From NCBI GenBank assembly GCA_902806565.1, contig CADCXA010000056.1:806001-870000 (forward strand): 64,000 nt of DNA, given 5' to 3'. Source of the stretch: Hypoxylon rubiginosum (Eukaryota; Ascomycota; Sordariomycetes; Xylariales; Hypoxylaceae). Positions 1 to 64,000 of the stretch are shown here, in pieces (positions within the stretch are counted from its first letter, which is position 1; every line of letters starts with the position of its first letter). The notes beneath the pieces are model-generated. The model was given only the letters and a program-made list of their open reading frames with translations. It was not told the DNA's origin and ran no database searches. The position numbers and the translations under genes were made by a program.

Positions 1-704
1 AATACGGCAGCCTGGTCTGAAACCTTTCTTTAGCATCGAGATACGATTGCCCCAGCCCTACATCGGCCCTACGCTGGACATATAGTAGCGCGTTTTAAGG
101 CTGCATGATGGGCACCTCAACATGAGTGAGGGAATGCGGGTTTCCGCGGGCTGACAGCCACGTTTGATTCGAAACAACTGCAGCCCGTCAGCTATTGTAA
201 CCACACCACTGCTAGAAAGTTGTCGGCCGACGACCAACAAATCTTCTCTATGACCCTCTCCGTCCACGACCTGAGCCAACCCGCGTGGAGAGCAGGGAAA
301 TGGAGTTGCATTACTTCATAATCTCACGCCTGAAGTTAATAAGCCTCCATCCTGGACCCTGAGCCTATCAACGACCGGCCTCCAAGACCCGGGCTTGGGT
401 CGGTTTTCGATATTTTCGAATCCTGTCTTTGCCCACCTCCTCCTCTCTTCCTTGTCTGTGCTACACAAACTATGATGACCGGCTAGGATTCGCCCCCGGT
501 GATTCTCCCGCCCACCAGGATATTTCTTGCATTTTGATCGATGTGGCTTGCCTCAGCTCCTATTCTTGCCGATTTCTTACCGATGTCTCGGAGTAAAGAG
601 CCTTGCTCTCTAGTCCTCTACCTCTTTTCTTAACATGTTTGAGGGAGTAGGCCATCAACCCCACGGATACCAATTCTTGGGTCCCTTTTTCCCGCTCCCA
701 TCCC
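1..704. other. Gene-free left edge
   Basis: I find no supportable gene here. The open frames are short, carry no recognisable motif and lack a convincing exon structure. The stretch just before 705 is pyrimidine-rich and probably holds the promoter and 5' leader of the rhodopsin-domain gene. Confidence 0.5.
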
Positions 705-2149
705 ATGGTGGCCATGGATTCTGACGATCGTGGCCCAGGCCTTCGGGCGTTCTTGATTGTAATGATCGTTTTGACTGTATTATCGACCACGCTACGTTTC
801 TGGTCTCGAAGTTTGAAATCACCTGAAGATAGACGCATGTCCCGTTTCTGGTGGGACGATTGGGCTTCTCTCGCATCCGTGGTACGATATCCTCCATTCC
901 TGCTCCTACTTCGATTCATTATGTCCTCTATGTAATTGACCCATTGACATTTTATATAGCCATTCGTCCTAACCCAGCTCGCATTGGTTCTAGCAATGAT
1001 TCATATAGGACTAGGTGCCCATGCGAGAACCTTGCCAGACTGGATCGTATTTCAAAACCTGAAGCTCCTCTTCATTGGTTACTTCATGTACGATGTCGGT
1101 CTCTATCTTACCAAGACGTCCGCGCTGCTGTTCTACAGCCGAATCTTCACGAAACATCAACACACGACCTGGTTTAATTACGCTCTATACGTAGTCCACG
1201 CCCTTAATACGTCTTGGCTTCTTGCAATCATCTTCGGAACCATCTTCGTGTGCGATCCTGTCTCTAAAAACTGGATAACGAACGAGGATGGAAAATGCGC
1301 GTCAGCGGGTGGGCTCTGGCTAGGCAGTGGACTGTGGCTAGGCAGTGCAATGATACCCAGTGTCATCATTGATCTCATTATCTTACTTCTACCGATGCCG
1401 AAGATTTGGTTCCTTCAGATCAGTCGCGCGAGGAAGAGCGGCATTACAGTTGTATTTATATTGGGATCCTGGTGAGCATTGTTTTCGTGGAACCTTGGCT
1501 CGCATCTCACCCTGCTGACCGTTGCTTCTAGCGTTATTATCGTCTCTCTCGGTCGGTTAATCACCGTCATGCAACCGCCTGCTGCGTTAATAGTAGATAC
1601 GACATGTGAGTGAAGCTTGCTTTCTTCTGAGTTGCTTCCGAAGTACAATTAATGAATTAAATGCGTTCTATTCAACATGAAATCCTATCTAACTTGCCTA
1701 CAGACGAAGCAGTCCCGGTATTGTACTGGTTGTGCGCTGAATGCCCGATTACTCTATTCAGCATCTGTCTTCCGGCCATGTTACCTCTCGGGCGCCATCT
1801 GGCTAACAATTACTTCTCTCCTCTCTTGAGCCGGATCTCGTCGTTTCTGGGCTCGAATGGGGGCCGTAGTGCGTTGAGAAGCCGGAACGGGGACTTTCAA
1901 AAGGTGAAGCCAGGTCCGAGTGGTATTCGAATGCGGGCGGCGAACCGCTCTGGGAAATTCCGCGACCATACCGACGGCGAGATAGAAAGCGTCCAGTCTG
2001 TCGCCAGCAGCCGCAGCATTCTACATCTCTCACCCAACCAAGACTACCACAAGGCTTCTGCGCATGGCGGGGACCCGGGTCGCAATGGACATCACGATGT
2101 ACCTCATCAGGCTATCCGCGTAGACAACGATATCGACGTTAGCTGGTAG
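705..2149 (+). CDS. Fungal rhodopsin-domain (PTH11-like) integral membrane protein
   Basis: Four exons join in phase: 705-881, 960-1471, 1532-1605 and 1704-2149, giving about 402 residues. The product resembles the fungal rhodopsin-domain family, seven-helix plasma-membrane proteins related to PTH11-type receptors. Visible marks are hydrophobic helices from the N-terminus (AFLIVMIVLTVLSTTLRFWS), the pair WWDDWASLASV after helix 1, GLGAHARTL, and the helix containing KLLFIGYFMYDVGLYLTKTSALLFYSRIF's first half, typical of the family. The C-terminal hundred residues are polar and Ser/Arg-rich, as expected for a cytoplasmic tail. A second in-frame ATG lies at 714. The ligand is unknown, and many members are orphan receptors or membrane proteins of uncertain role. 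Confidence 0.85.
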
Positions 2150-2496
2150 TGGATACGTTGCGACCTTTGAATTTTTCGCTAATGATATAAATCAATAAAA
2201 AGATAAAGATATAATAGAATACTCTAGGAACATATGTGCAATCAATCTAAGTTATATCAAAGATAGGGGTTTAGGTCGTTCCGTACCCCATTGCAACTTT
2301 CACTAAAAGGGGACTCACAGAAAAAGGTTACAAGAGTTCTCCATATAAATCCAGTGGGACAGGGAGGTACCAAATTTCGGCTCCACCTCCTAACCCATAC
2401 TCACCGCTTTCTTGAGCTCTGGATGTCTAAAAACTTCACGAATTTTTTTATAAATATCTTTTACAGAGCTATAACTGACCGTAATTTATCTTTATA
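2150..2496. other. AT-rich spacer
   Basis: This 347-base spacer is AT-rich with ATAAA-type runs near 2180-2215 that may serve as the polyadenylation region of the upstream gene. No gene is seen. Confidence 0.4.
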
Positions 2497-3252
2497 ATGT
2501 CATTGCAGTCGTTCATTGACAGGGAAATCGACGCATTCCTTGGTAATACTAAGGATAGCGGTGCCATACCTGATTTCCCATCGGCCGCCAACGCGTCCTC
2601 CGAGCCCCCTGTTAAAAAACGCCGTGTCCATAGCAAAGGTACCCCAACTACTGCTCCGAAGAACAATGAATCGGGTCCCGCGGGCAAATCTAAGGAAGAT
2701 GGGAATCGAGCTGGGCCATCTGGGGATATGGTCGACATCCTCATGGACCACTTCACTGCCTCAGTGAACGAGGGCCTATTCAACACAGACCGGCCGGTTA
2801 CGAATTCGATGGAAAGGCGCCAGATAGCGGGCCAGCGAGCCCTACAGAACAAGGCGCCTGTTAATGGAGATACCAGCGGCGATGACGAGATTGGGGACCC
2901 GGCCCTATCTGACCAGCAGTTGGCATGCTTTCTTGGTATGCTGCTCGCCGGCAAGTCAGGTGGGAGTGACCTGGATGACTCTGACTCCTCCGGGGAACTG
3001 GGTAGCCAACAGCCCTCTGCAGATTCGGCTGGCTTTGAGGATCGGTTGCCGGGCTCGACCGACATTGAGAAGGCTATGCAATATTTCCAGAAGGACCTTC
3101 TTGAAGATATCCCCGCCGAGGATTTTCTGCTGGTCTGCGAGGGTTTAGCAATGCCACTGCGGGCCGTGGTTTTTAACGCGATCGAGACCAAGGAGCGTAA
3201 GATTATGTATCTGAACTTCTTGATTACCAAGGCTAGAGCTGGGACATTATAA
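2497..3252 (+). CDS. Orphan intronless ORF, acidic protein with an SV40-like NLS
   Basis: An uninterrupted 251-codon frame starts at an ATG just after an AT-rich stretch. I do not recognise the family. The protein has an N-terminal segment SLQSFIDREIDAFLG, a basic cluster PVKKRRVHS (residues about 39-47) that looks like a monopartite nuclear localisation signal, a long low-complexity acidic/Ser-rich middle (DLDDSDSSGELG), and a more ordered, hydrophobic C-terminal third (AMQYFQKDLLEDIPAEDFLLV onward, about residues 190-251). It has no intron, unlike most neighbours. A 324-codon frame is open on the opposite strand (2469-3443), but its composition looks like a shadow. It could be a lineage-specific nuclear protein or a domesticated mobile or viral remnant; nothing decisive is visible. 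Confidence 0.55.
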   Translation: MSLQSFIDREIDAFLGNTKDSGAIPDFPSAANASSEPPVKKRRVHSKGTPTTAPKNNESGPAGKSKEDGNRAGPSGDMVDILMDHFTASVNEGLFNTDRPVTNSMERRQIAGQRALQNKAPVNGDTSGDDEIGDPALSDQQLACFLGMLLAGKSGGSDLDDSDSSGELGSQQPSADSAGFEDRLPGSTDIEKAMQYFQKDLLEDIPAEDFLLVCEGLAMPLRAVVFNAIETKERKIMYLNFLITKARAGTL

Positions 3253-3822
3253 TATATACTACGGCGAAGCCTGTGCATTTTGCTTAGTATAGCTGCAGTG
3301 GACTCGGGTACGCATGTTGCTACTTGAACCTGAGAAGTGACAATGCTTTTGCGCCCAGAGGCTAAATGTTTTCGGGTCTCGTTGGTCGCTTTGCTAGGCA
3401 GTTTCACGAGGTATAATGATTGAGACGCCAAGTTGCAGGGCATCTCGATGCTATTACGTTAGCTCCAGACGGGCATGCGGTACCGTTCAGCCGCGGCTGA
3501 ACACCCCACGCATTTACCAATATTCGCGAAAGCGCAAGGGACTTGTAGGGTGGGATAGTAGACGTTTGGATGCTTTCTGCCCTACGACATAAGAATCTAC
3601 CCATCCCAACCAGCTGGGGAACAACTCGAAGGGCTTACCACAAATCACATGCTTTGAATTACCTAGGTATTCAATCGTATTTCTTTCATCCCTTTCATCT
3701 GTTATCAACATAATTTTCCTTCTAACACCGGTCCCACAATCATCATTCTGTAAAGTCCAGACTGTGCACGACTTCACATAGGCATCACATTTTTTCTTGC
3801 AATAAGCAGTCTGCCAGCAGAG
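3253..3822. other. Intergenic spacer with an 18-bp perfect palindrome
   Basis: No gene is seen. The perfect palindrome GTTCAGCCGCGGCTGAAC lies at 3485-3502. The last hundred bases are the probable promoter and leader of the sulfotransferase-like gene. Confidence 0.5.
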
Positions 3823-4629
3823 ATGTCATCATCCGACGGAGAGTCTGGCGATGGCCTAAAAGTTATCCATGCAGGTCTATTCCGTATGGGCACCTGGTCA
3901 ATGGCCAAGGCCTACCGGATACTTGACTTCAAAACCTTCCACGGTCTCGACGAACCTACTCATAAGGACTGGTGTCTGTTGGAAGAAGCTGCAGAAGCGA
4001 CTTGGCCATCCGCACCAGAGGCACGCCCGAGGCCGCCATTTACGCGTAGCGACTGGGACGAAATATGGGGCAACGAGTATGATGCAGTCTGCGATACTGC
4101 GGCACCATTCACTCTAGAGCTGTTCAAGGCCTATCCCGACGCCAAAGTTGTCCTTGTTCAGCGAGACTATGATACATGGTGGCCAAGCTTTCAGACGGAG
4201 ATCATAGATAAGCTATTTACACCTTTCTTCGACCTTTCCATCTTTCTTGCCTGGCATCTTGTGGGCTACCGAGCCGGGCATGCGATGAGAAAGCTGGTTT
4301 TCGGCTTTTTCGACGCCAAGACGAAGGAAGAGATCGGGGCACACGGCAGGGAGACTTATGACAGGTTCTTCCGAGAAATACGCGCCACCGTGCCCCCCGA
4401 AAGACTGTTGGAATACAAGATGGGATCTGGCTGGGAACCGCTCTGCGGATTTCTTGGTAAAGACGTCCCGGACGCACCCTTCCCATTTTCGAACGATCAA
4501 AAAGCGCATTCGGAAGGGGTTGAAGCAAAACAGAGGAAGTTATATCTCGCCATGTCGAGGAATGCTGTGTTAGGTGTCATGGGCCTTGCTGCAGTTGGAG
4601 CTAGTTGGTGGGCTTTTTTCTGGAATTAA
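3823..4629 (+). CDS. Sulfotransfer_4-family P-loop protein with a C-terminal membrane anchor
   Basis: This single-exon gene encodes 268 residues. The family is the fungal P-loop sulfotransferase-like group often annotated as Sulfotransfer_4 or 'NAD-dependent epimerase/dehydratase'. The N-terminal beta-strand and loop KVIHAGLFRMGTWSM (residues about 14-28) occupies the 5'-phosphosulfate-binding position. AAPFTLELFKAYPDAKVVLV (about 91-110) followed by QRDYDTWW matches the second conserved strand, and LEYKMGSGWEPLCGFLGKDV is the family's C-terminal signature. The usual RTGT loop reads RMGT. The last 22 residues (AVLGVMGLAAVGASWWAFFW) form a hydrophobic tail, suggesting a tail-anchored protein. 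Real sulfotransferase activity has rarely been shown for this family. Confidence 0.85.
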   Translation: MSSSDGESGDGLKVIHAGLFRMGTWSMAKAYRILDFKTFHGLDEPTHKDWCLLEEAAEATWPSAPEARPRPPFTRSDWDEIWGNEYDAVCDTAAPFTLELFKAYPDAKVVLVQRDYDTWWPSFQTEIIDKLFTPFFDLSIFLAWHLVGYRAGHAMRKLVFGFFDAKTKEEIGAHGRETYDRFFREIRATVPPERLLEYKMGSGWEPLCGFLGKDVPDAPFPFSNDQKAHSEGVEAKQRKLYLAMSRNAVLGVMGLAAVGASWWAFFWN

Positions 4630-5073
4630 GACTAGCGATGGCTATTTGAGTCCATCCAAAAAGAGTAGCAATACACTGTGTAAAAAAAAATAATAAATAT
4701 AAATTATCGACAATTTGAGCGGACACGTTCAATCGATGAGCTACCAAGTCAGCAGCATACGACCTACGATCTGCGCAAAAGTGTCACCAGGCTATTATCG
4801 CTGCAAAGCTTTGTCATTTCGATAGGAGATTATCGGCCCTCTATGCATCTTTCGTACGATCCTTCGCGGCGAAGAGTCATTCGGGGATGGCGCTAGACCT
4901 CCAGGTACAACGTCAGCAAGCCCAAGTCCAAGAGTGCATAAATAAAATATGCATAGGCCATTTTGGAGCATTATGAAAACATAAAAGGCCACGGCATCTC
5001 ATCCAAGTGACAGAAGATAACTCGAGAACATCGACACCATTGAGAGCCCGAACCTTATATAAATCATATCAGA
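4630..5073. other. Intergenic spacer
   Basis: An A/T-rich run at about 4681-4710 probably belongs to the 3' end of the upstream gene. The rest carries no gene and should contain the promoter of the serine hydrolase. Confidence 0.4.
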
Positions 5074-6317
5074 ATGGCCTCATTAGACGATTTACTGGAA
5101 TCTGCGGTGCAAGATGGCACGGCACCCGGAATCGTGGTGATTGCCAAAGACAAGGATGGTAAGTCCGATTGACCTGTGACCCCTATTTCTGCATTGCTCA
5201 CTCTGTCGAAGGCAAAGTCGATTTCGCAAAAGCATTTTCATCGGAGAAAGGAACTACATACAATCTGGACACGGTTATGGAGGTCTCCTCCATGACGAAG
5301 TTCCCGACGTCAATTGCCGCATTGCAACTCGTCGAGAAGGGCCTCGTCACGCTCGATGAGGATGTCTCGCACTTGATACCATCATTTGCAAAGCAGGGCA
5401 TCCTGACATCGGTGGACGACGACGGGGCCCCCACAGTCCGCGAGCGACAGAACCCCATCACCCTGCGCCGCCTGATTACTCACAGCTCCGGTGCAGGTTA
5501 CAGCTTTCTCGACGGCAAGCTCAGCAAAGTTCGGGCTTCGCAGTTCGAGCTGCCGTTGCTGTTCGAGCCTGGAGAGGGCTGGGCGTACGGCACCGGCATC
5601 GATCGAGTCGGCCACGTCGTCGAGAAGCTGACCGGCTTATCGCTGGAGGAGTATATGAAAGCGAATATATGGGGTCCGCTGGGAGCTGACAGCTCTACCT
5701 TCTTCCCCGACCAGGATCCCGCCATCAGCGCCCGGCGCGTGCCCATGTCGTTTCGCGAGGACCCGAACGGGCCCGCCGTCGAGAAACCCGGAGCCCCGAC
5801 GGTCACCGCCGGGCTGAAGCTGTGCTTCGGCGGGCACGGGCTGCTCGGAAGCATGCCCGACTACTTTAAGATGGTGCACTCGCTGCTCGCGGACGACGAG
5901 AAGCTGCTGAAGAAGGAGACCGCCGCGCTGATGTTCCAGCCCCAGCTGACGCCCGCGAGCAAGAAGGAGCTGCATAGGTTCATGGAAACGCCTGAGATGA
6001 AGCTCATGTTCCCGTCACCGCCCCATGTTGACCGCGACTACGGACTCGGTGGGCTCCTCATCGTCGGGGACGAGCACGAGTATTGGCGGAAGGGGGCACT
6101 GATGTGGGGCGGGGCCGCAAGTCTTAACTGGGTACGAGATCCTATCTACGACTTGCATAAATGATGCAGCCTGCTAACGAGGGTATAGTTCATCGACCGT
6201 GACGCTGGAGTGTGTGGCGTGTTCGGCGCTCAGGTGCAGCCGTCGGACGCAAGAATGAGGAAGTTGATAGACGCTTTCCAGGCTGATGTGTACCGGAAAG
6301 CAGGCAAGTTTACATGA
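5074..6317 (+). CDS. Beta-lactamase-fold serine hydrolase/transesterase
   Basis: Three exons (5074-5158, 5212-6131, 6189-6317) give 377 residues of the class C beta-lactamase-related family (PF00144). The catalytic S-x-x-K is SMTK in EVSSMTKFPTSIAALQLVE. The Tyr motif sits in GEGWAYGTGIDRVGHVVEKL, which matches the W-x-Y-G-x-G-x-D signature of fungal family members such as LovD-like acyltransferases and EstB-like esterases. The third region is MWGGAASLNWF, split by the last intron. No signal peptide is visible, so it is probably cytosolic. Members either hydrolyse esters or move acyl groups onto secondary metabolites. No PKS or NRPS neighbour is visible here, so the substrate cannot be named. 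Confidence 0.9.
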
Positions 6318-6514
6318 GGCCTCGAGGAACAAATTTTCTTCAATCTAGGTATCAAATAAGAGTTGTACAATCTGACGCTCGTGCACTTTGATTCGGAAGT
6401 TATATTACTCCCATCTATATCATTGCCGACGAACTAGTTACAAGTGAATGAGTCGTCATTGAGATGCTAGAAACACGTGGCGAGAATTTTATTAAACACC
6501 CGACTGCTCTCCCA

Positions 6515-7495
6515 TCAGTTCCGGCGGCCAGTTTTGACAAAACTCACTCGTCCGTACTTGTCCCTGGTCGGACGCGTGTTACCCTTGCAGATCCAACGAT
6601 TCTGGACATCCGTAGTATTGACGCCATTGCGATAGATGCCCTCCATCTCCTCCCGCATCTTGGACTTGGGCTTGCCCTCCTTGATCCGCAGCTTCTCCAG
6701 GAACACGTACGACCCGTAGAACGCGGGAGACGTGTTGCCCTCCATGGGCCCCTTCTTGCCCAGGAACGCGTTCAGCTGCCGAGACTGGACCTTGCGGTCC
6801 TCCTCGCAGCAGGCCGAGATCGCGCGGCAGAAGGCCTGCTGGCTGACGTCGGGCTTGCGCAGGAACGCGCGGACCTTCCTGCGCACCTCGTCGCACGTGT
6901 CGTACACGGGGACCTCCTCCGTGTCCTCGCCGTCGAGCGCCACGCCGCCCACGTCGAGGAGCTGGTCCTGCTGCGCGGCCTTCCTGGGTTTCTTGGCGGC
7001 CGGCTTCTTGGCCGGCGCCGCCTTCAGCCCCTGCAGCTCGCGCTTGCGGAAGAACCGGAAGGCGCGAGGGTATATCGTCGTGCCGCTCCCCTCGTCGCTG
7101 CCCGTCATGCGCATGAAGCGCTGGTAGGAGGTCGAGGTTATTTCGAGGGCCTGCTGGAACTCGCCCACCTTCATGTTGCCGCCCTCGATAAATTCGCGGA
7201 TCCTCCGCCGCACCTGGTTGGGCGTCATGTTGCCCTCGTAGATGCGGGGATCGTCGTCATCGATCTCCGGTGGGGTTTCCGGCTCGTCGACAGCGTCAGA
7301 CTTGCGCTTTTTGGACTCTGTTGAGCTCTTTTCATAGCTTTTCCCTACTTGGCTATTTTCGTCACCAGACTGCGTCAAAGGCTACTACCTGTTAGCATGT
7401 AAATTCGTTATCGCTCTAACTTGGGTCCTCACCTGTACTATAGGGTAATAATTTGAACTGGACGTGTTGGGATCTAGTTCATTAAGAGGACTCAT
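6515..7495 (-). CDS. Protein with two DUF7726 (helix-turn-helix-like) domains
   Basis: Two exons on the minus strand, 7433-7495 and 6515-7381, are joined by a 51-nt intron with a TGCTAACAG branch/acceptor region; I place the acceptor at the second downstream TAG because this keeps the frame. The product has about 309 residues. After a charged low-complexity N-terminus with KKRKSDA, two related modules follow: MTPNQVRRRIREFIEGGNM and on (about 72-137), and CDEVRRKVRAFLRKPDVSQQ and on (about 182-270). Both share the pattern 'VRR-K/R-x-R-x-F-x(n)-F-x-x-A-L/I' of the fungal DUF7726 family, which looks like a small helical DNA-binding or cyclin-like fold. A Lys/Pro/Ala-rich linker separates them. 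The function is unknown; a nuclear role is an inference. Confidence 0.75.
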
Positions 7496-8745
7496 CGTGA
7501 ATAGTATAGAGTGGTGGGCTTCTCTTATGCTGTAAGTGTGTAAAATGTCTAGTTAACTGTTTGAAAACTGATGAAGTTGCGATTGATGGGATAGCTTGAA
7601 ATCAGTCACCTCATTACAGATATAAATGCCCCTTCAACACGCGTTCTGAATTGACGTTTTCTATGACGTTAAAAGTAAACAGATCGTAGGTCTGCTACTG
7701 CTTTGAGGTTGTAGATCAGGGACTACCAGGGCCAGGGATCCGGGGATTTCAGGGACTATCATTACGCAAGTCTCCACCGCATGTATCATGCAGCCCTACG
7801 GACTTGTCAGCGTGTAGAGTGAGCTACCAGGCAGCCAGGCAGCCAGGCAGCCAGGTAGCCCGTAGAAAAGCAGATAGCCCTGATGGGAATCGAGCCTATC
7901 CTTATCCTCCTTGACAAGCCTGAAACGTTCCCTTACCTCGCACGTCGTGTTAGTAGTAAGGGTTGTGTTATATTAGCTGCTTCGCTGCTTAGGTACTGTA
8001 TCTATGATTAGGTCGGGAAACAAGATCACCGATCGTGATTTTGTGTAGCTACCCCTAGGTACCTCCTACACGCGTCCTCTCGGGATATTTCGGTGTGACG
8101 TCACAAGCGACAGATCGAGCACGATCAGCCAGTGTGGCCATCCTCTTAAATACATATATACTTTATGTAGGTAGGTAGCGTGTAGGTACATAAGGCTTAT
8201 GTATGTATTAGCGCATGCAGTAGTTACATGTAGGTAAGCGAAGTACATACAGTATTCACAGTGTTGTTCATACGTGCTCGAGCTATTTTGACGCCATTCT
8301 GGTAGGTAGAGGAGGATCTTACCTAAGTGTTAGTCTAACCCCGTGTGTATCATTCTTTCCATACTGTTTCAATACTCAAGTAGATGCAGAGCTGAGGACA
8401 AAAATACGGATGCCAACAGCGACGGACGTCTAACCCCTTTTTGGTAACATTCTTCTATTATCTACTACCCATGGCAGCTCAGCCACATAGGCGCCATCTC
8501 CGCCTGTGTAGGCAGATGTCGCGCATGGTACACGATATTCGCTCGACTTCGCCTCATGCACGTAGGCGCGTTGTTCGAGCCCCTTTACGGTACCTAGTTA
8601 GATAGGGATATACGCCTGGATCTGGTTCGCGCCCGCGCAGGAAAATCAACCTAGTCGTACAAATACTTGCACGAGTTTTTTTTTTTTTTTATCTACATAG
8701 AACTCGTTCGATAAGCGCCAATTTATCACGACTCATCTCGCCAAC
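7496..8745. other. Long intergenic region with an 8-bp tandem repeat and a poly-T tract
   Basis: No gene is supported in these 1.25 kb. They hold about four copies of an 8-base unit CCAGGCAG at 7828-7860, many TAGGTA words near 8165-8240, and a 15-base poly-T run at 8676-8690, 56 bases before the kinase start codon. This is probably the shared upstream region of the divergent DUF7726 and kinase genes. Confidence 0.5.
7828..7860 (+). repeat. 8-bp tandem repeat
   Basis: Four copies of CCAGGCAG, the last with T in place of C (CCAGGTAG), upstream of the kinase gene. Confidence 0.9.
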
Positions 8746-11700
8746 ATGGCTTCACCTCTGTACGACGAAATACTCGAGGACTTGTATAATGATATTCACG
8801 AGAAACTTGAGAGGCGAGATGTCACCGACCTACGTTTTGCGAAAGCAGGTACCGCCGAGACTGTTCTATCTACTTCCAATCTAAAGCGTTTATTCTGTAG
8901 TCTGGTGCCTCCGGGCGACTCCTTGGAAAGGCATTTCGGACCCTTCACCACTGCCGAAGTATTGGCGTCTCAAACCGAAAAAAAGAAGCTTCAAGATTTC
9001 CTGGCCGTCCTAATCTACGCACGTTGCAGTATCGAGTCAGCCAGAGGTTTCACTACACAACTTCTCACATCTTCGCCCGAGTACACCGGGTTTGGTCAAC
9101 TTCCAGCAAGTCGTAGTCAACTTGCGCAAGTATTCAGCATAGAAAATGGACGTGACATTAACAGCTTCATGGACCTGCAGCCCTGCTTTTGCCCCATTGT
9201 GCTTTATAAAGGAGAGGATGTTCAAGTTGCTAAAGGCAGAAGCCAGAGACTGCCTTACATGTCTGATGAGGAACGTATCGGTGAAGGTTCTTTCGGTGTG
9301 GTTTATCGTACCGTCATCGCCCCGGGTCACTTGAAAGACAGACATGACCTCTCTATGGCAAATACTGAACCTATGCCGATGGCCCGGAAGGACTTCAAGA
9401 AAGTCCGACACATCCCAGAAGAGTGGGAAACCATGAAGCACATACTAAATGCGCCCCTGAAATCGAAAAATATCCTCGAGACATTCGGCATCCTTCAGCT
9501 TGATAATACATTCAGTATATTCATGCCTCTCGCTGAATGCGACCTTAGGGCGTGGATGAGCAAGAATCCACCGAAAAGAGACTCGGAATCGTGGAAGGCA
9601 GATATTCTCAAGTGCACATCAGGCGTTGCACGCGGTCTGGATTTTCTTCACTCCGGGATCAGAGACCCCAACGGAAATCGAATGATCTGCTACCACATGG
9701 ACCTGAAGCCAGCAAATATACTCGTCTTTCCTGATGATAGGGAACCGGGGAAAATGATATGGAAGATAAGTGACTTTAGCATCTCGCGTGTGAAATTGTC
9801 ACATCAGCACCACCCAAGAGACATCAGCGCTCCTTTTAAGCAGAGAAAGGGAGGGACATCCGCGTCCGGGACCGGGAATCAACATGGAGGGGGCAGTTAC
9901 CTCGCTCCTGAGTCAGAGACCGGCAGATCGGATATGAACCAAAAGAGTGACGTTTGGTCTCTGGGATGTGTCATCAGCGTCATCATCACCTATCTCAGCG
10001 AAGGGCAGCTGGGCATTGACAAATACTTGGAAAAGCGAGTAACTACTTCGGGAAAATCCGGAGGAGCAGGCCATGACTTTTTCTTTCGTCACATCCGAAA
10101 TGCTACGCAGCACAAGTCTCACCCAGCAATACGGAACCACCATAAATACCTCATCAACGAAGCAGCTGGGAGGAGCCCGGACGAAGGCACGATACTGAGA
10201 CGACTATTGGAATATATTGAGCATTCTGTACTGCAGCTTGAACCCGAGCGTAGGGAATCGGCCAGGTCTGTTCAAGACGAACTACACATCGCAGCAATGG
10301 GCTATCAGGAGTTAACTAAAAAAAATGATGGTTCCGACAATTCTATCCCAGACACACCTTCGACCAACACAATTACTCGATTGAAGCAGATTTTTCATCG
10401 GTAAGAGCGCAGGTCTTCCTTTCGTTTCACATCTGTTCCTATACCTAACCAAAGCATTCTTTCAGAAAAAAGCCAGATGAGCCGGTGATGGAAAGTCTTT
10501 TCATCTCTGACGCAAAAGACGTTGCCGGGTGTTCTATAGCATCCAGCGAGTTTACCATGGCCCATTGGACAAGCTCGCACATTTTTCTATACAATTCACT
10601 ATCATTTCCGCCGTATCCCAGGATAAGTATCAAGAACATTGCGGAATGCGGACTAAAAGGATCCCTTGTGTGGAAAAGCGTTAAGCTAAGCGGCACATAT
10701 TTGATTGCTTCGACAACAGGACACCATTCTCACGTATGATCAGATTTACTCGCACTAAGAATAAAGCAGAAACTAACCTGAATTCAGATTTATCTGTTTG
10801 ACCTTATAGGCGGCAAACGCCCAGCGTTAAATTTTGACTTCGGCTATGAGATTGTACTCCCGCTTGAAAGCTCCAATGGACTCCACCGAATAGCCATCTC
10901 TCCAGGTGGTATAGTGCTTGCTTGCGTTGCGCATCGCGACGCAGAGAGTTCTTGGGTCTTTCACGCCAGAATCGAGGACTTAATTAGTCACAGTACCCAA
11001 AGGTAGTACTACAATTGGCTCGGAGAACTTACGCTAATATTTCATTAGGAGAGTTTCCGAAGCTACATCATCCTCGAGTGATGAGTCCCAGAGGATAGTT
11101 ATCGCAGAAGGGCCGTGGAACCACTACCAGGTTGAGACACCGGCAACAAATGTGACACATTTGTCATTTCCTTCCGATACAACTATTTGCTATGTCGCCG
11201 AGCCAGATATAGCTGAGACACATGATATTAAAGTCTCCTGCAAATCACTTCTAACCGGCGGATCCATCACCCAGAAAATAGAAAACCCTAACTCATCGTC
11301 TCTAGTATGGTTTAATTATAAATCTCGAGCATAAACTATCAGAGTCAAAGCCACTAATACTTTCTAGGTATTCGACAGTGGGAATTCAGGCCGCCTTTTT
11401 ACGACCTTCGCCGCAATCGACCAGGAACGAACATTCGCGATCGTGCTGTACGACAAGGAACTCTTCATACAGAACTTTGACGATACAAACCCAATTTTCC
11501 AAACCCAGGAGGCATCATTGGGGAATCATTGCATCGTTCAGCTCTTGATGGACGAGCAACACTCGAGACTCTTTGCCCTCGGGACTAAATCTGGCAACGA
11601 CGTCATGCTGCTAATGGAGTTACCCCTACACGATCTAAAACATAAAGCAAGGCCTCGAGTAATCAAGGTACTCGCCGATATTCGTCTGGGGGACAAATTT

Positions 11701-11892
11701 ACTGCTAGGCTCTTCAAAGGTACCGACCCAACTATCGAAGGGCCGCCGCCCGGAGAGTCCAGCAGAACAAATATGAGAAACACAAGCGGAGGAGATGGAG
11801 GAGACGGAGGAGACGGAGGATATGTTATCATATCATGCTACGGCGCCGCTCGACCTACGCTATACAAGGTCTGCCTTCCTAGCCCGATATAA
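8746..11892 (+). CDS. Protein kinase with atypical DFG and a beta-propeller-like C-terminal half
   Basis: Five exons (8746-10400, 10466-10733, 10788-11002, 11049-11304, 11368-11892) join in phase to 972 residues. An N-terminal alpha-rich region of about 170 residues precedes a kinase domain. The glycine loop GEGSFGVVY is near residue 178, the candidate beta3 lysine is in MARKDF near 214, the catalytic loop YHMDLKPANIL near 316 has HMD in place of HRD, the metal motif is DFS rather than DFG near 342, and the APE-type motif LAPESE is near 386. The C-terminal 420 residues contain short blade-like repeats (for example HRIAISPGGIVLACVAH and LFALGTKSGND), suggesting a WD-like propeller, and end with a GGDGGDGGDGG stretch. 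Catalytic Lys, Asp and metal Asp remain, so activity is possible. This fungal kinase class is often expanded and associated with signalling or non-self recognition. Confidence 0.85.
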
Positions 11893-12119
11893 AAGATATC
11901 ATTTTTCACTGGTAGACTTATTAATGGGAGGTAGCTAAGGAATTCCTATTTGATTCTTTTTTTTTTTCTTTTTTTTTTGTTTGGGTAGCCGATAAGAACA
12001 GCAGTTACCCCTTGACATTGCTCTTAATGATGATCCCTAATGCGATTTTGAATTTGTTTAAATCCAAGGGACAAAGTGTGGATAATAATATTATCACGGA
12101 CTGAACGCCAATATTATAT

Positions 12120-13684
12120 TTACACGGGAATACTTTCAAGCTTCCTCACGGAGTCCGCTCTCATCGTTATGGCACGTCGAGCCAGCGCCTTCCAGTCCCC
12201 AACATGAATCTTCGGCGACATTCTTGTAACGACAGCATCGTCATGACGTAGCACCCAGTGGTAAACAGAGAACGTAGCCAAGGTTAGCATGGCAGATGAA
12301 ACCACATATATCCAGACCATAGGAGTGCTAACAATCCGATGCGATTCCTGGTCCAGATCGAAAAAGTTCATACCGAAGATAGTCTAGGTATTCGTTAATG
12401 CGTGCGTGTGAAGGACAAATGGCGCTAACCTTATACTCACGGCCACGAAGGAAGCCGGTAGGTAAAGTAAAGTTAGCGTGGTGAGGAAGACAGCTGACTT
12501 GTTCAGCTGCAGCATACTACTATTCTGTTGTTTGGCTAGGATTTGGTCTCGGAGTGATAGGGTATTAGCCAATAGCTGCGCTGTGGTCTGCGCTCGCCGT
12601 TGTAAGAATGCTGCAGTACGGCAGCAAGCCACAGCTTGACGTCGATAATTATCAAGCGTTGCTATCACTCCTGCGGTCTCATAATTCAATTTTCCTTGGC
12701 TAAACGCGGAAGAAAGCTCTCGCAGTACATCTTCCCCTTGGGATAAGAGGGTGGACACTTGGAGGAAACGACTGTCAAGGCTTGTCAAGGTGCTGAGGTT
12801 ATCGTAGCCCACACGTAATGGTTCTTCGATAAGTGTCGTAAAAGTGGTACTCGTCTAGGTAGGTTACCTTCATTAATCCCTCCAAACCTTAGAATATATC
12901 TGATAAGACTTACTTCTGGAATGAGGCTGCGTTCTAGGTAGGCAACGTACTGTCTCCATGCGGGAAAATACGCCGCGAACAATATTTTATGGATATATAA
13001 CGGATCTTGCGGTGGCTTCGTGCCGGAGTCGGTGCCGAGCAGAAAGCTCTCTATCTTCCGGTGTGCTGCTGAGTTTGGCGTCGGGCTAAACAAGACTGAT
13101 ATGGTTCGATAAGTAGCGGTATCAATTCTAAAGTAGAGACCGCTTTGTCTAATAACCCAATTGCCGCTATCGGGCTTTTGTTCTGGATAGCGGATGGTAT
13201 AATAGACCTCTTATATTTAGTTAACTAAAGTTCTGGCTTCGGAGTATGCCCGGGTGCTCACCAGTTAAAGAGCCTCTCCTATTCACATTAACAGGGAGAC
13301 AGTAGTTTATTTCCACGTCGTCGTTCCGGTAGTAGAAGCACGACGGCAGCTCCCAGAATGAGTCACTTATACCGTTCTTCGAAACGAAAAGCTCTAGTAA
13401 TCCCCTAGTGATCTGCAGGGGCCTCCACGACGTCTTTTGGCATATGGACCTGATGAAATTCAGCAAAAACCCAAATGTTCTCATCCTTCATTATATCCGA
13501 GCACATACAAGTGACGGTGCGAATAGTTGCCTGGATCAGTACGACTGAGGTATTCCTCAATTTCCGGTACCGTAGATAGCTCGCGCCGAGAAGACACTCC
13601 GCTGTGTTGATGTAGTGGCAACACGTCTATGAGCCTGATGGGCGCTGTAACTTGATCGATAAAACATTGACTGGGTTGCGACAT
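12120..13684 (-). CDS. CorA-like divalent metal ion transporter
   Basis: Five exons on the minus strand (13509-13684, 13262-13449, 12914-13209, 12441-12854, 12120-12383) join in phase to 445 residues. The C-terminus carries the hallmark: TM1 (AVFLTTLTLLYLPASFVATI), the GMN selectivity tripeptide in FGMNFF (about residues 362-364), then TM2 (VWIYVVSSAMLTLATFSVY). The large N-terminal cytosolic domain contains SICQKTSWRPLQITRGLLELF, the block common to filamentous-fungal CorA-like proteins, and a coiled-coil region LRELSSAFSQGKLNYE. The transported ion is likely Mg2+ or another divalent cation. Many fungal paralogues of this group are diverged, so substrate is uncertain. The intron ending at 13210 would use an AAG acceptor, the weakest point of the model. 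Confidence 0.85.
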
Positions 13685-14949
13685 ATTTAGGTACCTTTAG
13701 GTAGGTACCTAGGTAGGTAGTAACATGCAAATCGAACGCACTAGAGCTGTTGGAGGAAATTTAATCATGCGTTCCATATTCTACCTAGGTACGTTTCGAG
13801 GACTCTTTAATATATCATTCTCAATCCTCAACCCTTAAGCGTAGCTGTCTCGTACTTCATGATTTCGGTGTCCCCGACATCACCTGCACTGCCTCCACAA
13901 ACCAGGGCGCCACACTCGGTCACAGCGCCAGTGCAACTCATTCTTCGTCGGTGATTTGGCTAATTTTATTAGACGGTCCATCGAAAGTCTTGGTTACTAC
14001 ATTTGTTCGCTTACTCGAGGTCAGTCTGTTAAACCTATGTCAGTCCTATAGGCGTTCTAGGTTCTGCCTTGGGTACGACCTCGGAAATCAGGACTCTGCA
14101 GAACTCACCGCACTAACTAGACTGGGGACAGTGAAACACCATTGGTCGTCTCTCAGCTGCGTCGGTCGTCAGTCAGCCTAAGGCTTGGCAGCGTGTATGG
14201 TACGGATCTAGGTACCGACCTGGATGCTGAAATTGGTCTGCTCCGGGAAGAGCCGCCGGAGAAGCCTTAGCAATTTCTCCTCTTTAATGTACCGTGAACG
14301 AATAGTTTGTGTGACCGGCATGCTGACACGACCGTATTTCTAGCACCAGCCGAAGGCAATGGGCTTTATGATGAATTATGGTAAATTGATACGAATAAAA
14401 CAGACCGTAGTTCATTAAGAAACACGATTAGTAAACGGCGAGGAGACCTCAATATATAACCACCCCTTACCTGGTATATCTGGTCCTGTCTTATATACAT
14501 CGCAGACTCGATTGGCACCCAACTGATAACGGCGAGCCTAGACTCGGGCAACGAATGGCGTTCTAGGCACGCAGCCACGGCGTTTCAAGTTTTGATAAGA
14601 AGCCGTCCAAGTGTCTCACACGGTCCATCATGTACTCCAATAGGCGGATGCTAGGCGGATGCTAGGCGGATGCTAGGCGGATGCTAGGCGGATGCTGGGC
14701 TGCAATCGGCCGCATATGGCGCAGTGAGCAGGAAGGTAGGACGACAGGATTGGTAGGTGGCGGCATCTAGGCGTAGTCAAAGCTGGAGGCCTCAGAGCCT
14801 TACGCACAACCATACAGATTTTCATAGAATTTCCGAGTTCTCTATCCATCCAGTCCTTGCTCTATTAGCTGTTGCTTGGTTCGTCACTCGACATCACAGG
14901 GGTCATTTTGAACTGAAATAGTAGTAAAACCCAAATTCGTAGACCGAGA
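13685..14949. other. Intergenic region with GGTA words and an 11-bp minisatellite
   Basis: No gene is supported. TAGGTACC-rich words occur at 13688-13720, directly upstream of the CorA-like start codon, and an 11-base minisatellite occurs at 14643-14697. Confidence 0.5.
14643..14697 (+). repeat. 11-bp minisatellite, five copies
   Basis: Five head-to-tail copies of GGCGGATGCTA; the last ends in G instead of A. The copies are otherwise identical, pointing to recent expansion. The unit is not a multiple of three and no gene overlaps it. Confidence 0.95.
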
Positions 14950-17343
14950 ATGGCGACCACGCTCCGAAATCCATTTGAAAACTCGCGTTTGTCACCGGGA
15001 TCCGGCGACGGTAATGGCCCCCTAGAGCTCTCCGTTCTAACCAATGTGACCCTCGAAGACCGAATACTGCCCACGATTCGACCCATCATAAGGAAAAGGA
15101 GGACGACGCACAGAAAATTACGTCCCATTCAAGTTTTTGTGGGCAGAACCTCCATTAGGGTTGAATACACGATGGCTAACGAGCCTAGATGATTACCGTC
15201 AACGCGACATTGGGAACGGGACTCTACTGGCGAGGCGGACAGATCTTGGAGCTAGGTGGCCCCTTGGCAGTTATCGTATCCTTTCTGGCCCTAGGAATAT
15301 TGTCATGGGGAGTTATGCAATGCATTACTGAACTGCTTTGTATTTGGCCCGTCCCTGGAGCGTTGTCGGTTTTCGTTCGTGTGTTTGTTGACCCCGAACT
15401 TGGAATTGCCGTCGGTATTGCATATTGGTTCGTCGGATGGGCGTGATGATACGACACAGCACCGCTGATATATCATAGGTTCACGTACTCAGTTAGCTTT
15501 GCTGCCTTGATAGCAGCTACTGCGGGCGAAGTTCACTATTGGACTGGCACTACCATCCCAGGCCTCGATGGTGGAGTGCTGTATTTACTTGTTCCATTGA
15601 TTCTAATAGTAATTAATTGCTTCGGAATCGAGGTACGTTCCTGTGGACTGTCGAGGAGCCCATTTTGGAAAATTCGCTAACGAGGCCCATTGATAGATGT
15701 ACGGGTCGTTTGAGGTAGCTACTGGCATCACCAAGTTACTCTTCTTTGCGATCATCGCGATCACGATGATCGTATTCGGTGGGTCCTTACCATAAAAGAA
15801 GCCCGATGGTTAAAATCCTACTAATCATGGGACATAGCTGTTCGAGGTCCCAGAGATCCCGGAGATCCTAACGAAAATAATAACAGTCAGTTGACCTCGT
15901 TTATCTTGTGGAGGATGCCTACTAACTTCTTAGGCTGGCACGATACGGGTAGTTACGACGAGCAGGCAGCTCAAAATTGGGGCACTGCCCTGTTGTGAGT
16001 AGACATGTCTCTACCCGGTCTTGGTACCTGAGTGCTTAGATTCAATATAGTATGTGCCTATCAACTGCAACATTCGCCTATGTCGGTGTCGAAGTCCCGG
16101 CCGCTGCTGCTCTCGAAGCTCGGCCCACGAGACCACAACGCACAGCATCAGGCCAAGCCCAGAGACGCAATAAAGCAAGCAGCATCGGCAAGACTATTCG
16201 TTTTTCGTCACAGTGGGTCTCGGTTTTCGCTTGCGCTGCATATACGCTGAGTGGAATCCTTGTATCCCTTAGTGTCGAACGTGATGACTGCCAGCTGCCA
16301 CTGATAGACTGGTTGTCCTACGATAGGTGTCAGAATCAGGCGTCTCAGACAAATCAGAATATCACTGTGTCGGTATTCACCTTCGTAGCGGAAAGCCGCG
16401 GAAACAGCGCCATAGCGGACGCCTTCAACGTTTTTCTCGTGCTCACGGCTTTGTCGTGTGCTAATACAAACCTTTATGTGGCGTCGAGAACATTATTCGG
16501 TTTAACTAACCAGATAGATAGCGGCCCCGGTGAGGCCTGGTACTTGAACGTCCTTGCGTGGTTTGGACGTACAAATAACCACAGGGTTCCAATTCGGGCG
16601 ATGACTCTGTCTGCCGTCGCCTTTATATGGGTGCCATTCCTGCAACTTTATCGCCCATCCACGGAGGCAGGAAGTGGTACAACTGTAGGAGTAGATACTG
16701 TAAACCTCTCATTTTGGCGGCTTATGGGTTTTCGCTGACTGGGAGTAGTTCATCAACATTCTTTCTCAGATGGGTTCTGTTGGCGTTCTTATTGTCTGGG
16801 CCTGCGAATGTTGGGCGTACATTCGATACTATCACTGGTAAGAGACAGTCGTGCATAGGAAACTCCCCGAAGACTTTGACTTACGTGTGCTAGTATCGAA
16901 CAACACCAAGACGAACTAAGCAACCAACGAGTGCAGCATGTGCGCCGCTTCAGCGATGACGACGATAATGACTATCCATATATAAGTAACGGACAACCAG
17001 TTACGGCCTACCTGGGTCTAGCAGCATCTCTGCTCATTCTCCTGGTACTCAATGGAGCTTCGCTGTGGATGGGGTTCTATGTCGAGCCATTCCTATCTTC
17101 ATATCTTATCGTAAGTATTGATGGTTATTTCTCTGGGAGTGGCAACATCTAACCTAGGGTCAGATTATCATCTTCGTAGGAGTATGGGTTGGCCTTAAGC
17201 TGTGTCGACGTGCAAAGTGGGCACTGGTTGACCTTTCTAACCCAGAACAAGCCATAAAAATCTTCCGCTACCTTCACGGGTTCAGTTTTGCCGGATTCCA
17301 GGACGAATCAAAGTCTGAACCCGACAGAGGTACAGCCTCATGA
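14950..17343 (+). CDS. Amino acid permease (YAT/APC family)
   Basis: Ten exons can be joined in phase (14950-about 15132, 15189-15442, 15479-15632, 15697-15778, 15838-15885, 15934-15994, 16051-16699, 16749-16837, 16894-17110, 17164-17343), giving about 638 residues with some twelve membrane helices. Family marks are HRKLRPIQ followed by MITVNATLGTGLYWRGG (first half of the consensus TIGTGLF loop), LAVIVSFLALGILSWGVMQC, FVGWAFTYSVSFAALIAATA, SVFTFVAESRGNSAIADAFN and the polar C-terminal tail after the last helix. The first donor is uncertain: GTTTTT after CAA or GTGGGC two codons later, both in phase. It should be a plasma-membrane symporter for amino acids. It lies 2.6 kb from the repeat precursor gene; whether they are linked functionally is open. 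Confidence 0.85.
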
Positions 17344-17631
17344 CCGCTTCCAGCATTATCCAGGTACCTACCTGGTATAGTAAAAGAAACACTGAATTAC
17401 TGGGACTTTTGGTATGTTACTGGGGAATACACACACATATACAATCCTCTTTGAAGTCGTCTCCCCTAATAAGGCGGACAGTATGAAGTAACACGGCATG
17501 CTCTTTTTGAATTCACATGTAGCATAACCTCGCATGTAAGCCAATTAAAGATAACCATTGTAATCTCATATAACGAAGGCTTGACGGTCCAATCGCGGGG
17601 AAGGTCGTCGACGTAAGCTGTGCTCTCACTT
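17344..17631. other. Short spacer
   Basis: Spacer of 288 bases between the permease and the monooxygenase relic. It carries ACCTACCTGG words and no gene. Confidence 0.4.
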
Positions 17632-17893
17632 AGCACCTTGCTCGCGGATATTTCAAGTCTCGTCGAGATCGAGGCCGCGTTCCAAGCCTACGACGTGGTG
17701 AGATGGTCGAGGGCCCACCGCGTTGTCGAATCGAGCACGGGGACTGCGAGGATCATACGCGGGCAGGACGTGGAGGCCGGGGTGGATCCGGAGAGGATGT
17801 GGGACGCGCTGACGGATACCTAGGTGGAGATTTCTTTTCGAGTTAGACATGGAGCAGCACGGGAAACTTCAAGGAACTGCTGCGTTGGATTAG
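17632..17893 (+). pseudogene. C-terminal relic of a salicylate-hydroxylase-like FAD monooxygenase
   Basis: Only the C-terminal part of a family member is present. One frame reads LLADISSLVEIEAAFQAYDV followed by an R-x-x-R-A-H-R-V-V block and ends RMWDALTDT. These match the AF-x-A-Y-D-x-V-R-R-x-R-x-x-R-V-V helix and the D-x-W-D-A-L block of fungal salicylate-hydroxylase-type monooxygenases. After a stop at 17821 the homology continues one base out of frame as WRFLFELDMEQHGKLQ, the W-x-W-x-x-D-x-D block. No N-terminal FAD-binding GxGxxG region is seen upstream. The piece is thus truncated and frameshifted, and not functional. Confidence 0.7.
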
Positions 17894-18397
17894 GTAGGTT
17901 TAAGCGAAAGGGGTGTCGCAACGGACGCCGCGGACGCCGAGGTACGTTAGTTGATGGCATCATGGGATTTGAAAGAGCTTGTCATTGCCCCGTCGCACCA
18001 GGATGTCTGCTGCTGCGAACTGATTACCGAAATAATCTACTTGGTACCGCTGATTTCTCAGATATGTACATTGCTTTAAGTCCTGCTGCCGGTCTGGAGA
18101 AGTCACGGCTTGCTGGCTTGTCAAGTGTGCTTATGTGCTTATATCTCGACTTGTGACATGTCATGATGATTCCTCCGATAGGAGCGAGTGCATCCTATTC
18201 CTCCCTTGAGATGGTGGCGTCTGCATGATGGCACGGTACATCTCCTGACAACCTACGAGTGCTTCTCCCGGATCATTCCTTCTCACATTCACATTGCTGG
18301 ATCAAGTACACATCAGTTCAAGCCCTCTTTTACCACCATGTTCATCACGTACCGTTATCTTGGCATATAGGATTTGGTAAGAACCACAAATAGAAGG
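17894..18397. other. Intergenic spacer
   Basis: About 500 bases without a supportable gene. Open frames are short and have no motif. It separates the monooxygenase relic from the convergent small gene on the other strand. Confidence 0.4.
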
Positions 18398-19193
18398 TCA
18401 TATTTCATTAACATCTAGAGCAGTCGTTGCATCCGGGTAAGCAGCCATTATATAGTAACGTATAACGTATTCCCTTTGAACTCCAATCATAAAATTCGCA
18501 TAGGTTCCGTAAAATTCCAACCGCAAGACGTATAAAAGGTGTAGAAACAGGTGCCTACTTACCGACAGCGTCCCACTTGGTAAAACCATCTTCGAGCGAT
18601 GACAGAGCAGACGTAACATCATCCCGCAGCATACGCAGTGTCGAAGCGCTGCTGTATACGATCTCGAGCTGCTCGAACGTGTCCACGGCTGCGGCTCGCC
18701 CTCGCATAAACTCGATCATATTGTTCAGCGTGGTGAGTATTTCGGCCCTGGCTGGTTGGATCGGTTGGTACACCCCGTTGGTCTTGAGGACGGCCGCGCC
18801 GACGGCACGCCACGCCTGCTTGGTGACTTCGATGCCCCATTTTCCCCTAGCCGTTATCGAGAAGCTGGCGATCTGCTTGCGGTCCAGCAGGAGGTAGCAG
18901 GTCTCGCCGAACACGCCGAAGACCTCCCCCAGGCGCGCCTTGAACCCCGCCGCCTTTCGTTGCGAAATGAATCGGTCGAAGGCGAACGTGATCAGGTGCT
19001 GGCTGATGGCGGCGTCCCGGGGCTTCTGCGGGTCGGGCGCCGGCTTCTGCAGGTTCTTGAGAAGTCCGATCACGCCTGAGGGGCTCTTGGTCTGGCAACC
19101 TGGGCACCGATTGCTGTTGTCGCGAGGCACGTGGGCAAGGTTCGTGCCGATACGGCCCTTTGGCAACTCGTGACCACAGGTAAACCTCGCCAT
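18398..19193 (-). CDS. Unknown fungal protein with N-terminal Cys/His cluster
   Basis: Exon 1 (18563-19193) starts MARFTCGHELPKG and would end in a stop built from a consensus GTAAGT donor. Splicing to a TAG acceptor gives a short second exon, 18398-18414, ending VNEI and yielding 215 residues. The N-terminus has CGH and CPGCQ, a possible half or atypical zinc ribbon. The rest is helical and amphipathic (FRGRAAAV-like segments, LEDGFTKWDAV). I do not recognise the family; similar short proteins with a MARFTCGH-type start occur in filamentous ascomycetes. It lies 0.75 kb from the end of the repeat precursor gene, but nothing shows a link. If the intron is wrong, the protein ends at 18555. Confidence 0.6.
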
Positions 19194-19938
19194 TTTGGAA
19201 GGGCTTGGGAAGGTAACCGAAGAAAAATGAATATGGATTCAAACTTTGGATGTGATCTCTTGGTTATATGGGTTGGCTTCACGAGAAAACCTATTAAATC
19301 ACATAATTCTTTGTTGTACGATGGCGGTTCAGAGTCTTGCATTTATTGTATAATACAACGGAGTCAACAGCACTTTGTCTTTGCACAATGCATGGACCTT
19401 AGACAATGTCTATGATATCTTTTACATCATACAATAAGTGAAACTTGAAGAGACGTATTTTATTCATGACAATCGCTGAGTTTCGGAAGTTGCCCACTTA
19501 CCCCCTGAAATTCGTAGGTGTGAGTTATCACGAGTTGTGCTCAAAGCTGCCAAATGTGGCGAGGCTATTGATGACCTACAAGGCCTGACAAGACTGCAAA
19601 TTATATTATGAAAGAGCTGTAACTTGAAGCGCTGTGTCGCGTACAATTCCTTTCACAACCCTAGGGGGAGGCAATCGAAAAGTCTTGATCATCCTACGCC
19701 GTACGTGCCCCTAACTAGAAAGATCAGGAATCTCGATCATTAATTTCCAGCGAATAAAGAATGTCTTGAAATTGAATCTATGGCTTCGCGTACACCAAAC
19801 TACTGCCGATATGTATCAATTTCGGTCTTAACCACCACCCCCCTTCCTCCCGCCATACTTCCCTCGAGTGGAAAACAACTCAAAAGAGGTTCGACTCTAA
19901 CTACATAGTAGCATCTGACCCCCCCAGTCGTGTCAAAC
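19194..19938. other. Intergenic spacer
   Basis: No supported gene. The region is AT-rich and should contain the promoter of the minus-strand small gene and the 3' region of the repeat precursor gene. Confidence 0.4.
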
Positions 19939-20130
19939 TCAGAGCCAGTAGTCCGTGTCGGCTTCAGTAGCCCCGTCACGTTTAGCTTTGAGCCAGTAAT
20001 CCGTGTCGGCTTTAGTTGCACCGTCACGTTTAGTTTTGAGCCAGTAGTCCGTGTCAGCCTCGGTTGCTCCGTCGCGCTTGGCTTTGAGCCAGTAGTCGGT
20101 ATCGGCTGTAGTTGCCCCGTCACGTACAGC
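19939..20130 (-). repeat. 48-bp coding minisatellite
   Basis: Four consecutive 48-base units inside the precursor gene encode the 16-residue peptide repeats. DNA copies differ mostly at silent positions (for example ACGGCT versus TCGGCT forms on the plus strand), while the DTDYWL part is kept. That pattern suggests selection on the peptide rather than very recent copying. Confidence 0.85.
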
Positions 20131-20334
20131 TTTAAGAGCGAAGTCGGAATCGGACTCGGTCGTTCCATCACGGATCTTCAGTGTGTCTGAAGACCCCATC
20201 TTAGCTAGGAGGTACATGGAATTAGTTGATATCGGCTCTCATAAGGACGAAATGGATATTGGTAGCTTACGCGAGGTTGTAGGCATAGCCGAAGCAAGAG
20301 CCGTTAGAAGGAGGGTGAGAACGACAGATTTCAT
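19939..20334 (-). CDS. Secreted Kex2-type repeat precursor, candidate dikaritin-like RiPP precursor
   Basis: Two exons, 20271-20334 and 19939-20204, joined by a 66-nt intron (GTAAGC donor, TAG acceptor), encode 109 residues. Exon 1 is a signal peptide, MKSVVLTLLLTALASA. After a 14-residue leader come five tandem repeats: one diverged (KIRDGTTESDSDFAL) and four of the form KAKRDGATEADTDYWL, varying only at KA/KT, V/K and T/E/K positions. Three repeats carry a Lys-Arg site suitable for the Golgi protease Kex2; the first two carry IR and VR. The last repeat ends at DYWL and the stop codon. This layout (signal peptide, dibasic-flanked repeats, Tyr in the core) is that of ustiloxin, phomopsin and asperipin precursors. 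The divergent neighbour is a UstYa-family oxidase. Predicted role: source of Tyr/Trp-containing, probably oxidatively cyclised peptides. Product and activity are unproven. Confidence 0.8.
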
Positions 20335-21383
20335 GTTGAAGATATATTGCTGAGATGGTTGCAGTTGTCCAAAGTCATTTAGGAGGCGGACAAGACACCA
20401 TTATATACCCGTATATCTCTGAGAAGAAGCATGTCTTCTACGGGGTGTCTCTATATTTCGAGCTTCGTTGTCATTTCTTTGTCAGCCCGGGTTACATAAT
20501 TTCCTATGAGAGGATATTCAACGTGCAGTGCTATGCCTATCATGCGTAGTACTTTTCACATAACTGGCTGTATTCCCCGCTAATAAATACACCAAGATCA
20601 TGTAGCAATTGTTTGCGAGCATCACCGTCGGCTTCCCATCCATATTCATGCAGTATGGCCAAACTGTCTACCTCTTCTCGCTATAGCCTAGGCCGTCTTT
20701 TCGGCTTACCTTTTTGTGTAATAAAGGCGAAGCGAAAGGACAAATGACAATAGAAACATCTTTCCGTAAGCTATTATCACCATGCCAACTTTCTTAGTCA
20801 TGACGCTTTCTAATCGGCGGGGAGCTTAGCAAGAAGAGCTCATGCAGAGGTGTCGTCGTTGTGGTTCAGGGGTAGGTAATGCGCTATCACAACCTAGGTA
20901 GCTTCTCTCAAACTCAAAATTACATAGGTCAGTGACGATATCTCATGGTGTCTTCGATAATACACTTCACTTCTTGCTGACGCCAGCATCGCATACAAGT
21001 CCTAGTAGGTGCTACATAATGTCAGTTGGTTCACGGTCCAGCCAGGGCCGGATTAGGGTCTCCCGGAATTAACGGCAGGCAAGACATTTCCGTATCATGC
21101 TCCGACTCGAGGCCTGTCATCCCTGGATTTTCCAACTTGAGCAGGCTGGTGAGAAGATTATGTTGGACGGGAATATCTTACGGCAGTAACTTATGGATTG
21201 GACTAGATGTAGAATGGCTCAACTCTTACAAACTCGTGGCTATGGCTGCATAACTATAATATATTACCCACTCCGGATTCTCGAACTGTTGTGGTGTATC
21301 CAGAAGATACAGACATGTCGGTGCTAACTTGAATACCTGTGTTACTTAGGTTAGGTACCCAAAGAACTACGAACACCACCACC
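20335..21383. promoter_or_regulatory. Divergent intergenic region between the RiPP-like precursor and the UstYa gene
   Basis: This 1.05 kb stretch separates the two start codons, which face away from each other, so both promoters must lie here. No coding region is supported; the open frames at 20355-20549 and 21026-21253 have no motif. A TAGGTTAGGTACC word lies just before the UstYa start. I cannot assign a regulator binding site. Confidence 0.55.
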
Positions 21384-22447
21384 ATGCCACACTACGAGAA
21401 AGTCTCGACTGAGTATGAGGAGGATAAGCCATTCCTGTCCTCTGAAGGATATCGGCCTGACGATCAGAATCTCCCTGGAGACGGAGACCGCTTCTTACAA
21501 AGTCGATTCCTCAAGACACATAGTATTCTCTTCGCAATTCATGCGGCTTTGATATTCCTGAATGTTGCTCTTTTCATTCGCGGGGCCACGTCCGCAGCTA
21601 TCTGTCATACCAACAATGGACTAGATAAGGCAATGTTTGAGAAGACGTTCTGTGAGTGGAAGAGAACGACGCACTTCGCTATCTTCTTTCGCTAACAGAC
21701 ATGGTACTTAGCACCCGCAGAGTCAGCCATCCGCTACACAGCCAAAGAGCTCGAATATGAGCACATCCCTAGTCCTTTCGTTGGAAAACCTCGACCGGAG
21801 CTTGACCATGCCTGGACACAGTTGCTGAGGTGTAAGCACCTTCTTTTAACTCAACGAGAGGAAACGAGGACTAATAAGGCGCCTTTTAGCGACGATGGTC
21901 AAAGTCAGCGAGGACGAGATGAAGAGGATGAACAAGACCTCCGTCACCCTTCGAGATGGCAGTGGTTATGTTGGCTATCTAGAGTCTCTTCATATGCTGC
22001 ATTGCGTGGTGCGTATGCTCCATCAGACTCCCTACGCACCTAGGTGCCTACCACCTTTGCTTACCATCAACAGAAAAGGTTCTATGAATCCCGGTATCCG
22101 GAGCACTATCCCGATATCCAAGCAGAAAATGGCCTTTCCGATGAGCACTTGGGTGAGTCCTGCCGTGACCCAAAGATTACCTCTTCGCGCTAAGTAAAAT
22201 GAAAGACCATTGCATCGAAGTCCTCCGCCAGGGTATCATGTGTAACGCGGACGCGACAATTAACACCTTCTTCTGGGAGAACCCGACCAAGATCGACGGC
22301 GATAGATCAGGGCCTCGCAAGTGTGTCGACTGGAACCGTTTTCAGGCATGGGCCGATGAAAGAAGGCTCGGCTTCAGCGGTAGGGAGGCTTTTATTGCTA
22401 CTTTAATCCCAAGCGATGATCCTGGAACTATGGGACCAGTGGTTTAA
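21384..22447 (+). CDS. UstYa-family (DUF3328) oxidase, candidate RiPP cyclase
   Basis: Five exons (21384-21651, 21712-21831, 21890-22008, 22074-22152, 22206-22447) join in phase to 275 residues. An N-terminal cytosolic segment precedes one membrane helix (SILFAIHAALIFLNVALFI, about residues 45-64). The lumenal part has the family blocks PAESAIRYTAKELEYEHIPS, GKPRPELDHAWTQLL, then the two catalytic motifs HMLHC (about 164-168) and HLDHC (about 194-198), followed by VLRQGIMCNADATI and a Trp-rich end. UstYa and its relatives (PF11807) are copper-type or metal-dependent oxidases that close ether or C-C/C-N bonds in fungal RiPPs and related peptides. Both motifs are intact. The gene diverges from the repeat precursor, so cyclisation of its DTDYWL cores in the Golgi is the natural inference. 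The last acceptor (AAAG at 22205) is chosen because it restores HLDHC. Confidence 0.9.
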
Positions 22448-22995
22448 TTGCTTTATCAGATCATAAGCATCCGGAAGACTCATTCAAGGCCTGAATGATC
22501 GTCCGGTAGGTTGGTAGTTATGCCATTAACATTATTCTTGATGTCTAGCTGGTAAATGTCAGGGCTCTGACCTTCTGGCCTTCAACCCCTTAGATGAGGG
22601 GGCTGATAGTGTTAGCTGTCGGGTGGGCTGTTGGTCTGGATAGAAGGGCTGTGTTCAAAGGATAAAGGATCTTAGGGTAGCTTTTCGTAGTTACCCAGGT
22701 ACCTGGACTCAGTGAAAAATTCGGACTTTTATGACTGTCCAACGTCGACCTTGTTCTGTTTCAACTTGGCTGCTATTTCCTCTCCCTTTTTTTCCCTCTC
22801 CCTTTTCCCCCTCTCCAGTCTCGCCCCCATTCTCAGCTCTCTGGCCATACTTGCAATTGCTTCCAGCATCACTCGTTTGGCACACGCTTCTACTTGCTTG
22901 CTCTCGATCCTGTTCTTGCTCTATTTTCTATTTTCTATTTTCCGACTGCCTCTCAAAATTGACGATAAGCTTACCCAAGTGACTTGTCAACCAAC
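22448..22995. other. Intergenic spacer, pyrimidine-rich
   Basis: Tail-to-tail spacer between the UstYa gene and the HET gene. A strongly pyrimidine-rich tract of CCCTCT/CCCTTTT words lies at about 22775-22835. No gene. Confidence 0.45.
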
Positions 22996-25272
22996 TCATA
23001 TAAGCGAGACCCGTTGTCTACGAAGCTGGAGAGGATCAGGAGCTAACAGGTTAAAGTCGGGCTGGACGCCATTGGAGCCCATATCGCCGTCCTTATGATC
23101 TCTTTTGAATGCGCATACTACAGGATTATCCGACCTCCATTTACGAGGAACGAGCCGATCCCACAGTGCAGATGACCCTTCGCTAATCAGACAGCCGTCG
23201 ACAAAGCCGACTCTCCTGTACCTCTCCGACGTCTCGTGTTTCTCGACTACGAGTCCGAAGCGATGCTCGAGGAAATCGAACTGGAGGACGAATGGGAGCC
23301 GCGTTAGAAAGACGATATAAAGGCGATCCGTCTTGGCTGTACGTTCCTCTTCCTTGATATCGAACGCGCCGTCGATCCCGATATTGTGGGTTCTGCCATC
23401 AGCGTCGTGATATTGAAAATAGAATGCCTGATCGGCAATCAGCGACCTCTCCGGAGCTAACCCAAACTGTGACCCGGAATCTGGTGGTGTTTGCGTGCGT
23501 TGCTTGAATCTCCGGATAGGCACAATCGGCGCGTACAGGCATAATTCGCTGTCAGATAGTCGGTCAGAAGGCTCGACGTCGCGTCTCTCAACAGTCTCGT
23601 TGCCATATGCGGCTAGGGGCTCAAAATTCGCCTTTGACCCTTTCCAGCCTGCCCTTCGTTCGTACCAAGAGTAGATGGGGAATTGGACCTGTCCCTTGAC
23701 GGAAACCCATGCCCACGATGGAGCAGAGTAGCTCCTTGGGCGAGCGAGAAGGTTGTCAGTGGACGCAGCGCACCACATGAGGCCTTCTAGAAGCCCATTT
23801 AGCCAAATTCCAATCAGATATTTGTCCCCTGTTTGAACTTCGAGCGCCTTCGCCAGACCGAAAAGCGCCGGCAAGCGATCTGAATCTTTGGTGATGTCTC
23901 GACCGGTATAGTCCTCAATCATATTGTACCAGTCCACATAGTTGAAGTAGTCACTATCTGAGAGCCCCGTGAAGACAGTCTCCTTCGCGGCTGCCGATCG
24001 CCCTATACGCGAGAATTGGTCTCCAACCACCGAAGCAAAGTCTCCGTTTTCAGCGGCGTGAATCTCGCCACATTCCCAATATATCTGCTGTAATCCGTAG
24101 TGGAGGACTCTTCGAGCTAGGTAGCGCTCCTGTAAACACCACGCTCTGCGGCTCAACGGCTCGTTATCAATCGGGTGGGCATCGTATGTCGGCTGCAGCA
24201 GGTCGCACGGCAATGCCTCAATGCTGAAACCCTTCCCGTCACTTGCTACGAGCTCAACATGTTCGGGTCCCTGACGAGGACTAAGAAACCCTTCGCTATC
24301 CGAGCTTGACCTCGCTGCAGCCAGGACGAAATGCGCATTGCGATATACCTCGGCCATCTTTTCCGACTCTTTACGCCAGTCTTCAATATCGTCTTGAATA
24401 ATACACAAGCTATCGATCCAGAGATAGCGTAACCCAACCTCACGAACCACCCGAACGGCATCCTTGAAAGTCTGGGGAAGTATCTGGATAGGTATGCCTT
24501 CCTTATGACTTTGGAGAGTGGTCGATGTCGTGCAGAGCTGCTCCGCTGTTCCCCAGCAGTGACTAAGAGCCACATAACGGTGGTCAGGTTCGACGCCGCT
24601 GTCTCGCAGAAAAATACGATCACTATGTATTCCATCATTGACGTCGAGGTATCGAAATGGCAAAGCAACGGTTTGGGTTTGAGATGGGCAAGACTGGTGT
24701 TTCGTCAAGCATGTGTCCAACCAGGTCTTTGCGGTATTGACGACTGATACGGACGTTGAATCTCTGTCGACAGCGATTCCGATGTCAACGTCATCATGTC
24801 CGATGAGATGACCTTTCTCGGCAGGATATGTCACCCTAAATCGTGCCACGAGTTCGCCATGAACCTCGTAGGATGCTTGATATCCAAAGCTACACGATAT
24901 TCTGAGGATGAAACTCCATTTTTGACCTTCGCTATAAAAGCGGTATCTTTTAACAACACCAACTTCCACTTTTGCGTCCTTGTAGATATCTTCTATGGCG
25001 GCATAGAGGTCGCTGGGCGGGTCCTTGGGGTCGAAATCCGCATTGCTGGTAGCAATGCTTATAAGTCGTGGGCGCCAGTCCCTCCAACCAAGAACGACTA
25101 ATCGGCATAGTTGGCAAGTCGAGGCGGACGCGAAGACGTCGCGAGTTCGTGAGTACCATCCTCCCGTTTTCACCTCGGCCCTAAAGATTTGCTGGCCGTC
25201 ACTTGGCGTAGCTTGTGCCTGCCGCAGAGCTGTGGCTACATCAAGACTCGAGCATTTTGAGCAGAGAGACAT
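22996..25272 (-). CDS. HET-domain protein (heterokaryon incompatibility type)
   Basis: One uninterrupted exon of 758 codons. The N-terminus MSLCSKCSSLDVATALRQA followed by a Cys pair (CQLCRLV) is common in fungal HET proteins. The HET domain (PF06985) spans about residues 230-385. Its three conserved blocks are present: YVALSHCWG, then LRYLWIDSLCIIQDDIEDWR with the E-x-x-x-M-A-x-V-Y helix, and later SRRAWCLQERYLARRVLHY. The C-terminal half has YSAPSWAWVSVKG, the usual W-S-W block. Such proteins trigger cell death in non-self recognition between strains, though most members are untested. The convergent neighbour is the UstYa gene, 548 bases away; I see no reason to place this gene in that pathway. 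Confidence 0.92.
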   Translation of the reverse strand: MSLCSKCSSLDVATALRQAQATPSDGQQIFRAEVKTGGWYSRTRDVFASASTCQLCRLVVLGWRDWRPRLISIATSNADFDPKDPPSDLYAAIEDIYKDAKVEVGVVKRYRFYSEGQKWSFILRISCSFGYQASYEVHGELVARFRVTYPAEKGHLIGHDDVDIGIAVDRDSTSVSVVNTAKTWLDTCLTKHQSCPSQTQTVALPFRYLDVNDGIHSDRIFLRDSGVEPDHRYVALSHCWGTAEQLCTTSTTLQSHKEGIPIQILPQTFKDAVRVVREVGLRYLWIDSLCIIQDDIEDWRKESEKMAEVYRNAHFVLAAARSSSDSEGFLSPRQGPEHVELVASDGKGFSIEALPCDLLQPTYDAHPIDNEPLSRRAWCLQERYLARRVLHYGLQQIYWECGEIHAAENGDFASVVGDQFSRIGRSAAAKETVFTGLSDSDYFNYVDWYNMIEDYTGRDITKDSDRLPALFGLAKALEVQTGDKYLIGIWLNGLLEGLMWCAASTDNLLARPRSYSAPSWAWVSVKGQVQFPIYSWYERRAGWKGSKANFEPLAAYGNETVERRDVEPSDRLSDSELCLYAPIVPIRRFKQRTQTPPDSGSQFGLAPERSLIADQAFYFQYHDADGRTHNIGIDGAFDIKEEERTAKTDRLYIVFLTRLPFVLQFDFLEHRFGLVVEKHETSERYRRVGFVDGCLISEGSSALWDRLVPRKWRSDNPVVCAFKRDHKDGDMGSNGVQPDFNLLAPDPLQLRRQRVSLI

Positions 25273-25789
25273 ATTGAAAGCTGAAGGACAAGCAGTTCTC
25301 GCTCAGGTCGCATCGTGGGATGGTACCTATATGTAGGTAGGTAGTTGAAGGATCTGACCCCGCTTACTCAGCGTTGAATATTCCGATTGGGTAAGACAAC
25401 CCCTGAGAACCCCTGGCTCAGCCTCAGCTTCGATCCCATTTGACAAATATTAAGAGCACTCGGACAGGAAATGTGCCGTAATTGAATAAGCATATGTCTC
25501 AAGCGTTCCATAGCAAGAAGCAATTAAGTATTATTGGTAAGGAGTCTCGCTATAAAAAGTGTAGATGGGATATGATCTTGCTTCGTTTGGGAATATCTTC
25601 TACATAGTTCCCTCTTTACTGGTCCCTGTTAGCGGACTGTCCTACGGGAAACACTTGGAATATGGCATCCAATAGAATGTAACATCAGCACCTAATTGTA
25701 GTAGCACTTACAATTCCCTAGAGGTACGATGTATCTTGAGATAATTCCTATGCGTTATTTCGAGCCTAAACTGTTACGGTTGAAGGGAA
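25273..25789. other. Intergenic spacer
   Basis: Upstream region of the HET gene and flank of the transposon relic. It contains ATATGTAGGTAGGTAG words next to the HET start and no gene. Confidence 0.4.
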
Positions 25790-26166
25790 GTGTTAGGCTG
25801 AGTGTCATGGCGAACCTTTCGAAAGACCCTCCTTTTCTTAGGGGTAAGAGGGCCGTGGAGCGCATTTTGGACTTAGCTGTAGGTCGAACCGGTCGCCTGG
25901 GCCAGTTAGACGTAGCTCAAAGTAGGAAAATACTCCTTAGCTATTCGAATCCGCAGTTTCTCGTCTCGAGTAAGATTTCTAGACCTGGATTTCCTGTCGG
26001 AGATACTATTGGCATCTTTGGGACGTTTCGCTCTAGTGTTCCGCGGTGATTCCCGTGGTTGCGGGTTTTGCTGGAGTTGGGTCATCATATTGGCGTCCAC
26101 CGGCTCAGGGGTTGTAACCTCTAGGCGCTTTTTTACTAGTTGATCAAGGTTATCTTGTAAATCCAT
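25790..26166 (-). pseudogene. Tc1/mariner-like transposase N-terminal relic with glutamine-to-stop changes
   Basis: The minus frame starts MDLQDNLDQLVKKRLE and reaches NLTRDEKLRIRIAKEYFPTL, the N-terminal helix-turn-helix block of fungal Tc1/mariner transposases. The frame then stops at TAA, but the homology continues in the same frame: LAQATGSTYS, a second TAA, then VQNALHGPLTPKKRR. At both stops the family has glutamine, so single C-to-T changes (CAA to TAA) explain them, as expected after repeat-induced point mutation. The catalytic DDE region is not seen, so the copy is truncated as well. Confidence 0.65.
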
Positions 26167-26513
26167 TGTAGTAGACTATGAAGGAATTTACAGCTCTAAA
26201 ATTGAGATTAGAAGAAATGTTAAAAGACATCAGTTGAGAATTTCAGTAGAAGGATAGGGGTCCAGATGTTGATGTCAGAGAAAGCCGTGCACCTCTACTG
26301 CTTAGTTCTACCCAATCAAAAACAAAGGCGGGGCTTATCTTATCGAACAAGGGGGATTTTCAGACTTGACAGCTTCAATACGGAATATTCGCCGTCTATT
26401 CACCAATTCACAACCACTAACCAACGATTAGTTCGCAATTCATACCGGATATCATATGATGTGTACCAGGAGTATTGTGCGTCGATGGTGATACCTCCAG
26501 ACGCCAAAGGTCT
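26167..26513. other. Intergenic spacer
   Basis: About 350 bases between the transposon relic and the MGR3-like gene. It should hold that gene's promoter. No gene seen. Confidence 0.4.
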
Positions 26514-28334
26514 ATGATGCCTGGCCAGATAGCTTCAGGTTGGCATCGTGCGTCCGAAGTCCTCAAGATGCAGCCACCGCGCACTCTAATCCGTCGCCTC
26601 CTCGTCCTCCGCTCCTCGAAATCACCAACGACCACTACCCGCCGATTCACGAGACATACCAACCTCGCCTCCCGCGGGCGACCGCAGATCCCGTACCTAT
26701 CCGTTCCCCTCGCTAGAAATCAGCAGTTCCGATATCTGACGACCGAGCGGAAGAGATGGCTGGCTTACGAGGTGTTCCTCGGGTTCAAGTACACCATATA
26801 CGTCTGGGCCATCGTCGGGTTCTCCGTCGTGGCCTACTACAGCGTGCAGCAGGAGTGGCTGGAGAGGAGATACCCCACGCCGCACGAGTGGAAGTTCGTA
26901 ACCCGGCTGCGGTTCCGACTAGCGAAATGGGCGCCCGACCGGACGGACTTGCCCCAGACGGACTGGGTCCTCATCGGGAACTACGCCAAGAATATCCTCG
27001 AGAGGCTGGAGGATCCAAAGGTCGACGGAGCCGGGCTGCAACACGAAGCCGGAGGGCCTGGGTACGATGCGACGGCGAAAAGCGAGCCGTGGAGGAGAGG
27101 CTACTACGAGGCCTTAATGCTGTGCGCGAAGGCCGCAGAGAATCTCGACGACCAAGTCGTGGATAAGACTCGACGATTGGTATTCCCGTCCAACCAAGTC
27201 GTAGGCCCATCAAATCTCAATCCGAAACCCATCGCCCACGGCTCTCCAAGCGCACCCCTCGAGAAGGACTGCGAACGCGCGTTCGAGGCGCCGGACGGCT
27301 TCTACCAAAAGATATTAAACACGAACGGCTTCACCCCGAAGCAGAAGCTAGACGCCACGTTGGAGTACGCCTCCTGGCTCGACTTCAAGGGCCTGCCCGA
27401 TGCCTCCGAGCTAACGTACGAATGGGCGCTGGCACTAGCCACAGAAACCTCGTCATCACCAGCGCCGCAACAACCGCCCCTCTACGACGCGCAGTCCTAC
27501 GTGCTCCACCACGACACCGCACGCCAACCCTCCGAGAGCCTCCTCAAGACCTTAACATCCCTCGCCACACACAAGGCGCGCAACGGCGACGTCTCCTCCG
27601 CCCTCCCCATCCTCCTCTCCGTCCTCCGCGCCCGCCGCTCCCTACCTCAGCCGCCACCCCAAGCGACACAGCCCCTATACGGCGAGCCCACAGCAACAGC
27701 GCCGCCGCACACCTCCTCCCCCTGGACCATGGAGAACATAACCGGCATAGCCAGACGCCTCCTCGCGCCCCCCTCGTACCCGCCGCCCCCCTCCGACGGC
27801 GCCTCCCCCCCTATCCGCGACGCCCGCGAGCTGTGCGAGGAGGCCGGGCTGAACCTGTACATCGGGGAGATCATCTACGCGTCCTCCTCTTCCACCTCTT
27901 CCTCGTCGTCGCGAGGTAGTAGTAGCAGCAACCGCGAAGACGGCCTGGCCTGGACCCGCGAGGCCGTGGACCTGGCTGAGGAGCAGCTGCATAAACTGAA
28001 TAGCAGCAGCAGTAGTGGTGGTAGTAGGGACGACGTCGCCAAGAAGACGTGCCGCGAGTGCCTGAGCAGCGGCCTCGATAACTGGCGTCTCATGGTGGCG
28101 CGGCTGGCGCGCGAAGAGGCCGAGAGGCAGAAGGCTACGGGCGGTAGCGGTAGCAGTGGCAGTAGCAGCAGCAGCTGGCTAGCGAGCCTATGGGGCGACG
28201 GCGACCCCGAGGATACCAGGGGCAGGTGGGCGGCCGAGGAGAACGTGGTGAAAGAGCGGACGAGGAGGGCGCAGGAGGTGCTGGAGGAATCCGAGACCCC
28301 GAATGCTGGGCTGGGGTCCTTGTTCTGGGCGTAA
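26514..28334 (+). CDS. Mitochondrial inner-membrane TPR protein, MGR3-like
   Basis: A single exon gives 606 residues from 26514, or 588 from the in-frame ATG at 26568. The second start exposes a textbook mitochondrial presequence (MQPPRTLIRRLLVLRSSKSP, Arg/Ser/Thr-rich, no acidic residues), so I favour it. One membrane helix follows (YTIYVWAIVGFSVVAYYSV, about residues 90-110 of the long form). The remainder is helical and TPR-like: LLQTDWVLIGNYAKNILERL-type helices, LDATLEYASWLDFKGLPDAS and PILLSVLRARRSL. The family resembles yeast Mgr3, an adaptor that delivers substrates to the i-AAA protease Yme1. Low-complexity Ser runs at about residues 470-540 lie between helices and are likely loops. 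The codons are GC-rich. Confidence 0.75.
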   Translation: MMPGQIASGWHRASEVLKMQPPRTLIRRLLVLRSSKSPTTTTRRFTRHTNLASRGRPQIPYLSVPLARNQQFRYLTTERKRWLAYEVFLGFKYTIYVWAIVGFSVVAYYSVQQEWLERRYPTPHEWKFVTRLRFRLAKWAPDRTDLPQTDWVLIGNYAKNILERLEDPKVDGAGLQHEAGGPGYDATAKSEPWRRGYYEALMLCAKAAENLDDQVVDKTRRLVFPSNQVVGPSNLNPKPIAHGSPSAPLEKDCERAFEAPDGFYQKILNTNGFTPKQKLDATLEYASWLDFKGLPDASELTYEWALALATETSSSPAPQQPPLYDAQSYVLHHDTARQPSESLLKTLTSLATHKARNGDVSSALPILLSVLRARRSLPQPPPQATQPLYGEPTATAPPHTSSPWTMENITGIARRLLAPPSYPPPPSDGASPPIRDARELCEEAGLNLYIGEIIYASSSSTSSSSSRGSSSSNREDGLAWTREAVDLAEEQLHKLNSSSSSGGSRDDVAKKTCRECLSSGLDNWRLMVARLAREEAERQKATGGSGSSGSSSSSWLASLWGDGDPEDTRGRWAAEENVVKERTRRAQEVLEESETPNAGLGSLFWA

Positions 28335-28837
28335 AAGTTGGATGGGATCGGATCGGATTGTAAATAGGGGCTGGGGGAGACGAACGGAGACATGCTTGTT
28401 CGTTTACTACGGCGGATAAGTATAGCTCCATGTCTTCTATCCAGCCTAACTACGTCGTGTCTAGCTAGGTATCTTGCTTGGCTCAAATAGCTGAGACATC
28501 TGAGGATTTACGATAGAGTCGGTAATGCTCTAGTCTAAACATACTCGCAGTCAAAATATGTAAAATGTTAAGAATCTACAATACGCACTTGTGTTCTTTT
28601 CGAATAATGTAGAAGAGTTTCGTCAGAATCTCGAATACTCTTATTGATTTGCTATTAATCTACGATGTCCTCGAGGCTAGTTTCACAAATCTCAGCAACT
28701 CAACGATTTGCCTTGCCGGACAAAATAGAGGGCTGAAACCATCCAGTCCTCATTTTTTTACCCTTCTCACCCTTCTCGCCCCCTTTGGCTTTCTCATCTT
28801 TCTTCTCCCCGGTCTCTTCTCTAGCACCCTCGTTATC
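28335..28837. other. Tail-to-tail spacer
   Basis: Spacer between the convergent MGR3-like and Arb2-domain genes. No gene. A C/T-rich tract near 28745-28830 may belong to the 3' region. Confidence 0.4.
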
Positions 28838-30426
28838 CTAGCTACTATCAGGGCGCGTCAAGAGAACAAGGCCGGACTGCTCGCTGCCCTTACCATGGGC
28901 CTCCACAGGCTCCATTTTGATTTGAGACTCCTCGTCATCCTTGTCATCCATCTCCCCCTCCGCTTCGCCCTCCTTCCAGTGGCTCCAATCAGGGTCGGTG
29001 ACGGTAACGGGGTCGGTGTAAACGATGTCGAACTTGGGGTTCGCGTAGTCTTCGCCTTCAGGCGTCATGGCCACCTCTTGCACCCAGTCGAGGACTAGTC
29101 CAGCGCTAGCGATGAGCGTAAGCTCCGTGAAGTGCGGCTCGCCGCTGCTGAATATTAGACAGCCCATACCAGTAAAGGTTGTCGTCTTGGGGTTGCCCTC
29201 GGGGCCTGAAAGGGGCATACCAGCGGGCTCGAGGGATGTCGCATACGCACGTGCTTTCTAAAACGAGCACTCTTGTTAGTCGTAGTGCAAGTAAGAAAGA
29301 AAGAGAAAAGGGGGTATAGGAAAACGGAATGTGGAGGGGGGAGAGTAGAATAGGGAGCAGGGAAATTTATAGAAAATAAATACGTACATTCTTCAGGAAT
29401 TCAGTGGCAAAATCCTTGCTGCGCAATTCCCATACAGGGTGTAGGCCACCGACGAGCGCAAGGCAGTTGATGCGTTTCTTCCAGGTTTCCCACACAACTG
29501 GTAGGTCCAGGTACTGCTCGACGTAGTCTGCGCCGTCGCCCACGCCGATGACATCGATTCCAACGTTGTCCTTCACAAAGTGTGGGATCACTTTATCAAA
29601 GATATAGTGAACGTGGAACTTGGGTTTCTCATTGCCCTCAATCGAGTTCTTCTCCGTGATCAGGTTGCCATTATGCACGGCACTCTTCGCGGGCATGTTG
29701 TCAAAGGCGAAGCGACCGACTGCTCGCTGCCCTTCAGGCGACCAGATCAGCTCGCCCATGTTGGCCAAGATGATGCCCGGCGGGCTGGGGTCGGTGGAAG
29801 AGGTGTGCTGCTTCTGCAACTCGGAGACAATGGATACGAGGGAACCCTTGTTGACGCCTCCGGCACCGCCAATGACGCGGTGTGCGAGCATACCGAGATC
29901 TTGCAATGACTCTCCGAAGATAACGACGACGCGCTTCTTGAGGGGAAGGTCACGGCTAACGAAGATAGGGATATGTGGCTTCGACGGATCCTTCGTGCCG
30001 ATGGGTAGGAGGCACTTTGTCATATCGAGCTTCTCTAGACGCTTGTGAACCTCGTTCTGGAGTGCCTCTGAGTAACATTTGTGTTAGTTGGTATTTCATG
30101 CCAATGTACCTGCCTGCCTACATCTGAGGCTTTATCGGGGGAGTTTCAAGGCGAACCAAGAGTATACTGACGGTTAATGGCGAAGCGCTGGCGATCATTC
30201 CATCGTGGGTTGCGGCTCAGGAAGTACTTGAAATAGTTGTCCGGGTTCTGAATGGATCGGACCTCGTCATCCTCGTTGATGAAGTAGCTAATAAGCAACG
30301 TAATCAGTGTTGCTTCTCTTCAGGTATAAGTAAAAGTAGGATTTCAAGGTCAACATACCCAAGCTTCTCTAGATCGACGGGGAACTCAGGGTCTGCTGGC
30401 AGACCTGACCACAATCGTCTGAACAT
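28838..30426 (-). CDS. Arb2-domain protein
   Basis: Four minus-strand exons (30359-30426, 30172-30287, 29388-30067, 28838-29257) join in phase to 427 residues. The start MFRRLWSGLPADPEFPVDLE is followed by LGYFINEDDEVRSIQNPDNY, then the alpha/beta-hydrolase-like Arb2 core: KKRVVVIFGESLQDLGMLA, then GIILANMGELIWSPEG, FDKVIPHFVKDNVGIDVIGV and CLALVGGLHPVWELRS. The C-terminus is acidic (EAEGEMDDKDDEESQ). Arb2 domains occur in the S. pombe Argonaute siRNA chaperone complex and in Hda1-type deacetylases, where they probably bind nucleic acid or partners rather than catalyse. This standalone fungal version is of unknown function; a role in silencing is an inference. Confidence 0.8.
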
Positions 30427-31198
30427 CTTGCGACGTTGGCGAAGTGGGAAAGAGGTGGGTATTATTTATGCTACTAGTAGCAAGAAGAGATTTGAATGTG
30501 AAGATAGATAGCTAGACGCGTGACTGTGAAGAGGATTCACGTTAGACTAAAAGTTGCTCGTCCAATTCTTCAACGGCGTTGTGAGAGGTAGGTAGTGGAT
30601 AAAAGTTGAACACAGGTCGAATCGGTAGGATCTAGGTACATAATGTTGGTTACCTAAATGAGGTTCCTTAGGAAGGTTGTCCCTAGCAATACCTAGTCTG
30701 TACCTTGTAGGTATTGGGTCAAAGGTTAGGTAGTGACAAACGGCGGCTCTGGTGACCGTTTGCACGATTGAGGGAAACTGCAGACTGGGCTAACTTCAAT
30801 ATGTATTATGCAATGAACGCCAATCCATTTGGTCGGTTATGCACTTGAAGAAACGAAGATATCGAATACGGTTCCCCCTATTGCTCTAAAAGCCACCTGT
30901 CGAGAATTCATGCCTTATACTCCTATATATTTCAGTCTAAATACCATCTGCCTCTATATAGGAGGTACATATAGGGGAAGACGACACTGTAACAAAATAA
31001 TCCCAAATAATCAGGTCTTCACTTGTTAGCAGAGAGAACTGCAGTTCCAATCGCAGTCGAATTCATGGGAAAGGCAGGCAGGTTCTTTCAGGTTCTGCTA
31101 TTGTAAAATACAATATGTGATATGCGACACGTATTAATTGTGAGGCGGCGTAACACAATCACCCCAATATCGTACACCGACATATGCTCGTGCCGCTC
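30427..31198. other. Intergenic region
   Basis: No supported gene in 770 bases. AGGTACATA and TAGGTA words are common. Contains the Arb2 promoter and the uS14m 3' region. Confidence 0.4.
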
Positions 31199-31653
31199 TC
31201 ACCAGCTAGCCTTCTGCACGCCCGGGATATTACCTGCAATAGCCTGCATCCTGAAGTTATACTGCGCGAGCAGTTAGCATAATTCCCCAATTGGTCGTTC
31301 CGTAGAAGAGATTCATCCTTACTCTCGAGAGCTTGAAGTCGCGTAATATACCTCTTCCCTTGCCACCCATGATACATCGCCCCCGGATCTGTGTCGGTCT
31401 CGTGTAGCAGTGCATTTGTGTTAGCTGCAGTTGAGCTTCGGCGCGGGTTCGCGGTGGGAGGGTGGTGTTTCGGATGATATATCGTAGAGCTTGTCTGCGA
31501 GCGAATTGTTAGATATCGGAATAAACTAGTTTGCTCTTTTGCGCACCTCTCAGGCTCGAATTGAGCGTAGGCCTTCCGCTTGGAGTGGTCTCGGATGGTC
31601 TTGATATTGACGAAGCAGCCAATGTCGAGCTTCTTTGCCCGGAACATCGACAT
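31199..31653 (-). CDS. MRP2: Mitochondrial small-subunit ribosomal protein uS14m (Mrp2)
   Basis: Three minus exons (31547-31653, 31323-31494, 31261 to 31199) join to 113 residues, close to yeast Mrp2. The N-terminus MSMFRAKKLDIGCFVNIKTI leads to the basic S14 body SKRKAYAQFEPERQALRYII, then RTRAEAQLQLTQMHCYTRPT and the invariant C-terminal block RCIMGGKGRGILRDFKLSR, ending MQAIAGNIPGVQKASW. The zinc-binding cysteines of some bacterial S14 forms are absent, as usual in mitochondria. It binds 12S-type rRNA in the head of the mitoribosomal small subunit. I set the start at 31653 because the upstream in-frame extension has no presequence character. Confidence 0.92.
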
Positions 31654-32278
31654 TTTGGCGGTTCGATGGTATGTTGTCGTCAAATTGAACGTTGAGGCAG
31701 GCGATTGATTCAATGTTGGAGATTTCGGAGTCGTCTTTGCGATCGGAAGATAATACCTGTCAGCTGGCAATGGTCAGATTTTACAAATTCACAGCTGCTA
31801 TTCAGCGACTTACCACGGTTTACCCGACTAATGCGATCATTTTAGTGATTGCGTAAATGGATTAGCGGTTTAAAAGCTCCGCGAGCCCACTATTTTCAGG
31901 GGTACCGCTATAAACACACACCTGAAGCACGTCAGCCGTGTAGCCTCAGGCAATACCGAATAGGTCATCTATGACGTCGTCTTGATCTTCACTGCAAACA
32001 TCTGGAGCAGCAAATTTGGTGAAGAAACTTTGAAGAATCCCTACGTAGTTAATATCGATAAGGGGTTTTCATATCCAATGACGTAGGTAATAGTTGTAAG
32101 TAACCGAACAAGTCGTTTATAAAAGTTCACTCGAGCTGCTGAATTCTCTTCCTTTCACAACCCATATCCCATATTCACACTTCTCTACATCTAACAAGCC
32201 TCTACAAACTTCAATATTTATACCATCAAGACAATTCCTGTCTCGTTTCACGATATACCACCACAAAACACATTCAAG
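31654..32278. other. Divergent intergenic region
   Basis: Shared upstream region of uS14m and the small conserved gene. No other gene is seen. A pyrimidine-rich leader (TTCCTTTCACAACCC) precedes the plus-strand start. Confidence 0.45.
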
Positions 32279-32788
32279 ATGTCTGGTTACTCTAACGTCG
32301 GTCAGAGCTCTGTCTACGAGGCTGGTGACCAGAGAAATGTAAAGGACTCCGAGGTCCCAGGCCGCCCTCGTTTCGAGGAGGGCATGGAAAACTCCCACCT
32401 CCCTAATGACTCTAGTAAGTGTTGTTCGAATGTCACAATACTCTACTGTCCATATAGCCTAACCATACTTGCAGAGGACGAACGCTCGATTGCCAACCGC
32501 CTAGCCAATGAAGAGGTACTACTTGCTACCATCCCCTATAGCCCGTCGGCTTGAGATTAATCATTCACAGCGCAAGTTAAACCGCAAGGAGCAAGACGAC
32601 CCGGAGACCAGTGCTTCAAAGAAGGACCCTACTCTACCCGTGAGCCACATCCAATCTCTACCAGGTACATCAACTAATCCCTATCATAGGCCAAGCTACA
32701 CGGCAACGAGCCGTCGAAAGGCGCCAAGGTTGATGCTGATCTGCAGGCCGAAGAGGACGAATACCTGAAGCAGAAGGGCAGGAAATAG
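32279..32788 (+). CDS. Small conserved hydrophilic fungal protein
   Basis: Four short exons (32279-32414, 32475-32515, 32571-32639, 32690-32788) join in phase to 114 residues. The sequence begins MSGYSNVGQSSVYEAGDQRN and is almost wholly polar, with NSHLPNDSSK, ERSIANRLANEE and a C-terminus of ADLQAEEDEYLKQKGRK type. Short hydrophilic proteins with this start are conserved across filamentous ascomycetes, where they are often stress- or conidiation-associated, but I know of no established function. It is likely natively unfolded. A clean pyrimidine-rich leader and consensus splice sites support a real, expressed gene. Confidence 0.8.
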
Positions 32789-33000
32789 ATACCCATATCC
32801 AAGTCTCGAGAATATATGTACTAGGAAATACTCGACGCAAAGTGCTTGCACCGAGGGGCGATATTAATGAATCGAAAAGAAATTAAAGCATCGAACAAAC
32901 CTACACGTCTTCTTGCATGTGATACCGTTAAATACACCTGCAACATACCAAGGTATATATCCAATAAAATACCAGTCCAACAATACAACCATACCGGCTC

Positions 33001-35022
33001 CTACAGTCTCGCTCCATTAGCACGCCTCTTCTCCCTTTCCTTGTCTTTCAACAGTCTCCTGAGAATCTTCCCACTCGGGCTCTTCGGTATTATCTCGATG
33101 AACTCGACACCGCCCTTCAACCATTTATACCTAGCCTTGTGCTCCTCCACCCACGAATGGATCTCCCGAGAAATCTCGTCGTCGTGTTTTGACGCTGCCG
33201 AGGCGGCTTTCACGACGAAGGCTTTGGGCACTTCTCCGGCCCCTTCGTCTGGCACGGGGATAACTGTGCAATCGTGGACGGAGGGATGGCTTAGCAGGTG
33301 GGCTTCCAATTCGGCCGGTGCCACTTGATGGCCCTGTGACTAGTTAGTATGCAGTAAATAATAATCCCAGATGTATAGGCATTTCCTTACCTTAACCTTA
33401 ATCAACTCTTTCAGTCGGTCCACAACAGCAATGTGCTCGTGTCCGGCTGGTGATTTCCGGACGACCGCCACATCTCCCGTCCGCATCCAGCGGCCGTCGT
33501 GATCCCACACATACGCCTCGGAGGTAGCCTTTTCGTTGTTCAAGTAGCCCAGGGTCACGGAAGGCGACTGGACCCAGAGTTCGCCGCGCTTGTCGAACTC
33601 GGTGATCTCGCCGCCGTCCTCCCCTATCAGCTTCGCCCGCGTGGCGGGCGCGAGCGACCCCGAAGTCCCGACCATCACGTCGTTCTCGCCCGTGCTGACG
33701 ACGACCGTGCTCGTCTCCGTCATCCCGTATCCCTGGCCGACCCCTAAGAACGGGAAGGCCTTGACCATGTCCTCGTGGGTCTCGGCGCCGAGCGGCGCGG
33801 CGCCCGTGTAGACGAACCGCAGACTGCTCAAGTCGTACTTGCTGCAGAGGTCTGGGTTCCGCAGCATCTGGATTACAATAGGAGGCACCTGAGCTCAGTT
33901 AGCATTGGTCTTCAATATTAAGGATGTCTAGGACGAACTATATGCAGAAAATTGATTTTAAATCTCTGTATGCTCTCCAGGAAGGTCGTGAGTTCGAACT
34001 TTGGTAAGACGATGACACCGTCCCCTCGATAGGTACCCGCATGTGCAACGACTACTAGGCCGTAGATGTGACTGAATGGCAGGAGGCCGATCTGAACATG
34101 TGTCTCTACGCCCTTGGCCTTTCTTCCGGGTTCTTCGTGACAGCGGATCTGCATGATATTCGAGATTACGTTTCGATGGGCGACCATAACCGCTTTCTAT
34201 CATAGCAACTTAGTGTACTCGTTTTCTTCACGGAGTACAGTACGAAAGATAACTCACTGGAAGGCCAGAGGTACCGCTAGAGTAGCACAAGTAAGCAACC
34301 TGCCGAGCACCTTGTCCCTTCGACCAGACGAGTGGTTCGAGTTCCGGAAGCGATCGACCTTCTTCGACAAGGTCGTCGAGGGATTTGAAAGGGACTGGCT
34401 GAAACTCCCCGGGCAGCCGCATTATGAGCACTTTGTTATCGGGTATGCCGCATGCTCTCGTAGCCTTCAGCGCCGTTTCCAACAGCGGGATGCAGGTGAT
34501 GAGTGCCTTGGCGCCCGATGATTTGAGCTGATGTTCTAGTTCGGCCGCCGAGTACATGGCGTTGGCGGGTGTGACGATACCTGACAGGCGGTGTACTGCG
34601 AAATGAGACATTACATAGTCAATCTAGGCCATCAGTCAAAATCTACATCCCTATTTCCAGCAGCGAGAGCATTTAAAATACCGAATTGAAGGTGTAAACC
34701 CCAATCACCTTGTCCCAAGGCGTCTCTTCGTTCGGTCTCCATCCCATGCGCTTAGCCAGCGACCTCGCCAACAGCTGGAAACGCTCGGTCATTTCTACGG
34801 TGGTGTATGTCTTCCCAGTGATCCCACAGGCATACGGATTCCGCGACCTGTCGAGCGATTGCCTGCCATATCTCTCATTGCTCCAGAATTCATGAAGCGG
34901 GATTGAGTCCGGCGGATCTGTGGAAGGAATCGTAAGTGGTGTCTAGTTGGCTTAGAAAGGGAGAGATATCACAACATACCGAACGGTAACTGAGGTACCC
35001 ATGCCGGCGGGGTAAACACCAT
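33001..35022 (-). CDS. Acyl-CoA ligase (4-coumarate-CoA-ligase-like) with PTS1
   Basis: Six minus exons (34980-35022, 34682-34917, 34258-34623, 33939-34196, 33391-33888, 33001-33333) join in phase to 577 residues of the adenylate-forming family. The P-loop is YLCYSSGTSGLPKAVMVAH, split by an intron after LP. Further motifs are QGYGMTETS (A5), RGELWVQSPSVTLGYLN, the A7 aspartate in WMRTGDVA, the hinge VVDRLKELIKVKGHQVAPAE and the catalytic lysine in SPSGKILRR. The C-terminus is GARL, a peroxisomal PTS1 variant (-ARL). It should activate an aryl or medium/long-chain acid as the adenylate and transfer it to CoA, probably in the peroxisome. One donor (GTTCGT at 33938) is off-consensus. Confidence 0.93.
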
Positions 35023-38000
35023 CTTGTATTACCCGCTAGAGAATATATATATGCTACGAGCGGCCGTACGAGTCGGTCAAAACGAGGGCTCGGAAGATAA
35101 CCTGCAGTAAAAATATGGCATCTACAACAAATCTCACGACAAAGGTTGGTGGTCTTTGAGAATGTATAACAAAGAAGGGGCTTACATCAGAAAGGAATTC
35201 GGACATTAGCCCCGGCCAGCTTCGGCCGTTTATCATAAGCGACACTGGTGCTACCTCGAATGCCGAAACATTGGCCTTTAACAGTATGGCTGACACCCTC
35301 CCTTCCGTTGAGCTAAACTCCACTCTCGACTCCGCATCCCACATCCCACATCCCTTCATTCTAGCCCGCACTCCCCGCAAATAACTAGCCAAGCGAATGC
35401 CGCTCGAGACGTCCGAGTGGAGGGAATAAGGTAACCATACCGCTACCTCAGCCGGAGGTAAAGTAGACACCGTAAACTGTAACCTTGCCAAGCCCATCGA
35501 CGTTGCGAAGTGGCTGAACTAGCGCCATCTCGCGCGAGACCTGCCCCAATTCTCCAATCGGCGATTTCGATGATGAGTTCAGGCCAACCGTTGCGTAACG
35601 AATATGTGTGGCGTTTCGTCCACGGCGCAGTCAGTGACCGGTCCAGCCGGTGTAGGACCTCGGGTTCGTTCGGTTGAGAGAAAACCCTGCAGATTACCGA
35701 GACCAACGACACCTCCCCAGCATATGGATTCGGATCCTGGTCGGGGGGACGTGCTCACCGCCAATAGAAAGCCACCAGGCGTCAGCCACTTCAGCCACTT
35801 CAGCCACTAGGTTACGCTGTAGATCGTTACGCAGATTCATCCCTGTCTCTCCTTTCAACGTCACCTCTAGTCTTAGGCTACGAATGAGCCGCATTGCTTA
35901 CTATGGGAGGCCACAAGCTGGCGATTCTCTTCGGAATAGTTCGTGACAGGCCAGCAGCCTATATTATCTAGGCCGTATATCATACGACGAGAGTTTCGGG
36001 ATTTATTTTCACGAGGATGTCCTAGATCACGGTCTCTAAGAGAGAATGCTAGCCCCAGCCAGTCAAATATCAGTCACTTTCTCGGGAATATACCTATACC
36101 TAGCAAAGTATAGCTACGTAAATTGTGAGGGACTGGATCGTTACGTGGTCTAAACTACACAGTGTCATCAAAGCCGGAGCGGTGTCAATATACTACTACG
36201 CTCTACACTACAGATCCTGTTGACCGAGCAAAGTGATGAAATCGTAGACGTAGCGGCTAGGTCAATCAGCTTGCTCCCTACCGCATAGGCAGCGAAGTAC
36301 CACGATTTCATAGTATTTCAACGCAACACGATTGAATGTCGAGCGAAGGAAATGTGCCACGTGTACCAAGTTGCGAGTCTCGGAGAATTTGAGCTACGTA
36401 CGCATAATACATAGATTGCTAAGGCAATGATTGTGGAGATATCATAGTCAGTCGTTGGGGAATCCCATATTTCAAAATATCCTGAAGAATTATTCCCAAG
36501 CCGAATGCTTCTAATGTCCTCGGCTCTTTTACATGCATACACCTGTACTAGGGGAAAGCTCATACGTAATTGCATTTAGGAGCTGAGCAAATTTTGAATA
36601 ATGGATCGCTCATTCCGGTGAAAGTGTAGGTAAATGGCCTCGCGATTCCTCGACTAACCGATCCACTATATAGCTCCAACGTTGTTTCCCTGCAATGCTT
36701 GGAGGAGCTTTTGTTCCACTTATTGACCAAGATTCATCCGGTTCTGCAGGAGAAAGACCACCTGCTAGAAGAGACATTCATACTTGCTACCGGTAAGAAT
36801 GAGTCATAATGTGCACATGTCTACAAAGTACTTGCCTGAGTAATATCAAATATCGTTAAAGGCAAGTCATGGTTTAATTCATGGCAAGGTACGGATATCA
36901 CGTTCTATAACTAGAATAGAAGTAGAATAAAGCCCATCTTCGTTATGGGATATATACATCCCAATCTTCCTATTTGACAGGTTGTAAGAATCTTTGTAGC
37001 GGTGTGTGATGTCTAATCTATGTAGTTCTTGCTGATAGGTACTCCTCAACCTTGTCAAGACGCCATAATTAAGTGATGCCTCGCTACAAATGAGAAGAGT
37101 GAATAGAACTCGATACTAACAAAATTGTATTACCTCAACACATTCGTAATTATCATGCTCTTCTCTATGACAAGATTGCCTAGGTGAATAACAACTGGCA
37201 TCTACAGTGGTGTTCTAGCAGTATCTTCATCCGGTTATACACAGGACACTACACAATCCAACCCTGATTTCAGTATAACTTGGCCTGCCTATCGACCTTC
37301 CATTTGCGCTGAATTGTCTTACTAGGTACCTTGGGTAGGTAAGTTTGCATCCCTGGATTTGATTGTCACTGGTAAGTCCACTTAGGAGCAAAGACAATCA
37401 TGTGAAGTTGTGTGAAGTCGCAAAAGATGCTTTGTAGATAGGACGGTAGAGCTGGTATATACATAGATATCATCCCATGTGCTGCCTGGTGGCGTTAGAT
37501 CCTTGAGCGCCGTACCTCCCCCTCTTTCCAATTGAACGTTTCTATTGCTCGAACGATAGGTGCGTGCCTGGGTAGGGAAGTGATGAAATTGTTTTACCAG
37601 GTAAATGCCAGTATATATACCTATAGACTACCAATTGTGAACACGACTATTTCCATCCCATAGTCCTAGAACGAGTTGGTATGGGTCTGCCTGGGTACCT
37701 AGGTAAATAATAGTTAGCGGAGAGGCTGTAGCAGCCGTACCTGCTTCAAGTTGAAGTCCGATTAGCGGCGATTGGCTCCTGGTAAGGGACTTACCTAGGT
37801 GATTTAGCGTATAATGTTCTCATTGCGGCTTCTAGCTTTGGGTTTGTATCCTGGGTCCCGGCGCAGAAGGATACAGTTCCTTCCCTAAGCCTGGTTGCCC
37901 CCCTATTTTACCGCCGACCTAGGTACCTGGGAGGTTGCCAAGAGTCCACCTCTATTTTCTATTTAAGCAGTGACACTCTCCTCCTCACTATTGATTTCTT

Positions 38001-39188
38001 TTTCCTTCTCCTACAACATTCAGAGTCACGCATCAGTACCAATCCAAACAAGACTCACTCCTCTATCCAACACCCAGCATCCCACATACCACTCAAGATT
38101 ATCCTGCCTCTTTCATACTATTTCTTCCTTCAGCTATATTAGGGATTCGCCTTTTCAATTTCATCTGTGTATTGAATCACTGACAATCCCAAAGAGGAAC
38201 ATTACGCAAAGTCGAGGCATCATAGTCACCATCTCATATCTTCTACTCTCCATCACAGCACTTCTACTCTCTATCATATATCTTCTACTACACATCACAT
38301 CACTTCTGCTACGCATCGCATCACTTCTATTACACATCACATCTCTTCCACTACACATCTCTAGCCCTTCTGCTCCACGTCTCCGACAACCTGATACCTT
38401 GTACCATACAAGAGTCGGACATTTCGATACCATCCTTCGTGAAGTTTAGGTCAACTATCGGCCAGCACAAGTCTTTGTAAGTCATTGCTCTATTTAGTCA
38501 TGTCTTGATTTTCTTGTCTACCACTTGTCTTCTACTTGTCCCCCGCTTGTCCTACAATCGAGAGAGCTCCTCTTGCTACTCAAGACGTGTCCTGTCTGAG
38601 TGTATGACCTCTTGGGTCTCCCTAAGCAGGGAAGCATTGATCACTTCACCCCATCCAATCGCAGTTACCTAGCGTTAGCTGAAGGAGGAGCGAACGCAAT
38701 CTAATAGTTGACTTGACCGGTCATCTATTCTCCTCTCACCCTCAACCTCAAATACATACTTCCATCTCGACCAGAACACATTCCTACCATCAACATATCA
38801 CACAACAGACAAGTATCCCATTACTAGAACTCTTACATCTTTTCCTTTTCCATGTATCTCAAGAAACAGCATCTGGTCTCGACTAGTGAGTATAATAACC
38901 CTAGCGAGACACTCTGCAATTCGCTCCTAGATCACTCAAATACCTACATCCCAATCTCCATCTCATCTAGTGGTACTGTCACATATCCATCACAAACTCT
39001 AGTATGAGTGATGACCTCTACTAGGCGTGTCGCGATGGCCTTATAGGTATCTGTAGCGCCTCCAAAGTTTCATACTTAAATCTTGCTCCTCTACTCTATC
39101 CTTTATTGTTTCCTTTCCTATTAGTTCTCATTGCGATTAATCACTGTGTACTTTCCGCCTCTACAGCACTTGACATTCACGGCTTTGA
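35023..39188. other. 4.2-kb gene-poor region
   Basis: No intact gene is supported. The region includes scattered short frames, a 9-base tandem repeat (CAGCCACTT, three copies) at about 35782-35808, an isolated exon-like open stretch at 36674-36792, and TAGGTACC words at 37320-37340, 37690-37710 and 37915-37930. From 37970 to 39188 it is pyrimidine-rich with degenerate CATCACATCACTTCTRCT repeats (38230-38370). This last part resembles a long fungal promoter and 5' leader feeding the AlkB-like gene. Confidence 0.5.
36674..36792 (+). pseudogene. Isolated exon-like relic
   Basis: A stretch open in one frame is bounded by a consensus branch/acceptor (GACTAACCG ... ATATAG) and a GTAAGA donor. It would encode SNVVSLQCLEELLFHLLTKI followed by a charged helix ending ETFILATG. 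No partner exon is seen within 600 bases on either side. It looks like a lone surviving exon, or an undetected small gene. I do not recognise the family. Confidence 0.3.
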
Positions 39189-41674
39189 ATGGTGTCTTCC
39201 ATTGCTAACCACTCCCATCTCGCCACAGACGATTTATTAGACCCAACCCATCATAAAATGTCTCCTTCATCGGTACCGGCCTCTGGCCAAGGGCTAGCCT
39301 CCAAGTTGATTCAGTCGCGAAAGCGAAAGAATGATGATGACGGCGACGACGAGTACGAGCCTTCGGGCACTCCCAATACCAAGCGCCCCAGAAAAGACCC
39401 CCCTAGTCATTCCGAGATAGAATCCAAGCCGAAACCTGGACCACGCCGTGAGCCTCACGGTCAGCCGCTGGTTTGGTCGGAAAAGAGGGCCTCGCTAGCT
39501 GCTGCCTTACCTTACTACAAGTCACACCAGGGCAGCCTGTACACGAGCAGCTTGGTACCTTATGGGATACTAGTCGACGCTCAAGTTGGTACTCGAGATC
39601 ACTTCTCGAGCCAAGTCATTATCACATCCTTGTAAGTTCAATGTTATCTACCTCACGAAAATGTACAGCACTGACAGTCCAAATAGGGGTGGTGGTCGAG
39701 TCATAGACAATGACACCGGTAAAATGGAACGAGATAAAGACCAGAAGGATGACGGAGTACCTGTGAGAGCGCTAAGCAACAACATAGGCCGTCGGATTGT
39801 TGCCATAGCTGGTAAGTCTGATTGATGATATGCCAAAACAATCACAGGGTGGAGTCTAATGTACAACAGGTAGCGGAAACTGGCTAATCCCAGTGAAAAT
39901 GCCTCACTATTATTGCGTCTTGGACTACTTCCAAATTACCGACTTTTGGTGGGAGAAAATCCCAGCCAAGGTGAAAGAAGTACAACAGGCCATGGTTCGC
40001 CTAGAAAAGGTGGACCTGGCGACAAGATCCTGGTTTGCTCCGAAAGGAGCGAGTCGCGAGGAAGCCCGTGAATTCGACGTCGGCGAGTATGCTTGCAAGA
40101 CAATCACCTGCGGAACCTGCAACACACCGAGCAAGGAGAAGTTCAACTGGGGCTGGGCATGCTTGAACAAGGACTGCGAAAAATTCTTCGAGTTCGCCCT
40201 AAAGACTAACACGCCGCTACTAGAGTATAACGAAAACTTCTTACGGGAGAGAACGTCATACACACCGACAAACCCAGAACAGGACGCCCGACTCGATTCA
40301 TTGATTCCTCCTTTGCCAGAGCTTGATGACACCAGCCTGGGATGTGAGGAGAAGTACAAAGGAGGCATCGTTTGTCCGAGATGTCATCGTTGTAATAACA
40401 GAGTTGAATGGGGAGGCTGGGTTTGTGAGAGTCCAGGCTGCGAATTCCGATTGCCTATGCCCCTCAGAATGGTACCAACCGAGAACATCTTGAAGGAGAA
40501 CAATAAGTTCAAGGATTCGAGATACCATCATGAAACTATCAGGAAGCAGGTGTTCAAGAACGACCATTACGAGGCAGCGGTATACATCCTACCAGGCGAG
40601 CATCCTAACGAATATGCAGGCAGTGTCACCGACTTTAAACTCAACGACAAAGCCATCGAGAGGGATGGTGGCATAAACGACTTATACCAACGCATGCAAC
40701 GTGAGGACATGCCGCTGAAACGACGGGCGGCAAAGAATGCCGGCCAAAGAATTGAGGAGTTAACCTCACACTTCTCGACCAACTTTGTGAGTTGCAAAAC
40801 TAAGCCACTGTTACTCGTGATAACTAACAATGCTATAGGGCGCCCCATACAAGTTCGGCGTGGTTGTCAAGGATTCGGCTGGGTTTCACAGTGCTCCAAA
40901 GCCGGTGATGGAGACGCTGCTCCGGCTCACATGGGCTGGACAGGAGGCTGTTCGGTTGACGCACGAGACATTGGAGGGCCTGAAAGACAACCAAACGCCA
41001 GAAGGTGTAATTCCCAAGGAGTTTGAACCGTTCAATGAGCAGCTCGTATTGGGATATTTTGAGAAATCAAAAATCAGCGTATGGATCCCTTAAATCATCC
41101 CACATTGCTTTACGAAGACTAACCTGTTAATCTAGGCTCACGATGATGGAGAGAAAGAATTGGGCCCTACAGTGGCCAGTCTTTCCCTGGGGTCTCCTTC
41201 AATGATGAAGTGGATGCCCAAGAAAGGGCTGAAAATCGGGGAACCAGAAAATGAACCTGACAAAGACACCGGCAAAACCAAAAACCCCAAAAAGCAGCGG
41301 GCCCCAATGCTCAAGATTCCACTGCAGCACGGCCGCTTCATGGTTATGCACGGGGCCGCTATTCAGAAGTACTACAACGTATGTGCTTATATATTGTCAT
41401 TTCTTATCCTAGGGATGAAACTAACACCTTACGACAGCATTCTGTCGATCCAGCGGGAATCCACCGGTTCGCTATGACCTGCCGTTCCATCAAGAAGGAG
41501 ACTATTCCCGATGCCAAGCAGCGTGAACTCGCTGAGGTCGATGGGAAGATCCCTGACGAATGGGCCGCAATCCAATACAATGGAAACCGTGACACGTTCG
41601 AGTTGAAGGAGACAGGACAGATTGTTTCTCTTCCTGGCGGCGTCGTTGAATCCAACGACGCCGGTCACGATTAA
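39189..41674 (+). CDS. AlkB-like 2-oxoglutarate/Fe(II) dioxygenase with two Cys clusters
   Basis: Six exons (39189-39631, 39687-39811, 39870-40786, 40839-41078, 41136-41378, 41438-41674) join in phase to 734 residues. A basic N-terminus with NLS-like SRKRKND and TKRPRKD is followed by a globular region with two Cys clusters: CGTC ... CLNKDC (about residues 269-291) and CPRCHRC ... CESPGC (about 357-380), each looking like a zinc ribbon. The C-terminal AlkB fold has the metal triad: H577 and D579 in SAHDDGEKELGPTVASLSLG, and His in YYNHSVDPAGIHRFAMTCRS (about 657), with Arg downstream for 2-oxoglutarate. Such enzymes remove methyl groups from nucleic acids or proteins. The substrate is unknown. 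An alternative ATG is at 39258. Confidence 0.85.
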
Positions 41675-42582
41675 GAGACAGTACGGTTTCCCCATCCGTT
41701 ACATACGCCATATCGCAGAGGCCTAAGGGCTTCTTTACTATCGGAGACGCCAGCATTATTCCCGAAGTTTTCCTATATTCTATTAGACGACCGACCTTTT
41801 TTCGTTTAAAAACATGATCGGATACCCTCGGACGATCCCGAATCTCTGCATTTCCTCTTTACTAGTCATCTCATGCATTCAACTCTCTTACAGGCGCGAT
41901 CGATCTACAACACCCTACCGGCTTCCATTGAGATTATGGAATGGACGCCATCTTCCCGACGGATTGGACTGATTTCGCAGTCTATCTTAATTACGTTTTT
42001 TTTTTTTTTCATTTAGCAATCGTGGCTACGCCTTACGCTTCACGTTTCTCATGTTGTAGGAATGCCTTTATGGAGCTCCTCTGGTGGAAATGGGTCGGAC
42101 AAAAGGCAAAGGCAAAGAGACGTGGCATTAGGCTCATTCGGTGGCGAGGTTGCACATGGGTCATAGTTCACGCTTGCGAATCGTTGGCTTGCATTAAGCA
42201 TTATTTGCTCCTGGGAGATTCGAGGTTAGCCGTCTGTTAGGCCCTCTGTTCTCTATAGCTTTCCCTGGGGAGCTAGATCGTGTTTGACTTTGATAATTAA
42301 TGGAGAATTATCCAGAACCTCTGTGCAAACTGCAGTTCTTTTATGTGCTTGATGTCTACCTGAAGTTCAGATTTGTTGCGACTACACATGATTCTTGTGA
42401 TCGGCACGGATTGGTCTGCTACTAACCTCGCTCTAGGACTTGGTAGATAGAGCGAAGCAGCATCGATATCAGCAGTAAAGCAGACGTGAGAAATAGGGGC
42501 TAGAAACACCACGGCTTTAGTATCACTGGCTCATCCCGCCATATAAATCCAACGTAGGTTATGTAGCAGTCCTCTACGTCTG

Positions 42583-42640
<58 letters not shown>

Positions 42641-42886
42641 GGCAGGCAGGCAGGCAGGCAGCATAATAGGTGGTAAACGTAGCATGCTCCGTGTAAATGT
42701 GTGTGTGTGTATGTATTAAATCAGACGCTTCCGATACAAATCCGCGATGGCTTCAGCAGCAGCAGCCGAGCCAGGCCCAAGCAAGACACCGTCTCTAAGC
42801 AGGTCTATGTTCGTGCCCTTAGCATCGTTTCGTAACTCCTATCCTATCCTCTCCTCTTCTAAAGTATCCCGTTTTATTCCCCTTTC
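41675..42886. other. Tail-to-tail spacer with a microsatellite
   Basis: No gene is supported; the frame at 41941-42240 contains a poly-Phe run from a T-tract and has no motif. Contains the AGAC microsatellite (separate entry). Confidence 0.5.
42584..42662 (+). repeat. (AGAC)n then (GGCA)n microsatellite
   Basis: About fourteen AGAC units run from 42584 to 42640 and switch abruptly to about five GGCA units up to 42662. Each unit pair differs by a single base, consistent with slippage after a point change. It lies in the spacer before the ankyrin gene's 3' end. Confidence 0.97.
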
Positions 42887-43751
42887 TCACCGGCCCTTGG
42901 TCTTGCGTCTCCGTTCCCACTCGGCGCGTTCTTCCTCATCGCTGCCGGAGAACTCGGCATCGTCGTCGCTATCGTCTTGCGGAACGTCTACGAACGCGGC
43001 AGCGTTCTTGTTATTGTTATTGGCGCCCTTACCGTTCGCGGACGGCTCGTCCTCGTCTTCCTCGTTATTGACGAAGTCGCCGGCGTTAAGCTCGGCGTAC
43101 TCGTGCTTCTGGATGAGGTCCCTGAGGGCGCGGTTGGAGGGGTCGACGAGCTGGATGGGGAGGAGGCGGGCCTTGTTGCGGACGCGGGTGCTGGAGCCGG
43201 CCTCGAGCATCATGGTGACGAGGGCGCTGCCGAAGGGGCGCTGGGCGGGGGGCTCGCTGTTGATCCACCGGATCGCGCAGTGCAGGGGGGTGTCGCCGTC
43301 GGAACGGTTCGGCTTGTCGATCTCGAAGTCGTCTTGGTCTAGGAGGCGGTCGATTATGTCGTCTAAGGGTATAAGGAAAAAGGAGGGAGCACGTTAGCTT
43401 CGTGGAACTCATGGAACTCATGGAATACGGATTGGGACTAGAATATCGGTAGAGTAGGTGGGACGGGGAGAAAAGAGGGAGCACGCGTACAGTTCCCTCG
43501 GAGGGCGGCTTCGTGGTATAGGTGGTTTCCCATGACGGTGGTGGTGTTGTTAAGGAGGCTCGTCAGCTCTTCCTTCTTGCCCTCGTAGTCGGCGATGATC
43601 TCGTTCAGCAGGTCGACGTTGTCCCGGCGGCAGGCTTCGATAAGTCGCTCTCCTACAGAAGCGCCCTAGTTTTTTCCCCCAATTCGTTAGCTTATAATCT
43701 GCTGGCGTCGGTGGTGCTCGAACCTACCTCATGCTCCTGATCGTCCGCCAT
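42887..43751 (-). CDS. Ankyrin-repeat protein
   Basis: Three minus exons (43728-43751, 43491-43665, 42887-43362) join in phase to 224 residues. After MADDQEHEGASVGERLIEAC come ankyrin-type helices: RRDNVDLLNEIIADYEGKKE, then MGNHLYHEAALRGNYDIIDR, GDTPLHCAIRWINSEPP and TMMLEAGSSTRVRNKARLLP. The sequence 'TPLH-x-A' is the family hallmark. The C-terminal third is acidic and Asn-rich (NNEEDEDEPSANGKGANNNN) and ends RAEWERRRKTKGR. It resembles the small fungal ankyrin proteins related to yeast Yar1, which chaperones Rps3, but that identity is an inference. The first exon is only 24 bases long. Confidence 0.85.
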
Positions 43752-44464
43752 TGTTCGGGGCTTGTCGGGGGGTTGTGATTCAGCGTGCGCTTCGGTTTAT
43801 TCGGACAAGGGATAAGGAGGTAAAGGCGGCGGAGGCGGCGGTCTCGAGAGGAAGCTCTAGCAAGCAACAGAGCAAAGACAGGATTTAAATACCGCTTTTG
43901 CGCACGTCGGGAGTGCCAGCAAAGGAAATATCAGCAATAGAAAGACAGAGCTAGACTACACGTGTACGTCAAGAGCGAAAAAGGAGAAAGGCAGATAAGT
44001 AACGAAATCCGTCAGAGGGCTTTGGCTTTATTTTCTATGGAGATTGGGGACGGCGCCTAAGCCAAGCGCCTGTGATTGAGGCTGTGACGTTCCTAAAGAT
44101 AACCCTGTAACTCTTCCTGGGCGACCCTTAGACCCCCCACCATCACGCGCGTCTTCCGCTAACGAGGTACCTAACCCACAGGTGTGGTTGGGTGGACAGG
44201 GCTCAGCCGCGGGGTCTCTTCCGGAGCAATAGTTCTAGCGGATGCCGGCGGGATGGTTCACTTCAGGTGGGCTGGAAGGTTTCTCAGGCTTTAGGTACAG
44301 TGGGTTCTGTTAAGCATCTTAGCTTGAGTCCCACCAAAATTTCCAAGTCATCCATCTTCTCAGTGGGAGCAAGATCTCGAGATATTCACTTCGCTTTGCC
44401 TCAACTCGACTTCACAGAAGCAGCAAACGGCGCAAAAAGGTCTCAATTCAGTTCTATATTCATC
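43752..44464. other. Divergent intergenic region
   Basis: Shared upstream region of the ankyrin and RPC11 genes. No gene. A TAACGAGGTACC word occurs near 44160. Confidence 0.4.
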
Positions 44465-45000
44465 ATGCTGCTCTGTAAGTGCTCCTCTCTTCACCCTATC
44501 TACACCCACAGCAACCCAGCTACGTCGAAAACTAACAGCAGTCCAACTCTGTGTGCGCGCAGTCTGTCCGCAGTGCAGCAACATCCTCACGGTGTCGCCC
44601 TCGCCGGAGACGGGCCACAACCGGTTCGAGTGCCGGACGTGCCCCTACTCGCACGCCATCGAGAAGCGGTGGTACCAGCGGCGCGAGTTCAAGCACAAGG
44701 AGCGCGAGGAGATCTTCGGCGGGCCCGAGGCCTGGGACAACGCCGACAAGTCCAACACCCAGTGCAACAACTCGTCCTGCGACGGCCGCGAGGCCGCCTT
44801 CTACCAGGTCCAGATCCGAAGCGCCGACGAGCCCATGACGAGCTTCTATAGGGTGAGTTGTTTATCATTTGTGCAGTCTAGGGAGTTCAAGTCGCAAAGT
44901 GAAAAAAGGAAAGAAAGAAAGAAAGAAAGAAAGAAAGAGAGATTGCTAATTTGGATGTGTATAGTGCATGAAGTGTGGTCACCGGTGGAGAGAGAACTGA
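44465..45000 (+). CDS. RPC11: RNA polymerase III subunit C11 (RPC10/RPC11, TFIIS-like)
   Basis: Three exons join to 111 residues: a 10-base first exon (44465-44474), 44563-44852 and 44965-45000. The N-terminal zinc ribbon is FCPQCSNILTV with FECRTCPYSHAI. The C-terminal TFIIS-like ribbon has CNNSSCDGREAAFYQVQIRS carrying the acidic loop RSADEPMT, and ends FYRCMKCGHRWREN, completing the four cysteines across the last intron. C11 gives Pol III its intrinsic RNA cleavage and supports termination and reinitiation. The catalytic acidic pair reads A-D-E. The second intron contains a GAAA microsatellite (44909-44938). The minute first exon is typical of this gene in filamentous fungi. Confidence 0.95.
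44909..44938 (+). repeat. (GAAA)n microsatellite inside an intron
   Basis: About seven GAAA units in the second RPC11 intron, between the donor at 44853 and acceptor at 44964. It does not disturb the splice sites. Confidence 0.95.
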
Positions 45001-45553
45001 ACACATACAATAAGAAATACGGATAGGTGTATAGTGGTGATTTATTCTGGCTGGCGTTGGACGGCAGCCCCTTAATGGCGTTCGGAAGGAATTTAGAGTA
45101 TCTCGTAGAGTTCTCCCCGTACATAGTACGCAGCATCAGGGTCGTGAGGATGACCTTGAATCCGTGATACCCCCCAAAGTTCTGCTTCAATACTCTCCTA
45201 AATATAATAGTGCACTGCTGTTCTTATTTCTCTGTTTTGAAATAACAACAGCGAGATAGCGTCGGGTTAGAACCAACAGTAGTCCCGCGCTAGATCGCAT
45301 GCTCTTGACTCGGACCCATTTCCCTCCCCAGTGTGCATGATCGAGCACTATTCGTCTTCTCGAGCACCCCGGGAGGGCTTTCCCTTCCCAGTGTCCATGA
45401 TCGAGCACTATACGTCTGCTCGAGTATCTCAGGAGGGCTATCCTTTGGGCTCTTCCCCTTCGGCTTGAACGCGAGCGGATTAAGCGGTAGCTGCTGCGAC
45501 GAGCGCCCGCGTGGTAGTGATGAACTGTCTGATGAACTGTCGAGGGCCGTTTC
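45001..45553. other. Tail-to-tail spacer with a 60-bp duplication
   Basis: No convincing gene. The 60-base tandem duplication is listed separately. Frames covering it on both strands lack any recognisable motif. Confidence 0.45.
45327..45446 (+). repeat. 60-bp tandem duplication
   Basis: Two adjacent 60-base units, 45327-45386 and 45387-45446, share the core CATGATCGAGCACTAT and CTCGAG and differ at several positions. The length is a multiple of three and stays open in several frames, but no gene is recognised. Confidence 0.85.
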
Positions 45554-46015
45554 CTAGTCGCCCTTGTGCCAATCCACCGACGCCGTGACCCCTTCGGCGG
45601 CCAAAGTCTGGGCTAGGTCGGGACTGATAATGTCTTGTCGGAACCGCTCCTCCTGCAGGAGCTGGAGGTGCTTGAGGGTCGGGCCCGGGTAGTTTAGGTA
45701 TTTGATGTAGGGGGGCCGCGTCCAGTAGCGCAGGTAGGACAGGTACGCGACGAAGGCCGGCTCGTTAAGGATCTTCTGGGACGCGAGGTGGTTCAGGTAG
45801 AACGGGTTCGCGAGGGACTGCACGAACTGCGGAAATAAGCGGTGTTAGTAATGAAAAAAGAAAGAAAAGGGGACAGCAAGTAGGGAAGTTTGGCGAGCGC
45901 AGAAAAGGTGCTAGAAGCGTACCTCAAGTTCTATCTCGAAGCGAGAGTATCCGCCGTACTTTGGCTCCTCATCTGCAACGACAGAAGGCGGCGATTGTTC
46001 CATCTTGACATCCAT
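45554..46015 (-). CDS. MED31: Mediator complex subunit 31 (Soh1)
   Basis: Two minus exons (45923-46015 and 45554-45826) join in phase to 121 residues. Exon 1 encodes MDVKMEQSPPSVVADEEPKY and GGYSRFEIELE. Exon 2 carries the highly conserved MED31 core: FVQSLANPFYLNHLASQKIL, then AFVAYLSYLRYWTRPPYIKY, LNYPGPTLKHLQLLQEERFR and QDIISPD. MED31 is the most conserved Mediator subunit, binding MED7 in the middle module and contributing to pre-initiation complex assembly. Nothing unusual is seen. Confidence 0.97.
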
Positions 46016-46669
46016 CGAAGTCTTGCGATATGGTATCAAAGTAGCGAATAGATGGTGCCGAAGAGAACGATGGTTGTGAGTGCGACGACGGGAAGCTTTG
46101 AATTGGGTGGAAGGCTTATGAAGCTTGTGTGGGGGATTTACCTACATGTAGCCTAAGGTACATATGTAGATGACATAGTAGTAGCTAGAGATGACTAAGC
46201 ATGTTTTTGGCCAGCTAAACGAAGTGAGTTAGTACACCACGGCGCATCATCTTTTACATCGCAGTCCATCGCCATACAATTACAGGTCGGTATTTGGTTC
46301 ACATTCCGAGATAACTTGGTATTCTATTTAATTCATTCTACAATAGAATAATCATGATTTTCTGGCTCTGGGTTACAATCTGTAGGTACCCCTTTAAAAT
46401 CATTCTCGATAATTGCTTCAGGTTCTTGCTCCCATCCCCTAAAATGCAAATTCTTCCGTGACCGGTCCTCAACCAGGTAGTCATGCACGTCTCTCAATCT
46501 CAAATATGTAGGTATCAATATCCAGGCCTTCGTCCTCAAAAAAAGAAAAAAACATTTGTGTGGTAATATTCTCAACCAAGAGGTAAACCCATTCCAAGCA
46601 TTACCAACAGTAATTTCCGTATCTCAGCATTACGGTACTCCCTATTGCCAAAGTAAAGCTTCCGTTGCT
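46016..46669. other. Intergenic region
   Basis: Promoter side of MED31 and 3' side of the GPI-type gene. The short frames have no motif. No gene. Confidence 0.4.
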
Positions 46670-47175
46670 TCACAGCATAGCAGCCACGATACCAAAGACG
46701 CCGGCCAGCACACCGACCCCTATTTTCGCTGGCGTCGCAGCCGCATTCGGCGACGTCGTGGTGGGCGACTCTGTCAGCGAGCCGCTGATAGTGACCGAGG
46801 GGCTAATCCCGCCCAGCGTCTCTGTCAAGGTTCCGGTCGATGTGACGTTCACAAAGGGGCCCGACGTGATTGTGGGCATCGAGGTTACGCTGTCGTTGGT
46901 GCTGATGGAAGAATTGGATACCGTCAATGTCGATGTCAATGTCGCCGAGCCCGCGCCCGTCGAGGATGAATCTTGTATAGTCGTAGATATCGTCGGCGTG
47001 TCTTCTGACGTGCTAGAGACGAGGCGAGCGTTCAAGTTGGCGGCCTACAACACGTATGGCTAGGTTAGCTGCGTGGGTTAAGTAAAATAGGGGTTGCGAA
47101 TTGACTTACAGCATATCCGATGTGTGTAACAGCTACTACCGCCGCTGTTGTTACTAGTAACAGAGCTGACTTCAT
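46670..47175 (-). CDS. Ser/Thr-rich GPI-anchored-type surface protein
   Basis: Two minus exons (47110-47175, 46670-47044) join in phase to 146 residues. Exon 1 is a signal peptide, MKSALLLVTTAAVVAVTHIG. The mature part is nearly all Ser, Thr, Gly, Pro and Asn (TLTSTLTVSNSSISTNDSVT), suited to O-mannosylation. The end, AATPAKIGVGVLAGVFGIVA, is a hydrophobic GPI-attachment signal preceded by small residues. No catalytic motif exists. It is likely a small cell-wall or plasma-membrane mannoprotein. Such proteins evolve fast, so no named homologue is given. Confidence 0.85.
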
Positions 47176-48322
47176 CCTGTCTGGTCTCGATCTAGACTTG
47201 GTTCCCCTGTTGATACCAAATCAACAATTTCGCAATGATATGTAGCGACGTTCGGAATCCGTTGAAGTCGGGTTCGATGAAGAGCAGGCTGGCGAACGGA
47301 AGAAATAATGGGCAAACATTCCAATTGGCAAAACCGGTCTTGCATACGGGCAGAGACATTGCTTTTAGACACAAGGCAAGGGATCTACAAACCTGCCTAA
47401 CCACTTCCCCCAAGCCTGTCAACCTGTACTGAAGCTTCTCTAGCTCGTCCTAGTTTCCCTAGTCCTAGTCAACCGTCGGGACGATGGATCATGTTGTGAC
47501 AATGATAGGCCCCAGGAACCCGAACCATGTTCTCGCTATGCCCCGCGGCTTCCACAGTGCGTGCCACTAAAGCCCCGAGCAGCTGCGCTGATCTACGTGC
47601 ATTGCGGGGGTTAAGGCGCTACCCTTACAGGCCCCTACTTACAAGCTAGAATGGCAATGGCCATGTGTATCCCCTATCTTCCGAACCCCCTGACAGCCTG
47701 AACAGCGTCGTGTCGCATGACGTAGGGAACAGTCTGCACTGTGTTTTTGCCATGGCTACCGGTACCTAGGCCGATTCCCGGTTGAGCAAGACTTGTAGTG
47801 GAAATTCCGATGACTTTTCCGCTTCTTGTCTCTTGTATGATCGTTTCTCATAGAGAATCTTGTACAATCCGAAAAATCAAGAGCGTCGTTCCTAATATCG
47901 ATGTTAGATAGATGCTACCTTCTTAGAAGTCAGACATTCAGGTTGACCGTAATAGGGAGGCCGCTTGCTTTGTGAGCGCCAAGTCACCTAAGCCATCAGC
48001 TGCTAGCGACAAGGACAGTACATTAATGGACATTTCCTCTTTCGGCATTCGTTAGATCTTCTATTGGCTGGCAAGTTTCTGCTGTACTCCATCATACCCT
48101 ACCGCCTCCACACCTCCCGCACAGCACAGCACAGCGCAGCAGACAGCCGTGATGATTTTGTCTTGTCTGAATTACTCTTGCACAAGTAGTTAATTTGCGC
48201 TAACAGACTAAAAGAACTGTCCAAGACGTTAGGTGACCATTATCAAAGCAGCTGCACACTTCCGTGAGGCACCGCAAAAAGAAAAGAAAAAAGGGAGCAA
48301 AAGAGAAATATTCAAGGATTCA
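47176..48322. other. Intergenic region
   Basis: No gene is supported in about 1.1 kb. A short GCACAGCACAGCACAGCGCAGCAG repeat lies at 48120-48143. It contains the promoter of the GPI-type gene at its left edge and the flank of the tRNA at its right edge. Confidence 0.45.
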
Positions 48323-48425
48323 TGTCCTCGGTGAGGCTCGAACTCACGACCTTTGGATATCCCAATCTAACGATTGAGTCACATTACTATGAGACCAACG
48401 CTCTGACCAACTGAGCCACGAAGAC
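48323..48425 (-). tRNA. Elongator tRNA-Met(CAT) with an intron
   Basis: Read on the minus strand, GTCTTCG pairs with CGAGGAC in the acceptor stem, followed by discriminator A. The D arm is GCTC ... GAGC, the T arm GTGAG-TTCGAGC-CTCAC, and the anticodon loop CTCATAA, giving anticodon CAT. A 28-base intron interrupts the loop one base after the anticodon, the standard eukaryotic position. The T-T mismatch at the base of the anticodon stem is also found in yeast elongator tRNA-Met. CCA is not encoded, as expected. Confidence 0.95.
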
Positions 48426-49180
48426 GGATGACATTAGCCGCTTCAGAAACACCCTATAACTTGGGGTCTGTCAACCCAAAATCGGGCCGGGTAATGTGGA
48501 CCTTCGACACCTCCGTTGACATCTCCTTAACATGCAGCATCAGCCTACAACCTGTGTATTCGCTAGGATATACGGACGACTTTTAATATATACGACTCAA
48601 TAGTTCTCTTGGTAAACTTCATCGCCTGCTTGTAAATATCGACAGAGCCTAACAAGATCTACCTATCACCTTCAAGGCGACTGTCACGAGGCCAGCCATG
48701 CGATAGGAAAGCAACTATGTCGTTGCGCAAAGAGCTATGGACCCAACCGCTGCTAGTTCCCGAGTATACATAGGAGCTAAGAATAAAGGACCTAACTGTT
48801 ATCGCCGGGACTGCTGGCAGTTGCTTCCACCATCGCCATTCCTATTCGTCGTCGCAGGGCGGTCCTTGGCCCATGATTTCCTCAAACATTTTACCCATCG
48901 CATCGTCTGTCGGAGCGAAGACCTAACTTCTGGTAGTCTAACCATGTTAGCGATCGTCTAGTCCGGCTAGCATCACCCCCTGCTGCCGCTGCAGCTGCTC
49001 TACATGGTAGTATTAGAGACCCCGGCTACGCTCAGTGCCCGAGGGAGTATCACCAAGCCAAAGTATCAGATATTTGAACCAATGCTCCTGGTCCCTAGGC
49101 GAGTACGCACCGATATCGAGCAGCAGATTGCCCCTTAGATCGGGAGACGGTAGTATTAGACGAGAAATAGATTTCCTTGT
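48426..49180. other. Intergenic region with possible decayed coding DNA
   Basis: No intact gene. It may hold further decayed sequence belonging to the oxidoreductase relic at 49181-49587, but I could not align any N-terminal FAD-domain motif to it. Confidence 0.35.
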
Positions 49181-49587
49181 ACCCTACTGTCAAAGACGTG
49201 GCCAACATCGTCTTCTGCCTCGTACTCGAGCCGCTACCCGCCGATCTTCTACCAGCGGCACGCCCACGACGAACGCGCTAGGTTTGGCGGACCGTACGGA
49301 CCCGCTTGTCGTAGCTTCTCACATCAGTATCTTGGGCGAACGCATCCAATGATGCCTTCGTGTACAGAACATCGCGCGTGCTGCTGGAAAACATCAACTC
49401 GGCGGCGAAAGAGCTTGGAGGGTTAGACCCTTATATTTACATGAATTATTCGGATAAGGAGCAGGACGTTATCCACAGTTACGGCGCCGAGAGCGTAAGC
49501 AAACTGAAGCAAGTCAGACAGGAAGTAGACCCTGAGGGGATCTTCACCTACCAGGTTCCGGCCGGGTATAAGATTCCACATAACTAG
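49181..49587 (+). pseudogene. Relic of a BBE-type FAD-linked oxidoreductase, C-terminal part
   Basis: The last 75 codons are intact: LLENINSAAKELGGLDPYIY followed by MNYSDKEQDVIHSYGAESV, then LKQVRQEVDPEGIFTYQVPA. This is the berberine-bridge-enzyme C-terminal block (Y-M-N-Y-A ... Q-D-x-I-x-S-Y-G ... DPEGVF). Just upstream the homology is split: NALGLADRTDPLVV lies in one frame, and SVSWANASNDAFVYRTS in another, with VKDVANIVFCLVLEPLP in the latter before a stop. At least two frame changes and an internal stop are needed, and no FAD-binding N-terminus is seen. It is a degraded secondary-metabolism-type oxidase. Confidence 0.7.
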
Positions 49588-51499
49588 GTGGATTATAGAT
49601 TAGTGTGCCACTTAGTAGTTGGTATCACATATCCCCTTTGATTACTTTCGACTACAACGTGGAGGACATTAATTGTATCACATTACTCCATGTAGCGAAG
49701 ACTCTGCCAATGATTCAGCTATTTCGAATTGCGAACTATGGGTAAATCGCTTTCTCATGGTATTGACTTTTGGTCGATTTTATTGGCGCTTAAAACATGC
49801 TTAGACAGGATCCCGTCGTCCTCCTGTGCCTAGAAACAAAAATCGGGGTAGAAAGTCGTTGGGGACTATGCAGTTCGGGATGGATCGGTGTTAATTTAAC
49901 GATAGCTGAATCTGGCGGCAAGGCCAGAACGGCAGCTAGTTATAAAGGGGGGGCAGATGCGAAGGTGGAGGAGCGGCGTGAGCGGAAAATTCAGGTCTTG
50001 CCCGGCCCCGTTTAGAGGAAAATGGTCTTCCAGTCCCACTGTAAAACGGGAGGACCGGCATGTACGGCCGCGCCAAATTACCCCTATTCCGTTGTTACAC
50101 AAGCTCCAAAGCCCCTATTTATCAAGGGCTATATCCGGCGTTACACAAGACAACGACCATCAAGAAGCTTCACCTTGCACAACGTTGAATATAATCTATA
50201 TCTTAGAAGGTAGCTATCAAAGACCTGGTTGTAGATAGATGAACCCGTGGATCTGTGATCTGGCTCAATACCGCATCAAGGCAAAAAAAAATTTTCATGA
50301 AGTAGGAAATGCCTGATACGCAAATGAGGCCAATGACGGTAATTCGTTCTTCTCCCGAAAAGGTTCCAGCTCAGTAAAAGTGTCTAGCCAAACATTCATG
50401 ACAATTTATATTCTTTTTCTAGGCTATTTATTTTATTTACCTCGATACGTATTGATTCGCCATTATCCCTACCCGTAGCACGGAACCTCGCTTCAGCTTA
50501 GGTGCTATATGTGGCTATATTATAGGTTTATCGTTGCGGCCTTATAGACCTGAGGGAGTTGTCATATATTAGGCTGCCTTCGCTTAGCAGCCTTGTTTCG
50601 TAAAGAGACCAGGCTACCTATCCGGAGTACGGCTTGGGTTCTAGTTCGCGGAAAGAAATGGTCGCCGATTCAGGTGTTTAGCTTTACCTACCTAGTTATA
50701 CCTTAGACTTCAGCTTGTGGTGGCGGAGATGCATTATTTAAAATAGAAAAATTCGTGTTTACTCAACACACCGAATATTATCGGCGTTTTAATAATTCAC
50801 ATATCATATTCTGAGATGGGCTTCGTTTGACGACCAATTACGTTCAAATCGGCTTTTCAGCTTGGCTGCTTATCGGCTTTAGGTGAATATTTGATATATA
50901 TTCTGGAGTTATTGCAACCTAGGTGCATAGGGTGAATGACTTGTCAACCTCTTAATTGTCAAAAGGCATTTTACAAATTAATCGCCGTCGTCAGGCCGGA
51001 AGACTGAGCGGGGATCCCTAGGAGTTAAAATGCCAAATAATGCGGCTGGGTTCGAGTTGACTGACCTACCGGAGGTTACATTCGCAGATGCTTACCCTGC
51101 TGCCGAAGGGCGGTACCTGGGTGCATAATATTAGATACGTTGGTGTACACACCCAGCTGGTTCAGCTCTCAAAAAGTAAGCTGATGCGCACCAGATATAC
51201 CCAGTTAGTCAGGAAAAGCTGAGGGTTGAGCCAATCGTTGTGATTTTCTCCAGAATTATTTACATGGGCTGATGTGACGCCCAAGTAGCCGAGCCTCTGC
51301 ACTTTTTCGCTCCTTATTATTAACCTTTGGCCCCCAATCGACATTGGAGCCTCATCCATCCATAGGGGGCATCACATGCGGCCTCATAAGAGCAGCCGGG
51401 CGCTGCCCCCAAGTCTGGGGATGATGCTGCCTCCTGAACCAAGTGTCTGTTTCTTCATCTTAGAAAGCACATAGCCCGACATTTCAGATACGAATTACC
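49588..51499. other. 1.9-kb gene-poor region
   Basis: No supported gene. AT content rises at 50,280-50,960, with many TTTAT and TATATT words, compatible with mutated old repeats. I could not identify an element. The right end contains the promoter of the membrane-protein gene. Confidence 0.45.
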
Positions 51500-53239
51500 A
51501 TGAGCAAACTCTTCACCTTCGAGCGGCACTCAGTCGAGCAGCATTCAGTCGAGCGGCCTTTGGGTACCTTCTCCCCCCGCAAGCAGGTCTTTCGACTCTT
51601 CTGCAAATTTCTCATACGATGGCTCTTTACTGCGACTTTCTGCGGTGCTTTCACTGTGGTTTTAAAGGAGTATGATAAACGGATCTATATACAAGACGGC
51701 AACACGCACATCTATAATGCTATCACGGCCGGCTTGACCATTTGCTTGTCCCTTAATCTCGACTCCAGCTTGAATGCTTTTGCTGCTGTCCTAAAATGGG
51801 TGATACTAGCTGACGGCCCATTCCAACCCCGGATCTTTGATCTCATCCTTGCATTCGACACGTCGAAAGTGAATGCACTCAAGCTACTCTGGCGTGGCTC
51901 CTGGTGGTTGCGACTGATTTGTGTTGTCTGGCTTTTCATTGCTTTCGCGGCACAAATCGGAACCGCTTTGATCGGCCTCACTTACTCAATGGTTCCCCTT
52001 TCGTCAAGCTCCGAAGACTTTCCCAGGCCCCGTGGCGATGGAATCACAGCAATATTCACAGAAATCGGGTCCGAAACCCCTTTCAACGCCAAAACACCTT
52101 TCCCAATAGAACCCGAAAGCAGTCTCTACAACTTGACAGTGCAGCGTTCCAATGCATTCGCCTACGGGATGGGTGCCATCAATTCTAATGTCTTTGATTT
52201 GTCTCAGCCCGGCAGTCCTTTTCCGTTCCACTCGACGGCGTACGATCCCGACTCGGAAATGTACGAGAATCCTATTTCAAACTATCCAGTTTGGGCTGCG
52301 GATAGCTTAACGCTATGGAACACTTTCGGTCGATACGTCTGGAACTACGCTAGGTGCATGGATACATCGAGCACGTTGCAGAGTGATTCTGAGACGAATA
52401 CCGTCACCTTCGACGGGTACAACGGGACGCAGACTCTTACCATATCTGAGTATTCCCTCGACTATATAACTTATATCTCGGATACATCTCTTTCCTGTGG
52501 TCCACGGTGTACGCAAGTTTACGTCTTATTCTCCTCAAATGGAACGACGGATCTGTTCATATGCAACAGCACTGTTGAAAGGATGCACGACTGGGACAGC
52601 GAAGAGTTGATTTCACAATACAACCTTTCGATGCCGGATGCCCAAGCACGAATTCTAGCCGGCGCTATTGGTTGGGGGGACATCGACGTTAATGGGACTC
52701 TAAATACTCAGACCCTACCTTCCGGCCGGTTCCAAGCCTCGAGCTTCCCTTACGGGTCCTTCTGGGCTCCTTGGTTCCTACCCCGAAGCATCGACGTAAG
52801 CGACTTGTACATTGCGCGCTTCGCTGCCGCCGCCATTGTGTTTATGGACCAATATGGTGTTTCGTACACCTTCAGTGACCTGGTCATTCCGGGCGTGGCG
52901 TCGCAGCTAGACGTGAAGTGGACATACAGCGTCCTTATCCTCGTGCTGATACCTGGCCTCCAAGCCCTCCTGGCTCTACTATGCCTCTATACCGTGCATC
53001 ATAAAAAGGTACCCATCCATGAGGACTCCCCGCTGGCGATTGCAACGCTCCTCAAACACGTCGTTTCTGAGAATCAATCGGAAAGCCTCCCAAGCGGAAG
53101 CCAAACCGCAAAGAACATGCCAAGTAACCTTGAGTACGCATCTACACGACGAGACGCATCTGCACGACTAAACGAATCCGGCGCGATCAGCAACGACATT
53201 TACGAGATCAAGGTCGCCTCAAAGGGGGGAAGTGGTTAA
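51500..53239 (+). CDS. Orphan multi-pass membrane protein with a large lumenal domain
   Basis: A single exon of 579 codons. The N-terminus holds the imperfect repeat ERHSVEQHSVERP. Hydrophobic segments lie at about residues 36-56 (FCKFLIRWLFTATFCGAFTV), 75-107 (ITAGLTICLSLNLDSSLNAF) and 137-165 (LRLICVVWLFIAFAAQIGTA). A polar region of about 310 residues with several N-x-S/T sites (YNLTVQR, YNGTQTL, CNSTVER, YNLSMPD, VNGTLNT) follows, suggesting a glycosylated lumenal or extracellular domain. A last helix (VKWTYSVLILVLIPGLQALL) leads to a cytosolic tail. This layout occurs in a widespread fungal family of unknown function. No enzymatic motif is seen. Confidence 0.85.
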   Translation: MSKLFTFERHSVEQHSVERPLGTFSPRKQVFRLFCKFLIRWLFTATFCGAFTVVLKEYDKRIYIQDGNTHIYNAITAGLTICLSLNLDSSLNAFAAVLKWVILADGPFQPRIFDLILAFDTSKVNALKLLWRGSWWLRLICVVWLFIAFAAQIGTALIGLTYSMVPLSSSSEDFPRPRGDGITAIFTEIGSETPFNAKTPFPIEPESSLYNLTVQRSNAFAYGMGAINSNVFDLSQPGSPFPFHSTAYDPDSEMYENPISNYPVWAADSLTLWNTFGRYVWNYARCMDTSSTLQSDSETNTVTFDGYNGTQTLTISEYSLDYITYISDTSLSCGPRCTQVYVLFSSNGTTDLFICNSTVERMHDWDSEELISQYNLSMPDAQARILAGAIGWGDIDVNGTLNTQTLPSGRFQASSFPYGSFWAPWFLPRSIDVSDLYIARFAAAAIVFMDQYGVSYTFSDLVIPGVASQLDVKWTYSVLILVLIPGLQALLALLCLYTVHHKKVPIHEDSPLAIATLLKHVVSENQSESLPSGSQTAKNMPSNLEYASTRRDASARLNESGAISNDIYEIKVASKGGSG

Positions 53240-53883
53240 GGCATTCCGGAATGAGTTGGATTGTTAGGAATAGCCGTAGGATCTATGTCAACTTCTAAAT
53301 CTCTTGTTTTATGTTTCTCTCCTTTTGATACCCTTCGCTCCTTTCCCCCTTGTTGGTGTAGGAAACTTTTTTTTCTATATTTAGTATTTGAGGCATCTTT
53401 TATTTCTCTGCGGTCCTTATTCCCCCTTGCTCCTCTCCATTAGCTTTCATTATGTTCGCAGAGGGCGTTACATGTTTTCTACTTCGGGGCAGGGGCTTAT
53501 TTAATAGTCTAAAGTTGGAATAATTACTCTCACGAGGATACGATCAATTAGTCACTCTATATAACCATCATCTATTAAATAGTGCCTCTCTTGTTACATA
53601 TTGCCTATCTATATCGCAACGCGATACGTACCTAGGTCCCTAAAGGCAGCCATCCGCTCTCCTGATGTCACGGCACACATGATACAACCCAAGAAGATAC
53701 GAAAACAACGATGTTGTTGCGTGAGAAGCTACTAACCTATCTTTTCTATATATTCAGACTCACCTAGCCAGCCCCCTTATCCAGACTAGTACGCCAACTA
53801 TAGCCAACATTCCCAATCCTCTCGTCTAAGGGGTCGAAGGCGAGAAGGAGAGAGCCCTGGTAATCTCTCATCCAAGACCAACT
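53240..53883. other. Tail-to-tail spacer
   Basis: No gene. A T-rich tract near 53360-53400 may be the 3' end signal of the membrane-protein gene. A GTACCTAGGTCCC word lies near 53630. Confidence 0.4.
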
Positions 53884-56353
53884 CTAAAGAATCGTGATAG
53901 TTTGCTCCGCCACATCATCAAACTCATGATGCCTGAACCCCATACCAATCGTCCCCAGCCTCTCGTACGCGCCGCGATCCTCCGGCGAGACGCCGAGCAC
54001 GAGGAAGTAGTACGTCGTGAAGTCGTTCGGCTTATAGCGCCTGCGCGCCGTCAGGAACAGAAACACCGTACTCCCGCCCCCTTCCTTCAGCCCTCCGTCC
54101 ACGAACCCCTCCCGTCCGGTGTCGGTGTCGGCGTCTCTGCTAGTAGTGGTAGTGGTAGTGGTAGTGGTAGTGGTGGCGGTAGCAGTAGTAACCGACCTCC
54201 TCACAGACCGCCGCACCCGCCCCTCCGCATCCCGAAAACAAAACGCCTCGAGCGGCCCGTCCGCAACAATCTCCTCGTCTCTCATGTCCCGCGGCCTAAC
54301 CCTGTACGTCGCGAACTCGGCCTCCACCTCGTACACTTTCACGTCGCCGAGTAGTCTCCCCGCCACCGTGATCGAAGACCCGGGCTTTACCTGGCCGAAC
54401 GGGTCGGCGCCCGCGAGTAAAACCGTCGAGCGGACTACGCGCGCGCTCCCGTACACGTTCAGGAGGTCGACGAACGGGTACACGGGCGCGTCGATCGACG
54501 CCCACGACCAGCTGGGGGCCCGGTATTGGGCCGGCAGGGCCGCGTCGGACCTCTCGACGCCGGTCGCCCGCTCCCACAGCAGGCAGCACGGCAGCCCGTC
54601 CTCCCACAGCCCGGCCAGGTACCGCGACGACGACCCGGACCCAGTCTGCCGCCCGCCGATCAGCTGGCAGATCCCGGACAGCGCCGGCAGCTTGTCGCCG
54701 GGAAACGAGAGCTGCCGCTGCGAGTACTGCTCCTGGTGTTACGAAAACATGTCGTGTTAGCAATTTTTAACGCAGGTTTCTCGAGTATACCAGACGCTGC
54801 TCTCTCCAACTCGACGGCGAAGAAAGAAACTAGAATACTTACTGTTAGAATGTTAGCGAAATTACTATATTATATAAGCTCGAGATTATTCTAGAAAGGG
54901 GCTATAAAAATGCCGGCACGACATGTTTTCATACATACCGACGACCTGGTTCCACAGCGATGAGGAGGAGCTGCCACCCGCCTCGCCCTCCTCGCCCTCC
55001 TCGTCCGAGCCGCGGACGAGGACGTCGCGCCGGAAGTCCGCCGGCATCTCGCACTCGCACGCCGACGCCTCCCGGCACCGCCACTGCAGCTCGTCCGTCG
55101 AGTACGCCACGCACCGGCTCGCCAGGATCGACTCCTGCAGCGTCCAGCCGCGCGTGAGGATCGGCTCCGGCGGCGCGAGGACCCTCCCCGTCGGGTTGTA
55201 GTGGTGCCCGCTCGTGCACTCCGCCCTTGCCGCCAGAATGACGACATCCTCGTCTTCGTCGTCGGGGGAGGGGGGCACGACGCGGTACCGGAACGTCTGC
55301 GGCCTCGCCGCGTGGTCGGCGAACGAGACGTCCGCGGCGCCGGACGACGACGCCGCGATGGTGAGGTGGGCCTGCTCGTAGACCGCGCACATCCTGGCCG
55401 ACTGCTCCTCCCAGTCGCGCCGGCTGTCCTGCACGATGCACAGCGCGTCGATCCAGATGTACCCCAGCCCGAGGTCCTGGGCGATGCGGACCGCGTCCCG
55501 TATAGCGGCCGGCAGCCGCGCGAGGTCGAACCCGCGCGCCAGCGACTGCATGTTTGAGCTCGTGGTTTTCAGGGTGGCGCTTTGGCCCCAGCAGTAGCTC
55601 AGCGCGACGTACGGTTCTTGGAAGTTGGCGGGCGTCTCGTAGAGGCGGATCAGGGTGTTTCCGGGAGGTCCTATTCGGAGTAGACGCCTCGGAGGTGATG
55701 ACATGTCTTGTCTGCATCTATCGTGTGTCTCGACGCAGGTCTTGAGACAGCTCTTCAGGTAGTTGAAAGAGTTCTCCGAGTTTGGGAGGTCGATGTCTGG
55801 TAGTATTGGGATATGCTCATAAGCCGATGCAGATTGTGAGGCAGACTGCTCTGATATCGAATCTATGAATGAAAGGCTAGTGTCAGCAAGCTACAGTACT
55901 TTCTGCAGCACTGCTCGTTCGAGTAGCAATCGTCTCGACTCATAGTTAGGTCTTACCAGCCGGCCGATATATGTAAACATATATTTTTGGTTTATCGCCA
56001 TTTGAAGGTCGCAATTCGATTGATACGCAAGCTTCCTCTAGATATATAATCATGGTATCCTTATGAATGGTCTGAATGGGAACAAACTCATCCGTGACCG
56101 CTCCGAGAAATTTGCAGAAACGGCAACCCGAAGCCGCCGACTCTTTAAAAAGTTGAAATGTGCCATATAATCTGTACGATTTATCCTCCAGTCCGAACCA
56201 GCTGATGTGCGGTAGCTCGTCATAATCGCCGTCATGTACGGCCTGACCCGATTCAATCACGATAGTTTCGCTGAGATTAAAACACACCTTGCACCAAGGT
56301 CTGGTTCTCGATATCAGTGACCCATTGGGATTCTCAAGGGTGGGGTCGGACAT
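53884..56353 (-). CDS. HET-domain protein; last intron has fold-back ends and a frame conflict
   Basis: Exon 1 (55957-56353) and exon 2 (about 54939-55862) join in phase 1 and encode most of the protein; exon 3 (53884-54732) is the C-terminus. Exon 1 has WCKVCFNLSE and a Cys pair, CRFCKFLG. Exon 2 carries the HET domain: YVALSYCWGQSATLKTT, LGLGYIWIDALCIVQDSRRD, and TRGWTLQESILASRCVAY. Exon 3 has YSQRQLSFPGDKLPALSGIC and YRAPSWSWASID. The best donor, GTATGT at 54938, is phase 1, whereas exon 3 needs phase 0, so the reading frame shifts by one. A weaker donor four bases earlier (GTCGGT) restores it. The allele may therefore be broken. Role: programmed cell death in vegetative incompatibility. 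Confidence 0.75.
54143..54183 (+). repeat. GTGGTA/GGTAGT coding microsatellite
   Basis: A run of GTGGTAGTGGTAGTG words inside exon 3 of the HET gene encodes a poly-Thr/Ala-Thr stretch on the minus strand. Trinucleotide periodicity keeps the frame open, so length changes are tolerated. Confidence 0.85.
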
Positions 56354-57286
56354 AACTAGAAGACTCGCTGCTTTCTTCCGTTGAATTCGACGAAGCAGGG
56401 CTATTATTTATATTCAGACGGGAACGGAGATAGGATGAAATATAGAAACGCAGGAAGAAAGAATATGACAGCAAGGTTTCAATTTAAGAAGGCTGTTCTG
56501 TTGGCTACGGTTTCGGCTGCGGCTGGGTTGATCCATTGCTATCTTGAGTAAGCCATGCTAAACCAACTATGCATACCCCTGACCCCTAACCCCTAACCCC
56601 TAAATACCAAGATGGCTTAATTTGGCCCCCAACGAGTGACTCGAGATAATGGATTCCTCCCTTAGCCTTAGCTTTACATTCACAGAAAGTATACGATCGA
56701 AACACCACGGAGAGAAATGGCTACGCTATCAAATTTGTGTCTGTCGTCTCTGCAGATGGTAAAAGGGGGAGGTATTGGTGGAGGGGGGAGGAGGATGTGG
56801 TGTTTGCACGATCTAAAATCTTTCTTTTTCCGACGGAAACGATCGAGAGCCGCCCCATCTGCTTGATCCATCTTTGGCCCGCTGTCATCGTCCCGTCGTC
56901 GTCGCACATACGCGCCTCCGGATATATCCTCCCCTCATATCAATCATATTCCTTTCCTCCCCCTCCACTTGTTCCCGTCCGAGTCATCTTGTTTACTTAA
57001 TAGCTAACTACCTACCTAGTATGTAACCTATCAACTACCAATAGATTAGATGTATTGGCCCTCCTTTTCTGCTACGACTCGAGCCACGTTGAAGGACCCA
57101 TCCAGATGGTCAGTCTGTTCCACTTGGACAATCAAATCTGAGCCTGGTCCGACTATACCCCGTAGATACCGCCTCCCACGCCCAGCTAGGTATAGCTGAG
57201 AGAGAGAGAGCGTCGAAACTGAGTTCTCAGCACCACTTCTGCGTACGTAGCCAGTAGCCCACAGTTTGCCTTCGGCGTTGCCATTC
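56354..57286. other. Intergenic region with telomere-like repeats
   Basis: No gene. A CCCCTAA-type repeat is listed separately. It holds the HET promoter on the left and the importin 3' region on the right. Confidence 0.45.
56574..56604 (+). repeat. Short interstitial telomere-like repeat
   Basis: ACCCCTGACCCCTAACCCC followed by TAACCCCTAAA makes about four CCCCTRA units, complementary to TTAGGGG rather than the usual fungal TTAGGG. It lies between two genes, so it is internal to the chromosome arm or a chance run. The short length limits interpretation. Confidence 0.7.
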
Positions 57287-60200
57287 CTATCTGGTATTGC
57301 CATTGGCTGCTCCAGGAGCCCCTAGGGGGTTTTGCGCCGTTAGCTGCGCGTTCTCCAGAGCAGCTTGCTCCTGAGCCTCGGCCTGATGAACGGCATTCTG
57401 GATGACAGCCTGCTCGTCGGCCGAGAGGGCTGCTGTGAGATCCGAATAGAGCTGCGGGTTTTCTTGTTGCAATTCTGCGTCATAACACGTTAGCAACTGC
57501 AAACGGATCTTGGGAATATCCCACTTACTCATCAACACAGTTCGGAAGAGCTGATAAGGCTCAATCTTGTCCAAGGGTGACTCGAGCATCACGCTATCCT
57601 CGCCAAGCTCGTCGTCCGAGTCATCAAGCGGATCCTTGTATTGACTCTCGATCTGGCTAAACTTGGCGGCCTCCTCGTTAAGGAATTCTAGATACGCCGT
57701 GCTCTCATCCCGTGCTTCCGTCGGCTCACCCTCTGCACCTTCTTCGGCATTCCAGTTGGTATCCTCGTCAGCCCATTCGTCGAGATCCTCGTATTCGTAC
57801 GTGCCCGCGTCGTACGTAAAGTCTTCCTTCAGCGCCTCCTCGCGGTTCTTCAAGGCATTAGGCAAGGTCTTGAAGAGACCAGTAATCCCATGCAAAAGCC
57901 TTGGCCAGCCTGTACTAACGCTGACGGGAATCTGATCTGCCGTCAGACTGAGCAGAGAAGCAATAGCCACGATGCATAGCTTCTTGTCATGAACTCGGCT
58001 GAAGTGTTCCATGTTGCTGAACCAAAGGCTGAAGAACCTATTGGTCCACCCTTTGTTCTCCAGAACAGCAATGGTTAGAACCGGGTTGTAGTAGATGGCG
58101 TTAATGACCATCTCCATCAGATGAATCTTGTAAGACTTGACCTTCACGTCTGAGCCTCCGAGTACCAGCATAGCCATGGTGATAAAGCCTGTAACAGACT
58201 GGTCAATGTGACCACGTAGGCTTAACATCATGGCTTCTGCGAGCTTGCATGCGCAGATACGGTCGACCCCGCCGACCTTCTGGTCCTGGAACATGTCCTG
58301 GACCATTCCATACAGTGCTTGGACGTAATCAGGCTTCTGCGTGAGCTGGGCAGCGCCGTACTGCACAAAATTGTCAAGAGCAGGGAGCATGTCCTCAAGA
58401 TATAGCTCGGCGCCAGACTTAAAAGTTCTGTGTATAAGCTCAAACGCCTGCCACATGGTGGGCGAGATACTCTTAGCAGCGAATGTGCAGCTGTCGATGA
58501 TCTCGAAGACTTCATTATAGAGGTCTAGATGTGCACGTTAGTCTATTATACTTGCGGGAACAAAATCACCAAGGAAATTGAATATCGTACCGTATAATTT
58601 GTTCTCGAGGGTAACCTGGATAACAGGCATCAGAACAGCTTCAATGTGCAGTAACACGTCCGGGGTGCTTTCCAGCGTCAAGATGAGGGTCCCAATAGTC
58701 TGTAGGACGCCCAGAGCTGTAATACTCTTGTCATCAAGGTAGTCTCCGAAATCGTCGTCGTTGTTTCGCGTGTCGTTCTTATCGAGAAGCTCGCGAATAA
58801 TTCTCAAGTAGGTGTCTCTGAGTTGCTCGCTTAAGGCCACGGCGAAAGGGGTTAGTTCGGCAGCGAACACTTCAACAAAGTCCTCCATCACATTAGCAAG
58901 TGCATCAATATCACACTCGTTGGCCAGCTTAAGCAATTGCTGCATGATGGTAGGGATGCTCTGCTGCATGCTCACGCGGATAACATCGTGCCGGATCAGG
59001 GGTTGCAGAGCCAGCGCCGCCGTGACCCTGACGGGGAGATCTGTATCCGCCATGCAGTCGAGGATGTGTCGATAGATAATGAGCAGGTTGTTTTGGTCCT
59101 TAAAGTTGAGCTGCTCAAACTTCTCGATGGTGTCGCAGGCCCGCGCGCGGAGATAGCCCAAGGGGCTCTTAAAATCTGGAAAGACGTAGCGAACGAGGAA
59201 GTACTCGATCTGGTCGGCGACCGGGCTCTTCTTACCCAGGAGGACCGGGGCCAGGGTGCCAATCATCCTTAGTGCGCCCTCCTTCGCGATGTGGTTCTTC
59301 TTGTCTTCGGGTGCCTGTTCGTACTCATTTACAACCCCATTAACAAATTGCAAAATCTCAAAGGTCTGCTTTCGCCGGGCCTTAGTCAAGGTAACGACGA
59401 AGTTGGTTGCCGCGACGTCAGGAGCCGAAACTTCTTCGTAGAAGTTCAATTTTCGGTGAAGGTACTCTTCCGGTTCGTCCTCAAACTTTTCTACGTCCTC
59501 GTCGCTCAAGCACAGGACAGGAAATACCAGGTGGGTAACTAGAGTAGTAAGATGCGGTTGCATTAGGCTCCACATAGATTTCGGCCGGCAACATTCGTCG
59601 AGGAACACAAGCGTGTATGATAGACACGGCTTGCTGAGCCAAGCCGTCTTGGAAACCCACTTCTCAATCTCCTGGAGGTAATGCTTCAGGATCTCGGGTG
59701 CGATCGTAGTCTCAAACTCCCTAGCATATCTCGCTGTCGCGTCGTTTTTAGTCGTAACCGTTTGAGGATTCCCATGGCTAAAAATCAGTTAGTAACTTCG
59801 CGTGTTATTATTTATCCCCGAGAGCAAGACTATACCGGATCCAAAGTCTATTGAGGTTGAAGTAGGCCCATTTCTTAGCTTTCCACCAATGATGCCGCTC
59901 CCGTTCTTCAATGTCATCAAGCATGGCTGTGGCAGGTATGGTCTTGGACACGGTGTGTAGGAAAATGGTGCACCAGGCAATGTTGACTTCGTGCTGTCTG
60001 AGGTATGTAGATAGCTCGAGCTGACATGTATTATTAGAAAGGGCATTTCGAACAGAGGGAGTCCACCATCGAGACGATAAACCTACCCAGGTGGCGTGCT
60101 TGTATGCCTTGAGAGCGATATGCAGCATCTCACCGGCCTCGTCGCTTTCTTGGTTTACCAGTTCGTTGCAAACTTGCTGGAGTCGGGGAAAGCTGTGCTC

Positions 60201-61023
60201 GATAATTTTGTCAAATTCAGCTCGGCTGGTGTCTTGCGACCCCTTGAACCTATAGGCGCGGCAGGTGACCAGCAGGCACTGAAGGCCGGCAAGAACAGAA
60301 GGTGCGTCATTCGAGTGCAGAAGTTGGAGAGTGACGTCCATAAAACTAGGCCATTTTCCGGGGAAATCAAAGTGTAGTATGCGCTGAATTAGCTGCAAGA
60401 GTTGCTGGCGAACTGGGCCACGAGAACCGGCGAGGATAGGAAGGATGCGGTCGCGAAAGCGTTGTTTTTCATCTTCTGCTATTAGTGGCTCATCAGGGAA
60501 ATGGTCAGTCTTTGCCCAGCCTCGATTCGTCCGGTTCTTCAGGTAGATGACGGCTATGGATCGATAGTGTCAGTGAGATAGACGCGAGAGATTTCGGATA
60601 GATTCCACGGGTATTGGGATAGGGCATATTCATACTCGAGAGTCGGACTGAGTCTTCAGGCTCTGCGGTCAAGACATCGAGCAGGACATCGGTAAAGCCA
60701 GCGTGACCCTCGGCCTACATTGCCCAAGAGTATTTCGTTAGCAGCCAGATCCAAGAGCAGACACGTCAGATATAGGGATGTAGAAGATGGCGCATCGCAT
60801 CGCATTACGTAGTATCACCCAACATGATACGCCACGACCATACGACGCGAGTAAGGGGTAGTATGGCAAGGAACGGCAGGGCACCATCGAAAGCAAAGCA
60901 GGGACGGAGAGTTAAGGCAGTAGACATCCATACCTGCTTGAGTTCTAGTTCTGCGGCTCTTCTCACGTTGGCGTCGGCAGAGAGCGTGGCCACGATGCGA
61001 GCCCGAACGGCTTCTGCATTCAT
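57287..61023 (-). CDS. Importin-7/8-type karyopherin (Sxm1/Nmd5 group)
   Basis: Seven minus exons (60934-61023, 60636-60714, 60087-60553, 59836-60020, 58591-59777, 57529-58524, 57287-57474) join in phase to 1,063 residues, the usual length of this group. The N-terminal importin-beta region is MNAEAVRARIVATLSADANV and VIYLKNRTNRGW, where the family has YLKNxxxxxW. HEAT-repeat helices fill the rest, for example LHFDFPGKWPSFMDVTLQLL and WSLMQPHLTTLVTHLVFPVL. The acidic insert near the C-terminus (EDLDEWADEDTNWNAEEGAE) is typical of importin-7/8. It carries cargo such as ribosomal proteins and histones through nuclear pores with Ran-GTP. Two introns (60021-60086, 57475-57528) are multiples of three and could be retained without a frame change. 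Confidence 0.93.
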
Positions 61024-61498
61024 GATGGTTACCAAAATTGGAAGCCGATGTGTTGTTATTGTTGCTATGCTGAGGGCGATAACAATGACGTTGGAATATT
61101 GTCGGCGAGAGGACTCGAGGGGGTGCCCGTTCGACCGGCTCGAATCGACGAGGTGAATGGGGGGGGGAAGGAAATAATAGGCGACGGTTGGCCGAGGTGC
61201 GGGTGTTGATGAATTGTTGTTCAGCTTCAGCTTTTGCGGCGCTGCACCCAATTGTGGTGTAAAAAATTATGTGAGGTTTAGACGGTTACTCGTTTTGCGC
61301 CATCCGAAAATGGCGGGGCACTGAGGTCAAAGGTCAAATGTGAAAGGGTCTTTCAACTTTCAACTACTAATCGTTAGCGTACCTAGGTACCCTCAGGGGC
61401 CTAAATTCATGTTATAGAGATATATACACCTGCGGTTTGTACGGTTCATGGCATAGGTACATACGTGTATACCGGATATGACGCTAGCGAAAGTGTTG

Positions 61499-61535
61499 TC
61501 TTAGCTGTCTTAGCTGTCTTAGCTGTCTTAGGCGT
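61499..61535 (+). repeat. 9-bp tandem repeat
   Basis: About four copies of TCTTAGCTG, the last ending TCTTAGGCG, in the upstream region of the importin gene. Confidence 0.9.
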
Positions 61536-62251
61536 GTCACAGGCCTACTGGTGGCTGGTGGGCTGCTGCCGGATGCTGCTAGGGTCAAAATGTACACGGC
61601 ACCACACACCCTAAAACTTTTTACACTGGCAGAATTCTGTACCTAGGTAGGTACATAGCTAAATACCTTAGGTACACGTAGATAAGGCCTACCCAGATAC
61701 ATACATATAGTACATATATATGTATCTCCAAACTCGTATATACTTGGCATCTGCTTATGGGTAACATTCAATGTCAACTGAAAACGTGCTTTGCAATGTC
61801 TTCCCATCCATAGGGCCAACCCGGCACATGGAAGCCATCGATTATACTATGGTTCATGCTACGCGCATGGAAAAGCAAGTGAACCGCCACGACATATATG
61901 ACATGTATGGCCTATCAGTCTTACGATCCTCCTGTTTGTCATTATCTGCATGTGAGCAACAGGTTCCCTCCCCTCTCCGTATGGAGTTACAAAGAATATA
62001 ACAATATGTGGAATATGCCTATACGACAATAGTATTATATGTAGAATGTAGAATATACAATACGATACAATGCAATATAAGTAGACCCACCAACCTTTAC
62101 GCGTGCGGCGTGTCTATGCCGAAAGGGTACGGGTACACATTGTCAAAGGAACTGGAATGCGTACCAGATGAGACAGAAATTAATCATCTTTTATTTCAAT
62201 TTTGCCGAGGTTTTCAAATGGACAAGATGAAGTCGATAGATGAGAAGAAGA

Positions 62252-62307
62252 GACTTGAACATCTAGACTTGAACATCTGGACTTGAACATCCGAACTTGG
62301 ACATCAT
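62252..62307 (+). repeat. 14-bp tandem repeat, four copies
   Basis: Four 14-base units of the form ACTTGAACATCTAG; the last two are slightly changed (CCGA end, then ACTTGGACATCATG). No gene overlaps it. Confidence 0.9.
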
Positions 62308-64000
62308 GAGATTCCTCCCTGAACAGTATAATAAATGCATAAGCAGGATTGCCTACATTTTGCATATGATATGTGACAATGTGAGGCAGGTCAGTAGTAG
62401 TAGTACTACATGTACGTGTACCCAAGGTCCTTGTACATGAGAAGCCCCTAGGTAAGGTACCGGGTAACAAAGACAGGACCCAATAGGAATCGAATGGACT
62501 AGAAGCCACAAAATACACAAAAAAAGCCAACTTGGAAAGCCGAAGGCGGTCGAGGGCAAAAAGTTGTACATATGTATGTACTGTAGAGTAGGGAGCCATC
62601 AGTCACCGCCTTCGTGGGTATGGGTACCCAAGTCAAATAATAATAAAAATCCCTTTTCTGAATGCAACCTTGCTGCCACGCTTGCCTCCTTCGTCTTCAT
62701 GCTTCATGCTTCATGCCTCGTCCCTCGTCCCTCGTCACTCGATGCCGTGCTACAACATTCCCTTGAATCCCTTTTAACCCTTCTGCCCTTCCAACCCTTC
62801 CCATCGACTCTTCCCCAGGGTTTATGCCGCTCGGGCATGGGCATCTCCTGGTGGCGTGTGGGCCCCCCACCTTTTGCCCAGATGAGAGATGGGAGATGGG
62901 TGGATGAGCGAGTGTTTGTTCTTGGCGGAATCAAGTTCCCACACACAGGCAGACAGCCATATCCTTTGATCCTTACATACATAGTAGATATTGTATTGTT
63001 TACAAGCCTAACATGTTTTGGTCGATATTCTCTTCTTTCAACTATATCCATATGCTCACTCTAATCATGAAATGTATCAAGCAATATCACGGCCATGTCA
63101 CGGCCTTCGTATCTTCCCTCACTTAACCCCCTGAAGATCTCTTCAAAATCTTGTGTCATCTATTACAAGACTCCCTCTGTTTATATGACCGCGTATGAAT
63201 TTTGCCATCCATCAACGTGTTGATATCACGAGCTGGTTTTCTCTTTTGTTTTTTTTTTCCGGATTTCAAACCATGGTTCTTATTTCAGCCCTCCCCAATG
63301 GGGTGTCTAGCCGCCCGGCTTCCGTTTCCGAGTATCCTAATAAACCACATTTGCGGCTTACCTATCGCGTCCTGCCTGGAAAGATGGTCGACGTAATTAA
63401 AAGGAGGCGATCCTCTCTCACAACAGCAATCCTTCTAGAGAAGGTTCAGGGATGGTAACGAATAACGCGACTTTGAAACATACTTGAGCTCGAGGTATCC
63501 GTCAAGCATAAGCACAGGTAAACAAATCATCGCAGACCCGATTCTTCAAGCTCGTCGAATGCGCTCGTTAAATCTGAGAGTTGCTAAGGTGCCTTATTCA
63601 TATAAAATCAATCAGCTCGGACAGCATGTGTCAAGGTCATGTAACGATTCACATTTTCCAAGGAATAAATAAAAGACTGTAGACGCACGCACCCCTGAAT
63701 ATACCTACCAGGTATAGGGTAAGGATGCTATTGATCCATTCATCTCAGCCTCCCCCATCTGATTGCAGCAAGTCGAGTTAATATTAGCAACATAGCTGCT
63801 ATAATTAGGTCCCATAGGTAGTCCAACCACGTGTAGGAAACCACTTAACCCGCGATGACCTGAGAGGACACATAGCCAGGCACCTAGGCAGCCCCGAGTC
63901 ATACCTATCACGTAACACAGAGATTCGCCATCACCAACAAGACAAGACAAATCCACGTGCCCTCTTACCTATTAGATTGACCCGCTAATACCAAGCCCCC

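Follow-up and report, generated by a model that had tools for sequence, protein, structure and literature searches.

A repeat precursor of a conserved 12-mer family and its divergent UstYa/DUF3328 neighbour in Hypoxylon rubiginosum: a candidate two-gene RiPP locus

Two divergently oriented genes in a 64-kb stretch of the Hypoxylon rubiginosum genome (the window) probably form a two-gene RiPP locus, in which a peptide released by a Kex2-type protease would be oxidised by the copper-type UstYa protein encoded beside its precursor. One gene, on the minus strand and with a single intron, encodes a 109-residue secreted repeat protein and the other a UstYa/DUF3328 protein of 275 residues. A few fungal toxin pathways have DUF3328 enzymes, and in the ribosomal ones among them whose rings are solved a tyrosine takes part in ring formation. 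The locus is best described as belonging to a conserved family of Kex2-type repeat precursors (KEPs) with a UstYa protein, which the texts searched do not describe and which would work in the manner of a dikaritin pathway. It is not a dikaritin locus in the narrow sense: the scanned stretch has no tyrosinase match and the repeat has no conserved tyrosine. The likelihood given here is that of the pairing of enzyme and peptide; a tyrosine ether, considered below, is a special case of it and its odds overlap. Support for the pairing comes from the gene models, selection on the repeats, the 12-mer common to the family and the recurrence of one UstYa group on the same contigs as the precursors.

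The precursor gene and its UstYa neighbour

The precursor gene runs from an ATG at 20334 to a stop codon at 19939-19941 (minus strand, 109 aa). Exon 1 (20271..20334) encodes the predicted signal peptide, MKSVVLTLLLTALASA, with AxA ahead of the predicted cut; after an intron of 66 nts (20205..20270; GTAAGC...CTAG) exon 2 (19939..20204) carries five repeat units and then the stop codon. The signal peptide call was made from composition (mean Kyte-Doolittle 2.69 over 11 residues) and homologs only, exon 1 being aligned in the latter. The splice model is a prediction: the GTAAGC donor has two acceptors that retain all five repeats, with introns of 66 and 84 nts, and the shorter was chosen because Hypoxylon texense P0001 has the matching residues GSSxTLKIRDG.

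A repeat unit consists of a 12-mer and a spacer ending in KR or, once, VR, and the final unit is a bare 12-mer, DGATEADTDYWL (19942..19977, minus strand), which abuts the stop codon. The original prediction had five tandem repeats, each with DTDYWL. The number stands; DTDYWL is present in four of them, and repeat 1, DGTTESDSDFAL, reads DSDFAL instead. Repeat 1 follows IR and repeat 2 VR, neither of which is a dibasic pair, and the other three follow KR. The protein thus has the makeup of a KEP (a signal peptide and repeats separated by KR or RR), with three of the five repeats after KR. KEPs linked to DUF3328 are those with such a gene within 15 genes, and here it is adjacent and divergent. 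For repeats 2-5 the pooled proportion of silent differences, pS, is 0.582 and that of amino-acid-changing differences, pN, 0.046; since these repeats differ mostly at silent sites, they are genuine coding sequence. That comparison, together with shuffling of the mature part (49 of 20,000 shuffles contain any 6-mer twice or more) and the 31 database proteins with the same repeat, rules out a chance repeat.

Head to head with the precursor gene, and separated from it by a shared upstream region of 1049 bases between the start codons (20335..21383), is the UstYa/DUF3328 (PF11807) gene (21384..22447, plus strand). Its five exons, with introns at 21652-21711, 21832-21889, 22009-22073 and 22153-22205, encode 275 aa with one N-terminal hydrophobic helix and the motifs HMLHC (at 164) and HLDHC (at 194), which make up the HxxHC(x)nHxxHC arrangement. 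This splice model also is a prediction, three of 51 open combinations being tied for the best score, and the combination chosen is the one in which the FSPAxSAxxY stretch of homologs is kept. HLDHC depends on splicing of the fourth intron to the AAAG acceptor, and its two histidines and cysteine are invariant across 33 aligned UstYa homologs. The PF11807 search that had been proposed for the 275-residue model gave an E of 3.5e-44 over residues 48-248 (151.7 bits against a cut-off of 25). A signal-peptide repeat protein head to head with an intact DUF3328/UstYa protein, as originally claimed, is therefore what these positions hold, and a Kex2-type repeat precursor with a DUF3328 oxidase is indeed the general anatomy of dikaritin-like loci.

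The top full-length database matches of the UstYa protein are from H. texense and Hypoxylon cercidicola, the protein of the latter (P0007) being 76% identical over 89% of it. No PDB relative was found by sequence at E 1. In a structure model of P0007 (mean pLDDT 67) the HxxHC motifs (159-163 and 189-193) are on two helices (156-170 and 187-203), with one long N-terminal helix ahead of them. At that model confidence, the motif helices and the N-terminal helix agree with the description of CctR, the cyclochlorotine hydroxylase. Passages of PMC12435403 present CctR, a DUF3328 protein, as a copper-dependent homodimer with the HxxHC pair as metal site, and implicate DUF3328 proteins in hydroxylation, halogenation and macrocyclization at inert C-H bonds. 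The window's protein shares with CctR the HxxHC...HxxHC arrangement and one membrane helix; copper is known for CctR and is predicted from sequence for the window's protein. CctR differs in acting on a non-ribosomal peptide, and it shows hydroxylation of a non-tyrosine residue to be within the reach of the DUF3328 family (both from the same passages).

The 12-mer family and its linkage with UstYa proteins

An initial search found five related precursors, and a profile made from these and the window's precursor yielded 31 database proteins at an E limit of 10, the weakest of them having 1e-5. The family thus has at least 31 further members, a lower bound in that scoring covered the 7994 candidates sharing most words. 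It spans Sordariomycetes, Eurotiomycetes and Dothideomycetes, the class having been looked up for three species and being presumed for the other members. Pfam searches with ten of the precursors and NCBIfam searches with three gave nothing above cut-off; P0061 came close to the threshold against a transcription-factor fragment, apparently by chance.

The conserved unit is the 12-mer DGTTEFDPD(F/Y)x(F/L), in a repeat pattern R-DGTTEFDPD(F/Y)(A/G)(F/L)-K.KR. Among the 86 repeats matched in 32 proteins (the window's included), D7 and D9 are each present in 81, E5 in 80, F6 in 73 and P8 in 69; the motif search behind this set restricts positions 1 to 4, so that part of the conservation there is built in. 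Phe occupies position 10 in 41 repeats and Tyr in 16, Trp is found at position 11 in five (only in the window fungus and H. texense), and position 12 is taken by Phe in 53, by Leu in 27 and by Tyr in three. The third units of P0003 and P0077, which are out of register, are retained among the 86, at least two units were missed by the motif (one each in P0055 and P0075, both with tyrosine), and the repeat part of P0059 is common to P0058, so the rows are not independent. Tyrosine is absent from the matched repeats of 21 of the 31 relatives, or of 20 when the diverged P0075 unit is counted.

KR or RR precedes 74 of the 86 repeats. Because ten of the 32 precursors (the window's among them) terminate exactly at position 12, the alignment suggests that the mature peptide ends there, the KxKR tails being trimmed from the inner copies. 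The family alignment rules out DTDYWL as the core: the unit extends from the processing site to Phe or Leu 12, where those ten precursors end. Nor is Tyr-Trp a defining feature, given the counts at positions 10 and 11 and the Tyr-free relatives. What was borne out is that the sequence is unlike the named cores YAIG and FYYTGY. Judged by the alignment, DGATEADTDYWL, without F6 and P8, is a diverged form of the family 12-mer common to the window and H. texense, the DTDYWL form being found elsewhere only in H. texense P0001. H. texense has a second family precursor, P0066 (Hte_010437), with canonical DGTTEFDPD, on a different contig with no UstYa match.

A six-frame search of the window's genome, with the best candidates scored, gave no clear further copy of the precursor family; there were two weak matches, on contig C9 (E 0.027) and contig C7 (E 7.3), and exact DG(A/T)TEFDPD is absent from the genome.

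Relatives of the window's UstYa protein number 49 among the database matches; 41 have two exact HxxHC motifs, and identity is 44-76% for 39, less for nine and 89% for one partial protein. Twelve of the 31 precursors are on a contig whose length exactly equals that of one with a UstYa match (seven of these twelve are without tyrosine in their matched repeats); identical length is a proxy for synteny, and 19 precursors are without such a match. For the H. texense pair the gene numbers are consecutive, Hte_012386 for the precursor and Hte_012385 for the UstYa protein. Three pairs, apparently of the same assembly as judged from name prefixes, are on contigs of unequal length: P0067/P0026 of Triangularia verruculosa, P0069/P0034 of Poronia punctata and P0073/P0037 of Xylariaceae sp. 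FL0255.

In a tree of 36 of the 49 UstYa matches and the window's protein (P0045, of the twelfth pair, was left out) the proteins of the 11 remaining pairs and that of the window are in one 33-row group with support 99/97. As a label on this tree, linkage needs nine changes against a shuffled mean of 10.3, and 126 of 500 shuffles were as low; the linked rows are therefore not clustered. The remaining 21 of the 33 rows showed no linkage. The scatter fits an old association with gaps left by missed small genes or by losses.

Genomic surroundings

The neighbourhood was scanned in six frames with Pfam (E 0.001) over 10001-19902 and 22451-32352, a procedure by which short or much-split genes can be missed. 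Over these stretches there was no match for a tyrosinase, P450, methyltransferase, flavin enzyme, peptidase, MFS transporter or reductase; nor, specifically, for an S41 peptidase, a PhomM-type methyltransferase or a PhomR-type zinc-finger regulator. The only matches were to an amino-acid permease, HET, an Arb2 domain and ribosomal S14. An open reading frame of 227 codons next to the precursor (18558..19238, minus strand) has no Pfam match. Beyond about 10 kb on each side the scan took in chosen long frames only, so that a distant gene is possible.

Elsewhere in the window there are two heterokaryon-incompatibility (HET) domain frames (22999-25302 and 54889-55890, minus strand), the end of an AMP-binding enzyme (33343-33894, minus), three adjacent importin/Cse1-like frames of which the outer two are under the curated cut-off (57290-60569, minus), an array of 21-base units (38229-38374) and an AGAC repeat of 19.5 copies (42584-42661).

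The genome (48.3 Mb in 70 contigs) has 43 PF11807 matches, two of which are the window's UstYa gene, and there is no other on its contig, C56. Around the others, 20 stretches of about 10 kb were compared, the matches on contigs C6 and C69 being left out. The best-scoring match of the window's UstYa protein in these 20 loci is 37.9% identical over 87 residues, with shorter ones at 40-52%; this compares with the 44-76% of 39 of its 49 database relatives and counts in favour of the pairing. A simple repeat detector picked up Kex2-type repeats in three of the 20, including one of EDYXI type. Across the 64-kb window this precursor locus was its sole detection, and the background rate is that of the window alone.

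The EDYXI-type (ustiloxin/phomopsin) repeat precursor is on contig C18, where several PF11807 matches lie at about 37-62 kb; it is at 9707-9901 on the minus strand of stretch L021, at the end of the stretch (L019 and L021). On contig C9 a Kex2-type repeat protein with a tyrosine-rich repeat unlike the window's (L017:2268-2810) is about 1.8 kb from a UstYa match. The third Kex2-type repeat protein by a UstYa match, on contig C32 (L026:7323-7616), has tyrosine in two of six units.

The expected chemistry, its alternatives and the wider family

On the favoured reading of enzyme and peptide as partners, the signal peptide would take the precursor into the secretory pathway, where a Kex2-type protease presumably cleaves after its basic pairs and the KxKR tails would be trimmed to release 12-residue peptides such as DGATEADTDYWL. 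The UstYa protein, presumably membrane-anchored and of the DUF3328 binuclear-copper type, would then oxidise one or several C-H bonds of the released peptide. Given that tyrosine is missing from most relatives, a reaction shared by the family is expected on the conserved, non-tyrosine part, at Phe/Leu 12, the D-x-D pair or Phe 6, and might be a hydroxylation, a desaturation or a cross-link without a phenol. In the window fungus Tyr 10 could still take part. Points against the pairing are the 19 of 31 precursors without a contig match, the three split pairs, the unpaired P0066, the lack of clustering of linked rows, the lack of a dibasic pair before repeats 1 and 2 and the pLDDT of 67.

The rings of ustiloxin, phomopsin and asperipin-2a are ethers on tyrosine (passages of PMC7329392 and PMC6514808). 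The alternative that survives best, itself rather unlikely, is that the locus makes a dikaritin in the narrow sense: DTDYWL would be a tyrosine core, with a Tyr-O-C-beta ether joining, for instance, Tyr 10 to Leu 12 in the way that Tyr is joined to Ile in the phomopsin ring. D-Y-W-L does resemble the EDYXI core of ustiloxins and phomopsins (a passage of PMC6339444), four of the five window repeats have the tyrosine, and asperipin-2a is made by one DUF3328 protein acting on tyrosines (a passage of PMC6514808). However, with tyrosine missing from the matched repeats of 21 of 31 relatives (20 with the P0075 unit), an ether of this kind is unlikely as a family rule; the seven Tyr-free members of the twelve contig-paired precursors and the absence of a tyrosinase match in the 10 kb scanned on each side also count against it. 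Passages of PMC7329392 put repeats with Y at 65.6% in DUF3328-linked KEPs, so that Tyr-free cases as such are already known.

Comparison with the characterised pathways bears on the same point. Ustiloxins and phomopsins resemble the window's locus in signal peptide, Kex2 repeats and DUF3328, and the window fungus has acidic residues before its Tyr. However, their pathways also rely on a tyrosinase, and on two and five DUF3328 proteins, respectively (passages of PMC6514808 and PMC7329392). The window's locus has one DUF3328 protein rather than two or five, its conserved 12-mer replaces EDYXI, and no tyrosinase, methyltransferase, P450 or S41 peptidase was matched near it. A UstQ/PhomQ tyrosinase in the cluster, as in dikaritins, was not found within 10001-19902 and 22451-32352, and an EDYXI core with conserved Tyr is only approached by DTDYWL, Tyr 10 being present in just 16 of 86 repeats. 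The original claim that the pair is the minimal signature of ustiloxin and phomopsin pathways is accordingly not upheld. Of the three, only asperipin-2a (aprA, aprY, aprR, aprT) has a single DUF3328 protein with its repeat precursor, as at the window's locus. It differs in its core, FYYTGY with tyrosine ethers, and in its reductase and transporter (passages of PMC6514808); at the window's locus there is no Tyr rule, and the single DUF3328 protein is present without a match for a reductase or an MFS transporter in the 10 kb scanned on each side. Epichloecyclins (gigA) have the signal sequence, repeats and KR sites in common with the window's precursor and differ in a Tyr-based ring and lysine methylation (a passage of PMC6514808).

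It is improbable that the product is a linear secreted signal or pheromone-like peptide whose UstYa neighbour is accidental or acts on something else. No DUF3328 gene is near 6120 of 7878 Kex2 repeat proteins (a passage of PMC7329392), the 12-mer is well conserved across classes, and the three apparent same-assembly pairs are not on one contig. An accidental neighbour is nevertheless at odds with the 12 same-length contig matches among 31 and with the consecutive H. texense gene numbers, and in another passage of that paper almost all annotated mating factors and pheromones are without a DUF3328 neighbour. That the locus is decaying, with Phe 6, Pro 8 and two dibasic sites gone from its repeats and its peptide perhaps no longer made, is very improbable: divergence from the consensus at positions 6 and 8 and the IR and VR before repeats 1 and 2 stand against repeats 2-5 that are near-identical in protein and not in DNA, the same DTDYWL form in H. 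texense, and a UstYa frame with intact motifs.

No name for the 12-mer peptide was found in the literature searched, and none of the open-access main texts covered contains the motif strings, whether those of the window or those of the family. The conserved motifs listed in passages of PMC6339444 differ from the 12-mer, and it does not figure in those of the Trichoderma and lichen RiPP surveys (PMC7099791 and PMC12048977). The window's precursor fits the definition of the KEPs of Umemura 2020 (7878 proteins in 838 types, 2560 single) and would join the 22% of them with a DUF3328 neighbour; the family may sit unnamed in the tables of that study. Passages of a Hypoxylaceae survey (PMC8403587), which searched by similarity to PhomA, OphMA and GigA, report ustiloxin-like RiPP clusters and state that it cannot be estimated whether the clusters found cover the real diversity. 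A search with the DGTTEFDPD motif would find clusters missed by similarity to known precursors.

Two reports touch on sexual development. In Sordaria, protoperithecia show raised expression of a DUF3328 gene cluster (a passage of PMC3472292), and DUF3328 genes are said to be expressed more highly in mat- than in mat+ Podospora (cited in a passage of PMC5006380); in both cases the genes may be of a group other than the present UstYa group. For Podospora gene numbers guessed from locus tags, no paper on mating-type expression was found.

For the enzymology, this minimal pair of peptide and enzyme, with natural Tyr and Tyr-free versions in related fungi (Xylaria grammica has a Tyr-free pair), makes recognition and the bond attacked directly testable. 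That distant moulds conserve a secreted peptide of 12 residues suggests a shared role. It may be proposed, tentatively, that the DGTTEFDPDFxF family of three Ascomycota classes is modified by its own UstYa group in a tyrosine-independent reaction and that its peptides may serve in signalling or in sexual development and not as poisons.
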